NCBI RefSeq assembly: GCF_017873415.1
Contig: NZ_JAGGKD010000004.1
Coordinates: 1 to 64,000, forward strand
DNA length: 64,000 nucleotides
From: Methanolobus bombayensis
GTDB taxonomy: Archaea > Halobacteriota > Methanosarcinia > Methanosarcinales > Methanosarcinaceae
Direction of reading: 5' to 3'
In this document: one piece after another, positions 1-64,000 of the stretch
How positions within the stretch are numbered: position 1 is the stretch's first letter
Layout of the letters: each line of letters opens with the position of its first letter
Translations under genes and position numbers: made by a program
Notes under the pieces: model-generated
Told to the model about the DNA's origin: nothing
The model's input: the letters and a program-made list of their open reading frames with translations, nothing else
Databases searched by the model: none

Positions 1-1
1 G

Positions 2-2545
2 TGTATCGATGCGATAAATGCACTTGTGGCTGATGCCAATATGCTCTCAAGAGCTGCAGTTGCAGGTCAGCTCGATACCCGTGCCAATGCTTCCAAACAC
101 TTCGGTGATTACAGAGCCATCGTTGAAGGTGTTAATGATACACTTGATGCTGTCATTGGCCCTCTAAATGTTTCTGCTGAATACATCGACAGGATATCCA
201 AAGGAGATATTCCTGAGAAGATCACTGATGAATATTATGGTGATTTCAACGAGATAAAAGACAATCTGAATATGTGCATCGATTCTATCAATGCGCTTGT
301 CTCTGATGCTAACATGTTATCTGTTGCTGCTGTTAAAGGCCAGCTTGATACCCGTGCCGATGCTTCAAGACACCAGGGTGACTACCTTGCTATAGTCCAG
401 GGTGTCAATGATACTCTTGATGCTGTCATTGGACCTCTCAACGTTTCAGCTGAATATATCGACCGTATCTCCAAAGGAGATATTCCTGAAAAGATCACTG
501 ATGAATATTATGGTGATTTCAATGAGATCAAAGACAATCTCAACCAGTGTATTGATGCCATAAACGAGCTTGTCTCTGATGCTAACATGCTATCCAGAGC
601 AGCAGTTGAAGGTAGACTCGATACACGTGCAGATGCCTCCAAACACTTTGGTGATTACAGAGCCATCGTTGAAGGTGTCAATGATACTCTTGATGCTGTC
701 ATAGATCCTCTCAACGTTGCAGCTGATTATGTCGACAAGATATCAAAAGGAGATGTTCCTGAGAAGATCACAGATGATTATAATGGTGACTTCAATACGA
801 TCAAGAACAACCTCAATCAGTGTATTGATGCCATAAATGAGCTTGTCTCTGATGCTAACATGCTTTCCAGAGCAGCAGTAGAAGGTAAACTTGAAACTCG
901 CGCTGATGCATCGAAGCATTATGGTGACTATAGAGCCATCGTTGAAGGTGTTAATGACACTCTTGATGCTGTCATTGGTCCACTTAATGTTACGGCTGAT
1001 TATGTTGATCGTATCTCTAAGGGAGATATCCCTGAGAAGATCACTGATAATTACAATGGTGATTTCAACCTGGTCAAGAACAACCTCAATCAGTGCATCG
1101 ATGCTATAAACGAGCTTGTTGCTGATGCAAATATACTGGCTCAGGCTGGTGTCAATGGTGAACTGGCTACTCGTGCTGATGCTTCTAAACATCAGGGTGA
1201 TTATCTCATGATCGTTGAAGGTGTCAACAATTGCTTAGATGCTGTTGTAGGTCCTGTGAATGAGGCTGCCCGAGTGATAACTGCATATGCCGAGGGTGAT
1301 CTGGACACAAGAGTGACAATAGATGCAAAAGGTGACTTCAAAGTTCTCGGAGATACACTTGATGGCTTTGGTGATACATTACAGGGTATTGTCAATGACT
1401 CAAGTGCAGTTCTTGATGCAATCTCATCCAATGATCTCACAAGAAGAGTAAATATTTACGGAGTTGGTGATTTCGTACAACTCACAGAAGGTGTAGAAAA
1501 TTGCAGATCATCACTTAATGATATTGTTGGTCTTGTAACAGAGAATGCTGAAAATATTGCATCCACTGCTCAAGAAATGTCTGCATCAAGTGAAGAATTA
1601 TCAGCTACTGCGGAACAAATCACAAGCACTGTGGCTGAGATATCAAAAGGTACTCAGGAACAGTCTGGGAAAGCAGAAGAAGTTTCAAGAGCAATGAGTG
1701 ACATGAGTCGCACTGTTCAGGAAGTAGCCACTAATTCAGATAATGCTGCACAAACCTCTGTAGAGTCCAACAAGCTCATACAGAACCTTGGAGACATGTC
1801 AAAAGATCTCATGTTAAAGATGAATAGCATAAAATCTGCTGTGGGTGAATCTTCAGATGTGATCAATGATCTTGATGAGAAATCCAATCAGATCGGACAG
1901 ATCGTGAATCTCATAACTAACATTGCAGATCAGACTAACCTGCTTGCCCTTAATGCTGCAATTGAAGCTGCAAGAGCAGGCGAACATGGTCGTGGATTTG
2001 CAGTGGTAGCTGATGAAGTTAGAAAACTGGCCGAGGATTCAGGTAATGCAGCCAAGCAGATCGCAGAACTGATAACTCAAATGCAGAGTGGAACAATGAA
2101 TGCAGTTTCCTCTATGAAGAGAGGTGCTGAGGAAGTAGATACAGGTGCAGCTTCCCTTGAGAACTCTGTTGTTGCGATTGGAGAGGTCGTAGAGGCTGGA
2201 AATACGATAGTTAACATGGTACAGGATATAGCTGCTGCTGCAGAAGAACAAGCGGCTTCAATTGAAGAGGTTACATCATCTGTTGAGGAAGTGTCTGCTA
2301 TCTCTGAACAGTCCGCTGCAGGTTCAGAACAAGCTTCTGCATCTGTACAGGAACAAACCGCTTCCATGCAGGAACTTTCAAGATCTGCTCAGGAACTGTC
2401 AGATGTTGCAGCCAATATGCAACTGGTAGTTTCCAAGTTTAAGCTGGACACAGCAAAAACATCATCATACGATGTTGATCAGGAGCCTTCCTCAGTGGAT
2501 GAGTATGATGGTTCTGTGGATTATATCGAGAATGCATTTGTTTGA
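2..2545 (+). CDS. Methyl-accepting chemotaxis protein with tandem HAMP-like repeats (5' partial)
   Basis: The reading frame is open from base 2, so the true start lies left of the window. The visible part begins with near-identical 91-residue units (273 bp) starting at about 32, 305, 578 and 851 and a diverged fifth at 1124. Each carries the motif [13 protein letters not shown], then EKITD and GDFN, the pattern of poly-HAMP signal converters. The C-terminal third is a classical MCP signalling domain: the hairpin tip contains [21 protein letters not shown] followed by [17 protein letters not shown], flanked by long Ala/Glu/Ser coiled coils. No membrane segment is visible in this part, so any sensor or membrane anchor must be upstream. 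The cheW gene follows 17 bp later, suggesting one transcript feeding a CheA array. The family call is certain; the stimulus is unknown. Confidence 0.95.
32..1396 (+). repeat. Five tandem 273-bp repeats encoding HAMP-like units
   Basis: The word GATGC(C/T)AA(T/C)ATG recurs at 32, 305, 578 and 851, with a diverged copy at 1124, a period of exactly 273 bp or 91 codons. The first four copies are very similar in DNA, with changes mostly at third codon positions. This indicates recent duplication or ongoing homogenisation inside the gene. Confidence 0.9.
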
Positions 2546-2562
2546 TACACTGAGGAATTTTA

Positions 2563-3075
2563 ATGGATGAATTGAGAATAAAGGAAAGCAGCTCTTCTGA
2601 AGAGCTGCTTCAACTCGTAATATGCCAGCTTACCAGTGAAGAGTTTGGTATCGAGATATCCAGAGTGAAAGAGATAATTCGTGTTCCAGAGATTACTAAG
2701 ATTCCTCAGTTACTTAGTTATGTAGAAGGTGTGATTAATCTGCGGGGATCTTTAGTCCCTGTGATCGACCTTGCTGAAAGATTCGGTATTACACGTAATT
2801 TAACAGACGAGGATTCGCGTATCGTTGTTGTAGAACTGGATGACCTAACAGCCGGGATGATCGTTGATTCGGTCAGTGAGGTTCTTAGTATATCTAATGA
2901 TGATATTGATAAGGCACCTGATATCATTACAAAAGGAGTAAGTGAGAGATACATACAGGGCGTTGGAAAAATAAACGAAAGGTTGCTTATACTTTTGGAT
3001 ATTGAACGTATATTCACGGATGAGCAGAAAGAGATGATAAGTGATTTTGAAAATGCAGGTGCAATTCCTGCATAA
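2563..3075 (+). CDS. cheW: CheW chemotaxis coupling protein
   Basis: A 170-residue CheW-domain protein, the adaptor that joins chemoreceptors to the kinase CheA in the cytoplasm. The conserved blocks are present: LVICQLTSEEFGIEISRVKEI near the N-terminus, VEGVINLRGSLVPVIDL in the middle, and a C-terminal stretch with LLILLDIERIF. The ATG is preceded by GAGGAATTTTA, a usable ribosome site, and lies 17 bp after the MCP stop, so the two are probably co-transcribed. No cheA, cheY or other che gene is in the window. This receptor-CheW pair may be a stand-alone input to a chemotaxis system encoded elsewhere. A Ser/Glu-rich N-terminal tail of about 15 residues precedes the domain. Confidence 0.95.
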   Translation: MDELRIKESSSSEELLQLVICQLTSEEFGIEISRVKEIIRVPEITKIPQLLSYVEGVINLRGSLVPVIDLAERFGITRNLTDEDSRIVVVELDDLTAGMIVDSVSEVLSISNDDIDKAPDIITKGVSERYIQGVGKINERLLILLDIERIFTDEQKEMISDFENAGAIPA

Positions 3076-3240
3076 TCCATATTTTATATTCATTTTAGCT
3101 ATCTGAATATATGCCGAAAAGCTTAAATCGATTATAATAAAAGTAAGTGGGGAATATTAACTATTTGTTCCCTGTTATTTCACAAATATATGTTGTATGT
3201 GCTATTTATTTAGATATTGTTAGATTTTTTTGGTGTTGAA

Positions 3241-4473
3241 ATGGAAAATACAGAAAAGTCAATTATGGGGCTTAATGATTTTGAAACTTCAATTCAAAGT
3301 AGCACATTCAATGATGAATCTTTGTTTTATTCTGTTTTTGAAAATGCTCCCTTTATAATGATAATCGTAAATATGGAAGGAAAGATTGAAAATATAAACC
3401 ACACAACTTCCCAAGCTCTTGGTATACAAAAAGAACATGCTTTAGGGTTACTTGGTGGGGAGCTATTTTCTTGTATAAATTCTTTAGAAGGTGGAGGGTG
3501 TGGAAAGAATCCCAATTGTTCGAACTGCCTTGTAAGGAATACTGTAATGGATACTTTTCAGACATCAAAGAACACGTATAAAAGAGAAGGTGAGCTTACA
3601 ATTAAAACCAATGATCAGGAATTGAGAAGATTCTTAGTGGTCTCTACAACTTTTATAGATCCCAACAATATGCCTAAAGTATTGTTAACAGTGGATGACG
3701 TAACTGAACAAAAGAAGACCGAGCACCTGTTAAAAGAAAGTGAACAAGAACTCATCCTTGCAAAGAATCAAGCTGAGAATGCAAATAAAAGTAAAAGTGA
3801 GTTTCTTGCAAAAATGAGTCATGAACTTAGGACACCTTTAAATTCTGTAATTGGTTTTTCTGATTTATTACTCACTGAATCTTTTGGGAAATTGAACGAT
3901 AAACAAACCAGATATGTTCAAAATGTAAAATCCAGTGGAAAACATTTACTTGATCTGATCAATAACATTCTTGATCTTTCAAAGGTCGAAGCGGGAAAAA
4001 TGGAAATGTATTTGGAATATTTTGAAGTTCCTGAGACTATTTCTGAAGTATTGGAAATAATTTCACCCTTATATATTAAAAAGAACATTAACTTTGAAGT
4101 TATAATTAACAAAGAAGTAACATCAGTTCATGCTGATAGGTCTAAGTTTAAACAAATATTGTACAATCTTCTCAGTAATGCCATAAAATTCACTCCTTCT
4201 GGAGGAACTGTATGTTTAAAAGCAGAAATTATTGATGAACTTTTATCAGTATCAGTAATGGATAATGGTATTGGAATTTCTCTTGATGAACAAAAGCATT
4301 TATTTGAACCATTCCGGCAAGTCAATACTTCATCAAGCAGTGAATACAAAGGAACAGGATTAGGATTGACTCTAATCAAAAAGTTTGTAGACCTTCATGG
4401 AGGAAGTGTCTCCCTACAAAGCGAGATGGGAAAAGGAAGTAAATTCACTTTTATAATCCCGTTGAATAACTAA
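3241..4473 (+). CDS. PAS sensor histidine kinase with a Cys-rich PAS domain
   Basis: A 410-residue soluble sensor kinase. An N-terminal PAS domain (about residues 25-155) is followed by a coiled linker, a HisKA domain with the phospho-acceptor His194 in MSHELRTPLNSVIGFSD, and a HATPase_c domain with an N box (NLLSNAIKFTPSGG), DNGIGI and GTGLGL. All catalytic boxes look intact. The PAS contains Cys78, Cys87, Cys93 and Cys96 in a CX8CX5CX2C arrangement, a possible metal, Fe-S or redox sensor. There is no membrane segment and no receiver domain. I chose the ATG at 3241; a TTG at 3217 would add eight hydrophobic residues with no better ribosome site. No partner response regulator is adjacent. The downstream kinase has its own upstream region and is probably a separate unit. 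Confidence 0.9.
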   Translation: MENTEKSIMGLNDFETSIQSSTFNDESLFYSVFENAPFIMIIVNMEGKIENINHTTSQALGIQKEHALGLLGGELFSCINSLEGGGCGKNPNCSNCLVRNTVMDTFQTSKNTYKREGELTIKTNDQELRRFLVVSTTFIDPNNMPKVLLTVDDVTEQKKTEHLLKESEQELILAKNQAENANKSKSEFLAKMSHELRTPLNSVIGFSDLLLTESFGKLNDKQTRYVQNVKSSGKHLLDLINNILDLSKVEAGKMEMYLEYFEVPETISEVLEIISPLYIKKNINFEVIINKEVTSVHADRSKFKQILYNLLSNAIKFTPSGGTVCLKAEIIDELLSVSVMDNGIGISLDEQKHLFEPFRQVNTSSSSEYKGTGLGLTLIKKFVDLHGGSVSLQSEMGKGSKFTFIIPLNN

Positions 4474-4829
4474 GAATATACCAGATTTTTTGTTAAAATA
4501 TATTAGAATACATCTGTTTTATACACTTGGTGGATTCACTGTTTGATTTTTAAAATACCTTCTATTGAAAAACTATATTTTATTTTGTTAGATAGTCTGG
4601 TCAGGTCTACTTAGTAACATTATATATTCATCTTATGGCTCCGTTTTTTGAGTCATAGAATCATAAAATACATTAAAGGAAGTTATCTTCTTCATATGAA
4701 TAAATTTTAGATTAAGATATGTTAACTTTGATTCTACGGTCTCCATTGACCATTAATATATTATACATTAAGTAATCACTTCCTTGATAAGTGCTCAGGC
4801 ATTGGTTGATTCAATTATATGATGGTAAA
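4474..4829. other. Gene-free 356-bp intergenic region
   Basis: I see no coding frame or RNA gene here. A weak hairpin (TATGGCTC at 4634-4641 with GAGTCATA at 4650-4657, one G-U pair) lies in the middle. An AT-rich block near 4752-4770 could serve as TATA element for the following kinase. Confidence 0.4.
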
Positions 4830-7370
4830 ATGACGCAGCTCGATGTAAATTCAGAAATTGCAAAAGTCGTTAATGACAGTCCTGTGACAATTTTCATATG
4901 GAAAGCTGAAGAAGGGTGGCCAGTAGAATTTGTTTCTGAGAATGTCAGGCAGTTCGGATACTCACCTGATGATTTTCTTTCGGGCAAACTAAATTATGAA
5001 GATATCATCCATCCAGATGATATTGAGCGTGTATACAAAGAGGTTACCGAATACTCAGGAACACATATTGATAATTTCGTACAGGAATACAGGATATTAA
5101 CGGCATCTGGTGAAACACGTTGTATTGACGACAGGACCATCATCCGAAGAGATGACAATGGTAATATTCAGTATTATGAAGGTGTCATCCTGGATATAAG
5201 CCAGCGAAAACTCTCTGAAGCAATTATTGATTGTCGCAATCAGGTTCTTGAAGCTCTGGCTTCAGGTGAAACTCTGAATGAGATTCTTACGCGTTTGGTT
5301 AGATCTACTAAAAGGATTATACCCGAAGCAATCAGTATCGTCATGTTACTGGACGAGGAAAAGGAACATCTGGTTCATGCTATTTCTACTCATCTTCCGG
5401 ATTTTTATAAAAAAGCTATCGAAGGACTTCCCATAGGTGAAGGTATTGGCTCCTGTTCAACTGCTGTTTACACTGGCAAAAGGGTTGTTGTAGAAGATAT
5501 AATGGAGCATCCATACTGGGAAGATCTCAGGGAAGTTGCACTTAAGGCAGGTCTTAGAGCCAGTTGTTGTGAACCTATAATAAGTTCGAATAATGAGGTC
5601 TTTGGAACTTTCGGAATGTACTTCCGAGAACCACATACGCCTACGCAGGAAGAGATCGATATACTGAAGGCAAATGCCAATCTTGCAGCTATAGCAATAA
5701 ACAACAAGAAGACTCTGGATAATGCACTTGAATCTGAACAAAAACTCAGGATTATTCTCAATAATGTAAACGATCAGATATATATCAGTGAACTTGACGG
5801 GAAAAATGTCGCTGTGAATCAGGCTGTAGTAGATACATTGGGTTACAGTAAGAAAGAGATGCTAAGTACATATCCTTCAGATATAGTTCCAGCAAAAGAT
5901 GTACGCCGTGTATCAAAACTCATGAAGGGGATCGAAACTGACGGAAGGGCGATATATGAAACCGAGGCAATAAGCAAGGATGGTAAACAGATCCCTCTTG
6001 AAGTAAGTGCACGATTTGTTATCTATGATGGGAAGAAAACTATCCTTTCCGTTGCCAGAGATATCACTGAACGCAAAAAGGCTGAAAGCAAACGCCTTCT
6101 TGAAGAGGAAAGACTTGAAGCTCTTGTTAAACTAAATAGTATGACCGGTGCATCATTGAATGAGATCACAGATTTTGCAAGGGAAGAAGCTGTAAGGCTT
6201 ACTGAAAGTTCACTTGGATATCTTGCATTTATGAATGCTGACGAAACTGCACTTATCATGCATTCCTGGTCGGAAAGTGCTATGAAGGAATGTGGTATCA
6301 AAGACAAAAACTTCGTATATCCCATCGAAACCACCGGTTTGTGGGGTGAAGCAGTAAAACAGCGCAGACCCATAATAACAAATGATTATTCTCTTCCAAG
6401 TCCTATGAAAAAAGGATATCCTGGAAATCATGTGGAACTGACACGGCATATGAATATTCCGATATTTGATGGCGACCACATAGTAGCAGTTGCAGGTGTT
6501 GGAAACAAAGAAGAGGAGTACAATGAATCAGATGTACGTCAGCTCACTTTATTGATGCAGGGCATGTGGAGCCTTATTCAAAGAAAGCAAATAGAGGATG
6601 CCCTGAAGCAATATTCCGATGAGCTGAAAATGGCAAATGAGGAACTAAGGTCCATCAGCAGGATCAAAACAGAATTCATTGCAGAAAGACTGGAATTTAT
6701 ATACAGGCCTGAGAACTCAGAGTCCAGTATACTCGATGATGAGATGATCAGAGCCATTGATGACCAGCAGGCAAAAGCTATTAATTCCGTTTTGCTCAAC
6801 TCTGAAAGATTAAAACGCATGGTAAATTCACTTCTGTATATGAGTCAGGAGCAGGCAGGAAAGATAGAATATACCTTTTCTCTGACTCATGTAGACAAAC
6901 TGATATCAGAAGCTTTGATGAATCTCATATTACTAATCGATGAGAAAGGAATTACTTTAGAAGTGGATGTTCCTGACAGGATGCCTGCAATAAGGTCTGA
7001 TAAGAACAAACTGACGCAAACATTGACAATTCTTATAGATAATGCGGTTAAATTCACTCCTGAAGGTGGAAGGATAAACATAGATGTAGTTGAGGAAAGT
7101 GATTATCTGCACTTGAGGATAGCTGATACGGGAGCTGGTATACATAAGGATCTTATACCACATATCTTCCAAAAATTCTACCAGATGGAAGATGCAAGAA
7201 GTCGAATGTACCAGGGACTTGAATCCGGTTTGTACATCTGTAAGGATATAATTCTTGAACATAAAGGCGAAATATGGATCGAAAGTGAAAAGGGTAAAGG
7301 AACAACATTCCACATAAGGCTTCCAATAGGGGCTGTGGATAATGATTCCTTACAACTAATAAAAACGTGA
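4830..7370 (+). CDS. MsmS-like PAS-GAF-PAS-GAF sensor kinase lacking the phospho-acceptor His
   Basis: An 846-residue cytoplasmic sensor: PAS (about 15-130), GAF (140-295), PAS (300-415), a second GAF (430-585), a dimerisation region (604-680) and HATPase_c (720-835). It resembles the Methanosarcina acetivorans methyl-sulfide sensor MsmS and its relative RdmS, which sit beside msr regulators and mts methyltransferases as here. In MsmS the second GAF binds heme through a Cys; Cys488, His534 and His540 are candidates here, by inference. The H box is degenerate: the usual SHELRTP is replaced by LEFIYRP, so the acceptor His becomes Glu622, with Tyr625 close by. The ATP lid glycines are also altered (GLESGL instead of GTGLGL), while N738 and DTGAGI are kept. 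ATG 4830 has the same GATGGTAAA leader as the next gene; a GTG at 4791 is the alternative. Confidence 0.88.
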   Translation: MTQLDVNSEIAKVVNDSPVTIFIWKAEEGWPVEFVSENVRQFGYSPDDFLSGKLNYEDIIHPDDIERVYKEVTEYSGTHIDNFVQEYRILTASGETRCIDDRTIIRRDDNGNIQYYEGVILDISQRKLSEAIIDCRNQVLEALASGETLNEILTRLVRSTKRIIPEAISIVMLLDEEKEHLVHAISTHLPDFYKKAIEGLPIGEGIGSCSTAVYTGKRVVVEDIMEHPYWEDLREVALKAGLRASCCEPIISSNNEVFGTFGMYFREPHTPTQEEIDILKANANLAAIAINNKKTLDNALESEQKLRIILNNVNDQIYISELDGKNVAVNQAVVDTLGYSKKEMLSTYPSDIVPAKDVRRVSKLMKGIETDGRAIYETEAISKDGKQIPLEVSARFVIYDGKKTILSVARDITERKKAESKRLLEEERLEALVKLNSMTGASLNEITDFAREEAVRLTESSLGYLAFMNADETALIMHSWSESAMKECGIKDKNFVYPIETTGLWGEAVKQRRPIITNDYSLPSPMKKGYPGNHVELTRHMNIPIFDGDHIVAVAGVGNKEEEYNESDVRQLTLLMQGMWSLIQRKQIEDALKQYSDELKMANEELRSISRIKTEFIAERLEFIYRPENSESSILDDEMIRAIDDQQAKAINSVLLNSERLKRMVNSLLYMSQEQAGKIEYTFSLTHVDKLISEALMNLILLIDEKGITLEVDVPDRMPAIRSDKNKLTQTLTILIDNAVKFTPEGGRINIDVVEESDYLHLRIADTGAGIHKDLIPHIFQKFYQMEDARSRMYQGLESGLYICKDIILEHKGEIWIESEKGKGTTFHIRLPIGAVDNDSLQLIKT

Positions 7371-7379
7371 GATGGTAAA

Positions 7380-8165
7380 ATGAAATTGGCTCTGTTAGGT
7401 ACTCTTTTTCTATCGGATAAAAGAAAAGATCTCCTCCTCCTCCTGATAGAAAAACCTATGAATATCGATGAGATCAAAAGCACACTTAATGTCACATCCA
7501 GTGCTATGATGACGCAGATAAAGATCCTCGTTGACCAGGGCATAATACTTTATGAGGATGACCAGTATCGGCTCTCCAGTTTTGGTGAGGTGATCGTAAA
7601 GAAGATGGTTCCTCTTTTAAACACGTTAATGGTGTTCGAAAATAATAAACAATATTGGGAAAATCATAAAGTGCAAGGCATTCCTGCAAATCTTCTTGAG
7701 AGAATAGAAGAACTGGGCTCCTGTGAGCTTGTTGAGCCGGAACTCAATCGTATGTATGAATTACCTAAAAAACTTACTGACAATCTTTTACAGTCAAAAT
7801 ACATCATGGAAATTTCTTCTTCATTCAGTCCTGCATATCCTTATAAATACGTTGAACTTGCCAGAAAAGGGGTTCGAATATCACTTATAATAACTGAACC
7901 TGTATTTGAAAGACTTGAAACGGAGTATTTTGAACAATTAAAGGATTACCTTGGGATGGAAAATACGGAACTTTTTGTGTTCAAAGACGAAATAGGTTTT
8001 GCGTCCAGTGTGGTAACAGACAGATTTCTTTCACTGACATTGTTCTATAAGAACGGCATGTTGCACAATCATGCTATGATGAGTTTTGAAATGAATGCAT
8101 TGATATGGGGAGAAGACATGCATAAGTTTTTCAGGAAAACATCACAAGAAGTAGAGAATATCTGA
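7380..8165 (+). CDS. Msr-type methanogenesis regulator (HTH plus FilR1/DUF1724 domain)
   Basis: A 261-residue DNA-binding protein of the family that includes MsrC, MsrF and MsrG of Methanosarcina, the activators of mts fused methyltransferase genes. The N-terminal winged helix (about residues 10-75) has a helix-turn-helix with SSAMMTQIKILVDQGIILYED. The rest is the FilR1/DUF1724-type sensor domain. It starts 9 bp after the upstream kinase stop, with GATGG before the ATG, so kinase and regulator are surely co-transcribed. The methyltransferase gene it most likely controls starts 363 bp downstream. How the kinase would signal to a protein without a receiver domain is unknown; direct contact or phosphorylation of this protein is possible. 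Confidence 0.9.
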   Translation: MKLALLGTLFLSDKRKDLLLLLIEKPMNIDEIKSTLNVTSSAMMTQIKILVDQGIILYEDDQYRLSSFGEVIVKKMVPLLNTLMVFENNKQYWENHKVQGIPANLLERIEELGSCELVEPELNRMYELPKKLTDNLLQSKYIMEISSSFSPAYPYKYVELARKGVRISLIITEPVFERLETEYFEQLKDYLGMENTELFVFKDEIGFASSVVTDRFLSLTLFYKNGMLHNHAMMSFEMNALIWGEDMHKFFRKTSQEVENI

Positions 8166-8292
8166 TATCTACCGATGATACAAGAGATAGTTGCTCCCAA
8201 TCTGATTCTTCTTTTTTGATTTTGCTTGTTTTGGTCTAAAAGTATGTTATTTGAATACTTTTTATTTTTGTGTTCATCAGATTAAAGCCATT

Positions 8293-8319
8293 AATTTGAT
8301 TTAGGTCATTAATCAAATT
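8293..8319. promoter_or_regulatory. Perfect 9-bp inverted repeat, candidate operator
   Basis: AATTTGATT (8293-8301) and AATCAAATT (8311-8319) form perfect 9-bp arms around a 9-bp spacer. It lies between the regulator gene and the methyltransferase it probably controls. The symmetry fits a dimeric winged-helix protein; binding by the adjacent Msr protein is inference. Confidence 0.5.
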
Positions 8320-8342
8320 GGAGTTCTTTCTCTGTGTTAACG

Positions 8343-8378
8343 GCGTTAATTCGAAAGCGTACATTCATCGAATTACGC
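8343..8378. promoter_or_regulatory. Second imperfect dyad upstream of the methyltransferase
   Basis: TAATTCGA (8347-8354) and TCGAATTA (8368-8375) are perfect 8-bp arms around 13 bp. The outer GCGT (8343-8346) and ACGC (8375-8378) extend the symmetry with a one-base offset. Its centre is about 55 bp from the centre of the first dyad, a little over five helical turns. Confidence 0.45.
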
Positions 8379-8528
8379 TCTCACCTAAAATAAGGTCATT
8401 TCATAATATTAATATCATTAATAAATTACCGACGGTTATGATATATAGCCCAAGTGAAATACTGGTATTTGTTAACAGTGAGAAATGAAGGTTCACTGTG
8501 GAAAAAATCTAAATTTTGGAGGCTATTA

Positions 8529-10433
8529 ATGAAAACAGCAATCTTAAACCAATTAGCGGAAGCTGTGGTCGAAGGTGATGACGACCTGGCTGAAGAACTT
8601 GCACAAAAGGCTCTTGATGAAGGAGTTGATCCTTACGAGGCAATTGTAGATGGACTCGCAAAAGGAATGATAATTGTAAGTGACAAGTATGAAAAGGGTG
8701 AAGCCTTTGTGCCACACCTGCTCATCGCGTCCAGTGCTATGTATGCAGGTATGGATCTGCTTACTCCTCATATGAAAATAGAGGGCAATGGAAAACGTTC
8801 CATTGGTGTAATAGGAACAATAGAAGGAGATGTCCACGACATCGGAAAGAACCTTGTAAAAACAATGCTCTCTGCATCCGGCTTTGATATGGTTGATCTG
8901 GGACATGACGTGCCGGTAGAGAAATTCGTAGAGGTAGCCAAAGAAAAGCAGGCAGACCTGATCTCCATGAGTGCCTTGATGACCACTACCATGACCAACA
9001 TGGAGAAGGTAATTGAGATGCTGCAAGAGGAAGGTACCAGAGATTCTCTTATAGTTATGATCGGAGGAGCACCTGTTTCCCCTGAATTTGCAGAGAAGAT
9101 CGGTGCAGATTCCACACATCCTGATTCCATGGAAGCTACTGAGTGGGCAAAGGATGCTGTAAGCAAACTTGCTCCAGCTGAACAAAGATGGAGTGAGGAG
9201 AAGATCTCACTTGGCAAGGTCAAATACAGAGAGATCCTTGCTAAAAAGCAGGTTAAAGGAAAGACAGACATAGGTCTGGAAACTGCAAAGCAGATAGTTT
9301 CTGATTTTGAAAGTGTATCTGTCAAGACAAAAGAAGAAATGACCCACATGGACAGGACACTGGCATCAATGGCTGACAAGAAGGTCGACAGATTGCCTGT
9401 TTATCCTCTGGCATGTGGTGTATTGAGGAAATTCGCTGATGTAAACTACAAGGAGTATGCTACTGATATCAATGCATTCGTTGAGAGTGCTTACCTTGGA
9501 TCCAAATATCTGGATACTGACATGTTCGTAGGTCTCATCGATCTTTCTGCAACATCAGCTGATTTCGGATGTAAGATAAAGTACCCGGAAGATGACACAC
9601 CTTCATCTGAAGGACACCTTGAGGCATATGAACAGATTGAAGTTCCTGAGGTCAAAGAAGGTACCCGTGCCTATGAGCTTATAATGGCTTCCAAAGCAGC
9701 CACTGAGAAACTTAATAAGGAACTCGACACACCATTTGTGGGATTCCATGAAGGTCCTCTGCTTACCCTTACCCAGCTTATGGGTGCGGATCGTGTCCTG
9801 ATGGATATGAAGACACATCCTGATGTGGTGCTTGAAGCAGTCCAGAAATGTACGGATTACATCTGCCAGGTATCTGAACTGTTCTTTGAAGAAAGTGCCT
9901 GTAATGCGCTGTGTATCGATAATCTCTGGTCTAACAATGTGATCATGAGCGAGGAGGACTACTGGAAGTTCGATGGTAAGTTCGTGTATGACCAGCACCT
10001 GCCTATATTCAAGCAATACGATCAGCCTTACATAATACACAACTGTGCAGATGCAGTACACTTTGATACACAGATATCAAAATTCGGAACACAGCTGTAC
10101 AGCTACGCATACTATCCAAAACTAAGGGGCAAGGGCTCACAGAACTATGCAGACCTTATTCCAAAGTATGGTAATGAATGCTGTATGATGGGAGAGATTA
10201 ATCCTGTAGAGTTCATGGATAATACTCCTGCAGGTGTTCAGAAGGTAAAGGACGACACCAAGGATCTGCTTGAAGGCGTGCTTCCTGTGCTCAAGGAGAA
10301 TGGACTACAATCCAAGTACGTCATGGCATCTGGATGTGAAATCCCGCCCGGAGGTCCTCTTACAACCGTGAAGGCAATGGTAGACGTTGTCAAAGAAATG
10401 GGTCCGGACCTTCAGAAACAAATACTCGGATAA
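8529..10433 (+). CDS. Fused corrinoid protein / methyltransferase, MtsD/MtsF/MtsH type
   Basis: A 634-residue fusion. Residues 1-215 are a methylamine/methionine-synthase-type corrinoid protein: a helical cap, then the cobalamin signature DVHDIG with the cobalt-ligand His103. Residues 265-634 are a UroD-fold methyltransferase with the zinc ligand set His504, Cys506 and Cys603 (HNC and SGC). In Methanosarcina such fusions move methyl groups between methyl sulfides or methylmercaptopropionate and coenzyme M through the bound corrinoid; the exact substrate here is unknown. I chose ATG 8529, preceded by GGAGGC; the open frame extends 25 codons upstream but without such a site. A hairpin plus T-run follows the stop, so this gene may be expressed much more than those after it. 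Confidence 0.93.
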   Translation: MKTAILNQLAEAVVEGDDDLAEELAQKALDEGVDPYEAIVDGLAKGMIIVSDKYEKGEAFVPHLLIASSAMYAGMDLLTPHMKIEGNGKRSIGVIGTIEGDVHDIGKNLVKTMLSASGFDMVDLGHDVPVEKFVEVAKEKQADLISMSALMTTTMTNMEKVIEMLQEEGTRDSLIVMIGGAPVSPEFAEKIGADSTHPDSMEATEWAKDAVSKLAPAEQRWSEEKISLGKVKYREILAKKQVKGKTDIGLETAKQIVSDFESVSVKTKEEMTHMDRTLASMADKKVDRLPVYPLACGVLRKFADVNYKEYATDINAFVESAYLGSKYLDTDMFVGLIDLSATSADFGCKIKYPEDDTPSSEGHLEAYEQIEVPEVKEGTRAYELIMASKAATEKLNKELDTPFVGFHEGPLLTLTQLMGADRVLMDMKTHPDVVLEAVQKCTDYICQVSELFFEESACNALCIDNLWSNNVIMSEEDYWKFDGKFVYDQHLPIFKQYDQPYIIHNCADAVHFDTQISKFGTQLYSYAYYPKLRGKGSQNYADLIPKYGNECCMMGEINPVEFMDNTPAGVQKVKDDTKDLLEGVLPVLKENGLQSKYVMASGCEIPPGGPLTTVKAMVDVVKEMGPDLQKQILG

Positions 10434-10435
10434 GC

Positions 10436-10470
10436 AGGAGTGATCACTTCCCCCTACTTTTCCTTTTTTA
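10436..10470 (+). terminator. Palindrome plus T-rich tract after the fused methyltransferase
   Basis: The palindrome GGAGTGATCACTTCC (core AGTGATCACT at 10439-10448) lies just after the stop and is followed by a T-rich tract (about 10458-10469). This is a plausible terminator or attenuator inside the block. Confidence 0.6.
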
Positions 10471-10551
10471 CTCATACGTGATTTGAAAGTCACTTCATGA
10501 GGTCTACATCCATCAGGTAGGGAAACCCCCCTATTCTCCACAAAAAGGGGG
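10471..10551 (+). promoter_or_regulatory. Two further hairpins in the mts-hyuA intergenic region
   Basis: The first hairpin pairs CTCAT/ATGAG and GTGA/TCAC (10471-10501). The second pairs CCCCCT (10527-10532) with AGGGGG (10546-10551) around 13 nt. Neither has its own T-run. They could mark an RNA processing or stability boundary before the next gene. Confidence 0.4.
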
Positions 10552-10601
10552 CAACCACCTCAACCTCCACACATTAACCCTCCACATAAAAGGTGATAAC
10601 A

Positions 10602-12533
10602 ATGAATCTTGGGCTTGGCATAGACACTGGCGGCACATATACAGATGCCGTGATCATGGATTTTGAAGATGGATCGATAATCGATTCCAACAAATCTCTT
10701 ACTACTTACCCTGATCTCATCAAGGGCATAATTAATTCTATTGAAGGTCTAAAACCTGAATATCTTGCTGATGTGAGGTTCACTTCGGTATCCACCACGC
10801 TCGCCACTAACACCACTCTGGAGGGCAAGGGATATCCGGCGGGTCTAATACTCATTGGCTATAATATATCCCGTAAAATTCCTACGGATCATATTCTTTC
10901 CATTGAAGGCAGGCATGATGCCGATGGGAATGAAGTGGAACCCCTGAGCGATCTGGAGGATGTAAAGGAATTTGTAAAAGCGAATCAGCATAAAGTCTCC
11001 TCATTTGCCTTATCTTCATATTTTGGAGTACGCAACCCTGAACATGAACTTACTATCAAGGAGATGATTCAGGACCTTACAGATCTTCCGGTGGTCTGCG
11101 GACATGAACTTTCCATGGACCTTGGTGCTTATGAAAGAGCTTTGACAGCACTCCTTAATGCTCAGTTGATCCCGGTAATTGATGAGTTCATAAGATCTGT
11201 ACGGTCTGTAATGCGGGATAAGAATATCAATTCCGTCCTGATGATGATGAGATGTGACGGATCACTGGTTAAGATAGAAGAGGCATTGAAAAAACCAGTG
11301 GAATCTATTTTTTCCGGACCTGCAGCAAGTCTGCTTGGCGCTGCACACCTGACAGGCCTCAGGGACTGCCTGACAATTGATGTGGGAGGCACGAGTACGG
11401 ATATTTCTATGATCCAGAATGGCATGCCTGCTATCAGCGGTTCCGGTGCTGTGGTCGGTGGCTGGGATACAATGGTCAAGGCAATTAAAATGAATACATC
11501 TGCCATTGGGGGAGACAGTCATGTCTGGATGAAAGAAAGAACGTATATAGGACCTAACAGGGTCATACCTCTGTGTCTTTGTGCTTCTGAATTCCCTTCT
11601 ATAATAAGCAAACTGCAGAATGCTGAAAAAAGCTCCAGGCGCATAATGAACGACATTATCCAACCAACATCATTCTTCATGTCCAATGGAGCAAAATCCC
11701 ATTCGCTTCATGCCTCAGAGCTGGAGATCGAAGAAATGGAAATATTTGACGCCATCACAGAAGAGCCTTCTTCAATATCAGATATTGCTTCAAGGACAAA
11801 TAAGCATCCTCTGATATTCGAAAGTACTCTGAAAAGGCTCATACAGAAAAGATATGTAAGACAGGTGGGTTTCACTCCGACCGACGTTCTGCATGTGACC
11901 GGTGACTATACCAGATGGAATCCCACTGCATCGATGTTGGGAGCTGCGATAATTTCTGAATACACCTCAATGGATCTATTTGATCTCTGTGCCAAACTCA
12001 AAGAAGATGTATCCAGAGGAATTGTACTCAATCTAATTGCACACTGCGCAGATAATGTGGAGAAGGCTGGCCTGGAAAAAATATTGAATGGCACAGAACT
12101 AATGAAATTCACAATAAAGGACCCTGTGGTAATGGTAGGAGCTCCTGTGGCTGCATATGTGAAAGACATGGAAAATGTTATTGATGCGGATATAAGGGTC
12201 CCGGAGTATCATGAAGTGGGTAATGCTGTGGGTGCTCTTGTAGGTAATGTGGTCTACAGGGAAGAAGTATTGATAAGACCCAAAGCACCCGGTAGCTCGG
12301 AGTATCTACTATTCTCTGAAAAAGGAAGATACATGTTCGACAATTATCAGGATGCTCTTGATATGGCAAATTCCCTTGTCAATAATACAGTTTCAGAGTA
12401 TATGTCAGGTTACGGATTAAGTATGGATAACGTCACTTTCGATCTTGAATCCAATAACATCGGAAGTATTGGAACAGTTCCTCTTGAGACAAAGATCGTT
12501 GGAGTAGCTGTTGGTTCTCCAAGGAGGTTATAA
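10602..12533 (+). CDS. Hydantoinase/oxoprolinase-family (HyuA-like) ASKHA ATPase
   Basis: A 643-residue protein of the hydantoinase A/oxoprolinase family. It has the two phosphate-binding motifs of the actin/Hsp70-like fold, GIDTGGTYTDAV at residues 6-17 and DVGGTSTDIS at about 260. Family members use ATP to open cyclic amides, but this one sits between methyltransferase, chaperonin and RamA genes. A role in corrinoid or methyl-donor metabolism, or as an ATP-driven conditioning protein like RamA (also ASKHA), is inferred. Residues of about 375-435 look like a winged-helix insert (IFDAITEEPSSISDIASRTNKH...), unusual for the family. The ATG at 10602 follows AAAGGTGAT; the GTG at 10593 is part of that site. 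The next gene begins one base after the stop. Confidence 0.85.
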   Translation: MNLGLGIDTGGTYTDAVIMDFEDGSIIDSNKSLTTYPDLIKGIINSIEGLKPEYLADVRFTSVSTTLATNTTLEGKGYPAGLILIGYNISRKIPTDHILSIEGRHDADGNEVEPLSDLEDVKEFVKANQHKVSSFALSSYFGVRNPEHELTIKEMIQDLTDLPVVCGHELSMDLGAYERALTALLNAQLIPVIDEFIRSVRSVMRDKNINSVLMMMRCDGSLVKIEEALKKPVESIFSGPAASLLGAAHLTGLRDCLTIDVGGTSTDISMIQNGMPAISGSGAVVGGWDTMVKAIKMNTSAIGGDSHVWMKERTYIGPNRVIPLCLCASEFPSIISKLQNAEKSSRRIMNDIIQPTSFFMSNGAKSHSLHASELEIEEMEIFDAITEEPSSISDIASRTNKHPLIFESTLKRLIQKRYVRQVGFTPTDVLHVTGDYTRWNPTASMLGAAIISEYTSMDLFDLCAKLKEDVSRGIVLNLIAHCADNVEKAGLEKILNGTELMKFTIKDPVVMVGAPVAAYVKDMENVIDADIRVPEYHEVGNAVGALVGNVVYREEVLIRPKAPGSSEYLLFSEKGRYMFDNYQDALDMANSLVNNTVSEYMSGYGLSMDNVTFDLESNNIGSIGTVPLETKIVGVAVGSPRRL

Positions 12534-12534
12534 C

Positions 12535-14142
12535 ATGAGCACTTCATTAGAGAATGTACAAAATATACATTCACTGGACAATATGGATGCCCTGCGTCAG
12601 AGTGTACGTAATCGTATAGGGATCAAAGATGATGTAGAAGAGGATGAACTGATATACCAGATGCTACAGGCGTCCAATGACATCAAAGACCTATTTTCAA
12701 CATCTTTCGGTCCCCGTGGCCAGAGTAAGATAATAATCAGTCCTACGGATGATATTTATCTTACAAGTGATGGTAAGACAATAATTGAACAGATCGATGT
12801 ATTGCATCCTGTGGTCACTTCCCTCAAAGAACTTGCTATATCCATGGACAGGGTATGTGGTGATGGTACAAAGACCTCAGTAATCCTTGCTGCAACACTT
12901 ATCGAGAATGCTGCTAAACTTATGGATTACGGACTGCATCCGACCACTATCATAAAAGGATACCAGCTTGCTTTGAATAAAGTGTATGATATCCTGAACT
13001 ATGAAAGTACACAGATAGTTTCTGATGATGAGCTCTATTCTGTAATAGAAAATGCAAGTTTGAGTAAAGGTGTTGAACCTCATCAGGCCGGGATGATCGC
13101 AGATATTGTTCTAAGAACACTTTCAGATATCAGGGAGCTTCATGTTGGTAACCATATAGATCTGAATGAATATATCAAGGTTATAAAAAAGGTAGGCGGC
13201 CCTTCTATCGAATCTGTCAATGGAATAATTCTTGATGAGACACCTGCAAGACCTGATATGCCGGACCATCTGGAAGATGCACGTGTACTAATGGTGAACG
13301 GTAATGTCAAATTCGAAAGTAAGATCATAAATTCCCAGCGTAATTTGAGAATAGATTGTTTTGACAATTCCGGACTTCTCCTGCAGGGTCAAAAGAGTAA
13401 TTTAAAAGTCATGTCCCGGAAGCTGATTGATTCCGGAGCAAACATCATTCTCTGTGAAGGAGATGTGGATGAATTCGTAGAGGAGTCCCTTGCAAAAAAG
13501 GGTATTCTACTTTTCAAAAAACTGAAGATACGGGACATGGAAATGGTCGGAAAAGCAACCGGTGCAAGTATCATTTCCATCCGGGATGACATCGTTCCTT
13601 ATGATCTTGGTCTTGTCAATGAGGTGAAGGTCGAAAAGAGGAACGATGAATATTTCCTTTTTATGTCTGTCAATGAACAGCCTATATCCACGATTATGAT
13701 ATGGGAGCCTTTCAGATATGGTCTTGAAAAACTTGAGGAGTCAGTGGATGATGCCATCAATAATGCAGCATTCATATTGAAGAATCCTCTCGTTGTCAAA
13801 GGGGGTGGAGATATTGAGTTTGTTCTTTCACAGATGCTCAGAAAGTATTCCTCAACTATTGAAGGTAAGGAGCAACTTGCAGTTATCGAATATGCAAACG
13901 CTCTTGAAGAGATTCCCAGAACGCTTGCAAAAAACGTAGGTCTTAATGAAGTGGATGCGATAACGAAGATGCTAACATCTTATAACGAAGGAATCGATTC
14001 CAGGATCGACCTTACAAGAAATGTCGTTCAAAACTATCCTCCAGTTTATGATTCCTCCAGTATCAAACAAATGGCTGTTATCGCGGCAACAGAGGCTGTA
14101 AGCAATATGCTGAGGATTGATAAGATTGTACTTAAAAAGTAA
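12535..14142 (+). CDS. Divergent group II chaperonin (thermosome/Hsp60-like) in a methyltransferase operon
   Basis: A 535-residue thermosome-family protein, an ATP-driven folding chamber subunit. Recognisable are GPRG at 59-62, TSDGKTII, the ATP loop CGDGTKTS at 108-115, an apical domain with a lid-forming segment, VVKGGGDIE, and EQLAVIEYANALEEIPRTLAKNVGL. The catalytic Asp of the ESVDDA block is kept, so ATPase activity is plausible. It lacks the Gly/Met-rich C-terminal tail of thermosomes and carries an acidic N-terminal extension of about 35 residues. It starts one base after hyuA, with AAGGAGGT before the ATG, so translation is probably coupled. M. acetivorans is known to have extra Hsp60-like subunits beyond the thermosome; this may be of that type. 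Location suggests a client among the neighbouring corrinoid enzymes. Confidence 0.93.
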   Translation: MSTSLENVQNIHSLDNMDALRQSVRNRIGIKDDVEEDELIYQMLQASNDIKDLFSTSFGPRGQSKIIISPTDDIYLTSDGKTIIEQIDVLHPVVTSLKELAISMDRVCGDGTKTSVILAATLIENAAKLMDYGLHPTTIIKGYQLALNKVYDILNYESTQIVSDDELYSVIENASLSKGVEPHQAGMIADIVLRTLSDIRELHVGNHIDLNEYIKVIKKVGGPSIESVNGIILDETPARPDMPDHLEDARVLMVNGNVKFESKIINSQRNLRIDCFDNSGLLLQGQKSNLKVMSRKLIDSGANIILCEGDVDEFVEESLAKKGILLFKKLKIRDMEMVGKATGASIISIRDDIVPYDLGLVNEVKVEKRNDEYFLFMSVNEQPISTIMIWEPFRYGLEKLEESVDDAINNAAFILKNPLVVKGGGDIEFVLSQMLRKYSSTIEGKEQLAVIEYANALEEIPRTLAKNVGLNEVDAITKMLTSYNEGIDSRIDLTRNVVQNYPPVYDSSSIKQMAVIAATEAVSNMLRIDKIVLKK

Positions 14143-14160
14143 TCTTGAGGGGGAGTTTGA

Positions 14161-15276
14161 ATGCCTGAAGAAATGACTTCAAAGGAACGTTTTGTCAACG
14201 CTCTTGAATTTAAAGAAGTGGATAGGGTACCACTGGGATATTTGTGGTTTGGAGCTGGTAATGCGGTACTTGACCGTATGAATGCGAGCATGGAGGATGT
14301 TTATTATTCCGCAAAAGGAATCGCAAGAGCACAAATATTAGCAAGGGAAATGTATCACCATGACAATGTAATGTCTCCATGGGGATGCTTGCTTGTGGAA
14401 GCGGAGGCAATGGGGGCAAAAATAAACATCAAGAAAGATGGCTATCCCTCAATTGCTGAATTTCCTCTTAAGTCTGCAAAGGAATACGAAAATATAGACC
14501 CGATTGTCATGGAACGTTCAGAAAGGAGCAGGACAATTGAAAGATCCATATCCCTGCTCAAAGAACAGCTTGGAGATGAGGTTTTTATTAGCTGTGCGCT
14601 CCTTACTCCTCTCATGCTTGCTTCCCAGTTAATGGATGGGAGCAGAATGTTCATTGAAATGATGAAGGATACCGATAATTTCCATTCACTGCTTGATGTT
14701 CTCACTGACAGTTGCATCACCTTTGCAGATATGTTACTTGATGCAGGAGCAGATGGTGCATTCATTGAGAATGGCGGGAGCACTTCTGATCTTTTCAGTC
14801 TGGAAATGGCAAAAGAGTTTGGCTTTGATTATTCTAAGAAGTTATATTCACACATACAGGATAGAGGTGGTTATGTGATTTCACATAACTGTGCAAACCA
14901 TGCTTTTCATGAACTGGAAATGGCTCTTGAACCGGACGCTTTGAATTTCTTCTTTGGGAATGTTGAAACACTTGATAAGAAATATGGTGTTGATTGTCTG
15001 AAACTTCATAATCATAACCACACTGGTTGCAGCAAAAGATATTGTTTCAGGGATTTCAGAGAGTTCAGTGATCAGGACATATGCCTGATGGGGAATATCA
15101 ATCCATATGCATTCAGTTTCGGGGGAGGAAAAAATATCGGTACTGAAGTAAAGAGTTGTATGGATGCTGCGCCTGATAAAGGTTTCATACTAAGTACCGG
15201 ATGTGAACTTCCATTAAATACGCCTCCGGAAGAGATGATGATTCTATGGGAATCAATGAGATCATGTTTTAAATAG
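14161..15276 (+). CDS. Stand-alone UroD-family corrinoid methyltransferase
   Basis: A 371-residue protein of the uroporphyrinogen decarboxylase fold, in the branch of methylcobamide methyltransferases. The zinc ligand set is visible as His242 and Cys244 (SHNC) and Cys348 (STGCELPLNTPPEE). It has an unusual His/Cys cluster before the C-terminal part, LHNHNHTGCSKRYC at about 282-295, which could bind another metal. It contains no corrinoid domain, so it must use a separate corrinoid protein; the only one in the block is fused to the upstream Mts-type protein. It starts 18 bp after the chaperonin stop with GGGGGAG before the ATG. The methyl donor or acceptor is unknown. Confidence 0.88.
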   Translation: MPEEMTSKERFVNALEFKEVDRVPLGYLWFGAGNAVLDRMNASMEDVYYSAKGIARAQILAREMYHHDNVMSPWGCLLVEAEAMGAKINIKKDGYPSIAEFPLKSAKEYENIDPIVMERSERSRTIERSISLLKEQLGDEVFISCALLTPLMLASQLMDGSRMFIEMMKDTDNFHSLLDVLTDSCITFADMLLDAGADGAFIENGGSTSDLFSLEMAKEFGFDYSKKLYSHIQDRGGYVISHNCANHAFHELEMALEPDALNFFFGNVETLDKKYGVDCLKLHNHNHTGCSKRYCFRDFREFSDQDICLMGNINPYAFSFGGGKNIGTEVKSCMDAAPDKGFILSTGCELPLNTPPEEMMILWESMRSCFK

Positions 15277-15286
15277 GGGTAATAAA

Positions 15287-16909
15287 ATGTACGGAATTGC
15301 ATTAGATGTGGGAACCAGTGGCTTTAGAGCCCAATTGATCGACCTTGAAACAAAAGAAGTAATCAAGACTTCAATGACAATGAAGCATCCGTTGCCAGGT
15401 GGCAATGTAACTGACCATCTTGACTTTGCCATATCAATTGGTGAAGATGTGGCACATAATATAATCATAGATGCTGTCGGAAAAATGATAGAGGGATTCG
15501 ATGTTGATCCATTGCAGATATCCAGGATGGCTGTTTGTGGTAACCCTATCCAGCTCTCCCTTTTCCAGAACTCGGAGATACGCGATCTGGCTTATGTAGG
15601 GAAAAATATGCGGAAAAGACTGGGTATAGATAATGTGCAACGTGATGCCCGGATATTCAAAGCTACTGATATATTCCATGGGATCCTGAATCTTGATAAT
15701 TGTTTGATAATTATTCCGCCTGCCATTGAGCATGAGATTGGTGCTGATGCGCTTGCTATGATTGTGGAGACAGATTTTCTTGAACAGGAAGAACCAACCC
15801 TTGTAACGGATTACGGAACTAACGCTGAGATGGCCATAAAGGTCGGCAACAGGATAATTACAGCAAGTGCTGCCGCAGGACCTGCTATAGAAGGACAGGG
15901 CATAAGTTGTGGTATGCTTGCAGCTCCGGGAGCTATTACTAATGTTGATCTGGAAGGTGGGTTCTGGAGAATATCAGTACTAAATGAGAATATGGATGTT
16001 GTAAAAGGTCATCTTATAGATCCTATAAGCGGAACAATACTTGAAGGGTCGGATGTGGTACCTACCGGTATTACGGGGACAGGGCTTATTTCAATATTGT
16101 CTCTTGCGATAGAAACAGGGATCGTGGTAAGTCCACCTAAACTAAAGTATGGAAAGATCGAACTTGGTGATGGTATCGAGGTATCAGAAGAGGATATCAA
16201 AGAGGCTGGTAAGGCCATAGGCGCTATAAGGGCTGCTCAGTTAACCCTGATACATGAATCCGGTATCGCTTATAAAGAACTCGAAACCATGTACATGAGC
16301 GGTGCTTCCGGTACCTATGTAGATCCTGGGAAAGCAAGAAAAATAGGCGCGTGTCCTGATTTTACTAAGAGATCAGTGCAGTTCGGTAATACATCTCTGT
16401 CTCTTGCAAGAGATATAATTCTTGAAAAGGTTAAACTTGATTCTTTGATAGAATTGGCAGGAAACATTAAAGCTGATCATCTAATGATGGCAACCAGTGA
16501 AACCTTCAAGAAACTCTACGCCTGTGAACTTGGATACTGGACAGAAGGTATGTCCATAGAGATGTACCGAAAACTTTTGAAGATGTCAAAATTGCCAGAA
16601 CTGCCAGTTCCTGTAGAATATCCTGTGTTTGAGAAGAGGGTTACTAAAGATATTAGTGAGACTGGTAACAGGCGGGTAGAAGTAATAGAGGACATCGGTG
16701 TCACTCTTGAAGAACTGGCAGTGGGATGCATAATGTGCCACAAATGTGAAAATGAATGTCCGGAGCATGCGATATTCATAAAAGCTGATGATAATCTCTT
16801 TGCAGAATACAACAGCTTGAAATGTCTGGGAACGGCATGCAAAAGATGTGTGAATGTGTGCCCGGTACATGCAATTGACTACAAAGAGATAAAGATCATG
16901 GAAAACTGA
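15287..16909 (+). CDS. ramA: RamA-like corrinoid protein reductive activase
   Basis: A 540-residue ATP-dependent reductive activase that returns inactive Co(II) corrinoid to Co(I) in methanogen methyltransferase systems. The N-terminal ASKHA part starts with ALDVGTSGFRAQLID and has a second motif VTDYGTNAEMA. The C-terminus carries two [4Fe-4S] sites: Cys481, 484, 487 and 491 (CX2CX2CX3CP) and Cys513, 518, 521 and 525 (CX4CX2CX3CP). It lies 10 bp after the UroD-type gene with GGGGTAATAAA before the ATG. The cluster context makes the fused corrinoid methyltransferase the natural client. RamA is the family name; whether it also serves methylamine systems elsewhere in the genome is unknown. Confidence 0.92.
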   Translation: MYGIALDVGTSGFRAQLIDLETKEVIKTSMTMKHPLPGGNVTDHLDFAISIGEDVAHNIIIDAVGKMIEGFDVDPLQISRMAVCGNPIQLSLFQNSEIRDLAYVGKNMRKRLGIDNVQRDARIFKATDIFHGILNLDNCLIIIPPAIEHEIGADALAMIVETDFLEQEEPTLVTDYGTNAEMAIKVGNRIITASAAAGPAIEGQGISCGMLAAPGAITNVDLEGGFWRISVLNENMDVVKGHLIDPISGTILEGSDVVPTGITGTGLISILSLAIETGIVVSPPKLKYGKIELGDGIEVSEEDIKEAGKAIGAIRAAQLTLIHESGIAYKELETMYMSGASGTYVDPGKARKIGACPDFTKRSVQFGNTSLSLARDIILEKVKLDSLIELAGNIKADHLMMATSETFKKLYACELGYWTEGMSIEMYRKLLKMSKLPELPVPVEYPVFEKRVTKDISETGNRRVEVIEDIGVTLEELAVGCIMCHKCENECPEHAIFIKADDNLFAEYNSLKCLGTACKRCVNVCPVHAIDYKEIKIMEN

Positions 16910-16948
16910 AAAATTCATTTATTTATAGATGAACAAGGAGAATATATA

Positions 16949-17263
16949 ATGACAGAAGTAAAGGTAAATTCCAATATTTGCGGTTTCACTCATGTCGTAA
17001 GAGGTAAAAAGGATGGTCAAAAGATAATTGTTGACATTGACACTCCATGTGAGAAGATAAAGAAAATGTCTCATCTAGAGGTCGACACGATGGATCTTTT
17101 TGATATTAAAGATAATATTGTAATGGAAAAGGCTAAAGAAGCCAGATGTACTGCTACATGCCTTGTGCCCTGTGCAGTAATGCATATATGTTGTATAGAA
17201 GCAGATTTCATGTCGAGTACCCTTGCCAAAGAATCAGGAAGCCTTAGTATCGAGTTTTTGTGA
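16949..17263 (+). CDS. Small Cys-rich conserved protein next to methyltransferase genes
   Basis: A 104-residue protein with a basic first half and a Cys-rich second half: CGFTH near the start, then CTATCLVPCAVMHICCIE. Nine Cys in this length suggest a metal or Fe-S site. I believe it belongs to a conserved domain-of-unknown-function family found near methanogen methyltransferases, but that is from memory. AAGGAGAATATATA precedes the ATG. It lies between ramA and the MtbA-like gene, all in one direction, so it is probably co-expressed. No function is assigned. Confidence 0.8.
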   Translation: MTEVKVNSNICGFTHVVRGKKDGQKIIVDIDTPCEKIKKMSHLEVDTMDLFDIKDNIVMEKAKEARCTATCLVPCAVMHICCIEADFMSSTLAKESGSLSIEFL

Positions 17264-17340
17264 CTCGATTTCTTTAATTGGTATGCTATCAATATTTCAG
17301 TTCAATTGTCAAATGCATTAAATAAATGTGGTTTTAAAGG

Positions 17341-18384
17341 ATGTATATTAGCGAAACAAGATCAAATCTCTCAAATAAATTCCAGGATATACTTGACGGA
17401 AAAAAGGTAGACACTCCTCTTGTCGGTACGGCCACCACATCAGCAATACTTGAGTTGATGGATATTTCCGGAGCAAGCAGACCAGAAGCTGACAGGGATC
17501 CGGAAAAAATGGTAAAACTTGCTTCTTCCTTCCATACAGTTGCCAGGTTTGAGGTAATTCGCATTCCATTCGATGTGACAGTTGTCGGTGAGGCACTTGG
17601 ATGTCAGGTAGATATTGGCACGAAGGCAAGGACACCATCAATAATAACTCATCCTTTTGACAAAGATCCCTCAGAGTTCAATGTACCAGCCGATCTGCTG
17701 GAAAGGGGAAGAATACCTGTTGTGATGGAAGCAATATCCATTCTGAAAAATGATCAGGGATTAGAGGCACCTCTCGTTGCAGGTGTTGAAGGACCTGCTG
17801 ACCTTGCATCCTATCTTTGTGGCATCAAATCCTTTTTGAAGTTGACTGTAAAGAAACCTGAAATTGCAAGGGAAATCGTGGAAAAATGCGTCGATGCCTG
17901 CATAGTCTGTGCCAATACCTATCTTCATTCAGGTGCAGATGCAGTGGTGGTTGCAGATTCACTATCTTCTCCGGAGATGATTGGACCTGATGCATTCAGG
18001 AATATTGTTAAACCTGCATTGATCAGATTCAATGAAAAAATAAATGATCATAGTATTCTCCATATATGCGGTGAAGTTGATAGTATAATTCCGGATATGC
18101 TTGAATGTGGTTTTAATGCTATAAGCGTGGAAGAGAATGTTAAGGACCTGGAATATATAATAAATAGTGCTCACAGGAATAATACAGCGGTAATCGGGAA
18201 TGTTTCAACTGCAGATACTCTGTACAGAAAAGCACCGGAAGATGTCAGAAAAGAGGCTTTCAAATGTCTGGATGCAAATATCGATATACTTGCTCCCGGA
18301 TGTGGTCTGGCTCCTGAGACACCTTTGAGAAATCTTCTTGCCATGGTGGAGGCAAGGGATAAGTATGCTGTAAAAAAGTTCTGA
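17341..18384 (+). CDS. Methylcobamide:coenzyme M methyltransferase, MtbA/MtaA family
   Basis: A 347-residue UroD-fold enzyme that transfers the methyl group from a methylated corrinoid protein to coenzyme M, giving methyl-CoM for methanogenesis. The zinc ligands are His241 and Cys243 in LHICGEV and Cys321 in APGCGLAPETPL, the signature of MtbA/MtaA. Length and motif order match the family over the whole protein. The ATG is directly preceded by TTTAAAGG, which is too close to act as a normal ribosome site; an in-frame ATG 15 bases earlier is followed at once by a stop. The presence of this enzyme beside an Mts-type fusion, which can methylate CoM itself, suggests it serves the stand-alone methyltransferase at 14161. 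Confidence 0.92.
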   Translation: MYISETRSNLSNKFQDILDGKKVDTPLVGTATTSAILELMDISGASRPEADRDPEKMVKLASSFHTVARFEVIRIPFDVTVVGEALGCQVDIGTKARTPSIITHPFDKDPSEFNVPADLLERGRIPVVMEAISILKNDQGLEAPLVAGVEGPADLASYLCGIKSFLKLTVKKPEIAREIVEKCVDACIVCANTYLHSGADAVVVADSLSSPEMIGPDAFRNIVKPALIRFNEKINDHSILHICGEVDSIIPDMLECGFNAISVEENVKDLEYIINSAHRNNTAVIGNVSTADTLYRKAPEDVRKEAFKCLDANIDILAPGCGLAPETPLRNLLAMVEARDKYAVKKF

Positions 18385-18905
18385 AATATGAAAGTTCCTA
18401 GTAAATATTATAGAGTTATTTTTCAATGATATCAGGTGTAAATAACAATCTGAATTTTTATTTTATTTACTGAAACATAATCCTATCCTGAATAGGAGGA
18501 TTGGCCAATTTCAATGGAAGGTCCTGGTACATCAATTGGCCAATATTAACAGGCCAAACACAGCAGTTATGCGTGAACCACTATTTGTTATACAGAATAT
18601 ATTTCGGAGAACTTTCTAGTTATTGTTGTATTAGTGTTTGACCTGTTATTTCCTAATATGAATTCTTTGTATATCAATATTACTATTGTTGTAAAAAGTA
18701 GCAACTAATAATTTTTATTTATCTCTAAGTGCTACTACATTGTCTATGTTCAAAATTGAAAATGTAGGATTAAATCATTATTTAGTTTAATATTAACTAA
18801 AAGTAAATTTCTCTTGAGATTTTGTATAAAGAAAAGAATTTAAGTAAAATCTAATAACACGAAAACTATTATATGTATTACTTACTTTTACCCTTCGTGA
18901 TTATC
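18385..18905. other. Gene-free 521-bp region with palindromes
   Basis: No coding frame stands out. The first part holds the stem TCCTAT/ATAGGA (18481-18497) and two copies of the palindrome ATTGGCCAAT. The rest is AT-rich, ending in a TATA candidate (TATTATATGTA, 18867-18877) about 30 bp before the fmdE ATG, which would give a leaderless or very short-leader mRNA. Confidence 0.5.
18500..18544. repeat. Two copies of the palindrome ATTGGCCAAT
   Basis: Perfect 10-bp palindromes at 18500-18509 and 18535-18544, 35 bp apart, downstream of the MtbA-like gene. They may be a tandem operator or, pairing with each other, a large transcript-end stem. Confidence 0.55.
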
Positions 18906-19547
18906 ATGTCATCAGATTGTTCTACCGAAAACAAAACTAGAGAAATTGCTTCATTTGAAGATGCTGCAAAGTTCCATGGACATGTCTGTCCTGGTCTTAC
19001 AATTGGTTACATCGCAGCAAAAGCAGGTATCGAAAAACTGGACACAGAAAGGGATATTGACGAGGAACTTGTCACCATCGTGGAAAACGATGCCTGCGGA
19101 GTTGATGCAGTGCAGGTACTTACAGGCTGCACAATAGGCAAAGGCAATCTTATTTACAAGGACCATGCAAAACAGGTATTCACTTTCATCTGCCGTGACA
19201 GCAAAAAAGCTGTAAGAGTAGCTCTTAAAGCCAGTTTCAATATCGACAACATCGACCCGAAGGTAAGTGAACTTCGTTCTAAGGTTATGTCAGGCTCTGC
19301 AACTGATGAAGAGGAAAAGGAGTTCAGGGAAAGAATGGATGGCATCTCCGTAACAATGAGGAACACTCCTGTTGATGAGATGTTTGAGGTCAAATTCGTT
19401 GATGCGGAGATTCCCGGAAAAGCAAGAATATTCAATTCTCTCCAGTGTGCTAAATGCGGAGAAATGATGGCTGAATCCAGAGCCAGAGTGCAGAATGGTG
19501 AATATATCTGTATCCCATGCTACGAGGAATATGGCAGAGGCTGGTAA
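18906..19547 (+). CDS. fmdE: FmdE family protein (formylmethanofuran dehydrogenase subunit E-like)
   Basis: A 213-residue FmdE-domain protein. The N-terminal signature FHGHVCPGL (His24, His26, Cys28) and NDACGVDAVQ with VLTGCTIGKGN define the family. The C-terminus adds a zinc ribbon with CAKC (181, 184) and CIPC (202, 205). FmdE copurifies with molybdenum formylmethanofuran dehydrogenase in Methanosarcina, but its role is unclear and many stand-alone copies exist; no fmd or fwd gene is nearby. I chose ATG 18906; an earlier ATG at 18873 would overlap the likely TATA element and add a hydrophobic stretch. The start lacks a clear ribosome site, consistent with a leaderless transcript. Confidence 0.9.
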   Translation: MSSDCSTENKTREIASFEDAAKFHGHVCPGLTIGYIAAKAGIEKLDTERDIDEELVTIVENDACGVDAVQVLTGCTIGKGNLIYKDHAKQVFTFICRDSKKAVRVALKASFNIDNIDPKVSELRSKVMSGSATDEEEKEFRERMDGISVTMRNTPVDEMFEVKFVDAEIPGKARIFNSLQCAKCGEMMAESRARVQNGEYICIPCYEEYGRGW

Positions 19548-19558
19548 GGCTAAAATTG

Positions 19559-19578
19559 AGTGAAAACCCAATTTCACT
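19559..19578. terminator. Hairpin at the convergent end of fmdE
   Basis: AGTGAAA (19559-19565) pairs with TTTCACT (19572-19578) around 6 nt, followed by T-rich sequence on the plus strand. It lies between the ends of fmdE and the minus-strand ABC locus. Confidence 0.55.
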
Positions 19579-19608
19579 TTATTTCCCATTTTATATTTTC
19601 AGTCTTCA

Positions 19609-19737
19609 TCATTTTCTCGCACCATTTGGTCCCAGAAGACCAAAAATTTCACCATCATCAATGTAAAATGAAACATCATCCACAGCCGTAAAATCTCCAT
19701 ACTTTTTAGTCAGGCTGTTAATTGTTATTGAATTCAT
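19609..19737 (-). pseudogene. Truncated ABC transporter ATPase, ends within Walker A
   Basis: A 42-codon frame that reads as the first part of an ABC ATPase: a start MNSITINSLTKKYGDF, then TAVDDVSF, then IFGLLGPNGA followed by RK and a stop. A working gene would continue GKTT and run for 200 or more residues; nothing after the stop matches. It starts 14 bp after the dual-ATPase gene with AAGG before its ATG, so it still looks like the last cistron of that operon. This is best read as the remnant of a deleted drug/lipid-exporter-type ATPase gene. A short functional peptide is unlikely. Confidence 0.8.
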
Positions 19738-19751
19738 AGTATGCAAAACCT

Positions 19752-21458
19752 TCAAACAGAGATCTTTGAATCAATAAGTCTTTTAGTATACTCATCAGAA
19801 GGTGAAAGCATAACTTCGTGGGAATTGCCCATTTCAACGATCCTCCCATGATTCATCACTGCTATTCTGTCAGCAATTTTCAATGTCATGGAAAGATCAT
19901 GTGAAATATAGATCATTGCAAATCCTCGCCTGTTCTGGAGTCCTTTTAAAAGGCGCATTACATTTGCAGAAGTCGAAACATCCAGTGCTGAGGTAACTTC
20001 ATCTGCAATAAGGAGTTTTGGCTGCATAACCATGGCTCTGGCAAGTGCTACTCTTTGTCTCTGCCCGCCACTGAGTTCACCACAATATTTATTGAGAAAA
20101 GCATCTGTACATGGAAGGTGGACGAGTTCAAGGGCATTTTTCGCCATTTCTACACGTTCTTCCTTAGACCAGATTTTGTTAATGTCAAGAGGTTCTTTGA
20201 TAGCATCAAGTACAGTGAACCTGTTGCTGGTTGAATTGAAAGGATCCTGGAACACTATCTGGATTCCGTTGAGTTTGTTTCCATAATTTGCCTTGTTGCT
20301 GCTCTCATTCATGAAAGTTACTTTTCCATTTTCCGGCTTAATCACGTTTGCAAGGATGTGTGCAAGGGTAGACTTGCCTGAGCCTGTCTGTCCGACAATT
20401 GCCAGGACTTCCCCTTCCATTATTTCCAGATCAACATCATTAACTGCTTTTAGGTAATGTCCATCAGGAAGCTGATAACTGTAATTCAGGTCGTTAGCTT
20501 TTAGGAGCTCTGCCACACCTCCTCTATGGCATGCAATTTCTCTTTCATCTCCGACAGGTACAAGTTCAGGAGCTGATTCATTGCATTTCTTGATCTTTTG
20601 ATTACATCTTGAGAAGAAAGGACAGCCTGTAAAATCGCTGTTTGTGTGGATATCACCGGGAATTCCCCAGAGATCCTTGTATACGAAAATATCAGGTGTT
20701 GAATGAACAAGTCCCCTTGTATATGGATGTCTGGGTGATACAAGAATATCTTTTACAGGTCCGGTTTCAACAACTCTTCCTGAATACATGACAGCAACCC
20801 TTGATGCCACAGAAGACACAAAAGTGATGTCGTGTGATATCATCAACATTGTATAACCATTTTTTTTCTGAAGCTCAACAAGAAGATCTCTTATCTCTTT
20901 CCTGGTAAAAGCATCAAGTGCGGAAGTAACCTCGTCTAATATCAGTAATTTAGGATCGCATGAAAGTGCCATTGCAAGAAGTACTCTCTGCCTCATGCCT
21001 CCGGAAAGCTGATGAGGGTATGAATCCATCCATTTTGGATCAAGATGGACAGCCCTGAAAAGATCAGCACATTTGCCCCGTGTTTCATCTTGACTGATAT
21101 CAAGGTGCCTGTTCATTGGTTCCATCACCTGAATACCAACTTTCATAACAGGGTTAAGTACTTCAATTCCATTCTGAAAAACGATTGCTATATCTTTCCA
21201 TCGGAACCTGTCCATTTCAGCTTCTGATAAAGAGGAGATCACCTTTTCATTGTAGATAATCTCTCCTTTGATAGCCGTGTTTTCCGGAAGAAGTCCCATG
21301 ATACTTAGTGCAGCAGTTGTTTTTCCACTTCCTGATTCTCCCACGATTCCAAGAATCTCTCCTTCTTTTATTTCAAAAGAAACACTATCAACTGCCTTTA
21401 CAGTGTGAGTATCTGTCTGATAATGACATTTCAGATCATTGATTTTAAGCAGACTCAT
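19752..21458 (-). CDS. Dual-ATPase subunit (OppD-OppF fusion) of nickel/peptide-type ABC importer
   Basis: A 568-residue fusion of two ABC ATPase domains that power one importer. The first domain has Walker A GESGSGKTT, signature LSGGMRQRV and Walker B LLILDEVTSAL, followed by the oligopeptide/nickel C-terminal Cys motif (CPFFSRCNQKIKKC). The second has GQTGSGKST, LSGGQRQRV and LLIADEVTSAL. Separate D and F subunits are the norm; here they are joined. ATG 21458 lies 2 bp after the permease stop and follows AAGGGATTTGATT; a TTG two codons earlier is the alternative. Operon order is substrate-binding protein, methyltransferase, permease, permease, ATPase. The substrate is inferred to be a metal chelate or small peptide. 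Confidence 0.93.
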   Translation of the reverse strand: MSLLKINDLKCHYQTDTHTVKAVDSVSFEIKEGEILGIVGESGSGKTTAALSIMGLLPENTAIKGEIIYNEKVISSLSEAEMDRFRWKDIAIVFQNGIEVLNPVMKVGIQVMEPMNRHLDISQDETRGKCADLFRAVHLDPKWMDSYPHQLSGGMRQRVLLAMALSCDPKLLILDEVTSALDAFTRKEIRDLLVELQKKNGYTMLMISHDITFVSSVASRVAVMYSGRVVETGPVKDILVSPRHPYTRGLVHSTPDIFVYKDLWGIPGDIHTNSDFTGCPFFSRCNQKIKKCNESAPELVPVGDEREIACHRGGVAELLKANDLNYSYQLPDGHYLKAVNDVDLEIMEGEVLAIVGQTGSGKSTLAHILANVIKPENGKVTFMNESSNKANYGNKLNGIQIVFQDPFNSTSNRFTVLDAIKEPLDINKIWSKEERVEMAKNALELVHLPCTDAFLNKYCGELSGGQRQRVALARAMVMQPKLLIADEVTSALDVSTSANVMRLLKGLQNRRGFAMIYISHDLSMTLKIADRIAVMNHGRIVEMGNSHEVMLSPSDEYTKRLIDSKISV

Positions 21459-21460
21459 AA

Positions 21461-22390
21461 TCAAATCCCTTTCTTAATCTTTAATTTAGGATCCAGTATT
21501 CTCTCCATATCCCTGCTTATGAATGCAAGACACAGCAGAAGGAGAATAAGCATGAACAACGGAGGCAATAGCCACCATTGCCAGTAAGGTGTAAAATATA
21601 TCGAGCTAAAACTGGTTGCACTATTAAGCATCATACCCCAGCTTTTGGATGTGGGGTCTCCGAGTCCCAGAAATGCAAGTCCTGTTTCGGCTATTATGGC
21701 ATGTGATGATATGCCGATGATAAGAACGAACAAAACCGGCATTACCTCTGGAAAAATGTGTTTTCGGAGAATGTAAAATGGACTTGCACCGTAGTTACGG
21801 GCAGCAATGATATAGCTGTTCTTCTTGATAGCCAGTGTCTGGGAACGAGCAATACGTGCGGGTTTTGCCCAGCTGAACAGCACAAGTATAAGAATCACAT
21901 TAAGAACACTTGGCCCGAGAAATGCAGATATTACGATAAGCAGTGGGAAACTTGGAAGTGCCATTGTCACATCAATTATTCTCATTAGTGCCTGATCGAT
22001 GTGTCCTCCGATATATCCGGCCAGCACACCGAGAGCTCCACCTCCAAAACCTGAAACAAATGCAACTGCAAGGCCTATTGTAAGGCTCATTCTTGCACCG
22101 TAACATATCTGTGACCAGATATCCATTCCAAGTTCATCGGTACCTAGAATATGAACTGATCCAGGTGCTTCCAGTGAATCACCTGTAATTTTCTGGGGCG
22201 GGTAAAGTGTTATCATTGGGGCAAAAACAGCCATCAGGATTATTGCAAGAATTCCAATGACACCGATCTTACCTTCCATACTGAATTTTGAGAATGTATT
22301 GTTCAGGTTAAGACTGATCCTGTAAATATTCAATGCCTGAATATAAGCTATCATTCTATCATAGCCGGAGGTATTGATGCTATCTGTCAT
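21461..22390 (-). CDS. ABC importer permease, DppC/NikC type
   Basis: A 309-residue inner permease of the peptide/nickel family. After a 45-residue cytoplasmic N-terminus it has about six membrane helices and the binding-protein-dependent transport loop (NYGASPFYILRKHIFPEVMP). The motif HILGTDELGMDIWSQICYGAR is typical of the DppC branch. It overlaps the stop of the upstream DppB-type gene by an ATGA, indicating coupled translation. The long polar N-terminus is somewhat longer than usual. Confidence 0.93.
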   Translation of the reverse strand: MTDSINTSGYDRMIAYIQALNIYRISLNLNNTFSKFSMEGKIGVIGILAIILMAVFAPMITLYPPQKITGDSLEAPGSVHILGTDELGMDIWSQICYGARMSLTIGLAVAFVSGFGGGALGVLAGYIGGHIDQALMRIIDVTMALPSFPLLIVISAFLGPSVLNVILILVLFSWAKPARIARSQTLAIKKNSYIIAARNYGASPFYILRKHIFPEVMPVLFVLIIGISSHAIIAETGLAFLGLGDPTSKSWGMMLNSATSFSSIYFTPYWQWWLLPPLFMLILLLLCLAFISRDMERILDPKLKIKKGI

Positions 22391-23370
22391 ATCGTAACCC
22401 TTGGGTCAAGTTTACTGTATATTTTGTCAACCAGCAGGTTGCAGATAAGTATGGAAACTGCAATTACAAGCAAAATTCCCTGAATGAGCGGATAATCACG
22501 ACCAACAACAGCACTTCGAAGTGTCATTCCTATTCCCGGATAAGAAAAGACACTTTCTACCAGCACAACACCTCCCATCATGATACCTATCATAAAACCT
22601 GCTCTGGTTACTACCGGAAGAAGTGCATTGCGAAGTGCATGTCTGGTCCACACGGTCTTTTCACCCAGTCCTTTTGCTCTTGCAGTCCTGATATAATCTT
22701 TAGTGGTAACTGTGATCAAGGTATTTCTGGTAAGTAAATAGACACCTGTGAGCTGTGCAAGTGAAAGAGTCATAACAGGTAGGCAGGCATGATACAATAT
22801 GTCCCATAGCTGTTCCCCTAAACCACTATAATGTGCGAAGGGTGTGATAGCACCTGCCAGAGGAAAAAGTCTGAGATGTACGCTAAAGATGAGCAGCATA
22901 ATCAGTCCAAGCAAAAATGATGGTATCTCGGCAAAAGCTATCAGGCCAGTCATCATTATCCTGTCGCTTCCCTTTTTCCGGTTCTTTGCCGAAAATGTTC
23001 CAAGGATAACTCCGGCAATCGTACTGATCACTGTTGATGCAAGGACGATAAACATGGTCCATGGAAGATGCAGCATTATCACATCACTAACCGGCATTTT
23101 ATAGTATATGCTTCTGCCAAGGTCAGCCTTAAGCAGATTCTTCAGATATACCAGAAACTGTTCGTGTACTGGTTTGTCAAGTCCATAATAGTTCATGTAA
23201 TACTGCCGCTGTTCTTCTGTCATTATAATAACCTCATCTCCGGAATCGTCATCAGAAGTTGTGGAGAATGGGTCACCCGGCATCATCCGCGGAAGGAAGA
23301 AATTAATGACAAGAATTACAAAAAGGGTTAACAATAGCCTGAAAATAAATGAATTCCTGTCATTTCTCAT
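22387..23370 (-). CDS. ABC importer permease, DppB/NikB type
   Basis: A 327-residue permease of the peptide/nickel family with six predicted helices. Family landmarks are FFLPRMMPGDPF near the N-terminus and the loop RTARAKGLGEKTVWTRHALRNALLP. It carries a short acidic insert after the first helix (DDDSGDEV) that could face the binding protein. It lies 15 bp after the methyltransferase gene and overlaps the next permease by four bases. Confidence 0.93.
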   Translation of the reverse strand: MRNDRNSFIFRLLLTLFVILVINFFLPRMMPGDPFSTTSDDDSGDEVIIMTEEQRQYYMNYYGLDKPVHEQFLVYLKNLLKADLGRSIYYKMPVSDVIMLHLPWTMFIVLASTVISTIAGVILGTFSAKNRKKGSDRIMMTGLIAFAEIPSFLLGLIMLLIFSVHLRLFPLAGAITPFAHYSGLGEQLWDILYHACLPVMTLSLAQLTGVYLLTRNTLITVTTKDYIRTARAKGLGEKTVWTRHALRNALLPVVTRAGFMIGIMMGGVVLVESVFSYPGIGMTLRSAVVGRDYPLIQGILLVIAVSILICNLLVDKIYSKLDPRVTI

Positions 23371-23385
23371 AATATCGTCTCGCCG

Positions 23386-24234
23386 TTAAACTTCCCAAAC
23401 CATCATTCCAGTGTACACATCTGACTCAGAAAGGTACATTCCATCGACAGCGACATTTTGATAATAATCCATTATCTTTTGTTTTGTTCCATCGTCAAAA
23501 TCCCGGCCCCGTCCTATGAAATCTATTGCGCGGTCAGCAGTTTCCTGCCAGCTTGCTTCTTCTTTCCATTCTGCATGGTTGATTTTGACAGATGGCATGT
23601 AGCCTGCAAGGTAGAGATACATGAACGGGAAGTTCAGTCCGTTCATATTGTTCTCAGACTTTTCACCGAGTATTGAGCTTCGGATATCGCGATACGCTTT
23701 ATCTTCCTCTCTTCTCAGGAAGTTACTGTAATAACAGAACTTCTTTGAACATGCCATCATTCTCTCAAAGTTCTCAACATCCCTGATTCCCGGTGTCATG
23801 GAAGCAATTACGAGATCGAATTCATTCCTGAATCCAAGCTCATCTATATCTGCTGTCCACCATGAACATTCAATAATGTCTATTGGAAGTGATTCCTGCT
23901 TTACTGAATCTTTCAATCTTTCAAGCATTCCGGAAGAGATGTCAAGTGAGGTTACATCCGCTCCCATCCTTGAAAGAGGAAGGGAGAGGGTTCCAGGTCC
24001 GCACCCGATATCAAGAACCTTTGCTCCTTGTGGCTTAAAACCGCATTCATCAAGGAATGAAATTATTTGCTCGGTTTTCTTCTGTCTTCTATTCTTTTCC
24101 TGATTTCTGGCATAGGTTGCAGAACGTTTGTTCCAGACTTCTGCCATCCTTCCTTCCTCCAGAATATTTAATCCATTTCTGGATGCTTTGTTCCAGCAAT
24201 CGGCCAGAGTGCTAATATTATCTTTTTGCTGCAA
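23386..24234 (-). CDS. SAM-dependent methyltransferase embedded in ABC importer operon (TTG start)
   Basis: A 282-residue class I methyltransferase. The SAM motif is VLDIGCGPGTLSLPLSRMGADVTSLDIS; the substrate-side motif is unlike DNA or rRNA methyltransferases. It is a paralogue of the gene at 31009-31851: both begin with a tryptophan-containing helix (LADCWNK here, WNEIWKE there), share the middle WN/RFW...R(T/S) region, and have nearly the same length. I place the start at TTG 24234: it has GAGAGGGAT just upstream and lies one base after the binding-protein stop, and alignment to the paralogue requires residues upstream of the first internal ATG. Starts further upstream would overlap the previous gene. 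Its place between binding protein and permease suggests it modifies or makes the transported ligand. Confidence 0.85.
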   Translation of the reverse strand: MQQKDNISTLADCWNKASRNGLNILEEGRMAEVWNKRSATYARNQEKNRRQKKTEQIISFLDECGFKPQGAKVLDIGCGPGTLSLPLSRMGADVTSLDISSGMLERLKDSVKQESLPIDIIECSWWTADIDELGFRNEFDLVIASMTPGIRDVENFERMMACSKKFCYYSNFLRREEDKAYRDIRSSILGEKSENNMNGLNFPFMYLYLAGYMPSVKINHAEWKEEASWQETADRAIDFIGRGRDFDDGTKQKIMDYYQNVAVDGMYLSESDVYTGMMVWEV

Positions 24235-24235
24235 T

Positions 24236-25864
24236 TTAATCCCTCTCAAGATATGAGAATATGCAATGTGTTTTTGCATGATGGTCATAAGCGCTTACCC
24301 AGCCATCATAAGTTGAAATACGCCATGCATCATATTTTGTAGTATAATAGAGGGGTATTGTGGGTATATCTTCTGCAAGCACGGTCTGCATTTCATATAC
24401 TATCTCTTTGCGTTTCTCATCATCAAGTTCCTGTAATTCCTTTGTTCCAAGGGCATTCAGGGTGTCATTGTGATAACCAAATATTGCTGCACCGGATGCT
24501 ACACTACCTGCTCCTGAATTTGTATCACAGTACCTTGTACGGAGATAGTCTGCATCTCTTCCCCAGCCCCCAAAGCCGCTTATTGCAAGTTCAAAATCTC
24601 CGGTATTCAGGTTTGCATCACGGGACTTACTTTCAAGGGCTTTGACCTGAACGTCGATTCCAACTTCGTCGAGTCTCTCTTTTATGAGTTCTCCAATACG
24701 AACTTCACTACTTCCAAGTGACAATATGTATGACAGTTTTTCTCCATCTTTATCGCGTATTCCGTCACCGTCCGTATCAGTCCATCCGGCTTCATCCAGT
24801 AATTCTCCGGCTTTGTCCGGATTGTATGCATATTCCGGTTGGTCAGAATTATACCATATGTGGTCTACAGGAAGTATTCCCATTTCACCGGTTTTTCCTG
24901 CACCTCTGCCGATCTTTTCCACAAGTTCTTCACGATCGATGGCATAAACAAAAGCCTGTCTTATCTTCTTATCACTAAGTTCAGTGCATTTGTTCATGTT
25001 GAAATAGAACTGGTAGCCCCAGAAAGCAGGCTGCTGTGCAACACGTACATCAGGGTCTGAAGTAAAGCGTTCAAGAGTGTCAGGTGATATTCTTGTGAAA
25101 TCGATTTCTCCCTGTTCAAAAGATATTAATTCGTCACTGACAGGAACGAATTCGACAGCTTCAACGGCAGTTTCAGAGCCCCAGAAGTTTTCGTTTGTTA
25201 CAAACCTGTATGTTCCATGTTCTTTATTATATTCTTCAAGAAGGAAAGGACCTGTTCCGGTTACTGCTTCTGGATCGAGGAAACTTGTAGGGTCATCGAT
25301 GGCTTCATATATATGTTTGGGTATGACCTTAAAACCGGTCATCTCATAGAGAAATGTTGACACTGGTTGAGTGAGTATGAATTTGACAGTAGTGTCATCT
25401 AATACCTGAACACTATCAACAACTCCATCCTCAATTCCACCGGATACTGGTATATTTTCCTGCTCATAATCAAAAGTGAATTTTACATCACTTGCTGTAA
25501 GTGGCTCTCCGTCACTCCAACTTACACCTTCACGGAGGTGGAATGTATATTCCATTCCATCTGAACTGGTTTCCCAGCTTTCAGCCAGCCAGGGGACTAT
25601 ACCTGTATCGCTTCTTTCTACCAGACAGTCGAAGATCATTCCAACCTTTGATGATCCCGGACCCCTTGGATATATTGAGAATGGCTGTGGATAACCATAA
25701 TCTCCACCACTCAGACGAACCACATCAACTTTCTCAGATCCTGCATCCATATCTGAGGCTGTAATACTGTTCTGAGTACTTTCCTGATCAACACAACCTG
25801 CTGTCATTAAAATCAGAGATATCAGGAATGTTGAAAATAGTACCAATAACCTGTTTTTATTCAT
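24236..25864 (-). CDS. ABC importer substrate-binding lipoprotein, OppA/NikA type
   Basis: A 542-residue extracytoplasmic binding protein. A signal sequence ends in the lipobox LMTAGC, so it is likely lipid-anchored. Family 5 features follow: WLAESWETSSDGMEYTFHLREGVSWSDGEPLTASDVKFT, then KIRQAFVYAIDREELV. These proteins bind peptides, nickel, or nickel chelates. It heads the operon with methyltransferase and transporter genes. The next upstream gene ends 383 bp away behind a hairpin terminator, so this gene should have its own promoter there. Confidence 0.93.
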   Translation of the reverse strand: MNKNRLLVLFSTFLISLILMTAGCVDQESTQNSITASDMDAGSEKVDVVRLSGGDYGYPQPFSIYPRGPGSSKVGMIFDCLVERSDTGIVPWLAESWETSSDGMEYTFHLREGVSWSDGEPLTASDVKFTFDYEQENIPVSGGIEDGVVDSVQVLDDTTVKFILTQPVSTFLYEMTGFKVIPKHIYEAIDDPTSFLDPEAVTGTGPFLLEEYNKEHGTYRFVTNENFWGSETAVEAVEFVPVSDELISFEQGEIDFTRISPDTLERFTSDPDVRVAQQPAFWGYQFYFNMNKCTELSDKKIRQAFVYAIDREELVEKIGRGAGKTGEMGILPVDHIWYNSDQPEYAYNPDKAGELLDEAGWTDTDGDGIRDKDGEKLSYILSLGSSEVRIGELIKERLDEVGIDVQVKALESKSRDANLNTGDFELAISGFGGWGRDADYLRTRYCDTNSGAGSVASGAAIFGYHNDTLNALGTKELQELDDEKRKEIVYEMQTVLAEDIPTIPLYYTTKYDAWRISTYDGWVSAYDHHAKTHCIFSYLERD

Positions 25865-26247
25865 TATATTCCACCTTATATTTGTAAATTTTATATGTTT
25901 GATTGTAATTCATATCGATTACATGCGCCGTTATTGATAATACATAATGTTATAAAAGTATTACTAATTATTCAATAATTCGAATTTTTTATGATGACTT
26001 AAATGTAATTCTAAAATAAGTTCTACTAATCATTGGTATATGCTTTTAATCTTAACAATAGGATCATTACAAAAAAGAAAATACACAATCGTGGTTTATG
26101 CCATGATCGTGTATTGAATACTTTATTTTTTCAAAAACTGAAAAAGATCTATGCTATTTCAATCATACACTGAAAATCAGGAACATGTTAGACATTCTGT
26201 TTTTGAAAGGATGCCTTTCCTGAAAATTTCAAACATTTCCATCCCTC
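25865..26247 (-). promoter_or_regulatory. 383-bp region between the two importer operons
   Basis: I see no gene here. On the minus strand it contains the terminator of the upstream FepC-type gene (26081-26114) and then an AT-rich stretch (about 25900-26040) that should hold the promoter of the OppA-type operon. A smaller stem, GAAAGG/CCTTTC near 26205-26219, lies just after the FepC-type gene stop. Confidence 0.5.
26081..26114 (-). terminator. Long hairpin with T-rich tail ending the FepBCD-type operon
   Basis: Arms 26081-26094 and 26101-26114 form a 14-bp stem (two wobble or mismatch pairs) with a 6-nt loop. Read on the minus strand it is followed by TTTTCTTTTTT, the layout of an intrinsic terminator for the gene that ends at 26248. 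Confidence 0.75.
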
Positions 26248-27069
26248 TTAAGCTTCGAACCCTTCTGTAGCCTGTATCATGCAGGAATCAGCTGCCAGTC
26301 CCACCTGCTTGAGAGGCATAACATATGGAATTCCTGCATGTGTATGGACATGTGCTTCAACACCATAGACCTGCTCTATATTATCACAGGTGAGTACTGA
26401 AGCCGGATTTCCCGCAGACACGATCTCTCCATTTTTCATCATTAGAATCCAGTCTGAATATTTGGAAGCCATATTGAGGTCGTGGACAACCATCACAGCT
26501 GTCACATTTCTGGTATTCACAAGTGCCCTCACATTTTCCATCACATCAAGCTGATGCCAGATGTCAAGATTGCTAGTGGGTTCGTCAAGGAGAATAACTC
26601 CCGTTTCCTGTGCCAGGGCTCTTGCAATCAGGATCTTTTGCTGCTGTCCTCCACTAAGTTCGTCAAAATTGCGTAAGGCAAGGTCATCAAGTCCCATTTC
26701 TTCAAGAACCTTCCATACTTTTTCCTTGTCATCTTCGTTACTGAACCATCCAAGATGAGGTCGTCTTCCCATCATAACGGTTTCAAAAACAGTTGTAGGG
26801 AAGACCCTGTTTGAACTTTGAGGGACATAGGCAACGTTTCTTGCAACTTCCATTCGTTTCATTTCATGAATGTTGTTCTTATCAACAAGAATATCTCCTG
26901 ATTCAGGTTTGAGAATCTTGTTAACACATTTAAGTAGCGTTGATTTGCCTGCTCCGTTTGGTCCCACAATACTGACAAAGCTTGATCTGTCAATATCCAC
27001 CGATACATCCTGAAGTATTTTTGTGCTGTTGTAGCCAAAAGTGACATTGTTTACATTCACTGTAACCAT
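26248..27069 (-). CDS. ABC importer ATPase, FepC/BtuD type
   Basis: A 273-residue ATPase of the iron-siderophore/cobalamin importer family. Walker [10 protein letters not shown], signature [17 protein letters not shown] and Walker [13 protein letters not shown] are intact. The C-terminal tail after the ATPase core has His residues ([12 protein letters not shown]), common in this family. ATG 27069 lies one base after the permease stop with GGAAGGAG upstream; the open frame extends 20 codons further but inside the permease gene. Together with the permease and binding protein it forms a complete importer for a chelated metal or corrinoid. Confidence 0.94.
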
Positions 27070-27070
27070 T

Positions 27071-28192
27071 TTACCAGAACTCCTTCCGTTTCCTTTTGAG
27101 AATGAGGTACATGAAGAACGGCACTCCAAGCAGTGAGGTCATGATGCCGGTAGGAATGATTGTCGGTCTAATTAAGTTCATACCTGTAACATCAGCGCAT
27201 ATCAGCACAAGTGCACCCAAAAGACCTGATGCAGGGAAGAGGTATTTGTGATCCGAACCAATTACCATGCGTGCCATATGCGGTGCAACTAATCCGATAA
27301 ATGCGATAGTTCCTGTAAAGCAGACAATAGTTGCAATTAAAAGACTTGCAAGCAGCATACAGAACATTCTGACCTTGTTTGCATCAATTCCGAGACTTTT
27401 TGCATTCTCATCTCCGATTACCATGATATTCAGGTCGTTTGCTTTCATGTACAAAAGTGGTGTGCAAATCACAAAGACACATAGCAGAAGCAGGAAATTG
27501 CTCCATGAAAAAGCAGACAGGTCTCCCATTCCCCAGCTCACCATCAGGCGAAGTTGTTCATCAGTAGCGAAATACTGGAAAAGGTCTGTGAGAGAACTGA
27601 ACAGGTAATTAATAGCAATTCCCGCAAGGATAAGGGTTTCTGATGTTGCTCCTTTAAAGCTTGCAAGAGCAATGATGAACAGGGAGCACAACATGGCAAA
27701 CATGAAGGCATTACCCACAAGCAGATAAGGGCCACTTATTACTCCTACTCCCAATACGGCAGCAACCGCAACTCCAAAACTTGCTCCTGAGGAAATACCA
27801 AGTGTAAAAGGACTTGCCAGGGGATTTTTCAAGACGGATTGCATGACACATCCGCATATTCCCAGACCAAAACCTGCCATTATGCCTGCAACAATACGTG
27901 GTAAGCGAATGTTCCATACAACCTGTGATGGAAGGCCGGAGCTTGTAAACAGGTCAGGGAAATATCTGGAAAAAAGAATTTTGTAGACTTCAATTACCGA
28001 AACTTCAAGAGGACCGATTGTTACAAAAAAAGCTCCCAGTAAAATAATAAGAGCAAACATGCTGATTAGAAGAATGATCTTTCTTCCAACAAAACGCTGG
28101 TAATCCTCTCTTACAGCAGAATGTTGCTTTTTATCAGAACCACCTGAATTAGTTGTGTTCAGATTTTTCTTTTTTTCAAATAGATTTAGCAT
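27071..28192 (-). CDS. ABC importer permease, FepD/BtuC type
   Basis: A 373-residue permease of the FecCD family with about nine or ten membrane helices. Characteristic blocks are LPRIVAGIMAGFGLGICGCVMQSVLKNPLASPFTLGISSGAS and the coupling region FIGLVAPHMARMVIGSDHKYLFPAS. The long Lys/Ser-rich cytoplasmic N-terminus (about 40 residues) is typical of archaeal versions. GGTGAAAAT precedes the ATG. It is 86 bp downstream of the binding-protein gene and one base before the ATPase gene. Confidence 0.94.
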   Translation of the reverse strand: MLNLFEKKKNLNTTNSGGSDKKQHSAVREDYQRFVGRKIILLISMFALIILLGAFFVTIGPLEVSVIEVYKILFSRYFPDLFTSSGLPSQVVWNIRLPRIVAGIMAGFGLGICGCVMQSVLKNPLASPFTLGISSGASFGVAVAAVLGVGVISGPYLLVGNAFMFAMLCSLFIIALASFKGATSETLILAGIAINYLFSSLTDLFQYFATDEQLRLMVSWGMGDLSAFSWSNFLLLLCVFVICTPLLYMKANDLNIMVIGDENAKSLGIDANKVRMFCMLLASLLIATIVCFTGTIAFIGLVAPHMARMVIGSDHKYLFPASGLLGALVLICADVTGMNLIRPTIIPTGIMTSLLGVPFFMYLILKRKRKEFW

Positions 28193-28278
28193 ATTTTCAC
28201 CAAAAATTGCAGGGAAAACATGTGCAAATCAAATGCACCGTTTTCTTTCCCTGTAAAAATTACATTTTGCAGTTTTGT

Positions 28279-29550
28279 TCAATACACTTCTTTTGCAAAT
28301 GTCTGGTATTCGGCAAGCTCAGTGAATACTCCATCAACTCCAAGCAGTTCCTTGTAAATTTCATTTCCTTCAGCTTCCAGGTCAATATCGCTGAATTCTT
28401 CTGGATGCAAACGCTTGGCCATGTATATCATATTAAACAAGGTTCTGTCAATTGGTCTGCCTCTGCAGTAAGGATAGAAACAATCGTAGATCTGATCATT
28501 CTTCACAGCAGGGATCTCTGAAAGTTCAGGAGTTTCCATGACAAAATCAACTCCGCTTTCACCATCCCATGTACTTTTAGCAACAAAGATTACATCAGGT
28601 TTCCATACTACGATCTGTTCAGGTGCAACATTTATCTCCTCGCCTGTGCATTCTTCTGCAAGATTGATTCCACCAGCGATGGTTAAGGGTTCATACACCG
28701 CTTCAGTACGGGTGAAATCTCTTCCTTCAACAGCGTCATAGAAACCCTTTTTAGCTCCTCTTGGTGCAAAGTACACAGTTGGCTTTTCACTTTCATCAAT
28801 CTGTGAGGTCACAGATTCGATCATTTCAACTTTGGACTCGATGAATGAGACAAGTTCATTTGCTCGTTCTTCTTCATCCAGCACATCTCCCAGCAACTCT
28901 ATTTGATTATAGTTTTCTTCAAATGTAAATCCAGAACCAATATCGACACAAGGACATCCAACTTTTTCTTCGATAAGATCTCCACGGTTATACCAGAGAG
29001 TATCTAAAACAACATCAGGCTGAAGTATTGCCATTGTCTCATAGTCAATCTCTCTACGTGTGTTTGTTTCCGGGAGTTCATCCAACTGACCATCATCATA
29101 TGTCTGGAGAGCTTCCCATGCATCTACAACAAGTTTTTCATCATTTGAGTCCCTTGGAAGCACACAACCTCCGCGTGTACACTCGTCTGTTGCTATAATC
29201 TTATTCAGGTCACCAAGTGAAATAACAATCCTGGAATTATCAGGATTTGTGGTGATTATTCTCTCAACCGGTCTGTAAAAGACAACTTCTCTGTCATGTC
29301 CGTCTGTAATAGTTTTTGGTTTTCCGTTCCAGAATGTAAGTACATATGCAGCATCTCCAACATCATCCAGACTGTAAGTGCTGTCTTCGAGCATGTAATC
29401 ACATATTGCATCTGAAACCTCGCTTTGGATGAGTACTCCGTCACCATCATCGCATGGAAGAGTAGAATACATTGCTGCAGCATTAATTATAGACAAAAAT
29501 GAGCAGGCAAGTACTATCATTCCAATCAAAAGAGTTCTATTCCTGATCAT
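28279..29550 (-). CDS. FepB/BtuF-type binding protein with dockerin-like N-terminal segment
   Basis: A 423-residue exported protein with one N-terminal hydrophobic segment. Residues of about 25-85 contain CDDGDGVLIQSEVSDAICDYML and then a second helix pair, which resembles a calcium-binding dockerin or EF-hand repeat. The rest is a periplasmic-binding fold of the siderophore/cobalamin class: PVERIITTNPDNSRIVISLG, YETMAILQPDVVLDT, and APEQIVVWKPDVIFV. It has several Cys (ECTRGGC, VGCPCVD) that could bind metal or form disulfides. The lipobox is absent, so anchoring may need a partner, perhaps the PGF-CTERM protein whose gene overlaps its start by 14 bp. The ligand is unknown. Confidence 0.9.
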   Translation of the reverse strand: MIRNRTLLIGMIVLACSFLSIINAAAMYSTLPCDDGDGVLIQSEVSDAICDYMLEDSTYSLDDVGDAAYVLTFWNGKPKTITDGHDREVVFYRPVERIITTNPDNSRIVISLGDLNKIIATDECTRGGCVLPRDSNDEKLVVDAWEALQTYDDGQLDELPETNTRREIDYETMAILQPDVVLDTLWYNRGDLIEEKVGCPCVDIGSGFTFEENYNQIELLGDVLDEEERANELVSFIESKVEMIESVTSQIDESEKPTVYFAPRGAKKGFYDAVEGRDFTRTEAVYEPLTIAGGINLAEECTGEEINVAPEQIVVWKPDVIFVAKSTWDGESGVDFVMETPELSEIPAVKNDQIYDCFYPYCRGRPIDRTLFNMIYMAKRLHPEEFSDIDLEAEGNEIYKELLGVDGVFTELAEYQTFAKEVY

Positions 29551-30142
29551 TCTTCATCCCCCCTGAACTACTTTTCCTTGTAAAAAGAACACAAGCAAAA
29601 AGTGAGGCTGCAGATAAAAATAAACTAAAACCTGGTACACTGGATTCCACACCAGAGTCACTATCTTCTGATGAACCTCCAGTGGAACTCTGTCCATTTG
29701 AAGCAGAATTCGGATCAATTACTGCCACCCATCTTTCTTTTCCTTCATTTAATTCCTGTGTCTGGTAAAGCATGTCAACCCAATATCCTTCAAATGAGTT
29801 TTCAGAATCATCAGAAGGAATTACATTATACGTTACTTCAGTGACGTCAGTTACTGAAAAAGAGATTTTTCCGTTATCTCTGTCTACCTTAAAATATTCA
29901 GCATCAGAGATTTCGGAATCAGTTTCCGGGAAAGTGAAACCTTGTGGAATAGTTTCCACTATGCCCAGCATAAACGGGCTCTCTCCTGTTATTTCCAGTG
30001 TAATCTCTGCCATTTCGCTCTCTGAAAAATCAGAAGGCACATGCCTTTCAACGTCAATAAGTTCCGAGCAGGAAGCAAAACCGATACTGGCAACTAAAAA
30101 AACCAGCAGGCTTATACCAACAACAAATTGCTTTATATACAT
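29537..30142 (-). CDS. Secreted surface protein with PGF-CTERM-like anchor
   Basis: A 201-residue protein with a signal peptide (about 25 residues), a beta-rich extracellular part, a Ser/Gly/Asp-rich linker, and a C-terminal SSVPGFSLFLSAASLFACVLFTRK. That tail matches the PGF-CTERM archaeosortase signal: a PGF motif, a hydrophobic helix and basic residues. The mature protein is probably attached at the cell surface. The middle (ITGESPFMLGIVETIPQGFTFPE, then VTYNVIP) looks like a repeat/adhesion-type beta domain. It is translated with the binding protein it overlaps, so a docking role for that protein is plausible. Confidence 0.8.
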   Translation of the reverse strand: MYIKQFVVGISLLVFLVASIGFASCSELIDVERHVPSDFSESEMAEITLEITGESPFMLGIVETIPQGFTFPETDSEISDAEYFKVDRDNGKISFSVTDVTEVTYNVIPSDDSENSFEGYWVDMLYQTQELNEGKERWVAVIDPNSASNGQSSTGGSSEDSDSGVESSVPGFSLFLSAASLFACVLFTRKSSSGGMKNDQE

Positions 30143-30232
30143 ATTATCCTCTTTATTTCAAGAATTACAGTTTAATTATTTCACAAGTGAAGTGAAATTT
30201 AAATGTCATTTATATGAAATTTATGTGAAATT

Positions 30233-30997
30233 TTAAGTGGTACTTATATTCTTCAAAAAACCACAAATATCTTCAACCTCAGGCACATCCACCTGGAATT
30301 TTTCACCCATTAGCCCCGCCTTAAAAACAGAAACCATCACAGGAAGAGTTGCAATAATTCGGTCTTCGGGGACTTTCTCATAAAGGACAGTTTTGGTTTT
30401 ACCTTCCACTCTGTTAAGTACATAGTAGAGGTCCTTTCCTGCAGCTTCTGCCAGATTGCTGATCTTTTCAGAAAGGCAGATGGACTCATAGGACGGATCA
30501 ATTACCATTAGAAGTGCATCGCATCCTTCCTCCACTCCTCTGCCGAAATGTTCTATTCCAGCCTCAGTGTCAACTAAAACAATATCATTGGTTCCTGCAT
30601 CAATATTCTTTATCAGATGCTTTGAAAGAACTCCCATAGGGCAGGCACAACCTTCCCCGAAATCGTGTATCTTTCCAACAGCCATCAGTGAAATGTTGTC
30701 TGTTTTTGAGACATATTCGCCGGGTATGTCTGCGATTTCCCATCTGTTATCAAAGAACTTTACTTCTTCACCGGTTGAAAATGAAGCTTTCATTCTTTCA
30801 ACAAGATCTTTTTTTCCGCCAAAGAAATTCAGGAAATCCTCCGGAAGTTCCACTCCCAACTGCCTGTGAAGCCCGAAATTGGATTCGTCATTGTCAACCA
30901 CAAGTACATTAAATCCATCTCTGGACATTGCCTGAGCCAGCAGTGCTGTTAATGTGCTTTTTCCACACCCGCCTTTTCCACATATCAGTATTTTCAA
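30233..30997 (-). CDS. cooC: CooC-like nickel-insertion ATPase (MinD/ParA fold)
   Basis: A 254-residue deviant-Walker ATPase. The P-loop is GKGGCGKST (residues 7-15). The motif GEGCACPMG contains Cys117 and Cys119, the CxC pair that binds nickel in CooC of carbon monoxide dehydrogenase maturation. VDTEAGIEHFGRGV is also typical of CooC. It is 11 bp downstream of the methyltransferase gene. No CODH gene is in the window, so it may mature CODH/acetyl-CoA synthase encoded elsewhere or act on the cargo of these importers. The next gene starts 90 bp after its stop. Confidence 0.92.
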   Translation of the reverse strand: MKILICGKGGCGKSTLTALLAQAMSRDGFNVLVVDNDESNFGLHRQLGVELPEDFLNFFGGKKDLVERMKASFSTGEEVKFFDNRWEIADIPGEYVSKTDNISLMAVGKIHDFGEGCACPMGVLSKHLIKNIDAGTNDIVLVDTEAGIEHFGRGVEEGCDALLMVIDPSYESICLSEKISNLAEAAGKDLYYVLNRVEGKTKTVLYEKVPEDRIIATLPVMVSVFKAGLMGEKFQVDVPEVEDICGFLKNISTT

Positions 30998-31008
30998 ATT
31001 CTCAGCTC

Positions 31009-31851
31009 CTAATTGTTCTGTTTCTTTTCCCAGCAGATTCTGACACGTGTTGAATCGGCTTTTTCAAAAATGCTGCCATTTTCCCATGAGAGCTCGTCCC
31101 TGAGGTAATTGTAAAGAATAGATTCCTGCTCAGGTGTCTCGATCGTATATCGTGATCTGAAGAAATCCATGGCTTCATCCATGGATGCAAAATTGTTGGT
31201 GTATTCCATTGGAAACACATGCATATCAGGATAGATTCCCATGTCATAGAGAACGTTGTATAATACGTCGCATTTCGGACCGCCTGTATAATTTTTTCCG
31301 TACAGATATGGCCAGAGGTTTACGGAATGTTCTTCCCATGGTGTTGTTCCTGCAAACCAGTAGAGATAAATGTGTTTTGAAGAAGCCTGCTCCATTTTTT
31401 GAATGGCATCCTTTATATCCGGCATACCAAGAGAGAATGATGCAATTACAATATCATAAGGCCCTTCAAGGTCTTTCTCAACTTCAAGGTCTTCCCAGCG
31501 TTTGCTGACGCAGTCAAGGTTAGTTATTCCTTTTTCTGCAACATTATCAAGAAGCAGATTTCTCATACCTTCTGCTGGTTCAACAGCCGTTACGTGTGCA
31601 ACCCTTTCTGCAATAGGTATTGAGAGTCTTCCGGGTCCTGCACCAATATCAAGTACCCTGGACTGCGGTGTTAGCGGAAGTTCTTCAAGAGTAAGTTTTG
31701 TTCTGTCAGAGAATTGCTGAGTTCGTTTCCAGAACCTTTCAGCATTATTCTTTTGATCCCACAGGTTGTTCTCAACTTCTTTGTTTGCTGAGTGTTGGGC
31801 AGCCATCCGTTCTTTCCATATTTCATTCCAGTCTATTTTTCCGTGTTCCAT
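31009..31851 (-). CDS. SAM-dependent methyltransferase, paralogue of the one at 23386
   Basis: A 280-residue class I methyltransferase with SAM motif VLDIGAGPGRLSIPIAERVAHVTAVEP. It heads the minus-strand block: methyltransferase, CooC-like ATPase, surface protein, binding protein, permease, ATPase. The paralogue in the second importer operon has the same organisation and length. ATG 31851 is preceded by AAGGAATTCAAA; the open frame extends 16 codons upstream without a better site. Activity on a small metallophore-like molecule is an inference; nothing in the sequence names the substrate. Confidence 0.88.
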   Translation of the reverse strand: MEHGKIDWNEIWKERMAAQHSANKEVENNLWDQKNNAERFWKRTQQFSDRTKLTLEELPLTPQSRVLDIGAGPGRLSIPIAERVAHVTAVEPAEGMRNLLLDNVAEKGITNLDCVSKRWEDLEVEKDLEGPYDIVIASFSLGMPDIKDAIQKMEQASSKHIYLYWFAGTTPWEEHSVNLWPYLYGKNYTGGPKCDVLYNVLYDMGIYPDMHVFPMEYTNNFASMDEAMDFFRSRYTIETPEQESILYNYLRDELSWENGSIFEKADSTRVRICWEKKQNN

Positions 31852-32165
31852 TTTGAATTCCTTCTTTGGATTATTTTTACAGCGAGCTAGAGTTAGCACA
31901 TGTTTATTACGAAAACAATAAAATTCCTATTTTCATGCTATTTTTGTATTTATTCGTAGCACTAAACGGCATGTAATTTATACTTATGTATTAACAATGT
32001 GAACCGCTAAAATATAATAATCACTATCAATATAAAATCCAAGAGTAAAGTTTGAATGTCATTCTGATATTGCATCAAGATATGAAATAATAAATCTACT
32101 TCTGATTCGGGTATCTGAAGCTCTTTTAAAAAGGAAATAGAGATGATTCTTTATGAATATCTCTT
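31852..32165 (-). promoter_or_regulatory. 314-bp upstream region of the CooC/FepBCD operon
   Basis: No coding frame is supported. The region is very AT-rich (about 31920-32110) and must contain the promoter of the methyltransferase/CooC operon and the end of the aminopeptidase transcript. I see no clear dyad. Confidence 0.4.
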
Positions 32166-34994
32166 TTAATTGAGGTCAATCTTCCCATTGATCTCCTCAT
32201 ACTTTTCCACAGCATTCGGAGTATTGAGAAGTATCTTCCTTATTCTGTTGTACACACTCGGATTATTCTCAGGATCAAGTTTGTTCAGGAAACCAAGCAT
32301 CATTTCTACAAGTGGCACATGATATTCCTTTTCCATCCTGTCGATGTTACCAAGTACGTTGAGAATACTCACAGTATTGTATTCATTCACCGTAGCCAGT
32401 TTTGGAACAATCTCACTTAGAAGCTCTCTACCCTTTTCAGTTTGCAGTGACATCTTCCTGTTGAATGCAAAACCTCCGAAGAGTGCTCTCTGGTCATTTG
32501 CCTGCTCTATCCTGAAAGCTTGTGATTTTTCAACCTGTCTTACCAGATCAGTCACATCATCCCCGCTGCTGCTTCCAATCACTCTCAGAAATGTTTCCCA
32601 GCTAACCGGATTCTTTTCCGCTTCCTTCTGATAGTTCTGCATGAGTTCAATCTTATCAGATGCGGAACTGTCAAGATAAAGGCTGAACGCAGCCAACTTA
32701 TCCGTAGCATTGTCTGCAGTTTCAAATTGTTTTTTGATAATATCATGGACTACCGGAGTATCAAGGGTTGAGAGAACAGACAGACATTTGTTCTTCACCT
32801 GTCTGCACTTGATCTCATGGACCTGCTCTTCAAGGTAATCTGAACTATCAATGATCTTTGCATTGCAAGCCTCATAAATTGATATGAGACTTTCTTCATG
32901 TCTGCTTGCTATTGCTTTGAGCAGTTTTTGTTTTACTTCGTACAATAGCTGGTAACTATGTGCAAACTTCTCATCTTCTACTGATTCAAAGAGAGTTAAA
33001 AACTGTGCACCTGCCTGTTCCATCAGATCTAAATCCATTATGAGTTCATGGAAAAGTTCAATGAATTCATCTGATGGTACTGCTTCGTTATCCTGAATCA
33101 GTTTCATCTTCTCGGAATCCAGTATCCTGTAGAATGCAAGGAATCTGTTGATCAGGTCTGAGTCTGTTTTAGCCTGCAGGATCAGTTTATCGATAGCTGT
33201 ATCATGAATCACTTTTCCAAAGAATGAATTATTTCTGTTCAGGGATAAAAATGCAGGCTTATCCACATTGTCAATCACTATTTCTTGCTCTCTGGCTGTC
33301 ATGCGTTCCATGACTTCAGCAAGGTCGTTTCCGTTTTCATCAACTAAAGCTGCACGAAGTGGCAATTCCCATAATGATTTTCCTTCAGGAACTTCCTGCT
33401 TGAAAGACAAAGTGCATTTCCTTTCATTTTCATTGTATGACGATTCAACATGGATCACCGGGAATTGTGTTTGTTTCAGCCATATATTTGCCATGTCTTT
33501 ATAATCCAGGCCTGAAACTTCTTCCATAACTTCTATCCATTCCCAGCTTGAAGCGTTAGAATGCTTATATTTACTATGATAGGCATCCAGAGCTTTTACA
33601 AAAGTCTCTTTTCCCATCATTGTTTCTAGCATATTCACAAATTCAGGAGCTTTGACATAGGTCACTGCACTAATGAGGTCGTCAGGGTCATTGAATCCGT
33701 CAGGGATGATCGGCATAGAGGCTGCTCCCCTGTCGAGGGCAAATGTTCCTGCTCCAGGTGCAAGAAGAGTAAGTACCTCTCCGAGACGACTGTATTCCTC
33801 TCCAAAATGATATGCATGATACATCCTTTCGATATGAACGGTAACAGCTTCGTTAAGCCATATTTCAAAAGGACTCCATCCTGTTACCTCTGAACCGTTC
33901 AGGTTGTGGTAGAACTCATGTACCTTCACTCGCATCAGGTACTCAAAAGCATTATCTGTCATCTCAGGGAATGGCATAATACGGTTGGTGCTGATGGTAG
34001 TATTTCCGACATTCTCCATTCCACCGAAATTGGAATTTTGCATTCCTATCTCCCTGTAAACAGTACCTGTGTATTTGTATCCAGGTTTGATTGATGTTAT
34101 AGTTTTTTTCAGTTCTTCCCTGATCTTCTCCAGTTTCTCGCTTGCACCCCGTTCTTCATTTTTGAGAAGGTCTCTTTCTTTAACCATATTCATTATATTG
34201 GTGCGCTTTTCAATCTGGTTATATTGTTCAGGACCAGTAAACAGGTATATCCACATTATTGAATCGTAAAGAATATCAAGAGATTTCTCGGCAATTGTAG
34301 AATCAGATTCTGGTGGAACCAGTAATTCCAGATCAAATTTATAGCCATCAGGGTATTCAAACTCCTTTTTAAACGTATCATAAGTGCCCACGCCAAGGAA
34401 GAAAAGATAGGTTGCCATCGGGGTTACAGAATTGTCATAAACAATCTTGTCCCTGCCATTTCCAACAGAATGTCTTTCCTCCATAATATCGCCGTTGGTA
34501 ATGAGGTTTGTGTATCTTTCATCTGCGATGATGGTGGTGGTATATGTGCACTTTGCGGTCATGTCATCGATACATGGCACTATTCTCTGGAATCCCCACT
34601 GCTGACACTGGGTTATCTGCTGTGGTGGAGCACCTGTGGGTGTTTCATCGTAATAGAGACCTTCCAATATATTGTCTGTTGGTCTGCAGATAGTTTCAGT
34701 GTGAAGGATAATTTCAGTGTCTTGAGGTACTGTTTGCTTGAATTTGATCAGAAGGATATCGTCTTTATTTTTGTATTCGTGATCGATATCAAATTCTTTA
34801 CAGCTTACTGATAATATCTCCAGTTTTTTGCAGTTCAGTTCAAGTTCATCAATGGGTTTACCGATGCTTTGTAAGTTCAGGTCGGATGTAACTTTTGTGT
34901 GATCATCAAATACATCAAAAACAAGGTCCATATGAACGACTTTTACATTCAGTTCGCCAAAATCCTCAGGATAATATTTGTATATTCTTTTCAT
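32166..34994 (-). CDS. M1-family zinc aminopeptidase
   Basis: A 942-residue gluzincin. The exopeptidase motif GGMEN is at 324-328, and the zinc site is HEFYH at 359-363 with the third ligand Glu382 in WLNEAVTVHIER. The N-terminal beta domain and the long helical C-terminal region match aminopeptidase N/LTA4-hydrolase-like proteins. A coiled insert of about 50 residues (255-310, rich in Glu and Lys) lies between the beta domain and the GGMEN motif and is not typical. No signal peptide is seen, so it should be cytoplasmic, trimming peptides from the N-terminus. ATG 34994 follows GAGGGAATTT; a TTG one codon earlier is also open. It appears monocistronic. Confidence 0.9.
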   Translation of the reverse strand: MKRIYKYYPEDFGELNVKVVHMDLVFDVFDDHTKVTSDLNLQSIGKPIDELELNCKKLEILSVSCKEFDIDHEYKNKDDILLIKFKQTVPQDTEIILHTETICRPTDNILEGLYYDETPTGAPPQQITQCQQWGFQRIVPCIDDMTAKCTYTTTIIADERYTNLITNGDIMEERHSVGNGRDKIVYDNSVTPMATYLFFLGVGTYDTFKKEFEYPDGYKFDLELLVPPESDSTIAEKSLDILYDSIMWIYLFTGPEQYNQIEKRTNIMNMVKERDLLKNEERGASEKLEKIREELKKTITSIKPGYKYTGTVYREIGMQNSNFGGMENVGNTTISTNRIMPFPEMTDNAFEYLMRVKVHEFYHNLNGSEVTGWSPFEIWLNEAVTVHIERMYHAYHFGEEYSRLGEVLTLLAPGAGTFALDRGAASMPIIPDGFNDPDDLISAVTYVKAPEFVNMLETMMGKETFVKALDAYHSKYKHSNASSWEWIEVMEEVSGLDYKDMANIWLKQTQFPVIHVESSYNENERKCTLSFKQEVPEGKSLWELPLRAALVDENGNDLAEVMERMTAREQEIVIDNVDKPAFLSLNRNNSFFGKVIHDTAIDKLILQAKTDSDLINRFLAFYRILDSEKMKLIQDNEAVPSDEFIELFHELIMDLDLMEQAGAQFLTLFESVEDEKFAHSYQLLYEVKQKLLKAIASRHEESLISIYEACNAKIIDSSDYLEEQVHEIKCRQVKNKCLSVLSTLDTPVVHDIIKKQFETADNATDKLAAFSLYLDSSASDKIELMQNYQKEAEKNPVSWETFLRVIGSSSGDDVTDLVRQVEKSQAFRIEQANDQRALFGGFAFNRKMSLQTEKGRELLSEIVPKLATVNEYNTVSILNVLGNIDRMEKEYHVPLVEMMLGFLNKLDPENNPSVYNRIRKILLNTPNAVEKYEEINGKIDLN

Positions 34995-35113
34995 CAAATT
35001 CCCTCTTTTATGCTAATCCATTGATGTTCTAAATTTATAAAGTAATCTTTAATTTCAGTTGATGTTTTAAAAATAGTTAATAAAAAGCTACTGGAAATAT
35101 GCTACATTGCTTA

Positions 35114-35800
35114 TCACAACGGACAGACCTTTATGCACATTCCGCACCTGAGTCCTCCAAGTGTGTTGAACATGTAATCAGCACATTTATGTCTGTCAAT
35201 TGTTCCGTCTTCTGACAGTGCTCCGACAGGACATATTTCGATGCATTTCAGACAACTGCTGCAATGTTCATGGACAAATGGCAATGTTATTTCAGTCTCA
35301 TTATCAAGTTCGGCATCTGTTAATATTGCAGTCATGCGGACCTTTGGACCGAATTCTTTGCTTATGAGCAAATGGTTCATGCCGAAATTACTGATACCTG
35401 CATGGTATGCAGCATATTTGATTGACATGTTGGCTTTCAGTGTCTCTTTATTGGCATACCAGTATCCGAACTCGCTTCCCTCGGATGGCAGTATGGTTGC
35501 TTTGAACCCTTTCTTATCAATGAGCTTTGCAAGCTGGAATGCTATTACTCTCAGCGTTGCAGTGCCTGCCATGAGCGTATTTGTGTATTCTGCTCTTCCT
35601 GACGGTAATGTTTCAAAAGAACCTCGTGGAACACTGACTCCAAGAACAATAACTGATCTGACATCAGCCATAACATCCTGTGGTTTATTTCCTGTGTATT
35701 CTGGATCCAAAAAACATGCCGGATCTGCAAACCCAATGATGTCAGCATTCATTTCAAAAGCAGTTTCTTCTAATGTTTTTGTCAGAGTATTATCTGTCAT
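35114..35800 (-). CDS. QueG-like two [4Fe-4S] ferredoxin-type protein
   Basis: A 228-residue protein related to epoxyqueuosine reductase. The N-terminal two thirds match the QueG substrate/corrinoid fold (IIGFADPACFLDPEY, RSVIVLGVSVP, KYAAYHAGISNFGMNHLL, GPKVRMTAILTDAEL). The C-terminus has CSSCLKCIEICPVGAL and CGMCIKVCPL. It stops right after the second cluster and lacks the C-terminal repeats of bacterial QueG. Small archaeal proteins of this type are common and their role is not settled; a corrinoid-dependent reductase is possible. GGGGAACAAAAAT precedes the ATG. Confidence 0.8.
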   Translation of the reverse strand: MTDNTLTKTLEETAFEMNADIIGFADPACFLDPEYTGNKPQDVMADVRSVIVLGVSVPRGSFETLPSGRAEYTNTLMAGTATLRVIAFQLAKLIDKKGFKATILPSEGSEFGYWYANKETLKANMSIKYAAYHAGISNFGMNHLLISKEFGPKVRMTAILTDAELDNETEITLPFVHEHCSSCLKCIEICPVGALSEDGTIDRHKCADYMFNTLGGLRCGMCIKVCPL

Positions 35801-36000
35801 ATTTTTGTTCCCCGGGTGTCAGGATAAATTTCGGACTTTGAGTCCGTTGTTTGCATAGTATTGTTATCAATCCTACTTTAAAACTTGGAATTGACAATGA
35901 CAACTGCATTCATTTTTTCACCAAAACACCTAAGTAAAGTCCCCACCTCCTTGGACTTAAATAAGTGAGAACTTGTTTTGTTTAAACTGAGTTGATATTT
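35801..36000. promoter_or_regulatory. Divergent promoter region with an AAGTCC/GGACTT dyad
   Basis: The 200 bp between two divergent genes contains AAGTCC (35937-35942) and GGACTT (35953-35958), an inverted repeat with a 10-bp spacer, about 45-65 bp upstream of the FKBP start. It is a candidate operator; no regulator is identified. Confidence 0.4.
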
Positions 36001-36426
36001 TTGGCAATAAAAGACGGAGATACAATTAAAATAGATTATACCGGCACACTCGATGACGGTACTGTATTCGATAGTTCTGAAAATCATGACGCACCTCTTG
36101 AGTTCACAGTAGGAGCAGGTCAGGTTATTTCAGGATTTGATGAGGCTGTAAAGGGAATGGAAGTTGGGGAAGAAAAGAAATTCAGGATCGAAGCTGCAGA
36201 TGCATACGGTGAACCAAATCCTGCTATGACACAGACAGTTCCAAAAAACATGCTTCAGTGTGACACCGAGATCACAGAAGGTATGATGATAATGGTAAGT
36301 ACTGCTGATGGTCAGCAGATGCCTGCAAAAATAACTGAAGTGACAGATGAGTCACTTACACTCGACATGAACCATCCTCTTGCAGGAAAGGCTCTTACCT
36401 TCAACATTAAAGTTGTTGAAGCATAA
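36001..36426 (+). CDS. FKBP-type peptidyl-prolyl isomerase (SlyD-like, short)
   Basis: A 141-residue FKBP with insert-in-flap architecture of the archaeal short FKBP/SlyD class: GDTIKIDYTGTLDDGTVFDSSENHDAPLEFTVGAGQVISGFDEAVKGMEVGEEK, then the flap insert with MPAKITEVTDE, and a return strand NHPLAGKALTFNIKVVE. It speeds proline isomerisation and acts as a chaperone. I chose TTG 36001, giving MAIKDGD, the family's usual start, with GAGTTGAT upstream; a TTG at 35992 would add three residues. A non-ATG start is unusual but fits the family alignment. Confidence 0.92.
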   Translation: MAIKDGDTIKIDYTGTLDDGTVFDSSENHDAPLEFTVGAGQVISGFDEAVKGMEVGEEKKFRIEAADAYGEPNPAMTQTVPKNMLQCDTEITEGMMIMVSTADGQQMPAKITEVTDESLTLDMNHPLAGKALTFNIKVVEA

Positions 36427-36520
36427 GTTTAATTCGATTTTTCTGAAAATTGAACTCATCTCTGGGTTCAACTTCTTTTTTAATTTGATTTTACTATAAT
36501 TCTTCTTTTTCTTCTTAATA

Positions 36521-39325
36521 TTATTTCGTAATTTTGCTGGCTGATCTGTCTCTCAAATTCTTCAGTTTCATATCATCAGGTTTTTCCTTGAGTGCTTCAT
36601 CGAACATCTCAACAGCACCTGTAAAATCACCAAGTCTATGCAGAGCTATTCCTTTGTGCTTCCATACAACGCTTTTTCCATAACCCCTGCTTATAAGTTT
36701 ATTAAAAATGGTCAAAGCCATCTGGTTCTGACCAAGACGCAGGCATGTCATACCTTTGTTCATAAGTGCTGTGGCGTTAGATGGCTGAAGTTGAAGTGCA
36801 GCGGAAAAACACTCAAAGGCCAGTTCATGATCCTTTTCCCTGCCTGCTTTGATCCCTTCCTTTATCCACTCATCAGCGCTTTTACGGTCACGTTGTCTGA
36901 GTTTTCTCCTTGCTCTTTTTAGTGCTGAATTATGATCGAATGGTTTGTCCTTCGGATCTCTTTGCACAGGTACGTAGGTTTCGTTCTTTGCGGGTCTTTC
37001 AACCTTTTTTATCACTTTTTTCTTCAAAGGGATATATGCTTGTTTTCCAAGCATCTTCCTCAGGATCATTATTGCAGCATCCTTATCCAGCGGATTATTG
37101 TTGTTACCGCACTTCGGTGACTGGATACAGGAAGGACATCCGTCATTGCATGGACAGCTTTCTATGGATCTCAGCGTAACCTCAAGCATTTCCGAGATTC
37201 TTCCGTAGCCGCTTTCGGCATAGCCTACACCTCCGGGATGTCCGTCATAAATAAAAATACCGCTGTTTCCTGAAATATCCGGGTGTGATGGTGTCGAAAC
37301 TCCGCCAACGTCATTCCTGTCAGCTAACAGATGTAACGGGTACATTGCGATCATGGCATGTTCGATTGCATGTATTCCGCCAGCAAGGTCACGTTCATGC
37401 TCATTTACAAGTTCAGTAAAGGAATAAGGTAATTCAAGCCACAGAGCTTCGGTCTCAAGCCGAAATTCCGGCATGTTCAGTGCTCTCTGTCCGAGTTCAG
37501 TTTCTGAACGCTGCTGTATCTTTCTGTATCCTTTAACTTGCTGTGTGACATCAACATCACCAAAACCAACTTTAATTTCAGGACATGTAGACAGAGCTTT
37601 TGTGTCTACTACTTCTCTGACTACAATATCTGAATCGACAATGGCTCTGGTATAGTAACCATCATTTGCTTCCTCTACATGTATCTCTTTTCCGTCATGA
37701 TCCAGTTTTGTAACGCAATATGGTTTGCCCTTATTGATGTAAACAGCACCTTCAAATGCTTCCCTGTAAGCCCTCAGTCTTTCGATATCTTTTTCCAGGG
37801 CTCTTCTGTTAGTCTTATCAATTATGGTGTAACTGTCATTTTCAATGTTCCTGATGGATATCTTCATGTGCGGTGCAGGGTCGGTTGATCTTTTCTGGTA
37901 ATCTCCTTCCAATAACCCTTCCTCTTCAAGGACCTGCACTATAGTGTCAAATTCAGGCCCGAAATATTCTTTATCTTCGGGCTTAAGTGGCAGTTCCCTT
38001 GCAGCACAGAGAAGGTGACCCGCCTGAATGTATCTATTTGAGACATTTATAACAGCTTCCTCACAATCACGCCTGAAGAAATCTTCCGGATTTCTCATGT
38101 AATACTGGTCAAGTGCATTGGAATCTGCAACAAGTGTGACAATGCTTTCCTTGTTTCCTCGTCCTGCTCTTCCTGCCTGCTGCCTTGCACTCATAATAGT
38201 TCCGGGAAAACCGTCCATTATGCAGGCATCCAGTCCTCCGATATCAATTCCAAGTTCAAGGGCGTTGGTGGATATCACACCTTCAATTTCACCGGAAGCA
38301 AGACCTTTTTCGATCTCTTCACGCTCATCACCATGATAACCTCCTCGATAGGGACTGATAGTTTTATTTACTCCTCGGTCAGCAAGGTTGTTTTTGGCCT
38401 GTACATACATTCTTTCAACTTTCTGTCTGGACCTTGCAAAGACGATGGTCTGGAGATCGCTTTGCACAAAGTTTGTAAAAAGGTTAACCGTTTCTCCAAA
38501 ACTGGATTTTCTCCGGGTAAAATTACGTGAATTTGAATACAGGGGCGGATTCCAGAATACAAATTTACGGGCTCCCTGACCTGAGCTGTCATTGTCTATA
38601 AGTGTCATTTTCTTTCCGGTCAGGGCTGAACTGTGTTCAACCGGATTTCCGATTGTGGCAGTACAGCAGATGTACTGAGGACTCGCGCCATAGTTCTCAC
38701 AAATACGGTTCAGCCTTCTCAGGAGATTTGCCATATGGCTTCCCATGACGCCGCTGTATGAATGACTTTCATCGAGAATGATATAGTTCACATTGGAAAG
38801 GAACTGTTTCCATTGATGTTTCCATTGCAGAAAACTCAAATGGAGCATTTCAGGATTTGTGAATATGATCTTTGTATTTCCGTATTTGACAGCATCTTTT
38901 TCGGCTTTGGTCATGGAACCTACAAAACGATCAATTCTCACATTCAGTCCCATGGTCTTGCTTAATTTCCTGAACGTATCAAGCTGATCGTTTACAAGTG
39001 CGTTCAAAGGTGAGATATATAATGCGGTTGCATGCGGTTCCTGCAGGAGACTTTCAAAAACAGGAAGCATATAACATAATGATTTTCCGCTGGATGTGCT
39101 CGTGGAAAGAACTATATTCTCTCTGTTTCTTGTTCTTTCAACCGCTTCAGCCTGATGTGTGTATAACTTCTTTACTCCGTTTTTATCTAAGGCGTATCTT
39201 ATAAGTGGATTCATTTCCAGGTCTTTATAAGATGCTTCTCTTTTGGGAACATCTTCGATATGCGTGATCTGTCCTTCGTATCTTCTCGAAGATTTCAATT
39301 TATCTATTAACCGGGAAATTTCCAT
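36521..39325 (-). CDS. Hrq1/MrfA-like DEAH helicase with C-terminal TPR domain
   Basis: A 934-residue superfamily 2 helicase. Motif I is STSTSSGKS, motif II DESH, motif III CTATIGN, motif V/VI ALELGIDIGG and QQAGRAGRG. The DUF1998/MrfA zinc region is CPCNDGCPSCIQSPKCG. Relatives act in repair of DNA cross-links and bulky damage. After a Lys-rich linker the last 120 or so residues form about three TPR repeats (AFECFSAALQLQPSNATALMNKGMTCLRLGQ and similar). Bacterial MrfA and yeast Hrq1 lack this tail as far as I know, so it may recruit partners. The neighbouring pdaD gene is divergent. Confidence 0.92.
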   Translation of the reverse strand: MEISRLIDKLKSSRRYEGQITHIEDVPKREASYKDLEMNPLIRYALDKNGVKKLYTHQAEAVERTRNRENIVLSTSTSSGKSLCYMLPVFESLLQEPHATALYISPLNALVNDQLDTFRKLSKTMGLNVRIDRFVGSMTKAEKDAVKYGNTKIIFTNPEMLHLSFLQWKHQWKQFLSNVNYIILDESHSYSGVMGSHMANLLRRLNRICENYGASPQYICCTATIGNPVEHSSALTGKKMTLIDNDSSGQGARKFVFWNPPLYSNSRNFTRRKSSFGETVNLFTNFVQSDLQTIVFARSRQKVERMYVQAKNNLADRGVNKTISPYRGGYHGDEREEIEKGLASGEIEGVISTNALELGIDIGGLDACIMDGFPGTIMSARQQAGRAGRGNKESIVTLVADSNALDQYYMRNPEDFFRRDCEEAVINVSNRYIQAGHLLCAARELPLKPEDKEYFGPEFDTIVQVLEEEGLLEGDYQKRSTDPAPHMKISIRNIENDSYTIIDKTNRRALEKDIERLRAYREAFEGAVYINKGKPYCVTKLDHDGKEIHVEEANDGYYTRAIVDSDIVVREVVDTKALSTCPEIKVGFGDVDVTQQVKGYRKIQQRSETELGQRALNMPEFRLETEALWLELPYSFTELVNEHERDLAGGIHAIEHAMIAMYPLHLLADRNDVGGVSTPSHPDISGNSGIFIYDGHPGGVGYAESGYGRISEMLEVTLRSIESCPCNDGCPSCIQSPKCGNNNNPLDKDAAIMILRKMLGKQAYIPLKKKVIKKVERPAKNETYVPVQRDPKDKPFDHNSALKRARRKLRQRDRKSADEWIKEGIKAGREKDHELAFECFSAALQLQPSNATALMNKGMTCLRLGQNQMALTIFNKLISRGYGKSVVWKHKGIALHRLGDFTGAVEMFDEALKEKPDDMKLKNLRDRSASKITK

Positions 39326-39579
39326 TTTTAGCCTGCTCCGGGGTTTATTAAGTTATTAATCCTTTAAAGTATGTGTTGCAGTTGAAAATACATTTAAATA
39401 TCTTATTTTATTCAGATTTAGGATACTCATAATCTTCTTATACTAGGATTATATTTCAGATATAACCGTCAACAGATGATTTTGGATTTAATGTTGGTTT
39501 CGGATTTATTCCTGCAACATTGAAATGATAAATTTATTGTAGGTTCAGATTTAACGTTATGTATAAAGTGATGATTGAA

Positions 39580-40122
39580 ATGGTTCCAAAAAAATGCTTT
39601 TTGACTAAAGGTGTTGGTGTTCACAAAGATAAATTAGCATCTTTTGAATTAGCACTGCGCGATGCGCTTATTGAGAAATATAATCTCGTTACCGTTTCCA
39701 GTATACTTCCTCCGAATTGCAAACTGGTGTCCAGGGAAGAAGGAATAAAAGGACTACCTGCCGGTGAGATTGTACATTGTGTTCTTGCACGTAATGCAAC
39801 AAATGAGCCCCAAAGACTTGTAGCAGCAGCAGTTGGAACCGCTGTTCCTGTTAATGAGAATAATTATGGATACATATCAGAACATCATTCCTTTGGGGAA
39901 GATGAAGAAGTAGCTGGTGAATATGCTGAAGATATTGCAGCAACAATGCTCGCAACAACTCTTGGAATTGAATTTGATTCTGACTGTGCGTGGTATGAAA
40001 GAGAAAGGGTCTATAAAGCAAGTGGCCATATAATAGATACCACCCATTATTGTCAGACTGCATATGGTGATAAAGATGGAAAGTGGACAACTGTCATCGC
40101 TGCCATGGTGTTTATCGAGTAA
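39580..40122 (+). CDS. pdaD: Pyruvoyl-dependent arginine decarboxylase
   Basis: A 180-residue PdaD-family proenzyme that makes agmatine from arginine, the first step to putrescine and other polyamines. The self-cleavage site is TVSSILPPN, between Ser40 and Ser41, the latter becoming the pyruvoyl group. Further family blocks are [15 protein letters not shown] and [18 protein letters not shown] chose ATG 39580 ([14 protein letters not shown], the usual family start) with GTGAT upstream; an ATG at 39559 is open seven codons earlier. It stands alone between two minus-strand genes. Confidence 0.94.
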
Positions 40123-40159
40123 CAGGATTCATTTTTTATTTATTATTGTTTTTTACTGT

Positions 40160-40600
40160 TTATTTAATATCGCAGGTTCTGAGTACCATTGAAATATGCT
40201 CTATGCCTGCATCATTATATGTGTCTCCATATTCCCTGAAACCGAATTTTCTGTAAAAACCAGTTGCGTATAACTGTGATGAAAGATATATTTTTTCTGC
40301 TCCTTCTAAAATTGCTTTTTCAATAAGGATTTCCATTACTTTTTTACCAAGTTGTCTACTTCGATATTTTTTCAGAACACATAGTCTTCCAATATGAAAC
40401 CCGTCTTTGTCTAAAAATAATCTTCCTGTTGCTATGGGCATTTCATTATCATAGATCACAAGATGATTTGATCTTTCGTCATTTATGTCGATCTCAAGTT
40501 CTTCGTCGATATCCTGTTCTATTACAAAGACAGCTTTACGCACACTATACGCATCTTCAAAGTTTTCTATCCCTTTCAAAAACTTGATTTTCATATTCAT
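40160..40600 (-). CDS. GNAT acetyltransferase
   Basis: A 146-residue GNAT-fold protein with the acetyl-CoA motif IGRLCVLKKYRSRQLGKKVMEILIE and the C-terminal FYRKFGFREYGDTYNDAGIEHISMVL, closest to the ElaA/YjcF-like branch. The substrate is not evident. I placed the start at the ATG at 40600; the next ATG is two codons on. The ribosome site is weak. It is convergent with pdaD. Confidence 0.88.
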   Translation of the reverse strand: MNMKIKFLKGIENFEDAYSVRKAVFVIEQDIDEELEIDINDERSNHLVIYDNEMPIATGRLFLDKDGFHIGRLCVLKKYRSRQLGKKVMEILIEKAILEGAEKIYLSSQLYATGFYRKFGFREYGDTYNDAGIEHISMVLRTCDIK

Positions 40601-40745
40601 TTTTCGTATTTGTTCCAATTTAGATCTGCATATGGGTCTATTTCATGTCAGATATATGTCTCTATATTTTTTCTATCTAAAATATGATATCAGGAAACAC
40701 AATTAATCGCAAAACTTAAGTAATATATGGTTTATCCGTAGACGT

Positions 40746-40759
40746 CTATATAATATATA
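40746..40759 (+). promoter_or_regulatory. TATA-like element of the repeat lipoprotein gene
   Basis: CTATATAATATATA about 26-39 bp upstream of the ATG is a strong TATA candidate. A similar TATA-rich block (41309-41340) precedes the amino acid binding protein, hinting at similar promoters for both lipoproteins. Confidence 0.4.
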
Positions 40760-40784
40760 GATTATTAGTGATCGGAGACTTAAC

Positions 40785-41069
40785 ATGAAGAAATTTTTAA
40801 GCATACTTATGGTTTTCCTGATGATCGGACTCGTAGCCGTGTCAGGATGTGCAGACACAACAGAAGAAGCTGCAGAAGGCGCAGAAGAGGTCGCTGAAGA
40901 TACAGAACATGCAGCAGAGAACGTTACTGAAGAAGTTGAAGATGTAGCAGAAAATGTCACAGAAGATGTAGAAATGGTAGCAGAGAACGTTACTGAAGAA
41001 GTTGAAGATGTAGCAGAGAATGTCACTGAAGAAACAGAAGAAGCTACAAACGACACAGCAACTGAATAA
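40785..41069 (+). CDS. Small lipoprotein built of 11-residue acidic repeats
   Basis: A 94-residue lipoprotein. The signal sequence ends in the lipobox AVSGC, so the mature protein begins at the Cys and is lipid-anchored. The rest is five 11-residue units, the first degenerate, then AENVTEEVEDV, AENVTEDVEMV, AENVTEEVEDV and AENVTEETEEA. The pattern predicts a long amphipathic acidic helix or coil, and each NVT is a possible N-glycosylation site. GGAG precedes the ATG. Its leader is close in sequence to that of the binding protein at 41358, suggesting a common origin of the 5' end. No enzyme activity is expected; a surface spacer or stress-type protein is possible. Confidence 0.85.
   Translation: MKKFLSILMVFLMIGLVAVSGCADTTEEAAEGAEEVAEDTEHAAENVTEEVEDVAENVTEDVEMVAENVTEEVEDVAENVTEETEEATNDTATE
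40914..41045 (+). repeat. Four tandem 33-bp repeats inside the lipoprotein gene
   Basis: Units begin at 40914, 40947, 40980 and 41013, and a degenerate unit lies at 40881-40913. The units at 40914 and 40980 are identical over all 33 bp, so the array also shows a 66-bp higher period. Confidence 0.9.
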
Positions 41070-41081
41070 TTTCATTTATTT

Positions 41082-41134
41082 AGATCACATCTGGTATTAC
41101 TTTAAATAGCTTAAAATACCAGAGTATGTGATCT
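41082..41134 (+). terminator. Long stem-loop after the repeat lipoprotein gene
   Basis: AGATCACAT (41082-41090) pairs with ATGTGATCT (41126-41134), and CTGGTATT (41091-41098) with AATACCAG (41115-41122), giving 17 paired bases with a 3-nt bulge. Inner TTTAA/TTAAA can extend it. The tail is only moderately T-rich, so it may act as a stability element as well as a terminator. Confidence 0.65.
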
Positions 41135-41357
41135 CTTTCAAACCGAGATTTTTGTTCTCATTCTGGCTGAATTTATTATAATTATTTTTGTTTTCTTTAT
41201 CACTTAATAGATATAATTCTTTTTTCTCTAAAACCCTTGCAGTAATTTGTTTTTTGCTGCTATCTCTAAATTTAAGAATAGAAAACCTTAAGTCAATTGT
41301 CAAATTATCAATATAAATCTATAGTCTATATAGAGTATATTTCAGGGAAGATCCAAT

Positions 41358-42155
41358 ATGAAAAAAATATTAAATCTTTTATTGATAGGAATCTTAATGG
41401 TAGGTCTCGTAGCAGTATCCGGATGTGCTGATAGCACAGAAGGTGCAACTGATGAAGGCGCAGAAGAATTGGAAGAAGTACCTACCTACATTGTTGGTAC
41501 AGAACCTTATTTCCCACCATTTGAGTATGCTGATGAGAACAACAGCAATGAAATAATCGGTTTTGATGTAGACCTTATTAATGCTATTGCAGAAGACCAG
41601 GGTTTTAATATCGAATGGAAAGACCTTGAATTTGATGCACTTATTCCTGCACTACAGTCAGGTCAGATTGACATGATCGTTTCCGGAATGACAATCACAG
41701 CAGAAAGGGAAGAATCCGTTGACTTCAGTGACCCATACATCAATGCAGGCCTCGCTCTTGCAGTTGCTGCAGACAACGATGAGATACAGGATGTCGATGA
41801 TATTCAGGGCAAAGTAGCTGTTGTCCAGCAGGGTTCTACCGGTGCTGCAAAGGCTGATGAGCTTAAAGAAGAAGGACTAATCGAGGAAGTTGTCTATCTT
41901 GCACATGTCAGTGATATTGTAATGAGTCTTCAGAACGGACGTGGCGACTTCATGATCAATGACCTTCCGGTCACAAAATCATTCATTTCACAGAACCCGG
42001 ATGTAATAAAGATAGTCGATGACCAGATGCAGAGTGAATCATACGGATTTGCTGTTAAGACTGGCAACACAGAGCTTCTTGAAAAGCTTAATGCAGGTCT
42101 TGAGAATGTAAAAGCTGATGGTACATACGACGAGATCATGGAAAAATACTTCTGA
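41358..42155 (+). CDS. Amino acid ABC transporter binding lipoprotein (HisJ/GlnH type)
   Basis: A 265-residue family 3 binding protein. A lipoprotein signal ends in AVSGC; an acidic linker follows, then the binding fold with TEPYFPPFEYADE, IIGFDVDLINAIAEDQGF, LQSGQIDMIVSGMTITAEREESVDFSDPYI and IQGKVAVVQQGSTG. It captures a polar amino acid outside the membrane. AGGGAAGATCCAAT precedes the ATG. A hairpin separates it from the permease gene, which should raise its level relative to the membrane parts. The specific amino acid cannot be read from sequence. Confidence 0.94.
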   Translation: MKKILNLLLIGILMVGLVAVSGCADSTEGATDEGAEELEEVPTYIVGTEPYFPPFEYADENNSNEIIGFDVDLINAIAEDQGFNIEWKDLEFDALIPALQSGQIDMIVSGMTITAEREESVDFSDPYINAGLALAVAADNDEIQDVDDIQGKVAVVQQGSTGAAKADELKEEGLIEEVVYLAHVSDIVMSLQNGRGDFMINDLPVTKSFISQNPDVIKIVDDQMQSESYGFAVKTGNTELLEKLNAGLENVKADGTYDEIMEKYF

Positions 42156-42166
42156 ATTTGATATCA

Positions 42167-42193
42167 GAATATACGGCTAAAGACCGTATATTC
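42167..42193 (+). terminator. Hairpin between binding protein and permease genes
   Basis: GAATATACGG (42167-42176) and CCGTATATTC (42184-42193) form a perfect 10-bp stem with a 7-nt loop, followed by a T-rich tract. It probably attenuates read-through so that the binding protein is made in excess. Confidence 0.75.
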
Positions 42194-42314
42194 AATATTT
42201 TCATTTTTCTTAAATGCAGACAGGATATTAATCGATATATTTATATGCAGTTCATGTGTGGCTATTTCTAACAAAAACATCATTTCATTTTCACAATAAA
42301 ACGAGGTAATCCTC

Positions 42315-43007
42315 TTGTCCCTTTTATCTACATATCTGGAACACATTGTAAAAGTCTTGCCTGACCTGGTAACAGGGTCACTGATAACAATAGAAATAAC
42401 ATCCTTTGCACTTTTCTTCGGAATGATACTGGGAACATTGGCCGGACTTGGGAAACTATCCAAAAAGAAATTATTCCGTTATCCTACTATCGTTTACGTT
42501 GACTTTATCCGGGGAACTCCTCTTCTTGTCCAGATATTACTTTTCTACTATGGTATTCCGGGACTATATTCCAATGCAACTGGCAATTCACTTAATTTTG
42601 ATCCAATACTTGCCGGTGTTATTGTTTGCAGTATAAACAGTGGTGCATATATTGCAGAGATCGTTCGTGCGGGAATACAATCTATCGATAAGGGGCAGAT
42701 GGAAGCTGCACGTTCCCTTGGCATGAATGAAAAGATGGCAATGAAAGAGATTATTCTTCCGCAGGCATTCAGGCGTATTATTCCGCCACTTGGTAATGAG
42801 TTCATAGCTCTTCTAAAGGACTCTTCACTTCTTGCTGTTATAGGAGTTCATGAACTTCTTAAAACAGGACAACTCTACATTTCCAGAACATTTGCGGCTT
42901 TTCCGGTATATATCGCAGTTGCACTGATGTATCTGCTATTGACAATAGTTATCTCACGTCTTGTGACATATTCAGAAAGGAGGCTTGGTGTAAGTGATAG
43001 AAATTAA
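42315..43007 (+). CDS. Amino acid ABC transporter permease (GlnP/HisM type)
   Basis: A 230-residue permease with about five helices and the family loop [34 protein letters not shown]. It uses a TTG start with GAGGT at the right distance upstream (42303-42307) and no ATG nearby. It overlaps the ATPase gene by 14 bp. A single permease implies a homodimer channel. Confidence 0.94.
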
Positions 43008-43716
43008 AGGTCTTTACAAGAGATTCGGGGACCTTGAAGTACTGAAAGGTATATCTGTTGACATCAAAGAGAACGAGGTAGTCTGCGTCATAGGTCCTTC
43101 TGGCTCAGGAAAAAGTACTTTCCTCAGATGTATCAATCTTCTGGAAATGCCAAGTTCAGGCGATATTATCATTGATGGTCAGAAAATAACTGATAAGGAT
43201 ATTAATATAAACAGGATACGTGAGGAAGCAGGGATGGTTTTTCAGCATTTCAATCTCTTTCCTCACAAAACCACAATGGAGAATGTTGCGCTGGCACCAA
43301 TAAAAGTCCGCAAACTTCCAAAAGAAGAAGCTGAAAAGCGTGCTCTTGACCTTCTGAACAAGGTGGGACTTGCAGATAAGGCAAATGTCTATCCATCAGC
43401 TCTTTCAGGTGGACAAAAACAAAGGGTTGCAATTGCAAGGGCTCTTGCAATGCGCCCGAAGGTTATGCTTTTTGATGAACCAACATCTGCACTTGATCCT
43501 GAAATGGTAGGTGAGGTACTTGGAGTTATGAAAGACCTTGCCCAGGCAGGCATGACAATGATAGTTGTCACCCACGAAATGGGATTTGCAAGGGAAGTTG
43601 CTGACCGCGTTCTTTTCATGGACGAGGGTACCATAATGGAGCAGGGCACTCCATCTGATATATTCTCAAATGCACAGCACGAAAGAACCAAATCCTTCCT
43701 GAGTAAAGTACTTTAA
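42994..43716 (+). CDS. Amino acid ABC transporter ATPase (GlnQ/HisP type)
   Basis: A 240-residue ATPase of the polar amino acid family. Walker [11 protein letters not shown]-loop [14 protein letters not shown], signature LSGGQKQRV and Walker [16 protein letters not shown] are all present. It starts with GTG at 42994, preceded by AAAGGAGG inside the permease gene, so it is translationally coupled. It completes the binding protein, permease, ATPase set. Confidence 0.95.
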
Positions 43717-43727
43717 AAAATTTAAAT

Positions 43728-43747
43728 TGATGATCTTTAAATCATCA
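43728..43747. terminator. Hairpin between convergent glnQ-type and acetyltransferase genes
   Basis: TGATGAT (43728-43734) and ATCATCA (43741-43747) pair around 6 nt and are followed by TTTGTCTTTTTTC on the plus strand. Confidence 0.65.
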
Positions 43748-43765
43748 TTTGTCTTTTTTCAATTT

Positions 43766-44269
43766 TTATTTTTTTCCGGCAATTTCTTCTATGCCTTTTT
43801 CATCCAATCTGTACATGAGCCACTCTTTCTGATGTTCTCCTCCCATATGTTCATAGAATTTTCTGGCAGGATTCCAGTCAAGCACGCTCCACTCTATTCT
43901 TCCGCAGTTCCTTTCTCTTGCTATTTTTCCGCAATGGGACATTAGTGCCTTGCCTACACCTTTTCCACGATGCTCTGGATAGACGAATATGTCTTCGATG
44001 TAAAGTCCTGGCTTTCCTACAAATGTGGAGAAATTATGGAAGAAAACAATAAATCCAGCAGCTTCTTCATCGATCTCAGCAACAATTGCTTCCGCATATT
44101 TCTTCCTTCCAAACAGACCTTCTTTGAGGCTTTCTTCAGCTGCAAGCACATGGTCTGCTAGTCCTTCAAATTCAGCCAGTGCTTTTACAAGTTCCATAAT
44201 AAGAGGTATATCATCTATTGTTGTTGTTCTCACGCTTATAGAATTCTTCTTTTCGGGTTGCATACTCAT
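43766..44269 (-). CDS. GNAT acetyltransferase (diamine/polyamine-type)
   Basis: A 167-residue GNAT protein. The acetyl-CoA binding motif is YIEDIFVYPEHRGKGVGKALMSHCGKIARERNCGRIEWSVLDWN, which follows the pattern of spermidine/spermine and related amine N-acetyltransferases. The Glu-Asp-Ile-Phe-Val block and the downstream NPARKFYEHMGG support that branch. The substrate is not proven. ATG 44269 has AGAGGAAAT just upstream; the open frame extends 17 codons before it without a site. Confidence 0.88.
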   Translation of the reverse strand: MSMQPEKKNSISVRTTTIDDIPLIMELVKALAEFEGLADHVLAAEESLKEGLFGRKKYAEAIVAEIDEEAAGFIVFFHNFSTFVGKPGLYIEDIFVYPEHRGKGVGKALMSHCGKIARERNCGRIEWSVLDWNPARKFYEHMGGEHQKEWLMYRLDEKGIEEIAGKK

Positions 44270-44420
44270 ATTTCCTCTGATTGTGTTGCTGGCATAGAAT
44301 TTTATGATATTGAGAAGCATTAACTTCTCATTCTATCAGGTTACTAGTATTTTTACTAAACCGGTCAAGCCACAATCTTATTGTAAAAAGCCATGAAAAT
44401 ATCAGAGACAAGGAATAAAT

Positions 44421-44594
44421 ATGAATGTTGCAAAAATGGTGCTAATCAGTCTTGTTATTTTTGTGCTAGTCACAGTGCTGATTACTCAGGCATTACAGGA
44501 CAGGATATTTTTCTCACTGTTTGTAGGAATACCATCCGGAATAGTGGCTTTTGTACTGAGCTTTGTATATATGTACAGGCAAAAGAGTGAATAA
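44421..44594 (+). CDS. 57-residue membrane protein
   Basis: A short gene with AAGGA before its ATG. The product has two hydrophobic segments, about residues 6-23 and 30-50, separated by a short charged turn (QALQDR), and a basic tail (YRQKSE). It lies 22 bp before the DUF1638 gene and could be co-transcribed. I do not recognise the family. Confidence 0.7.
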   Translation: MNVAKMVLISLVIFVLVTVLITQALQDRIFFSLFVGIPSGIVAFVLSFVYMYRQKSE

Positions 44595-44616
44595 TCAATA
44601 ACATGTAGTGAATAAT

Positions 44617-45420
44617 ATGCCATTACTGACAATACTTTCTTGCAAGATACTTCAGGATGAGATCGTGCATATACTTGAAAATGATAGTTCTGTAGATGAG
44701 ATTCTTATAGTTGGTAACGGTCAGGAGGATGACTTTGTCTCAAAGCTCAGAAAAGCAGATCTTGACTTTCGTTTACTGTCGCCTGCAAAACTCCGCATTG
44801 ATACTGAGAGTTACAGAAATGATCCTGAAAAGTACACAGTAATGATCTACATGGTCGAGCTTGCACTTCACGAGTTCCCAAAAATACTAAGAACTGAGAT
44901 ATATAAGTTGATAGATGAGTTAAGTAAATGTTCAAATGGTATCCTGATGTTCTACGGCCTTTGTGGTAATGTCTTTGATAAAATAGAATCTGATTTTAAA
45001 CATCTTGAAGGAACATGCCCTGTCAGAATATTGAGGGATGATATACGTACAGTTGATGATTGTGTAGGTGCAACCCTTGGAGGTTGTGAAGAATATCTGG
45101 CAGCTCTGAAAAAGTTCAGTGAACATGGAACATTCCTTTTCACACCAATGTTCGCTCATGCATGGCGTGAGATCATGAGGGTTGATCCTGAGAAACCTGA
45201 CAAGACTATAAAGATGCTTAAGAAGGTCAATGAGGTCACAGGCTACAAGAGAGTTGCAAAGGTCCAGACAGGACTCACATATACTGAGAATTTCGATGAA
45301 AAAGTTGATGAATTCGCAGAATTATTCGATTTTGAAGTTCTTGAGATAGAAGGCGGACAGAACCTTTTTGAGAAATGTTATTCTGACATTAAAGAAGAGG
45401 TTCTTGGTAAAGCCCAATAA
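44617..45420 (+). CDS. DUF1638 family protein
   Basis: A 267-residue protein of DUF1638, a family seen near methylamine and other corrinoid methyltransferase genes in methanogens. Blocks visible are LLTILSCKILQDEIVHIL at the start, FYGLCGNV, and DDCVGATLGGCEEYL. Conserved Cys residues could bind a metal or corrinoid. No function is established to my knowledge. I used the ATG at 44617; a GTG nine bases earlier is in frame. No methyltransferase gene is adjacent here. Confidence 0.82.
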   Translation: MPLLTILSCKILQDEIVHILENDSSVDEILIVGNGQEDDFVSKLRKADLDFRLLSPAKLRIDTESYRNDPEKYTVMIYMVELALHEFPKILRTEIYKLIDELSKCSNGILMFYGLCGNVFDKIESDFKHLEGTCPVRILRDDIRTVDDCVGATLGGCEEYLAALKKFSEHGTFLFTPMFAHAWREIMRVDPEKPDKTIKMLKKVNEVTGYKRVAKVQTGLTYTENFDEKVDEFAELFDFEVLEIEGGQNLFEKCYSDIKEEVLGKAQ

Positions 45421-45468
45421 CAGAAACATTTATGGCTCATTGCTGCTCACTTTTCCATAGGTGATGGA

Positions 45469-45978
45469 ATGTTATCACAAGAAGAATTACTTGGCAAGGG
45501 TTATGAAAAGGCAACTTTTGCTGCTGGCTGCTTCTGGGGTGTGGAGGCTGTATTCAGGAAAGTGAAGGGTGTTGACTTCACACAGGTCGGTTATACAGGC
45601 GGGGATAAAGAAAACCCAACTTACAAAGAAGTCTGTATGGGTGACACAGGACATGCAGAAGCTGTGGAGCTTTTCTTTAATCCATCTATAGTTCCTTATG
45701 AGAAATTGCTGGAACTTTTCTGGGAAATGCATGATCCTACAACTCCTGATCGTCAGGGTCCTGATATAGGAAGTCAGTATCGTTCAGCTATATTTTATCA
45801 TAGTGAAGAACAAGAGGATAAAGCTGCGGCTTCAAAAAGACAACTTGAGCAAACAGGCAGGTTCAATAAACCTATTGTAACTCAGATAGTACCCGCAGGT
45901 CCTTTTTATCGGGCAGAGGAATATCATCAGCAGTATTTTGAAAAGACAGGCACACATGGCGGTTGTTTTTTTAAGTAA
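45469..45978 (+). CDS. msrA: Peptide methionine sulfoxide reductase MsrA
   Basis: A 169-residue MsrA that repairs S-methionine sulfoxide in proteins. The catalytic Cys21 is in GCFWGVEA, and the family blocks [23 protein letters not shown] and YHQQYF are intact. The C-terminus has a single further Cys (THGGCFFK) that could resolve the sulfenic acid. It lies 48 bp after the DUF1638 gene. It is a stand-alone protein without an MsrB domain. Confidence 0.95.
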
Positions 45979-46077
45979 CGATTCTTTATTTATTCCACTT
46001 TAATTCCCCAGCGTTGTAAATGTAATCCGGACCCAAAAGTCTATAAATTTGAAAGATGAATCTAGAGTGGTGAGGAT

Positions 46078-46314
46078 ATGCAGGAATTTACACTTGAAGA
46101 AGTAGCCAGGTATAATGGCACTGACGATGAGAAAGTTTATGTTGTTTATGCAGGTCAGGTCTACGATGTAACTGACAGCGACTTCTGGGACAACGGTGAA
46201 CATATGGGCTTGCATGAAGCAGGAACTGATTTAACCGAGGCTCTGGATATGGAAGCTCCTCATGAAGTAGATGCTCTGGAGAACTACCCGGTTGTCGGAA
46301 AGATCAAACAGTGA
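46078..46314 (+). CDS. Mini cytochrome b5-like heme-binding domain protein
   Basis: A 78-residue protein that is one cytochrome b5-type domain: FTLEEVARYNGTDDEKVYVVYAGQVYDVTDSDFW, then LHEAGTDLTEALDMEAPHE and VVGKI. The two His that usually bind heme are likely those in LHEAG and APHE, but the classical HPGG is replaced, as in many prokaryotic short b5-like domains. It has GTGAGG before its ATG and a promoter region of about 100 bp of its own. No membrane segment or partner reductase is encoded with it. Confidence 0.85.
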   Translation: MQEFTLEEVARYNGTDDEKVYVVYAGQVYDVTDSDFWDNGEHMGLHEAGTDLTEALDMEAPHEVDALENYPVVGKIKQ

Positions 46315-46348
46315 TTTTCAACCAGATTTCATTTGTTTTAATAAAGAT

Positions 46349-49276
46349 CTAGAAGGGCAGTTCAAATATGAATGCTGAACCGATTTCAGGTTCACTTTCG
46401 ACCCTTATGGATCCATTTTGCATTTCAACATATTTTTTTACAATTGCAAGTCCCAGTCCTGAACCCTGATAATTTCGGCTCAGTGCAGACTCAACCTGTC
46501 TGAAAGGATAAAACAGGTCTTTCTGATCTTTTTCTGATATACCAATACCTGTATCTTTTACCTCAATCTCTATCATATTAAGTACTCTTTTAGCTGTAAC
46601 TGTGATACTTCCACCTTCCATTGTGAACTTAATTGCATTGCCTATCAGATTATACAATATCTGTTTGAATTTCAGTTTGTCAGTATCTATTACGGTAACC
46701 TCATCTGCAATATCATATTCAAGGGTGAGACTTTTCTGATCAACAAGTGAAGACACATTTTTAATGACTTCTTCCATGATCTCAACAACGTTTGTTTCTT
46801 CTATCGACAGGTCCATCCTGCCTGCTTCGATCTTTGAAATATCCAGAATATCATTAATTACCTCAAGAAGATGTTTACCACTGTTGGATATATTGTTCAG
46901 GTATCTTATTTGTTTTTCATCCATTTCATGTTGTTCGCTGTAAATCAACATATCTGAAAAACCTATGATGGAGTTTAAAGGTGTGCGAAGTTCGTGACTC
47001 ATATTTGTCAGGAACTCGCTTTTAGCTGTGTCAGATGCTTCTGCTGCAAGTTTCGCCCCAATGAGTGCTTCTTCAACTTTCTTTCTTCCGGAAATGTCGT
47101 AGAAGCTCTCAACAAGGTATTCTTTTCCTTTGAGTTTGACACAAACCACGGATTTTATGACAGGTATTTCATTTCCGTCTTTGTCCAGAAGGATTCTCTC
47201 TGATTTGTCTACCTTTTGGTACAGATCAATAATAGGACACTGATCTTCAAGTGCAGTACAAACGAATTTGTGACAGACATTGCCAATTATTTTTTCTCTG
47301 GGTAATCCTATCATTTTAGCAGCAACAGGATTTACATCTGCAATGGTTTTGTTCTCTTTGTCAATAAGAAGTATTCCGCTATTGATATTATTAATGATGG
47401 TTGTCAGCCTTTCAAGAAGCTCATGTTCCATTTCATCAATTTTTTTTCTTTCAGTAACATCACGGATAATGGCTACTGCGTTCCACGACCTATCCGAAAG
47501 CTGCATTGAAGACAGGGAAAGTTCAATAGGGAACTCTGTTCCATCCTTGCGTTTTCCTTCAAGTTCAATAGTATTACCGATGACATCTCCATGTCCGGTT
47601 TCTGTGAAATTTTTAAAACCTGCTTTGTACCCATCGATATATTTTCCAGGTGCGATGAAGTTATGCACTTCCTTATCAATAATCTCATTTTCAGAATATC
47701 CGAACATTCTGGTGGCTGCTTCATTCCAGAATATCGTTTTTCCTTCATTATTGAGCATTATTATTGCATCATTGGCAGATGTGGCTATTTTTGCAAATTT
47801 CTCCTCACTTAGCCGTAGTTTTTCTTCAGCATCTTCTCTTCTGGTAATTTCATTTAGAAGTTTATTCTCATGAAGGAGTATTTCCGTAATGTCATTATGG
47901 GCATAAATTCTGCCGTATATTTCGTTGTTAATTACAAGTGGAATTGAATATGTCTGAATTGTTCTTCCATCTTTGAGTTTCAATAATGATCTGTTAGAAT
48001 TTGTTGAATATTTTCTTCTATTAACTTCTTTTTCAACATCTTCAGGATTTTCAGCCAACTTCAGGATTTCACTCAGTATAGTGTCTCCGTCAGTTTCTGG
48101 TCCTATCTCAGATGGGAGATTAAACATGCGCTTATATTCAGGATTCATAAAAAGGACCTTTGCATTTCTATCAAATGCAATAAGGCCGTAGGATACAGAT
48201 TCAATTGTTGACTGGAATATTATACCTTTTTCCTGCAGGGAATCCAGCATTGAATTAATATTGTCTGCAAGTTCGGAAAGTTCATCATTTCCTTCCTTTT
48301 TCAGACGAGATTTTATGTCTGCATTGAAGTCAATTTCCTTAATTCCATTTCTCAGGGATGTTATTCGTGAAATCAGGTTTTTATTTAGAAGTGCAAGCAG
48401 TAAAAATGCAAATGTTATTGATATAATGAGTGAAAGATAAAATGTGGTAGATATTGTTGCCAGACCTTCTTTATAGATTACTCTTTCCATTTCTGTTTTG
48501 AATATGAGAGCAGGTTCATCATTTATGTCATTTATAAGGAAATAGGCATTTAAATAGTCACTCTCATCGTCAACCAGTGTTGCGTATCCATTATCCAGTA
48601 CCTGATCATTTATTGCTGCGTAATCTGCAGGCAGGTTCCTTTTGTCAAGTTTCTGAAACTCTATTGGTAGAAGTGTCTGTTCTTCCATTGGTTCTATAAA
48701 TGATTCGTCAAGGAAACGTCCAGTGATGACTGTTCCTTCTATAGGTCCTTCATAAGTACTCTTTATAATGGGTCTTGATGCAACTATTAGAGTTGAATTT
48801 GAGAGATCGATAATTCCTGAATACGATGATTCTGTAGAACTATGATCAAAAAGTACACTATTATTTTCAATCTCTCTGAGAATTTCCGGTGACAGGGATA
48901 TTTCCTCTTCATTCTCAAGATCGCAGACCAGTCCATAAACAAATTCTCCATCTTTGTTGTAGAAAAGCATAAAATTTATATCGAGTGTTAAGAGTGTTTC
49001 GATATCATCAATGTTGGATTTGATATATCCAGTGTTCCTATCCTGTATAAATTCATAAGTATCATCCCATGCAGCCCAATCATAAGTATTCTTGTCGATG
49101 TGCTTTATTTCATTTTCAAAAGCTCGCTGGACTCTTAGAGCATTGTCCTGCAAAACTTCACTTTCGATTTCTTCTGTATGCGTTAAAAATACATGGTTGG
49201 TGACTGATGCAGTGAGCAAAAAAAGGAAAATAAAAATAATTCCCAGAATTGTTATTGTTTTATTATAAATTCTCAT
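46349..49276 (-). CDS. Membrane sensor histidine kinase: CHASE4-HAMP-PAS-PAS-PAS-HisKA-HATPase
   Basis: A 975-residue sensor kinase. Two membrane helices (about 8-30 and 278-300) enclose an extracellular CHASE4 domain (NTYDWAAWDDTYEFI motif). A HAMP linker (300-350) leads to three PAS domains (about 355-470, 490-610, 615-735). The third has Cys residues (VCHKFVCTALEDQC) similar in style to the Cys-rich PAS of the kinase at 3241. The HisKA acceptor is in MSHELRTPLNSIIGFSD and the ATPase domain has GSGLGLAIVKKY, so catalysis looks normal. No receiver domain or response regulator is adjacent. GGTGAATGC precedes the ATG. Confidence 0.92.
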   Translation of the reverse strand: MRIYNKTITILGIIFIFLFLLTASVTNHVFLTHTEEIESEVLQDNALRVQRAFENEIKHIDKNTYDWAAWDDTYEFIQDRNTGYIKSNIDDIETLLTLDINFMLFYNKDGEFVYGLVCDLENEEEISLSPEILREIENNSVLFDHSSTESSYSGIIDLSNSTLIVASRPIIKSTYEGPIEGTVITGRFLDESFIEPMEEQTLLPIEFQKLDKRNLPADYAAINDQVLDNGYATLVDDESDYLNAYFLINDINDEPALIFKTEMERVIYKEGLATISTTFYLSLIISITFAFLLLALLNKNLISRITSLRNGIKEIDFNADIKSRLKKEGNDELSELADNINSMLDSLQEKGIIFQSTIESVSYGLIAFDRNAKVLFMNPEYKRMFNLPSEIGPETDGDTILSEILKLAENPEDVEKEVNRRKYSTNSNRSLLKLKDGRTIQTYSIPLVINNEIYGRIYAHNDITEILLHENKLLNEITRREDAEEKLRLSEEKFAKIATSANDAIIMLNNEGKTIFWNEAATRMFGYSENEIIDKEVHNFIAPGKYIDGYKAGFKNFTETGHGDVIGNTIELEGKRKDGTEFPIELSLSSMQLSDRSWNAVAIIRDVTERKKIDEMEHELLERLTTIINNINSGILLIDKENKTIADVNPVAAKMIGLPREKIIGNVCHKFVCTALEDQCPIIDLYQKVDKSERILLDKDGNEIPVIKSVVCVKLKGKEYLVESFYDISGRKKVEEALIGAKLAAEASDTAKSEFLTNMSHELRTPLNSIIGFSDMLIYSEQHEMDEKQIRYLNNISNSGKHLLEVINDILDISKIEAGRMDLSIEETNVVEIMEEVIKNVSSLVDQKSLTLEYDIADEVTVIDTDKLKFKQILYNLIGNAIKFTMEGGSITVTAKRVLNMIEIEVKDTGIGISEKDQKDLFYPFRQVESALSRNYQGSGLGLAIVKKYVEMQNGSIRVESEPEIGSAFIFELPF

Positions 49277-49539
49277 GCATTCACCATCTTATTCTATTAC
49301 GAGGAACCAGAGTGATCTAAAATGCCTTTAGCATTCAACTTATAGATTTTATGGTACATAGGATATTGAGTGTGTAACTTTTAATCAACTTAATTATGTG
49401 TATATACTATATATATTTACATATAATATTAATTTTAATTATCATTATATTTTTAGTTAAATGTCTTTTTTTAACTGTAAAGCTTGAGCTATCTTTATAA
49501 AAGATGCTGCTTTATAGGTGGCAGCACATAGGTGATGTT

Positions 49540-49962
49540 TTGGTAAGAATACTTGCAACAGGAACATTCGATCTGCTTCATCCGGGCCATATCCACTATC
49601 TGAGCGAAGCAAAGAAACTCGGTGATGAACTTTATGTCATCGTTGCCAGAGAATCCATGATAAGACACAAACCAAAACCAATAATAACGGATGAGCAAAG
49701 AGTTAAAATGGTCAATTCTCTGAAAATAGTAGATACTGCTCTTCTTGGAAGTGAATCTGATATTTTTGACCCTATAATGCAGATAAAACCTGATATTATT
49801 ACACTTGGATATGATCAGGGCTTTGATGCAGTTCAACTTGAAAAAGAACTGCATTTCAGAGGTTTTGATTGCAAGGTTGTCAGAATAGATAGTTCACTTG
49901 ACTGTTCCTTATGTGGTAGTGGAAAAATAGTAAAAAAAGTGCTTGAAAGATATAAGGAATAA
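49540..49962 (+). CDS. ribL: Archaeal FAD synthetase RibL
   Basis: A 140-residue cytidylyltransferase-fold enzyme that adenylylates FMN to FAD. It has the nucleotidyl-transfer motif HPGH (14-17) in ATGTFDLLHPGH and the ARESMIRHKPKPII block, plus a C-terminal CSLCGSG. I chose TTG 49540, preceded by AGGTGATG, which gives MVRILATGTF like other RibL; ATG 49504 would add 12 unmatched residues. The short inverted repeat TGCTGC/GCAGCA (49505-49526) lies in the leader. It is divergent from the kinase and close to the riboflavin genes, which makes a local flavin cluster. Confidence 0.92.
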   Translation: MVRILATGTFDLLHPGHIHYLSEAKKLGDELYVIVARESMIRHKPKPIITDEQRVKMVNSLKIVDTALLGSESDIFDPIMQIKPDIITLGYDQGFDAVQLEKELHFRGFDCKVVRIDSSLDCSLCGSGKIVKKVLERYKE

Positions 49963-50000
49963 TCTGCTATTCCTGAATAAATTAAAATAAAAGAACAAGA

Positions 50001-51143
50001 TCAGAAGAGTGCTGTCTTTATTCTTTCCAGTCCTTCCTGTATTCTATCAATTGATGTTGCGTAGGAAATTCTGATGAAGTTCCTGCCACTTTCTCCAAAA
50101 GCGGATCCAGGGGTTACTGCAACGTGTGCATCCATCAGGAGTTTTTCAGCAATCGTATTTCCATCTCCATACTCGCTGACATCTGCAAATGCATAGAAAG
50201 CACCGCCAGGTTTCTGGCATTTGATTCCAATTGCATTCAAACCGTCAACAAGAACATCTCTTCTGGCTCTGAACTTTTCAACCATTTCAGCTACAGGTTC
50301 CTGTGGTCCTTCTATTGCCGCAATGCCACCGTACTGCACAAAACTTGTTGCACTGCTGACAGAGTGTGATTGTATCTTAAGCATAGGTTTAATGACATTT
50401 GACCTTGCATGGACATAACCAAGTCTCCAGCCTGTCATTGCATAGGCTTTTGAAAAACCGTTTACAGTGATGGTTCTGTCCTGCATTCCCTCGAATGAAC
50501 CAATACTGATGTGTTCCTGGTCATAGATTATTTTCTCATATATCTCATCTGAAAGTACCATGATATCATTATCAATGGCAATATCAGCTATATTTTCAAG
50601 GGTATGTTTATCGTAAACAGCACCAGTCGGATTTCCGGGGCTGTTGACAACAATGAGTTTTGTCTTCTCATTGATATATTCTTCAATATCAACAGGTTTA
50701 AAACCATTTTCAGGATCAGTTGGAACCCAGGTTGTATTTGCGCCTGCAAATTTAATGGCAGGGTCATATGAAACCCACGCAGGATCAAATAGTATTGCCT
50801 CATCATTATCGTCAAGAACTGACATCATGACTTCAAAGATGGCCTGCTTTGCACCTGGTGTGACAATTATTTCCGAAGTCTTTGCATCAAGTTTATTCTC
50901 TGTGCAGAGCTTGTTTGAAATAGTTTTCTTGAGCTCTGATATCCCTGCTCCGGGTGCATAGTGTGTCTCCCCCCTGTACATCGCATCTGCTGCTGCATCA
51001 CAAATGTGTTTAGGTGTATCAAAGTCCGGTTCACCTAAAGTGAAACCGATTATATCGATACCATCCTCACGCATTTTGTTGGCAGTATTAGCAGCTTTCA
51101 TAGTTGCTGACTCTTCTACCCTCTTTAACCTTGATGATGCCAT
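50001..51143 (-). CDS. Class I PLP aminotransferase (aspartate-type)
   Basis: A 380-residue aminotransferase. The PLP Lys is in NGFSKAYAMTGWRLGYVH; other family blocks are NSPGNPTGAVYDKHTLE and VTPGSAFGESGRNFIRISYA. It is of the aspartate/general aminotransferase subgroup I-gamma; the exact amino donor cannot be read. It ends a minus-strand run of four genes (class V aminotransferase, ribC, ribH, this gene) with gaps of 46-68 bp, so it may be co-transcribed with riboflavin synthesis. Confidence 0.93.
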   Translation of the reverse strand: MASSRLKRVEESATMKAANTANKMREDGIDIIGFTLGEPDFDTPKHICDAAADAMYRGETHYAPGAGISELKKTISNKLCTENKLDAKTSEIIVTPGAKQAIFEVMMSVLDDNDEAILFDPAWVSYDPAIKFAGANTTWVPTDPENGFKPVDIEEYINEKTKLIVVNSPGNPTGAVYDKHTLENIADIAIDNDIMVLSDEIYEKIIYDQEHISIGSFEGMQDRTITVNGFSKAYAMTGWRLGYVHARSNVIKPMLKIQSHSVSSATSFVQYGGIAAIEGPQEPVAEMVEKFRARRDVLVDGLNAIGIKCQKPGGAFYAFADVSEYGDGNTIAEKLLMDAHVAVTPGSAFGESGRNFIRISYATSIDRIQEGLERIKTALF

Positions 51144-51211
51144 GCAATTAACACAACCATTTTTCAGTTTTGCACTTTGAAATCCTTGATTTTAATTTAT
51201 TATGTTTAATA

Positions 51212-51616
51212 TTACAAGCGCTGTACCAGCTTTACTGCTGCTTCAACAGCACGCTTTGCATAGTCCACACGCTGGTGGGCTTCCATTCTGGTCATACCAG
51301 GACCTGCAATTCCCAGTGTTACAGGTTTGTTATATTCAAGTGAGAGATCTGTGATCTTTCTTGCTGCATGCTGTACAACAATCTCATCATGCTGGGTTGC
51401 ACCTTCTATTACAATTCCAATGGTAATCACAGCGTCGATGTCTTCTCGTTCGCAGAGCTTCTTGATAGCCAGTGGCATATCATATACTCCTGGAACCAGG
51501 ATCTTTTCTACAACCTCTGCTCCGAGGAACTTAGCATGCTCTTCACCAAGCATTTCCATCTGGAAAGTAAGATCCCTGTTAAATTCAGCTATTACAAATC
51601 CCAATTTTATGGTCAT
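51212..51616 (-). CDS. ribH: 6,7-dimethyl-8-ribityllumazine synthase
   Basis: A 134-residue lumazine synthase, the penultimate enzyme of riboflavin synthesis. Family blocks are [28 protein letters not shown] with the catalytic His, and [19 protein letters not shown]. It follows ribC by 64 bp in the same direction. Archaeal length, slightly shorter than bacterial RibH. Confidence 0.95.
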
Positions 51617-51680
51617 AATATCACTATAAGTTTAAATTGATCTGGATAAATTATTAATCTTCTGATGATTCAATTCCGGT

Positions 51681-52160
<480 letters not shown>

Positions 52161-52191
52161 TCACCTGATTGTTTGGATATTGTTTTGAGAA

Positions 52192-53340
52192 TTAAAGTGT
52201 GTTCAATACTTCAGATGCTGCTTCAACACCAGCTCCGAATTCAGAAACAACACCTCTCTTCATCAGGGTCATTTCAAGTTCCTGTATTGTGAGCATGATG
52301 TCCTTTGGCTGCACATTACCCATGCTTCCGATTCTGAAGATCTTGCCACTGAGGTGTGCCTGACCACCTGCAATGGTGATTCCCTTTGCCATCAGATCTT
52401 TCTTAATATCATTGCCGCTAACTCCTTCAGGAGCTTTCATGGCTGAGACTGTGTTGGAATAGTGACTGTGATCATCATGAAGCTGTGGGAACATTTCAAG
52501 TCCCATTGCAGCTGCAGCTGCACGTATTGCTTTTGCACCGGTTGCATGACGGTTGATCCTTGCTTCCATACCTTCTTCCTTTACAATGTGAAGTGCTTCC
52601 TGAAGTCCGAAGAATAATGGAACAGCTGGTGTATAAGGTGTCTGTGATTTGTCACCACTCTTCTTGTGTGCTTTAAGATCAAGGTAATATGGAAGTGCAT
52701 CCTTCTCGTTCATTGCATCGAGTGCTTTTTCACTGACAGATATCATTGACAGTCCAGGGGGTGCAGCAAGACATTTCTGGGAACCTACAACAGCAATATC
52801 AACACCCCATTCATCGGTCTTAACAGTGTCTCCGCCGAGGGTTGTGACACCATCCATTATGAAGAGTGCATCGTATTTCTTTGCAAGTTTTCCGATTTCC
52901 TGTGCAGGGTTCTGTATACCTGAAGATGTTTCGTTATGGACAAGAGTGATTGCCTTTGCGCCTTCCTCAAGTTTCTTTTCAACTTCCTCAAGGTTAAAAG
53001 AGTGTCCCCACTCGTTTTCAAGGGCGTTTACTTTTCCGTATCTTGCAGCGATATCCTTGAACCTTTCACCGAACTTACCGTTTTCAAGGGCAACTACGAC
53101 ATCATCCTTTCCTACTGTGCATCCCACAGCAGCTTCCATAGCAGCAGTACCTGAGCCGCTTAAAATGAAAATGTCATTCTTTGTCTGGAAAACGTCAGCA
53201 AGAACTTCGCGGCAATCATCAAACATTGCTGAGAACTCTGCTCCCCTGTGATTTATCATGGGCTTTGACATTGCCCTGAGAACGCGAGGTGCAACAGGAA
53301 CCGGCCCTGGCATCATAAGAAGTGTATCTTCAAGATCCAT
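52192..53340 (-). CDS. Class V aminotransferase (alanine-glyoxylate/serine-pyruvate type)
   Basis: A 382-residue fold-type I PLP enzyme of the Agx/serine-pyruvate class. MPGPVPVAPRVL near the N-terminus, the PLP Asp in IMDGVTTLGG and Lys189 in VVGSQKCLAAPPGLS define it. ATG 53340 has AGGAGATTAAT upstream; the open frame begins 32 codons earlier but with no site. It is the first gene of the run leading to ribC and ribH. The amino donor and acceptor are not known. Confidence 0.93.
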   Translation of the reverse strand: MDLEDTLLMMPGPVPVAPRVLRAMSKPMINHRGAEFSAMFDDCREVLADVFQTKNDIFILSGSGTAAMEAAVGCTVGKDDVVVALENGKFGERFKDIAARYGKVNALENEWGHSFNLEEVEKKLEEGAKAITLVHNETSSGIQNPAQEIGKLAKKYDALFIMDGVTTLGGDTVKTDEWGVDIAVVGSQKCLAAPPGLSMISVSEKALDAMNEKDALPYYLDLKAHKKSGDKSQTPYTPAVPLFFGLQEALHIVKEEGMEARINRHATGAKAIRAAAAAMGLEMFPQLHDDHSHYSNTVSAMKAPEGVSGNDIKKDLMAKGITIAGGQAHLSGKIFRIGSMGNVQPKDIMLTIQELEMTLMKRGVVSEFGAGVEAASEVLNTL

Positions 53341-53662
53341 ATTAATCTCCTGATTATTATTAGTGCAATTGAAAGTTGTAATTATTTGTTTGTCCATGGT
53401 ACGTTGTCCATGCGGTAACTTTTGCCTGATATGCAAGCCTATTATATAAACCTATTATGAATGCCTGGTTTTATTCTATGACATATCATGGATGTACAAA
53501 ATTCAGTCAATTTCATTCAGCAAATAACATCATAGAATCTTTGAATTTATAAGAAACATTCGCTTTGCTACCAATCGCAATGAGGCTGAAAAAAAGAAGA
53601 AACTCAGAGATTGAATTACTAAATGTTGTAAAGGTTCACACAAAAAAGAGAATGGAGAAGAA
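53341..53662 (-). other. Gene-free 322-bp region
   Basis: It contains the 3' part of the lipoprotein terminator at its right edge and presumably the promoter of the aminotransferase-rib operon nearer 53341. I see no other gene or repeat. Confidence 0.4.
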
Positions 53663-53677
53663 TTACTCTCTCCATTC
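53650..53677 (-). terminator. Terminator overlapping the last codons of the lipoprotein gene
   Basis: GAATGGAGA (53650-53658) pairs with TCTCCATTC (53669-53677). Read on the minus strand one arm is the final coding codons, the stop lies in the loop, and TCTTTTTT follows the stem. Confidence 0.7.
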
Positions 53678-55132
53678 GTAGATGTAATTTGTCCTGTAGG
53701 ATGCACCATTGGAGTAGTAGTAAAGTATTCTGAATGAGCCGCCAAACGAATTTGCTTCCGGTGCATTTGCTTTGAAAGTACCTTCTTTAATGGTGCCTGT
53801 TGAATCGCCCCACCCCATCTTAAAATATGCTCCGTATGTTTCATCTTCCAGGGAATATGAGCTTGAGGTTCCTCTGTCAACAGCTACATCAGCATAGTCT
53901 ATGCCAATAGCACTTGTATCATAAAGTCCAAGATTATCTGGTGCTATAACTTCACCTTCTTTTCTGACATTGATCACTATTTCTTCTTCAGCAGCGTAGA
54001 AATCTTTTGGTTCTTCACTGATGGTCCTGATCTGTACTGTTTCTCCTTTATCTCCGGTGTTACTTGTCCAGACATTGCCTCTTTCGTAGTCAACATCGTA
54101 TGTGTAGTAATCATTTGTGCTTTCTACCTTGTCTCCGTAGTCTTCAACTTTAACGAGATACCATCCAGGTGTTGTACCTGATGAAGCTGCACTTGTTGAT
54201 GTTGTGGCTTGTCCTATTCTTGTTCCTGTCCAGCCACCGCTCCATGCCGAACTGTCTGATCCGTATCTCCAGTTTCCTTCAAAGGAATTTCCGTCGCTGC
54301 TTAGTTTAAGTTCTACATCCCCTGCATCGTTAGGTGGTGCATATGAAGGGCTTTCAGACCAGGTTCCTATGAATACGTCACCATTAACAACACCTTCAAC
54401 TCTGCCCTGGTCGTGTGTGTATTCACCATATAGTTTACCGCCTGATTCCCGGAATGTCATGTCGCCCCAGTTTGAGGACCATTCACCTACGAAGCTGTGT
54501 GATGTGCTCTCGGCTGTGAATCCGCTTTGTGGAACTGGTGTTTCGTCAGTTGTTTCTGTGTTTCCGAAATCCGCTGTATGGCTGCCTATTGTTGTACCTT
54601 CAAGCAGATCAAGCGGTACTGAAACGGTATCTCCGTCTATTATTTCAAAGTCAACTGATTCTTCCACACCTGCACCGCTTATTATTACTCTGTATTCTCC
54701 AAGCGGCCAGCCATCATCTGGTTGTTCGAGTATGAATGTTCCGCGTCCAAAGTCCTCTCCGGTTTCAGATTCGAAGGTATAGATGGAATAATCATTATCA
54801 AGGTATATCCATTCTACACTAATTATATCGTTGTTAAAATTGTCATATATGAACCATGCATACAGTTTTTCAGAATCCTTTGAGTATTTGAGTACTTTAT
54901 CAACAGGTATGAAGTTCTCTGTTGATGAGGTCATCATCACTTCAAGTAGTCTTGGTTCACCACTGGCTGTCATATCTCCATATTTTTCGGTAACTGCATC
55001 TACTATCTGTTGTTCTTCTTCGGTTGCTCCAAAGCTTCCGGGTTTGTAGGAATCACTTATATCAGTACATCCTGAAAGTGCTACAATGCATATTGTGAGC
55101 ATTGCTACTAATGCTACTAATTTTGATTTCAT
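53663..55132 (-). CDS. Surface lipoprotein with beta-barrel-like repeats
   Basis: A 489-residue lipoprotein. The signal ends in ALSGC. A first domain (about 45-190) contains YAWFIYDNFNNDIISVEW and a Gly-Glu-Tyr-Arg strand pattern. A middle part (about 215-305) reads FVGEWSSNWGDMTFRESGGKLYGEYTHDQGRVEGVV...GTWSE...GDVELKLSSDGNSFEGNWRYG, which resembles a lipocalin-like or META-type sandwich that reports mass or ligand. A Ser/Thr linker precedes a last beta domain (about 325-489). It is extracellular. I do not recognise a functional family. The terminator overlaps its stop. Confidence 0.82.
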   Translation of the reverse strand: MKSKLVALVAMLTICIVALSGCTDISDSYKPGSFGATEEEQQIVDAVTEKYGDMTASGEPRLLEVMMTSSTENFIPVDKVLKYSKDSEKLYAWFIYDNFNNDIISVEWIYLDNDYSIYTFESETGEDFGRGTFILEQPDDGWPLGEYRVIISGAGVEESVDFEIIDGDTVSVPLDLLEGTTIGSHTADFGNTETTDETPVPQSGFTAESTSHSFVGEWSSNWGDMTFRESGGKLYGEYTHDQGRVEGVVNGDVFIGTWSESPSYAPPNDAGDVELKLSSDGNSFEGNWRYGSDSSAWSGGWTGTRIGQATTSTSAASSGTTPGWYLVKVEDYGDKVESTNDYYTYDVDYERGNVWTSNTGDKGETVQIRTISEEPKDFYAAEEEIVINVRKEGEVIAPDNLGLYDTSAIGIDYADVAVDRGTSSSYSLEDETYGAYFKMGWGDSTGTIKEGTFKANAPEANSFGGSFRILYYYSNGASYRTNYIYEWRE

Positions 55133-55293
55133 TATACCATCCAGCCTAATATTTTCACATTTTTATAAAATCAGTCTTGTTTCTTATTAACTTCTTTATA
55201 TTTAAACTTATTAGGATTATCCTGGAAGTAATAACTGGTACTTACATCTATTAGTATTAATGCAATAAATATAATATTTATTATCTGCACTTA

Positions 55294-56010
55294 TTAATAT
55301 CTGGTATATCTACTTTTAACCAGCTGTTCTTCTCTGCTTGCATTACCGTATATGTAGAATGCTATCAGAAGTAACCAGAAATCAGTGAACAGACCTAAAA
55401 TTCCCATTAAAACAGCAAATATCTTTCCAACCAAAACAGCTTTTTCGGTCGCTTTTACAAAATCCATACGTGTTGACAGAAACGCACGGAGTATACGTCC
55501 TCCATCCATGGGAAATGCAGGAACAAGGTTGAAAAATCCCAGAAAGATATTGATATATCCAAGAATGAACGCTATCAGGAACAAAGCATTTCCTTCACTT
55601 ACAGATACCGGATTAAATGAGTAATTAAAAATAAGAAGTAACACACCCATAATGATGCTTGAAAGGGGACCTGCAGCTACAATTGTCATTACTTTTAGCG
55701 GTTCATGTACTTCCTCTTTCATAGCAGCGACTCCTCCAAGCAGATGGAGCCTGATCTCTTTGATACTTCCTCCATATCTCAGGGTGAAATATGAATGGGC
55801 AAGTTCGTGTATCAATACAGATGCAAAGAGCAGGATTGCAGTTAACAATGAAAGAATATATTTCATTGTTTCAGACTGGGTACCTGCGAATCCAAAGGGT
55901 TCTGCCTGTGAGGAAAAGAACCACGCAAATAAAGGTAGTACGATCAGAAACGAAATATCTACTTTTATGGGTATGCCAATTATTGTTCCTATCCTGTAAG
56001 CGTTGTTCAT
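55294..56010 (-). CDS. Site-2 protease family membrane metalloprotease (M50)
   Basis: A 238-residue intramembrane zinc protease. The zinc site is HELAH at 68-72 inside a membrane helix; the second ligand is in NLVPAFPMDGG (Asp169). About six helices. It is the short form without the C-terminal CBS pair found in many archaeal S2P proteins. The next gene upstream on the same strand encodes a stand-alone CBS regulator, which may take that place. Substrates are unknown. Confidence 0.93.
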   Translation of the reverse strand: MNNAYRIGTIIGIPIKVDISFLIVLPLFAWFFSSQAEPFGFAGTQSETMKYILSLLTAILLFASVLIHELAHSYFTLRYGGSIKEIRLHLLGGVAAMKEEVHEPLKVMTIVAAGPLSSIIMGVLLLIFNYSFNPVSVSEGNALFLIAFILGYINIFLGFFNLVPAFPMDGGRILRAFLSTRMDFVKATEKAVLVGKIFAVLMGILGLFTDFWLLLIAFYIYGNASREEQLVKSRYTRY

Positions 56011-56156
56011 TTTTTTATCCCCTCATGCATGTGTGGTATTTATGCAAGAATCATTTATAAGTAGGTGACTATTGAATTTCTGTATGTAACTCCCTTAATT
56101 GAAATAAAGATAAAATAGCTAATTGATCTAAAAATTGCTAATTTTATTAAGCAAAA

Positions 56157-56714
56157 TCATTCGCTCAGTAATTTTAATATGTCATATTTGGTGACAACAC
56201 CTGCAACCTGTCCCTTTTCCAGCACCAGAACAGCAGGATGTTTCTCAAGCATATAGGATGCTGTTTTGATATCCGTGCCTGGAGATAGAGTTGGGAAAGA
56301 ATCTCCCATTACATCTCCAATCTTCATGTGTGAGACTTCTGAAGCTTTTTTATTAGACATGGACCTGACGATCATATTCTCAGATATGCTGCCAACTGAT
56401 ATTCCTTCATTTATAACTGGTATCTGGGATATGTTGTACTTTTCCATGATGTTAACTGCTTTATCAATACTTTCTTTTGGGTCAACAGAAATAAGTTCTC
56501 TGTTCATGATATCCCGTAGATAGATATCTTCCTTTTCAATATCATCGAATACATCGATTATTTTCTTGAGTGTTGATAATCGGGGGTCTACATCCCCTGC
56601 TTCGATTCTTGCAATTAGTGGCTGACTGACACCTGCGCGTTTGGCAAGATCACTTTGAGTAAGGCCCAGGTCATTCCTTTTTTGCTTCAGTTCATCTGGA
56701 GATGGTAGTTGCAT
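56157..56714 (-). CDS. XRE helix-turn-helix plus two CBS domains
   Basis: A 185-residue regulator. Residues 5-60 form an XRE-type HTH (LKQKRNDLGLTQSDLAKRAGVSQPLIARIEAGDVDPRLSTL). Residues 65-185 are two CBS domains (RDIMNRELISVDPKESIDKAVNIMEKYNISQIPVIN and GDVMGDSFPTLSPGTDIKTASYML), which usually bind adenine nucleotides. It probably senses energy state and represses a target. It lies 147 bp upstream of the S2P-type protease on the same strand. Confidence 0.93.
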   Translation of the reverse strand: MQLPSPDELKQKRNDLGLTQSDLAKRAGVSQPLIARIEAGDVDPRLSTLKKIIDVFDDIEKEDIYLRDIMNRELISVDPKESIDKAVNIMEKYNISQIPVINEGISVGSISENMIVRSMSNKKASEVSHMKIGDVMGDSFPTLSPGTDIKTASYMLEKHPAVLVLEKGQVAGVVTKYDILKLLSE

Positions 56715-56816
56715 GGTTATTACTGATGGTAATTATCCTATTTAAAACCAGTTCAGGAAAAGTTCCGAATATAGGGACTAAAAAAGCTAGAAAATAGAAT
56801 AAATGAGGTAAGGAAC

Positions 56817-57281
56817 TTATTCTTCCATTCCCATACTCATTTCGAAAGTTTCACCGTTCTCGTCTGTCATGGTCATTTTGCCGTCCATGAGTTTCATTTC
56901 AGACAGAACATTGCCATCCTTATCGTAATAGGTCATGATGAAACTGTCATCATTCTCATCAATTGGAGTGTACATTTCCATTCTTGCCACTTCATCATCA
57001 GCAGCTACATTCATTTCAGCTACTGTATGGCACATTTCTACTCCTTCAACAACCTCTGTACCGATAACTTCCATAACCATGCTCTCGCCTGAGTTAGGAT
57101 CTGTCATTGTGATAGTAGAACCTACCGGACAGACTTTATCTTCTGCTCCTTCTGTGTAGGTGATGTCTACTTCTTCACCATCATCACCCTGAACGGTGAT
57201 TGCTTCTTCTTTTTCACTGCATCCTGATACTGCCAGAGCCAGTACTAACAACGAAATGAATACTAGAAATTTGATTTTCAT
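56817..57281 (-). CDS. Small lipoprotein, Met-rich tail
   Basis: A 154-residue lipoprotein with a signal ending AVSGC. The mature part is beta-rich and acidic with two Cys (DKVCPVGST and GVEMCHTV) that may form a disulfide or bind metal. The C-terminus is rich in Met and Glu (MKLMDGKMTMTDENGETFEMSMGMEE). No family is recognised. It lies 73 bp upstream of, and on the same strand as, nothing obviously linked; the exchanger gene ends just before it. Confidence 0.8.
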   Translation of the reverse strand: MKIKFLVFISLLVLALAVSGCSEKEEAITVQGDDGEEVDITYTEGAEDKVCPVGSTITMTDPNSGESMVMEVIGTEVVEGVEMCHTVAEMNVAADDEVARMEMYTPIDENDDSFIMTYYDKDGNVLSEMKLMDGKMTMTDENGETFEMSMGMEE

Positions 57282-57354
57282 AATATACCACTTTTTTCAT
57301 AGAATTTAGCAAAGTGTCATTATTAAATGTATCGATTTGTCATTACATTTTTTA

Positions 57355-58299
57355 TCAGTTGAAAAGTGTGAACAGGCCAGCTACATATCCTACATAAACT
57401 CCAAGTATTAGTCCTCCTTCCCATCTTTCAAGCTTCTTTCCGGTAATTCCGAATATTATCAGAATTATCATCAAAGCGATCATGAATGGAAAATCATATT
57501 CCAGGGATTGTGGGAGTATTGTAAGAGGTCTTATCTGTGAGGATGCACCAAGAATTAGTGCAATATCCATGGTGTTTGCTCCAAGTATATTCCCTATGGA
57601 TATATCCTGATGTCCTTTAAGGGTAGCTGATACTGCGGTTATCAGTTCAGGTAAGGATGTTCCAAGGGCGACAAGTGTAAGGGCTATTATCATTTCAGGA
57701 ATTTCAAGCCACTCTGCAATTGTTATACCGGCATCGACAAGGATGCGGCTACCTATTACAACAAGGAGTGCGCCGGCAATGAAAAGAAGAATATCTTTTT
57801 TTAAGTGACTGACAGGCACCTTTTCCCTGAGTTCGTCATTGCCGTCAAAAACAGCACGCTGGAGCCTGAAATTATAATACATAAACCCTACAAATATTAT
57901 CAGCAGTAGCAGTCCGTCAAATGAAGAAATTACGCCATCATACGCTACAACTAACAGAAGCAGGGCAGAGCTCAGCATGAATCCACCCTTACGTGTAAAT
58001 CCGTGAAGTTCAACAGGTATTGCTTTAATAGCAATGACCGTACCAAGCACAAGTCCGATGTTGCATATTGCCGAACCAACTGCATTTCCCACTGTCATTT
58101 CAACGTGGTCAAGATAGGCTGCCATGGCAGAAACAGTAAATTCCGGTGCTGTGGTTGCAAAACTTACAATGGTGGCACCTATGATTATTTTAGGGATACC
58201 ACTTTTCTCTGAAATGCTTACAGCAGATTCAACAAACCAGTCTGCTCCTTTTGTGATCATCACAAGGCTTACCAACAATAATGCAACCGTTACAAGCAT
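57355..58299 (-). CDS. Calcium/sodium antiporter-family exchanger (CaCA)
   Basis: A 314-residue membrane exchanger of the YrbG/CaCA family. The two alpha repeats are visible: GATIVSFATTAPEFTVSAMAAY near the start and ALGTSLPELITAVSATLKGHQDISIGNILGANTMDIALILG near residue 215. About ten helices. The first repeat has FATTAPEF in place of the usual GTSLPE, a common variant. It should exchange sodium for calcium or another divalent ion. Confidence 0.92.
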   Translation of the reverse strand: MLVTVALLLVSLVMITKGADWFVESAVSISEKSGIPKIIIGATIVSFATTAPEFTVSAMAAYLDHVEMTVGNAVGSAICNIGLVLGTVIAIKAIPVELHGFTRKGGFMLSSALLLLVVAYDGVISSFDGLLLLIIFVGFMYYNFRLQRAVFDGNDELREKVPVSHLKKDILLFIAGALLVVIGSRILVDAGITIAEWLEIPEMIIALTLVALGTSLPELITAVSATLKGHQDISIGNILGANTMDIALILGASSQIRPLTILPQSLEYDFPFMIALMIILIIFGITGKKLERWEGGLILGVYVGYVAGLFTLFN

Positions 58300-58417
58300 G
58301 AAGGTCAGTATATAATTCCATCTGATTTAAACATGAGTGAAAAAAGTATAAAATTGACAATAAAATAGTCTAAAAAAAAGAAAACAATAGTTTGTTTAAC
58401 TATTGTTTTTATTATTT

Positions 58418-59098
58418 TCATTGCCTCTTTTTCCCATAGATCAGTGCGAGTCCCATGATGGCAAGCATCGGCATGGCAATAGTAGGAAATTCCGGGACTT
58501 CGTTATAATCTGAAGGTATTCGGCTATTGTCTCCACTTTTTTCTTCATTTGATGTAGGGTTTGTTGATGTTATAGCTCCGATTGCATCCATATCCGCACC
58601 TTCATATGAACTGCCAGTGTTAAGTCCTGTGTAGTCTACAATTTTAACATAGCTGTATTTTTCTTCGCAGTCTACTCCCTCAACAGTATCAATATCAAAG
58701 AAACATTTCTTGCCTCCGGTTCCTATTCTGATCCACTCATTCCCATCTGTGCTGATGAAGATCTCGACAAGTTCCTGAGCAGAATTCCCTACCTCGTAAA
58801 CTACCAGATCATTCTGCTCATCACCTGAGCATTTAAGTGCATTGTCCGTAAATTTAACAACCACATATCCATAAGCTCCAAGACTTACAGATTTCCTGTC
58901 TGCAATTCCAAGTATCTTACTAATATTTCCGTCTGCTGCACCACCTTTCAACTGATATTCAACTATTTCATCTGCAAAAGAAGATTCTCCGGAAGGGAAC
59001 TCCACTCCTCCGTAGGTTTGTCCCAATACCGGGCTTACCAGCATGCAGGACATGATCATAGCACTAACTACCAATAACAAATTTTTTCCGTGTTTAAT
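58418..59098 (-). CDS. PEF-CTERM surface protein with a probable ATT start
   Basis: A 226-residue exported protein (signal peptide ending near SPVLG) with a beta-sandwich-like body (GAYGYVVVKFTD, EIFISTDGNEWIRIGTG, YVKIVDYTGLNTG) and a C-terminus NEVPEFPTIAMPMLAIMGLALIYGKKRQ, the PEF-CTERM archaeosortase signal. The only ATG/GTG/TTG option near the signal is a TTG at 59080, which leaves no positive residues before the hydrophobic helix. Six codons upstream an ATT at 59096-59098 follows AAGGTGG at perfect spacing and gives MKHGKNLLLV, a proper signal start. The true start is probably this ATT. Confidence 0.78.
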   Translation of the reverse strand: MKHGKNLLLVVSAMIMSCMLVSPVLGQTYGGVEFPSGESSFADEIVEYQLKGGAADGNISKILGIADRKSVSLGAYGYVVVKFTDNALKCSGDEQNDLVVYEVGNSAQELVEIFISTDGNEWIRIGTGGKKCFFDIDTVEGVDCEEKYSYVKIVDYTGLNTGSSYEGADMDAIGAITSTNPTSNEEKSGDNSRIPSDYNEVPEFPTIAMPMLAIMGLALIYGKKRQ

Positions 59099-59259
59099 AA
59101 GTAACCACCTTCTAAATTGTACCTGAAGCCAGTTGTTAATTTATACTGGCAAACGTGGTTACTGAACTATGTTGTTCATATACTTTACTAAATTATTCTA
59201 TTATAATTCAAAATAAATCTAATATTTATCATAGAATATTTTCTTGGTATTGATTATTT

Positions 59260-59817
59260 TCACTCGAGTCCAAGAACTGTAACAGCTGTTACAATCATTA
59301 TTCCCAATCCTACCATTCTTACAGAATGTTTGATCATACTCTGTTTTGCAAGTTTGCCGGAGTATACTCCAAGTATCGAAAGCACTGTGATACTCATAAT
59401 GATTGCTACTTCCAGCATGTATTCATCCAGTAACATAAAAGGAAGTATCGGTACAAGTGATCCGCAAAAACTAGCTCCGCCATGGAAAAAGGAGTCACTC
59501 CAGATCTTTTTCTTAGTTTCCTGTTCAAGTTTCGTACTGTTCAGGCTGCGCATCAGGGGTTTTTCCAGCTCTGCAAGTTTACCGAATTCCACCGCGCTTT
59601 CTGCAAGGTAGGAACCTATTCCATTGGTAAGTGCCAGAGCGACAGCTCCACCAAGTGCAGCGTTTATTACTATAGTGGGATTATCAGATACATGGGAGGT
59701 TCCGATTACGACACCAAGGACGGCAAGTATCCCGTCGATACTACCTAGTATTATATATCTTCCATGTTCGGCTTTCAATTTCAGGCGTTTCCCATTGAGA
59801 ATATTTATTCTGTTCAT
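59260..59817 (-). CDS. VIT1/CCC1-family transporter
   Basis: A 185-residue membrane protein of the VIT/CCC1 family, which moves iron or manganese. It reads ILGSIDGILAVLGVVIGTSHVS, then ALTNGIGSYLAESAVEFGKLAELEKPL, then three more helices. The family's cytoplasmic metal-binding region is short, as in archaeal forms. The direction of transport is not certain. It is a separate unit from the PEF-CTERM gene. Confidence 0.88.
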   Translation of the reverse strand: MNRINILNGKRLKLKAEHGRYIILGSIDGILAVLGVVIGTSHVSDNPTIVINAALGGAVALALTNGIGSYLAESAVEFGKLAELEKPLMRSLNSTKLEQETKKKIWSDSFFHGGASFCGSLVPILPFMLLDEYMLEVAIIMSITVLSILGVYSGKLAKQSMIKHSVRMVGLGIMIVTAVTVLGLE

Positions 59818-59946
59818 ACTGACCTTCGGTTTTAATTCAGGTTAAATTATACACACAAAGCTTTTTTCTTTTTCGGGTATTAAGCAAGGTTAAGCTTATT
59901 GCAGATGATAAAAATACAGACCCGACAAGCTTACAGGAATGATCAC

Positions 59947-60822
59947 ATGAAAGTTCATCCAAGATGTTCATATTGCCTGCTCTCCCGGGTTCACCAGGAA
60001 GCGGAACTGTCAACTGATGACGAAGAACTCATAAACAAAGCAATTTCAGGCGGAATTGAGGTGCTTAATTCACTTTATGAGCCCGGGATGCCTGCGGCAG
60101 AGTTGTCCACTCCCATGCACAGAAAAGCTTATGAGATACTCAACGACAACGATCCATATAAGAGCATGAAAGAACTCAGCAGCAAGACCGCAGAGCGTTT
60201 TATGCCTGTTATTCGTTCCCATGTGTTCAATGATGACAAGGATGATGTTGCTACTTTTAAGCGTGCAGTACTTGCAGCCGTTATAGGTAACTATTTTGAT
60301 TATGGTGTAATGGGTCTTGAAGTTCCGATTGACGTTTTTGATGAGACTTTCAAGGAGCATTTTCAGAGAGGTCTTGACATAGATGACACTGATCAGATGC
60401 TGGATAAACTCAGCAATGTGGTCTATCTGGCTGATAATTGCGGTGAAATTCTCATAGATACTCTTGTATTTGAGGCAATCGAAAAACTGGGTGGCAAAAT
60501 TACCCTTGTTGTAAGGGGTGCACCAATACTGAACGATGTCACAATGGAAGAGATCGAAGAGCATGGTATTGCTGACAAAGTAGACCGTGTTCTTACAACA
60601 GGCTCAAATGCCATTGGTGTGCGATTTGAAGAAGCACCTCAGGAACTTAAAAGTGCAATGGATAATGCTTCACTAATTATAAGCAAAGGAATGGCAAATT
60701 ACGAGACCCTGTCAGAAGAGAATTATAGGCCTATAGCATATTTACTTAAAGTAAAGTGCGATCCTGTGGGAGAGGATATAGGAGCACCAAAGGGCTGTTC
60801 AGTAGCCCGTTTATTTGAATGA
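59947..60822 (+). CDS. DUF89/ARMT1-like metal-dependent phosphatase
   Basis: A 291-residue DUF89 protein. N-terminal CSYCLLSRV, then YLADNCGEILIDTLVFEAIEKLGGKITLVVRG with the metal-binding Asp and Asn, and NASLIISKGMANYETL. The family removes phosphate from damaged or excess phosphometabolites. I started at ATG 59947 with AGGAATGATC upstream; the frame is open 16 codons earlier. It lies 18 bp upstream of cooT, so the two probably work together; a nickel or cobalt dependence is possible, as DUF89 enzymes prefer such metals. Confidence 0.9.
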   Translation: MKVHPRCSYCLLSRVHQEAELSTDDEELINKAISGGIEVLNSLYEPGMPAAELSTPMHRKAYEILNDNDPYKSMKELSSKTAERFMPVIRSHVFNDDKDDVATFKRAVLAAVIGNYFDYGVMGLEVPIDVFDETFKEHFQRGLDIDDTDQMLDKLSNVVYLADNCGEILIDTLVFEAIEKLGGKITLVVRGAPILNDVTMEEIEEHGIADKVDRVLTTGSNAIGVRFEEAPQELKSAMDNASLIISKGMANYETLSEENYRPIAYLLKVKCDPVGEDIGAPKGCSVARLFE

Positions 60823-60840
60823 TCATTAGGGAGAGAAAAT

Positions 60841-61026
60841 ATGTGTGAACTAAAGGTAATCCTTGTTGACGGTAATAGTCGTGAGACAGTTATGGAATCT
60901 GTAACAAGACTTGTTGTTGATGGGGATTCGGTCACTACTTACGGTATATTCGGAGAGAGCGAAACCGTAAAGGGGTCTGTAAAAGAGATCAATTTTGGAA
61001 CAGGTGAAGCTATACTTCACAAATGA
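60841..61026 (+). CDS. cooT: CooT-like nickel-binding protein
   Basis: A 61-residue protein matching CooT, a small nickel carrier of the CODH maturation system: it begins MCELKVILVDG, with the Cys at position 2 that binds nickel, and ends with the short beta barrel VKGSVKEINFGTGEAILHK. AGGGAGAGAAAAT precedes the ATG. It is co-directional with the DUF89 gene upstream. The CooC-like gene at 30233 could be a partner in the same cell. Confidence 0.88.
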   Translation: MCELKVILVDGNSRETVMESVTRLVVDGDSVTTYGIFGESETVKGSVKEINFGTGEAILHK

Positions 61027-61130
61027 TTTTAATATACATAAAAGACATTGTATATTCAAGTGGATTTTGAATTTTTCACTCACAATTATGAGGTACTAAT
61101 TAAAGGACGAAAAGATAGGAAGGAACTGAT

Positions 61131-62138
61131 ATGTCAAAAGTAAAAGTTGCAATAAATGGATATGGTACAATTGGTAAACGTGTTGCTGATGCTGTTACCG
61201 TGCAGGATGATATGGAAATAATAGGTGTTGCAAAAACAAGGCCAAACTACGAAGCTTTTGTTGCAAAGGACAAGGGATACGATGTTTACACCCTTGCTGA
61301 CAGAGTTGACAGTATGAAGGAAGCAGGAATTCCTGCTGCAGGTACTGTTGACGATATGATTGCAAAAGCTGATGTCGTTGTTGACTGTACACCCGGTGGA
61401 ATCGGAGAAAAGAACAAGGTACTGTATGAGAAAGCAGGTGTCAAGGCTATCTGGCAGGGTGGCGAAGACCACGAGCTTGCGGGTTGCTCGTTTAATGCAG
61501 AGGCAAACTACTCTGAAGCTCTCGGAAGAGATTTTGTGAGGGTTGTTTCCTGTAATACTACAGGTCTGTGCAGGGTAATTTACCCACTTGACCAGGAATA
61601 TGGTGTAAAGAATGTAAGGGTCACTCTCATGAGAAGATCTGCTGATCCGAATGACATCAAGAAAGGCCCTATCAATGCTATCGTTCCAAACCCCATAACA
61701 CTTCCTTCACACCACGGTCCTGATGTAAAGTCAGTCTTACCTCACATAAAAATAGCATCAACAGCTGTAAAGCTTCCAACAACACTGATGCATCTGCACA
61801 CCCTTAACATTGAGATGGAAAAGGGATGCAGTTCTGAGGATGTCAAGGCATTGTTCGCAAAGCAGCCACGTGTTAGGATGATCAGCCAGGGTATCAGCTC
61901 AACAGCCGAGATCATGGAACTTGGAAAGGACATCGGTCGTCCAAGGGGCGATATGTGGGAGAACTGTATCTGGGAAGACTCCGTTACAATGTACGAAGGA
62001 GAACTCTACTTCTTCCAGGCCATTCATCAGGAATCCGATGTAATTCCGGAGAACATTGACGCTATCCGTGCCATGACAGAAATTGAAACAGATGGTGCAA
62101 AGTCCATAGCTAAGACCAACAAGGCAATGGGTCTTTAA
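61131..62138 (+). CDS. gap: Archaeal type II glyceraldehyde-3-phosphate dehydrogenase
   Basis: A 335-residue phosphorylating GAPDH of the archaeal family. NINGYGTIGKR-type dinucleotide motif (here AINGYGTIGKRVADAV), the catalytic Cys141 in VVSCNTTGLCRVI, and CIWEDSVTMYEGELYFFQAIHQE at the C-terminus. It acts mainly in gluconeogenesis in methanogens. AGGAAGGAACTGAT precedes the ATG. Sixteen bases separate it from the IMPase gene, so sugar phosphate and NADP metabolism may be co-expressed. Confidence 0.96.
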   Translation: MSKVKVAINGYGTIGKRVADAVTVQDDMEIIGVAKTRPNYEAFVAKDKGYDVYTLADRVDSMKEAGIPAAGTVDDMIAKADVVVDCTPGGIGEKNKVLYEKAGVKAIWQGGEDHELAGCSFNAEANYSEALGRDFVRVVSCNTTGLCRVIYPLDQEYGVKNVRVTLMRRSADPNDIKKGPINAIVPNPITLPSHHGPDVKSVLPHIKIASTAVKLPTTLMHLHTLNIEMEKGCSSEDVKALFAKQPRVRMISQGISSTAEIMELGKDIGRPRGDMWENCIWEDSVTMYEGELYFFQAIHQESDVIPENIDAIRAMTEIETDGAKSIAKTNKAMGL

Positions 62139-62153
62139 TTTTCTAAAAGTGTT

Positions 62154-62972
62154 ATGCACTCAACGGATAATTTTCTCGTTCTTGGAGATAAAATAGCTGG
62201 GGCAGTGCATGAGGCTATAAAAGAGCTGGTCGGCAGTTCTGATGCCGGCCGGATTCTTTATACAGGGGCAGACGGAACCCCTACCAAATTAATAGATGAT
62301 GCTGCCGAAAAAGCTATTTTTAAGGTCTTGAGCGAAGAGCACAGCTCTTTCAGGATCATAAGTGAGGAAGCTGGAGAGAAAATAATAGGAAAATCTCCGG
62401 ATCTTACTTTAATAATAGATCCTATAGATGGCACATATAATGCTTCCGTTAACATTCCTTTTTACAGCCTATCACTTGCCATAACTTCAGCCGATCTTAA
62501 TGACATAGTATTCGGATATGTACAGAACCTTGCCAATGGGGATACCTTTTATGCAGAAGCCTGTAAGGGTGCTTATTTTAATGGACAGGAATTAAGGCCT
62601 TCAGATAATACAGATGTACGCAAGCTCTGTGTCAGTGTTTATGGATACAGGAACAATATGCAAGCTGCTGCAAATATTTCAACGCATGTCCGGAGGACCA
62701 GATCTCTTGGGAGCGTGGCACTTGATCTGTGTTATGTTGCAGCAGGAAAAATTGATGCTTTTGCTGATGTCAGAGGTACAATGCGCATAACTGATATTGC
62801 AGCTGGCAAACTTATATTAGAGGAAGCTGGTGGGATTGTAACCAATGGAAACGGTGAATCTTTAAAGCTAGAAGACCAATTATTAAGCAGGGTTTGCGTG
62901 ATAGCATCCAACGGACTTGTGCATGAGAGTATCTTAAAGCTTTCAGCAGGGGTAGCAAATGAAAGTAAGTAA
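62154..62972 (+). CDS. Inositol monophosphatase/fructose-1,6-bisphosphatase family
   Basis: A 272-residue Mg-dependent phosphatase of the archaeal IMPase/FBPase type. Metal site Glu71-Glu72 (ISEEAGE), Asp89 and Asp92 in IIDPIDGTYNASVNIPFYS, and a third in RITDIAAGKLILEEAGG. Such enzymes act on inositol phosphate, fructose bisphosphate or NADP. Its stop overlaps the NAD kinase start by 14 bp. In Methanocaldococcus these two are one fused protein (MJ0917, NADP phosphatase/NAD kinase); here they are split. Confidence 0.92.
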   Translation: MHSTDNFLVLGDKIAGAVHEAIKELVGSSDAGRILYTGADGTPTKLIDDAAEKAIFKVLSEEHSSFRIISEEAGEKIIGKSPDLTLIIDPIDGTYNASVNIPFYSLSLAITSADLNDIVFGYVQNLANGDTFYAEACKGAYFNGQELRPSDNTDVRKLCVSVYGYRNNMQAAANISTHVRRTRSLGSVALDLCYVAAGKIDAFADVRGTMRITDIAAGKLILEEAGGIVTNGNGESLKLEDQLLSRVCVIASNGLVHESILKLSAGVANESK

Positions 62973-63792
62973 AATAGGTATTGTGTCGCGATTTGACCAG
63001 CAGGATGCCCTTGATATGGTCAGGAAGATCTATGATGAGTTTAATTCAAAAGTGGAAATTTTCTTTTCACCAAAGACCGGGAAACATCTTGGTATTAAAC
63101 AGAATTGTCTTCCAGTTGAGCAGATGAAGGAGGCGGGCGTACAGCTCATCATATCAGTTGGTGGTGATGGTACAGTGCTTCGTAACATTTCCAAGATGGA
63201 CGAACCTCTCCCGGTTCTGGGCATAAATATGGGTACACTTGGTTTCCTTGTGGATGTTCCTCCTGAAGATGCTATAAAGGACATTGCTGATGTTCTTAAA
63301 GGTTTTAGTTATACGGAACGCTCACGCCTGAGCGTGCATCTGAACGGTAAACGATTGCAGGATGCAACAAATGAAATTGTTCTTATTACTGCAAGACCTG
63401 CCAAAATATTGACTTTCAGGATCACGGTTGATAATTCTGAAATAGAAGATATGAGGGCAGACGGAATTGTTGTTGCAACACCAACAGGTTCAACCGCATA
63501 TTCAATGAGTGCCGGGGGTCCAATTGTGGACCCGAGGGTCAATGCATCCATTATTGTTCCTATAGCCCCTTTCAAACTTTCTGCAAGGCCATGGATAGTT
63601 CCCGGTGACAGCAATATCAAAGTGGAAATGACAATACCTGAAAAAGAAGCTGCACTTGTAATAGATGGTCAGCATTCCTATAATATGAAGGAAAATGACA
63701 TTGTTACAGTTACAAGAGCTGAAAATCCTGCGAGATTTGTAAGCAGTTCTATAAATGGATTCTATGAAAAAGTTCAAAGTAAACTTTCATGA
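62959..63792 (+). CDS. nadK: NAD kinase
   Basis: A 277-residue NAD kinase. GGDGT at 68-72 in IISVGGDGTVLRN, then LPVLGINMGTLGFLVD and GSTAYSMSAGGPIVDP, all diagnostic. It makes NADP from NAD. It overlaps the phosphatase gene, so the pair is translated together. CAGCAGGGGTAGCAA precedes the ATG. Confidence 0.95.
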   Translation: MKVSKIGIVSRFDQQDALDMVRKIYDEFNSKVEIFFSPKTGKHLGIKQNCLPVEQMKEAGVQLIISVGGDGTVLRNISKMDEPLPVLGINMGTLGFLVDVPPEDAIKDIADVLKGFSYTERSRLSVHLNGKRLQDATNEIVLITARPAKILTFRITVDNSEIEDMRADGIVVATPTGSTAYSMSAGGPIVDPRVNASIIVPIAPFKLSARPWIVPGDSNIKVEMTIPEKEAALVIDGQHSYNMKENDIVTVTRAENPARFVSSSINGFYEKVQSKLS

Positions 63793-63981
63793 ATGCAAAA
63801 TTGCGCAACTCTTCATGTACTTGTATTTACACTAAAAATACATAAAATCAGCACAAAATTGCCTTCTATATTCATATAAACATTGCTCTTGAACATTTGT
63901 GGAAATAACGGGAAATATCTTAAAAAACCTAAAAGTTATATAATGTAACTGGAAATTCACAGCAAGCAAGGAGTCAGAAGC

Positions 63982-64000
63982 ATGTCAGAAAATAAAGATT
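63982..64000 (+). CDS. Start of a gene cut by the right edge
   Basis: ATG at 63982 with a strong AAGGAG at 63968-63973 and the codons MSENKD visible. Only six codons are in the window, so the product is unknown. The 190 bp before it probably hold its promoter. Confidence 0.6.

Follow-up and report, generated by a model that had tools for sequence, protein, structure and literature searches.

The fused Mts enzyme of methanogens that use dimethyl sulfide (DMS) is almost constantly paired with the gene of a divergent group II chaperonin, which suggests that the enzyme has a private chaperonin. We met this pair in an mtsD-type (dimethyl-sulfide) methyl-sulfide locus of Methanolobus bombayensis, within the 64,000-nt stretch of DNA that is referred to here as the window. 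From sequence comparison, the chaperonin of this locus is on balance probably a specialised form, co-expressed with the Mts fusion and dedicated to its folding or assembly. Our search of the open-access literature, to which it was confined, returned no report tying MtsD, MtsF or MtsH to a chaperonin, hsp60 or a thermosome.

Layout of the locus and its enzymes

Nine genes occupy positions 4791-18384, all on the + strand (Table 1). Domain and profile matches bore out the one-directional island and the families named in the initial annotation, apart from the last gene, which had been called MtbA-like and is instead of the MtaA type; the MtbA model scored 220 bits against a cut-off of 600. No tRNA or RNA family was found in the window.

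Table 1. Genes and upstream elements of the mtsD-type locus, numbered by position in the window
Feature	Position	Strand	Evidence
MsmS/RdmS-type sensor kinase	4791..7370	+	Pfam PAS, GAF, HATPase_c
Msr-type regulator, FilR1 middle domain	7380..8165	+	PF08350 3e-35
Candidate operator array, TTAA-N5-TTAA x3	8282..8421	.	Copies at 8282, 8337, 8409
Leader inverted repeat ACAGTGA-N11-TCACTGT	8475..8499	+	Conserved stem letters
MtsD-type fused corrinoid protein/CoM methyltransferase	8529..10433	+	B12-binding_2 + B12-binding + URO-D
HyuA-like ASKHA ATPase	10602..12533	+	Hydant_A_N, Hydantoinase_A
Mts-linked group II chaperonin	12535..14142	+	Cpn60_TCP1 3e-113
UroD-family methyltransferase, MtaA/CmuA-like	14161..15276	+	URO-D 200 bits
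RamA, corrinoid reductive activator	15287..16909	+	TIGR04270 741 bits, cut-off 500
Small Cys-rich DUF6951 protein	16949..17263	+	PF22263 82 bits, cut-off 27
MtaA-type methylcobamide:CoM methyltransferase	17341..18384	+	NF040654 454 bits, cut-off 400

Probable starts are the ATG codons at 8529 for the Mts fusion (ORF open from 8454; relatives have 634 aa), 10602 for the HyuA-like protein (open from 10593) and 12535 for the chaperonin (open from 12511), with AAGGAGG shortly 5'. When six locus genes were compared with two relatives, dN was 0.02-0.12 against a dS of 0.47-1.03. Because the order of the locus genes is kept throughout the genus, and a kinase-regulator-MtsD-HyuA-chaperonin core in nine genera of the family, the arrangement is not due to chance.

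The Mts fusion combines an N-terminal corrinoid module with a C-terminal UroD-type MT2 module (PF02607 at 31-103, PF02310 at 119-219 and PF01208 at 297-648). Its translation contains GDVHDIGKN, which we take to be the corrinoid-ligand motif DxHxxG, and HNC and SGC, presumably the zinc ligands of a His-x-Cys...Cys arrangement. It is 80% identical to the mtsD-locus enzyme, 69% to MtsH and 55% to MtsF of G148, an M. acetivorans-like genome that we took to be M. acetivorans C2A, and a tree groups it, within the D clade, with the mtsD-locus enzyme of M. acetivorans. By sequence the two are orthologues, and DMS activity is predicted for the window fusion; DMS was reported as the preferred substrate of the M. 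acetivorans enzyme (PMC7374477).

The mtsD, mtsF and mtsH loci of M. acetivorans (MA0859, MA4384 and MA4558) likewise have a fusion with adjacent kinase and regulator. The initial annotation had assumed that known Mts systems consist of these three genes only. This was wrong: the mtsD locus of G148 carries HyuA and the same chaperonin in the order seen in the window, and its mtsF locus also carries the chaperonin. Unlike these loci, the window has UroD, RamA, DUF6951 and MtaA genes directly downstream. RamA, which passed its curated model, has two CxxCxxxC-type 4Fe-4S motifs in its C-terminus, and the UroD-family protein missed every tested cut-off (PRK06252, 155 bits of 244).

Association of the chaperonin and HyuA with Mts fusions

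Among 186 genomes of the order, the chaperonin subfamily was present in 47 of the 53 with an Mts fusion and in none of the 133 without one (Fisher p 7e-38, with genomes treated as independent of phylogeny). In the six exceptional genomes, contigs stop directly after the fusion or HyuA. True absence was rejected, since each time the contig breaks off where the missing gene would follow, and the assemblies were probably broken by the two near-identical chaperonin copies. All complete copies examined lie on the same strand as the fusion and no more than 3.1 kb from it, save two whose contigs start with HyuA. A broken copy was found in three genomes, each of which also has an intact one. The pairing recurs in the class of genome G332, where two of 59 genomes have an Mts fusion and the same two have an extra chaperonin, located 9-12 nt behind it. 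Within one genome, mtsD- and mtsF-linked chaperonins are 88-100% identical, compared with about 55% for the fusions, and these chaperonin copies show concerted evolution. No chaperonin is linked to the mtsH loci of G148 and G080; an Mts fusion therefore need not have an adjoining one. In M. acetivorans, MA4384-MA4394 are co-regulated (PMC11619418); this run has mtsF as its first gene and by position takes in the chaperonin gene.

Linkage and co-occurrence could stem from co-inheritance of a single cassette, which counts against our best explanation. An extra thermosome paralogue might have been caught in the methylotrophy island, have spread with it and serve as a general or stress subunit, assembling together with those of the ordinary thermosome. 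Gene gain and loss do take place in the island, as the presence of UroD, RamA and MtaA varies between genera, but the chaperonin is retained while these genes and DUF6951 appear and disappear. Hitch-hiking also accords poorly with the recurrence of the pair in another class, with near-identical chaperonins at two loci of one genome, and with a long divergence marked by invariant residues of its own. Moreover, a transcriptome study that described MA0086, MA1682 and MA4413 as co-varying Hsp60 genes did not group the other two with them (PMC5112694). We consider such hitch-hiking improbable and retain a dedicated chaperonin as the preferred reading.

The initial annotation had regarded both the chaperonin and the HyuA-like protein as dedicated to the locus and had made its reading depend on their conservation beside the methyltransferase in related genomes. 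Both genes are conserved there, and the genome counts uphold dedication of the chaperonin but not of HyuA. Homologues of HyuA occur in 105 of the 186 genomes, often in multiple copies and in some cases without any Mts fusion, which ruled it out as an Mts-specific partner; it is best read as a broader methylotrophy accessory. The protein has the HyuA N-terminal and central domains (PF05378 and PF01968), and DTGGT and DVGGTSTD are invariant in the family alignment. Mts-linked copies are 52-90% identical to each other, compared with about 50% for others. Predicted hydantoinases neighbour mtaCB2 in M. acetivorans (PMC11619418), and bacterial glycine-betaine clusters have been drawn with a HydA (PMC9768040); unlike HyuA/HydA of such corrinoid methyltransferase clusters, HyuA here always stands in the order MtsD-HyuA-chaperonin.

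A distinct substrate pathway or a maturation unit had been offered as alternative roles for the island. In the former, the UroD protein and HyuA would act on a new methyl donor, for example methylmercaptopropionate or a methylated amide. The HyuA superfamily acts on amides and lactams, and Methanolobus-group loci have an added UroD methyltransferase and MtaA, which are absent from most Methanosarcina loci. However, no HyuB adjoins HyuA (the single HyuB match in the genome is on contig C6), the same HyuA is found at other methyltransferase loci (PMC11619418), and the fusion is an ordinary orthologue of MtsD. The last point led us to drop this pathway as first choice, and we regard it as very unlikely. 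A maturation role, assigned to the chaperonin, survives as the best reading.

Sequence and fold of the chaperonin

With 336 bits, the chaperonin stayed below the NCBIfam thermosome subunit cut-offs of 450 and 671, and in a tree it belongs to a clade distinct from thermosomes. The Mts-linked chaperonins of both groups, family and distant class, separate jointly from thermosomes with a bootstrap of 100. Like the thermosome and Mm-cpn, the protein has a Cpn60_TCP1 domain, a chaperonin fold and the catalytic Asp residues; its AlphaFold model, of middling confidence (pLDDT 71), matches both with a TM of about 0.8. It differs from ordinary thermosomes in its low identity (27-33%), a longer N-terminus, the missing GGM tail and the nucleotide motif GDGTK, which replaces GDGTT (Lys for the second Thr) in 59/59 Mts-linked copies. 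The C-terminal tail has a median of about 8 residues, compared with 23-39 in thermosomes, and is not enriched in Gly/Met. Both Mts-linked groups share Ser57, Lys81, Cys108, Lys113, Glu235, Arg239, Glu316 and Glu402, residues that few or none of 40 thermosomes have. A genome-wide pattern scan, with patterns blind to the two distant copies, met the subfamily only in Methanosarcinaceae.

The catalytic residues D79, D110 and D406 are invariant in the chaperonins of the window's family, suggesting that ATP hydrolysis is kept there. The two Mts-linked chaperonins from the distant class have lost catalytic Asp residues (D79K and D406N/S). Such a loss sits uneasily with a folding machine powered by ATP in that lineage and counts against our best explanation. 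It would suit a ring that binds the Mts fusion as a holdase, scaffolds its assembly or loads it with corrinoid, with ATP-driven folding secondary or lost, as would the Lys substitutions by both nucleotide motifs and the missing tail in all Mts-linked copies, and the presence of RamA in the same loci. Given the invariant Asp residues in the window's family and a chaperonin in which no corrinoid-related feature was seen, such a ring appears unlikely. We also entertain, tentatively and with some doubt, the broader idea that Mts-linked chaperonins are an ancient group II subfamily serving one enzyme, and that with their remodelled nucleotide pocket they work as a client-specific assembly cage that became ATPase-independent in one lineage.

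The set of five group II subunits in M. acetivorans has been called unique in its number, and two of them group together, apart from the others (PMC6420498). Exactly five are present in G148, and its mts-linked chaperonins are probably this pair, the fourth and fifth subunits of that species.

Upstream regulation, proposed mechanism and implications

The sensor kinase is 53-64% identical to the mtsH- and mtsD-locus kinases of G148, and the regulator 61% to the mtsD-locus regulator. MsmS/RdmS kinases likewise have PAS/GAF/HATPase domains, lie beside Mts genes and are without an H-box (PMC11784639); a Pfam search of the window kinase gave no HisKA match and hence no H-box. The window kinase has 859 residues compared with 998 for the MsmS ORF in G148, and its Cys501 corresponds in the alignment to residue 656 of the G148 MsmS-position kinase, a Cys kept in 5/5 aligned kinases.

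Of 42 upstream regions of the mtsD type, 39 contain TTAA-N5-TTAA, with 85 copies where 2.1 would be expected; the motif occurs in 0/26 mtsF-type and 0/2 mtsH-type regions. We propose TTAACnnCGTTAA as a candidate target sequence of the Msr regulator. The stem letters of the leader repeat ACAGTGA-N11-TCACTGT are identical in 7/7 aligned Methanolobus-group loci and are conserved in other loci, including that of G139; nonetheless, a strong RNA structure was rejected, as folding of the whole leader was no better than in shuffled sequences (z -1.0). A sigma-70 promoter scan, a model unsuited to archaea, gave background levels.

In the mechanism that we propose, the kinase/regulator pair would sense substrate or redox state, and the regulator, through putative operators at the TTAA-N5-TTAA sites, would turn on the fusion and the genes downstream. 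The chaperonin, synthesised when and where the fusion is, would fold or assemble the approximately 70-kDa two-module corrinoid enzyme when much of it is needed; as its client we predict this fusion, MtsD and, where present, MtsF. RamA, possibly together with the HyuA-like ATPase, may hold the corrinoid in the active Co(I) state.

The question of a dedicated chaperonin can be put to a direct test in a methanogen that is amenable to genetics. The subfamily serves as a genomic marker of DMS-type Mts loci, and the chaperonin is a probable missing component for making Mts enzymes in active form in foreign hosts. Group II chaperonins are generalists, and a subfamily bound to one catabolic enzyme would, if true, be unusual. 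In that case, the methyl-sulfide systems of M. acetivorans would include two of its five group II subunits, which would explain their number.

Gene content and identity of the island

The gene families named for the island in the initial annotation held, except that the last gene, predicted to be MtbA-like, proved to encode MtaA. Six island genes compared with those of two relatives were under strong purifying selection. Cys501 of the window kinase aligned to residue 656 of the MsmS-position kinase of genome G148, the haem-binding Cys. Like MsmS and RdmS (PMC11784639), the window kinase has no HisKA domain.

Features in the window
Feature	Position	Strand	Remarks
Methyl-accepting protein	26-3075		Five consecutive HAMP_2 repeats; adjoins a CheW; no obvious sensor domain within the part seen
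Island, nine genes	4791-18384	+	PAS/GAF kinase, FilR1-type regulator, fused corrinoid/UroD protein, HyuA-like ASKHA protein, group II chaperonin; downstream, UroD methyltransferase, RamA, DUF6951 protein, MtaA
TTAA-N5-TTAA array	8282-8421		Operator-like; upstream of mtsD
Inverted repeat ACAGTGA-N11-TCACTGT	8475-8499		mtsD leader
Fusion start	8529	+	ATG, probable
HyuA start	10602	+	ATG, probable
Chaperonin start	12535	+	ATG, probable; AAGGAGG upstream
Oligopeptide/nickel-type ABC transporter operon	19752-25864	-	SAM-dependent methyltransferase gene within

G148 comprises a single 5.75-Mb contig with exactly five group II chaperonins, and we infer from this size and content that it is M. acetivorans C2A. 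Its locus near 1.02 Mb encodes a kinase, regulator, fused corrinoid/CoM methyltransferase (Mts fusion), HyuA and chaperonin in the same order as the window, with 80%, 60% and 47% identity to the window in fusion, HyuA and chaperonin, respectively. A fusion (55% identical to that of the window) and a chaperonin lie near 5.41 Mb; near 5.61 Mb, a fusion (69%) is accompanied by two HyuA genes and no chaperonin. The mts genes of M. acetivorans are MA0859, MA4384 and MA4558 (PMC7374477), and from position and this literature the three loci are mtsD, mtsF and mtsH, respectively. The window locus is accordingly of mtsD type. The preferred substrate of mtsD is given as DMS in a passage of PMC7374477 citing Fu and Metcalf 2015, and mtsD was already known from seven Methanolobus genomes (PMC10762971).

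The ATP-binding motifs of HyuA are invariant in its family alignment. In fold it is similar to subunits of acetone/acetophenone carboxylase and of hydantoinase; no HyuB adjoins it. Its homologues, present in 105 of the 186 genomes searched within the order, adjoin other methyltransferase systems too. We regard HyuA as a general accessory of methylotrophy that may serve in corrinoid upkeep, a guess made from its context.

Upstream sites and expression

Upstream of mtsD-type genes, 42 regions held 85 exact matches to TTAA-N5-TTAA, compared with 2.1 sites expected from single-base shuffles. It was present in 39 of these regions, spanning most mtsD-bearing genera, whereas no site occurred in mtsF-type (0/26), mtsH-type (0/2) or Methanimicrococcus-type (0/4) upstream regions. 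The sites have the consensus TTAACnnCGTTAA and are candidates for binding by the neighbouring regulator. The remaining intergenic gaps of the locus contained no such site, which is compatible with transcription continuing from the mtsD promoter through HyuA and the chaperonin. Stem letters of the leader repeat were unchanged in Methanolobus-group genomes and in G139, and the computed fold energy of the leader was ordinary. In published transcriptomes, mtsD rose about 100-fold under MCR limitation (PMC11267899), and the MA4384-MA4394 run rose jointly upon HdrED depletion (PMC11619418); from its position, a chaperonin gene is inside this run.

A chaperonin subfamily linked to Mts fusions

When the 186 genomes were searched with the window chaperonin, matches split sharply into one class with 41-81% identity (mostly 470-940 bits) and another, the ordinary thermosomes, with 26-33% identity and at most about 265 bits. 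The first class was found in 47/53 genomes with a full or near-full Mts fusion and 0/133 without (Fisher p 7e-38, uncorrected for shared descent). In all six exceptions (G121, G122, G161, G166, G170 and G175), the contig stops just past the fusion or HyuA. Among 57 near-full-length copies from fetched loci, 55 had a fusion on the same strand within 3.1 kb, and the other two lie on contigs beginning at HyuA. The kinase-regulator-MtsD-HyuA-chaperonin order is kept in nine genera. MtsF loci pair MtsF with the chaperonin without HyuA, the only form in one genus (g4), and second MtsF-like genes lie directly behind a chaperonin. No linked chaperonin was found at the MtsH loci examined. Presence of RamA, UroD, DUF6951 and MtaA differs among genera. 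The chaperonin was lost at one locus, mtsD of genome G158, which retains its mtsF copy. On balance, we think it probable that the chaperonin is dedicated to the Mts fusion as its client. We found no open-access paper noting this link; the subscription literature might.

MtsD and MtsF of one genome are about 55% identical, versus 88-100% for their linked chaperonins, which are usually nearer each other than to counterparts in other species (in G148, 97% to each other and 83-91% to other Methanosarcina). In genomes G154 (locus L104), G157 (L127) and G168 (L105), one chaperonin copy is broken into several frames and another is intact. A single product shared by the MtsD and MtsF systems would explain both the near-identical pairs and the intact spare copy.

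A second lineage and the chaperonin signature

In a sample of the phylum, full-length fusions turned up in two more genomes (G332 and G455), in which a chaperonin starts 12 and 9 nt behind the fusion, respectively, and RamA lies near the pair (loci L168 and L169). Among 59 genomes of their class, both the fusion and this extra chaperonin occurred only in these two. The two extra chaperonins share 57% identity, against about 33% with any other sequence.

By domain and fold, the window protein is a full chaperonin, scoring under thermosome cut-offs. Compared with 40 thermosomes drawn from both classes, the Mts-linked copies have in common, in both lineages, Ser57, Lys81, Cys108, Lys113, Glu235, Arg239, Glu316 and Glu402; their C-terminal tail is missing (8 residues versus 23-39). 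At the second Thr of GDGTT, Lys113 stands in all Mts-linked copies of the two lineages (59/59 and 2/2) and in no thermosome (0/40). Lys81 and Lys113 each lie beside a nucleotide-binding motif; as a conjecture, they might furnish a fixed positive charge at these places. The tree separated thermosomes from all Mts-linked copies with bootstrap 100, as a bipartition only, there being no outside root. The shared residues favour a common origin of both Mts-linked groups, of which the bipartition is no proof. Copies of the window's family retain Asp79, Asp110 and Asp406; in the G332 and G455 copies, residue 79 is Lys and residue 406 is Asn/Ser, which may leave them without ATP hydrolysis.

DsrA was present in G332 and McrA was not found at 96% completeness, indicating that the organism is probably a sulfate reducer related to Archaeoglobus and not a methanogen; its gene content suggests methyl-sulfide use outside methanogenesis. 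Taken together, the locus type is known, and the genomic comparisons firmly identify its overlooked, strongly conserved part as a subfamily of chaperonins linked to the Mts fusion.

Follow-up and report, generated by a model that had tools for sequence, protein, structure and literature searches.

The window analyzed here is a 64,000-nucleotide stretch of the Methanolobus bombayensis genome, and it carries a cluster of corrinoid methyltransferase genes in the midst of which lies a gene for a group II chaperonin (Table 1). A first-pass annotation, made from the sequence alone, had described this gene as a divergent group II chaperonin coupled to corrinoid methyltransferase genes. Its account of the ORF and its start, of the one-base gap between the end of the HyuA-like ORF (12533) and the chaperonin ATG (12535), and of a strong ribosome site ahead of that ATG was confirmed in full. 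The HyuA-like protein itself is one that we take to have the ASKHA fold. Elsewhere in the window, an FmdE-like protein with a zinc finger is encoded downstream of the cluster (18873-19547), and a large protein with repeated segments and, as judged by eye from the translation, a methyl-accepting chemotaxis-like C-terminus is encoded at 26-2545.

Table 1. Genes and signals of the chaperonin-containing cluster, in window coordinates
Feature	Coordinates	Strand	Details and basis
PAS/GAF histidine kinase	4791..7370	+	precedes the regulator in mtsD-type loci
FilR1/Msr-type regulator upstream of mtsD	7380..8165	+	PF08350; upstream position conserved in relatives
MtsD orthologue (inferred), fused corrinoid (B12-binding) + URO-D methyltransferase	8529..10433	+	634 aa, 70.1 kDa; PF02607+PF02310+PF01208
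HyuA-like protein, possible corrinoid reactivase	10593..12533	+	PF05378 + partial PF01968
Ribosome-binding site AAGGAGGT of the chaperonin gene	12521..12528	+	within the 3' end of the HyuA-like ORF; from sequence
Divergent, tail-less group II chaperonin	12535..14142	+	535 aa, 59.6 kDa; PF00118, clade, AlphaFold model
URO-D family methylcobamide methyltransferase-like protein	14161..15276	+	PF01208, 200.8 bits
RamA-type reductive activator of corrinoid proteins	15287..16909	+	TIGR04270, 741 bits, above cut-off
DUF6951 protein, recurrent in related neighborhoods	16949..17263	+	PF22263
MtaA-type methylcobamide:CoM methyltransferase	17341..18384	+	NF040654, 454 bits, above cut-off

The chaperonin is homologous over its full length to the Pfam family Cpn60_TCP1 (PF00118; 379.6 bits, residues 50-534), while the NCBIfam thermosome models scored only 330-336 bits, below all of their curated cut-offs (400, 450 and 671). 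Its AlphaFold model (mean pLDDT 86.8) found its best PDB matches in the group II chaperonin structures 1q3r and 9cpk, with a TM-score of about 0.8-0.85 to the Thermococcus and Mm-cpn structures. The region of the helical protrusion, i.e., the built-in lid, is present in the alignment, and the model fell below a pLDDT of 50 at residues 264-267 and 269-276. The protein ends in LRIDKIVLKK and thus has no thermosome-type tail, whether Gly/Met-rich or acid-rich; five displayed divergent relatives and one sequence from another family end at the same alignment position. The missing Gly/Met-rich tail had been claimed by the first-pass annotation and held, as did the classification as a divergent group II chaperonin, which is borne out by PF00118, the fold and the clade described below. 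The acidic N-terminal extension that it also reported is real (10 D/E against 4 K/R in the first 49 residues), but it is short, reaching some 10 residues beyond that of L001, a thermosome of the same genome, and is variable among relatives.

Assignment of residues to ATP hydrolysis in this fold rests on work with Mm-cpn and GroEL. By alignment, the chaperonin retains the GPxG, TxDG, GDGT and GGG motifs together with the individual residues D79, G109-T112, K178, D406 and GGG423-425. The claim that the ATP-binding and catalytic motifs are kept was therefore upheld with one correction: the P-loop reads GDGTK and not GDGTT, the T to K change being shared by all 55 aligned relatives. Among 135 thermosome-conserved columns, 59 are conserved in 90% or more of clade members, and the ATPase residues are among these, except for the T to K position. 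It is possible that this conserved change weakens ATP hydrolysis, which is an inference from the sequence without ATPase data; since DGTKT also occurs in the beta subunit of a solved chaperonin, ATPase need not be lost through this change by itself. Purifying selection on the gene (dN/dS of 0.04-0.18 in 12 locus pairs) excludes a chance ORF at this position and, together with the conserved ATPase residues, rules out a degenerate pseudogene.

The genome contains five PF00118 genes, namely three thermosomes (563-636 bits), the window gene (380 bits) and L005 (279 bits). The idea that L005 might be another divergent group II gene was rejected; L005 is likely a group I GroEL, because it gave no BLAST match to the window protein and grouped with L214 as outgroup. 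A search of 111 genomes of the family retrieved 59 further genes, which make up, with the window gene, the 60 clade genes considered here; clade members scored 338-1150 bits with 41-100% identity to the window chaperonin, and all other chaperonins of the same genomes scored at most 262 bits with about 31% identity, leaving a clean gap. In named genomes, 38 loci were found, of which 35 belong to the clade if at least 41% identity is taken as the criterion. The clade records belong to Methanolobus, Methanococcoides, Methanosalsum, Methanohalobium, Methanosarcina and Methanimicrococcus or carry general labels, and the closest named relatives of the window chaperonin are from Methanolobus.

Alignment A1 comprised 55 of the 60 clade genes, as L066, L085, L091, L092 and L093 were partial, split or contained unknown bases. 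In a 67-protein tree that took 27 of these 55, the clade formed one side of a branch with 100/99 support, outside the thermosomes. A second tree, with 15 of the 55, recovered it again at 100/99, and the chaperonins of two genomes from outside the family, G257 and G364, together formed its sister (100/100). T_L278 was omitted from the second tree for lack of a sequence, and L251, L252 and L254 were excluded since the longest frame picked lay on the wrong strand. Placement as an ordinary thermosome subunit was one of the outcomes that the first-pass annotation had named as refuting its proposal; the phylogeny did not produce it, and an ordinary thermosome duplicate is ruled out by the model cut-offs, the tree and the neighborhoods alike. 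Phage records gave only two weak partial matches, and a phage origin was rejected.

The neighborhoods of the clade are strikingly uniform. A fused methyltransferase gene of the kind found in the window lies within 5 kb on the same strand of 58 of the 60 clade genes, upstream in 53 and downstream in 5 by the nearest-gene rule of the script. The remaining two genes are at contig edges, with about 1.9 kb of contig upstream that is occupied by a HyuA-like gene. No fused methyltransferase was found in any of 23 control neighborhoods of thermosome genes (two of them short), two of which contained a HyuA-like gene. Broad neighborhoods, the other refuting outcome that had been named, were thus not observed. 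The pair is retained across ten genera and through reversed gene order in two loci.

The two genes also co-occur. Of the 111 family genomes, 47 contain both, none the chaperonin only, 5 the methyltransferase only and 59 neither (Fisher p 5e-26, relatedness ignored); presence varies within six genera, in each of which both genes vary together, the five exceptions aside. These five are G091, where two contig ends each cut a chaperonin short, and G095, G048, G047 and G100, where a contig break interrupts one or more copies; of these, G047 and G100 are moreover only 70% and 60% complete. From the contig ends and completeness, we read all five as contig breaks or incomplete genomes. Overall, the genetic coupling is near complete, and the biochemical role that it suggests is inferred.

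Other neighbors are less constant. The HyuA-like gene, a frequent partner, is within 300 nucleotides of 41 of the 60 chaperonin genes, and in most mtsD-type relatives with the commonest arrangement of the family the two overlap by 4 nucleotides; in 17 of 58 loci, all beside more divergent enzymes (51-57% identity), there is none within 3 kb. RamA-type genes occur in many mts loci and also where the chaperonin is absent. By manual reading, a CobW/COG0523 GTPase gene adjoins the chaperonin or lies one gene beyond it in 16 of the 60 loci, e.g., L082 (11237-12340) and L084 (7202-8305). With so few loci, and none among the genes scanned in the window cluster, it was rejected as a general partner; where present, it could fit a metal-loading step, without proving it.

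The identity of the partner enzyme was inferred through G074, which we take to be M. acetivorans. The window enzyme is 80% identical to the G074 gene at 1.02 Mb, the position of which was inferred to be that of MtsD. At locus L082 of G074, the fused protein is followed by the chaperonin, CobW, a 258-residue gene, a 461-residue gene and a HyuA-like gene; the 258- and 461-residue genes fit MtaC and MtaB by length only, and the order agrees with the published run from mtsF to mtaCB2 and the hydantoinases MA4395-MA4396. On this assignment and gene order, the window enzyme would be MtsD, and the two other G074 copies would be MtsF (55%) and MtsH (69%). The mtsD gene has been reported in Methanolobus at 78-81% identity (PMC10762971), and MtsD prefers dimethylsulfide and MtsF methanethiol (PMC7374477). 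An Mts enzyme would need cobamide and, by analogy with MtaA, zinc. Thus, the coupling to corrinoid methyltransferases proposed by the first-pass annotation held in a narrower form, applying to the methylsulfide enzymes MtsD and MtsF and not to corrinoid methyltransferases at large. MA4384-MA4394 is reported as the longest contiguous block regulated upon HdrED repression (PMC11619418, section 13), and it includes the chaperonin as judged by the gene order in L082; a term search of that paper returned no mention of a chaperonin or Hsp60.

In 294 genomes of the phylum, the clade was found only in the family, and the methyltransferase was found additionally in G257; a later class search added G364. 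Both genomes, which we take to be Archaeoglobi as a guess, have a chaperonin gene that follows the methyltransferase, at 12 nucleotides in G257 and 8 nucleotides in G364. Both of these chaperonins are altered in their motifs, with TKKG or TRKG for TxDG, and GDGV or RDGV for GDGT. At L215 (2022-3617) and L277 (8045-9586) the Asp of TxDG is lost and GDGT is altered in a gene that still lies beside the methyltransferase; these proteins may possibly be without ATPase, an inference from sequence.

Genomes with both enzymes provided an additional view of the pairing. The MtsD-side and MtsF-side chaperonins are 88-99.6% identical in most of them, whereas the enzymes are only 50-55% identical; the exception is one G086 chaperonin copy that is 54-56% identical to its two siblings. 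The D/F label changes 9 times on the chaperonin tree against once on the enzyme tree. All chaperonin copies of a genome cluster together in G074, G081 and G086, as do two of three in G006 and G007, but not those of G008 and G096. The tract of high DNA identity coincides with the chaperonin ORF (within about 75 bases) in 5 of 7 comparisons; in G074 it also takes in the CobW gene, and in G007 it overshoots by about 170 bases. The high identity, the discordant trees and the tract limits together point to repeated gene conversion and one interchangeable chaperonin pool, from which it is inferred that a single pool of subunits serves MtsD and MtsF. It is to be noted that the mtsF-side chaperonins at L108 (5715-7287, G080) and L093 (G083) are broken by frame changes or stops, with an intact copy elsewhere in each genome.

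A parallel was encountered in the Asgard archaea. Locus L152 of a Lokiarchaeota genome (7940-11614) encodes a divergent group II chaperonin with GDGTK, 36 nucleotides after RACo and near MttB, a corrinoid protein and MtrH. When 195 Asgard genomes were searched with L152, seven matched. RACo was directly upstream in all four genomes at 42% or more identity to L152 (its own included), and three of these four (L152, L315, L316, L317) have MttB/MttC beside the chaperonin; GDGTK was read in L152, L315 and L317. Of the three more distant matches, one has RACo at about 3 kb from the chaperonin, and in the other two the stretch read is without it. L152 stood beside the Mts clade on a long branch in a first tree, and with other Asgard chaperonins in a better-sampled one. 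A single ancient clade of all corrinoid-linked chaperonins, Lokiarchaeia included, was disfavored (AU p 0.0176), although the group tested was defined after the data were seen. Since the Lokiarchaeia chaperonins group with Asgard ones and a joint clade is disfavored, chaperonins appear to have been taken up by corrinoid systems on more than one occasion, and the RACo-linked chaperonins are likely a separate recruitment. Separately, a divergent group II chaperonin at L248 (8572-10371, G132) is the last gene of an operon that also encodes McrB, McrG, an McrA-like protein and an ABC ATPase; the operon seems to be one for an alkyl- or methyl-coenzyme M reductase. A conserved chaperonin of alkyl-CoM reductase operons was not borne out, as only G132 had it among 58 class genomes, other matches being at 43% or less.

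Considering that the chaperonin is found only in archaea with the MtsD/MtsF family, and usually next to it, it probably matures that family and not proteins generally. The reading that we favor, by a modest margin, is that of a chaperonin dedicated to maturing the fused corrinoid/zinc enzymes MtsD and MtsF, in which the ring, the ATPase and the binding of clients are all inferred. In this view, a duplicated group II chaperonin would have become the genetic partner of the Mts enzymes, shedding the Gly/Met tail along with many of the residues specific to thermosomes but retaining the fold and nearly every ATPase residue. It would form an ATP-driven, lidded ring that takes newly made 70-kDa Mts chains, in which the corrinoid and URO-D domains must fold both apart and together, and would hold these chains competent for loading of cobamide and zinc. 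From family knowledge and inference, the neighboring HyuA-like and RamA-type proteins would then activate the bound corrinoid. The specialization for one enzyme family that the first-pass annotation had raised is therefore supported by the genomes, in the absence of interaction, ring or ATPase data. Several points limit this reading. Shared regulation alone can also hold genes together in a conserved operon. No chaperonin is adjacent to the MtsH-like genes of G074 and G006, which speaks against a dedicated chaperonin, and the homogenized copies speak against fine tuning to one paralogue. Lastly, an ATP-driven cycle may not be general, because the members from outside the family have lost further ATPase residues.

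The rival that survives best, and which remains possible, is a corrinoid reactivation machine, in which the chaperonin and an ASKHA partner (the HyuA-like protein here, RACo in Lokiarchaeia) would remodel the mature methyltransferase, opening its corrinoid domain so that inactive cobamide is reduced or exchanged, instead of folding new chains. It is favored by the proximity of HyuA-like genes, often with the 4-nucleotide overlap, by RACo directly upstream in the four closer Lokiarchaeia genomes, and by the RamA-type genes of many mts loci. Against it are the 17 loci without a nearby HyuA-like gene and the presence of RamA-type genes where no chaperonin exists. Alternatively, the protein might be an extra thermosome subunit that joins ordinary rings and shifts their client range when the methylsulfide genes are on. 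There are indeed three thermosome genes in the same genome, and archaea have two to five group II subunits in rings of incompletely elucidated composition (PMC5220055); nonetheless, this is unlikely given that so few thermosome-conserved columns are kept, that identity to thermosomes is about 31%, and that the chaperonin is missing from the 59 family genomes with neither gene. A mere passenger, i.e., a co-regulated stress chaperonin in the mts island without special relation to the enzyme, is very unlikely: operon position alone is no proof of interaction and the chaperonin protein changes faster than the enzyme in several pairs, but the pair is kept across ten genera, two genomes of another family and reversed order in two loci, and the chaperonin is under purifying selection.

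A bolder extension, for which we hold more doubt than belief, is that two or more separate recruitments, in methylsulfide-using Euryarchaeota and in Lokiarchaeia, turned group II chaperonins into dedicated corrinoid-methyltransferase machines working with ASKHA activators (HyuA-like or RACo). The ATP-driven chaperonin would load, remodel or reactivate the cobamide-bearing enzyme, its client being one cofactor enzyme system.

If the dedicated-chaperonin reading is true, it would explain what the extra, divergent Methanosarcina chaperonins are for, provide a group II example of a chaperonin serving a single enzyme family in an archaeon amenable to genetics, and make the chaperonin a marker gene for the methylsulfide pathway. 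MtsD is a key enzyme for methane from dimethylsulfide, and a hidden maturation factor would matter for its expression elsewhere. Moreover, as gene conversion keeps the chaperonin uniform while its neighbors drift apart, whether clients are shared or private can be tested directly.

Comparison with known systems places the protein as follows. Five group II genes are known in M. acetivorans and three each in M. barkeri and M. mazei (PMC5220055), and three Hsp60 genes have been named (PMC5112694); Maeder et al. 2005 is reportedly the source for Hsp60-4 and Hsp60-5 of Methanosarcina acetivorans. G074 has two group II genes in addition to the canonical three; they are its two clade members, and these match Hsp60-4 and Hsp60-5 as extras, their identity being inferred; the clade thus likely includes both extra M. 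acetivorans chaperonins. A link of these extra chaperonins to mtsD/mtsF was unmentioned in the literature searched, which missed some of the likeliest papers. The window chaperonin resembles thermosome subunits in fold and most ATPase residues, and differs from them in its low identity, its lack of a tail, its GDGTK P-loop, its separate clade and its operon-bound distribution. The Lokiarchaeia chaperonins (L152, L315-L317) are like the Mts clade in being divergent group II proteins in corrinoid methyltransferase neighborhoods, and unlike it in grouping with Asgard chaperonins and in the methyltransferase family, which is MttB. MmoG and MimG are GroEL-like proteins dedicated to bacterial monooxygenase operons. 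They belong to group I and serve di-iron monooxygenases, whereas the window chaperonin is of group II and partners a corrinoid/zinc enzyme; the bacterial enzymes need their chaperonin. The likeness is that of a divergent chaperonin encoded with one metalloenzyme family, and the window chaperonin indeed meets the MmoG-like criterion of being encoded with a single enzyme family and co-occurring with that same family.
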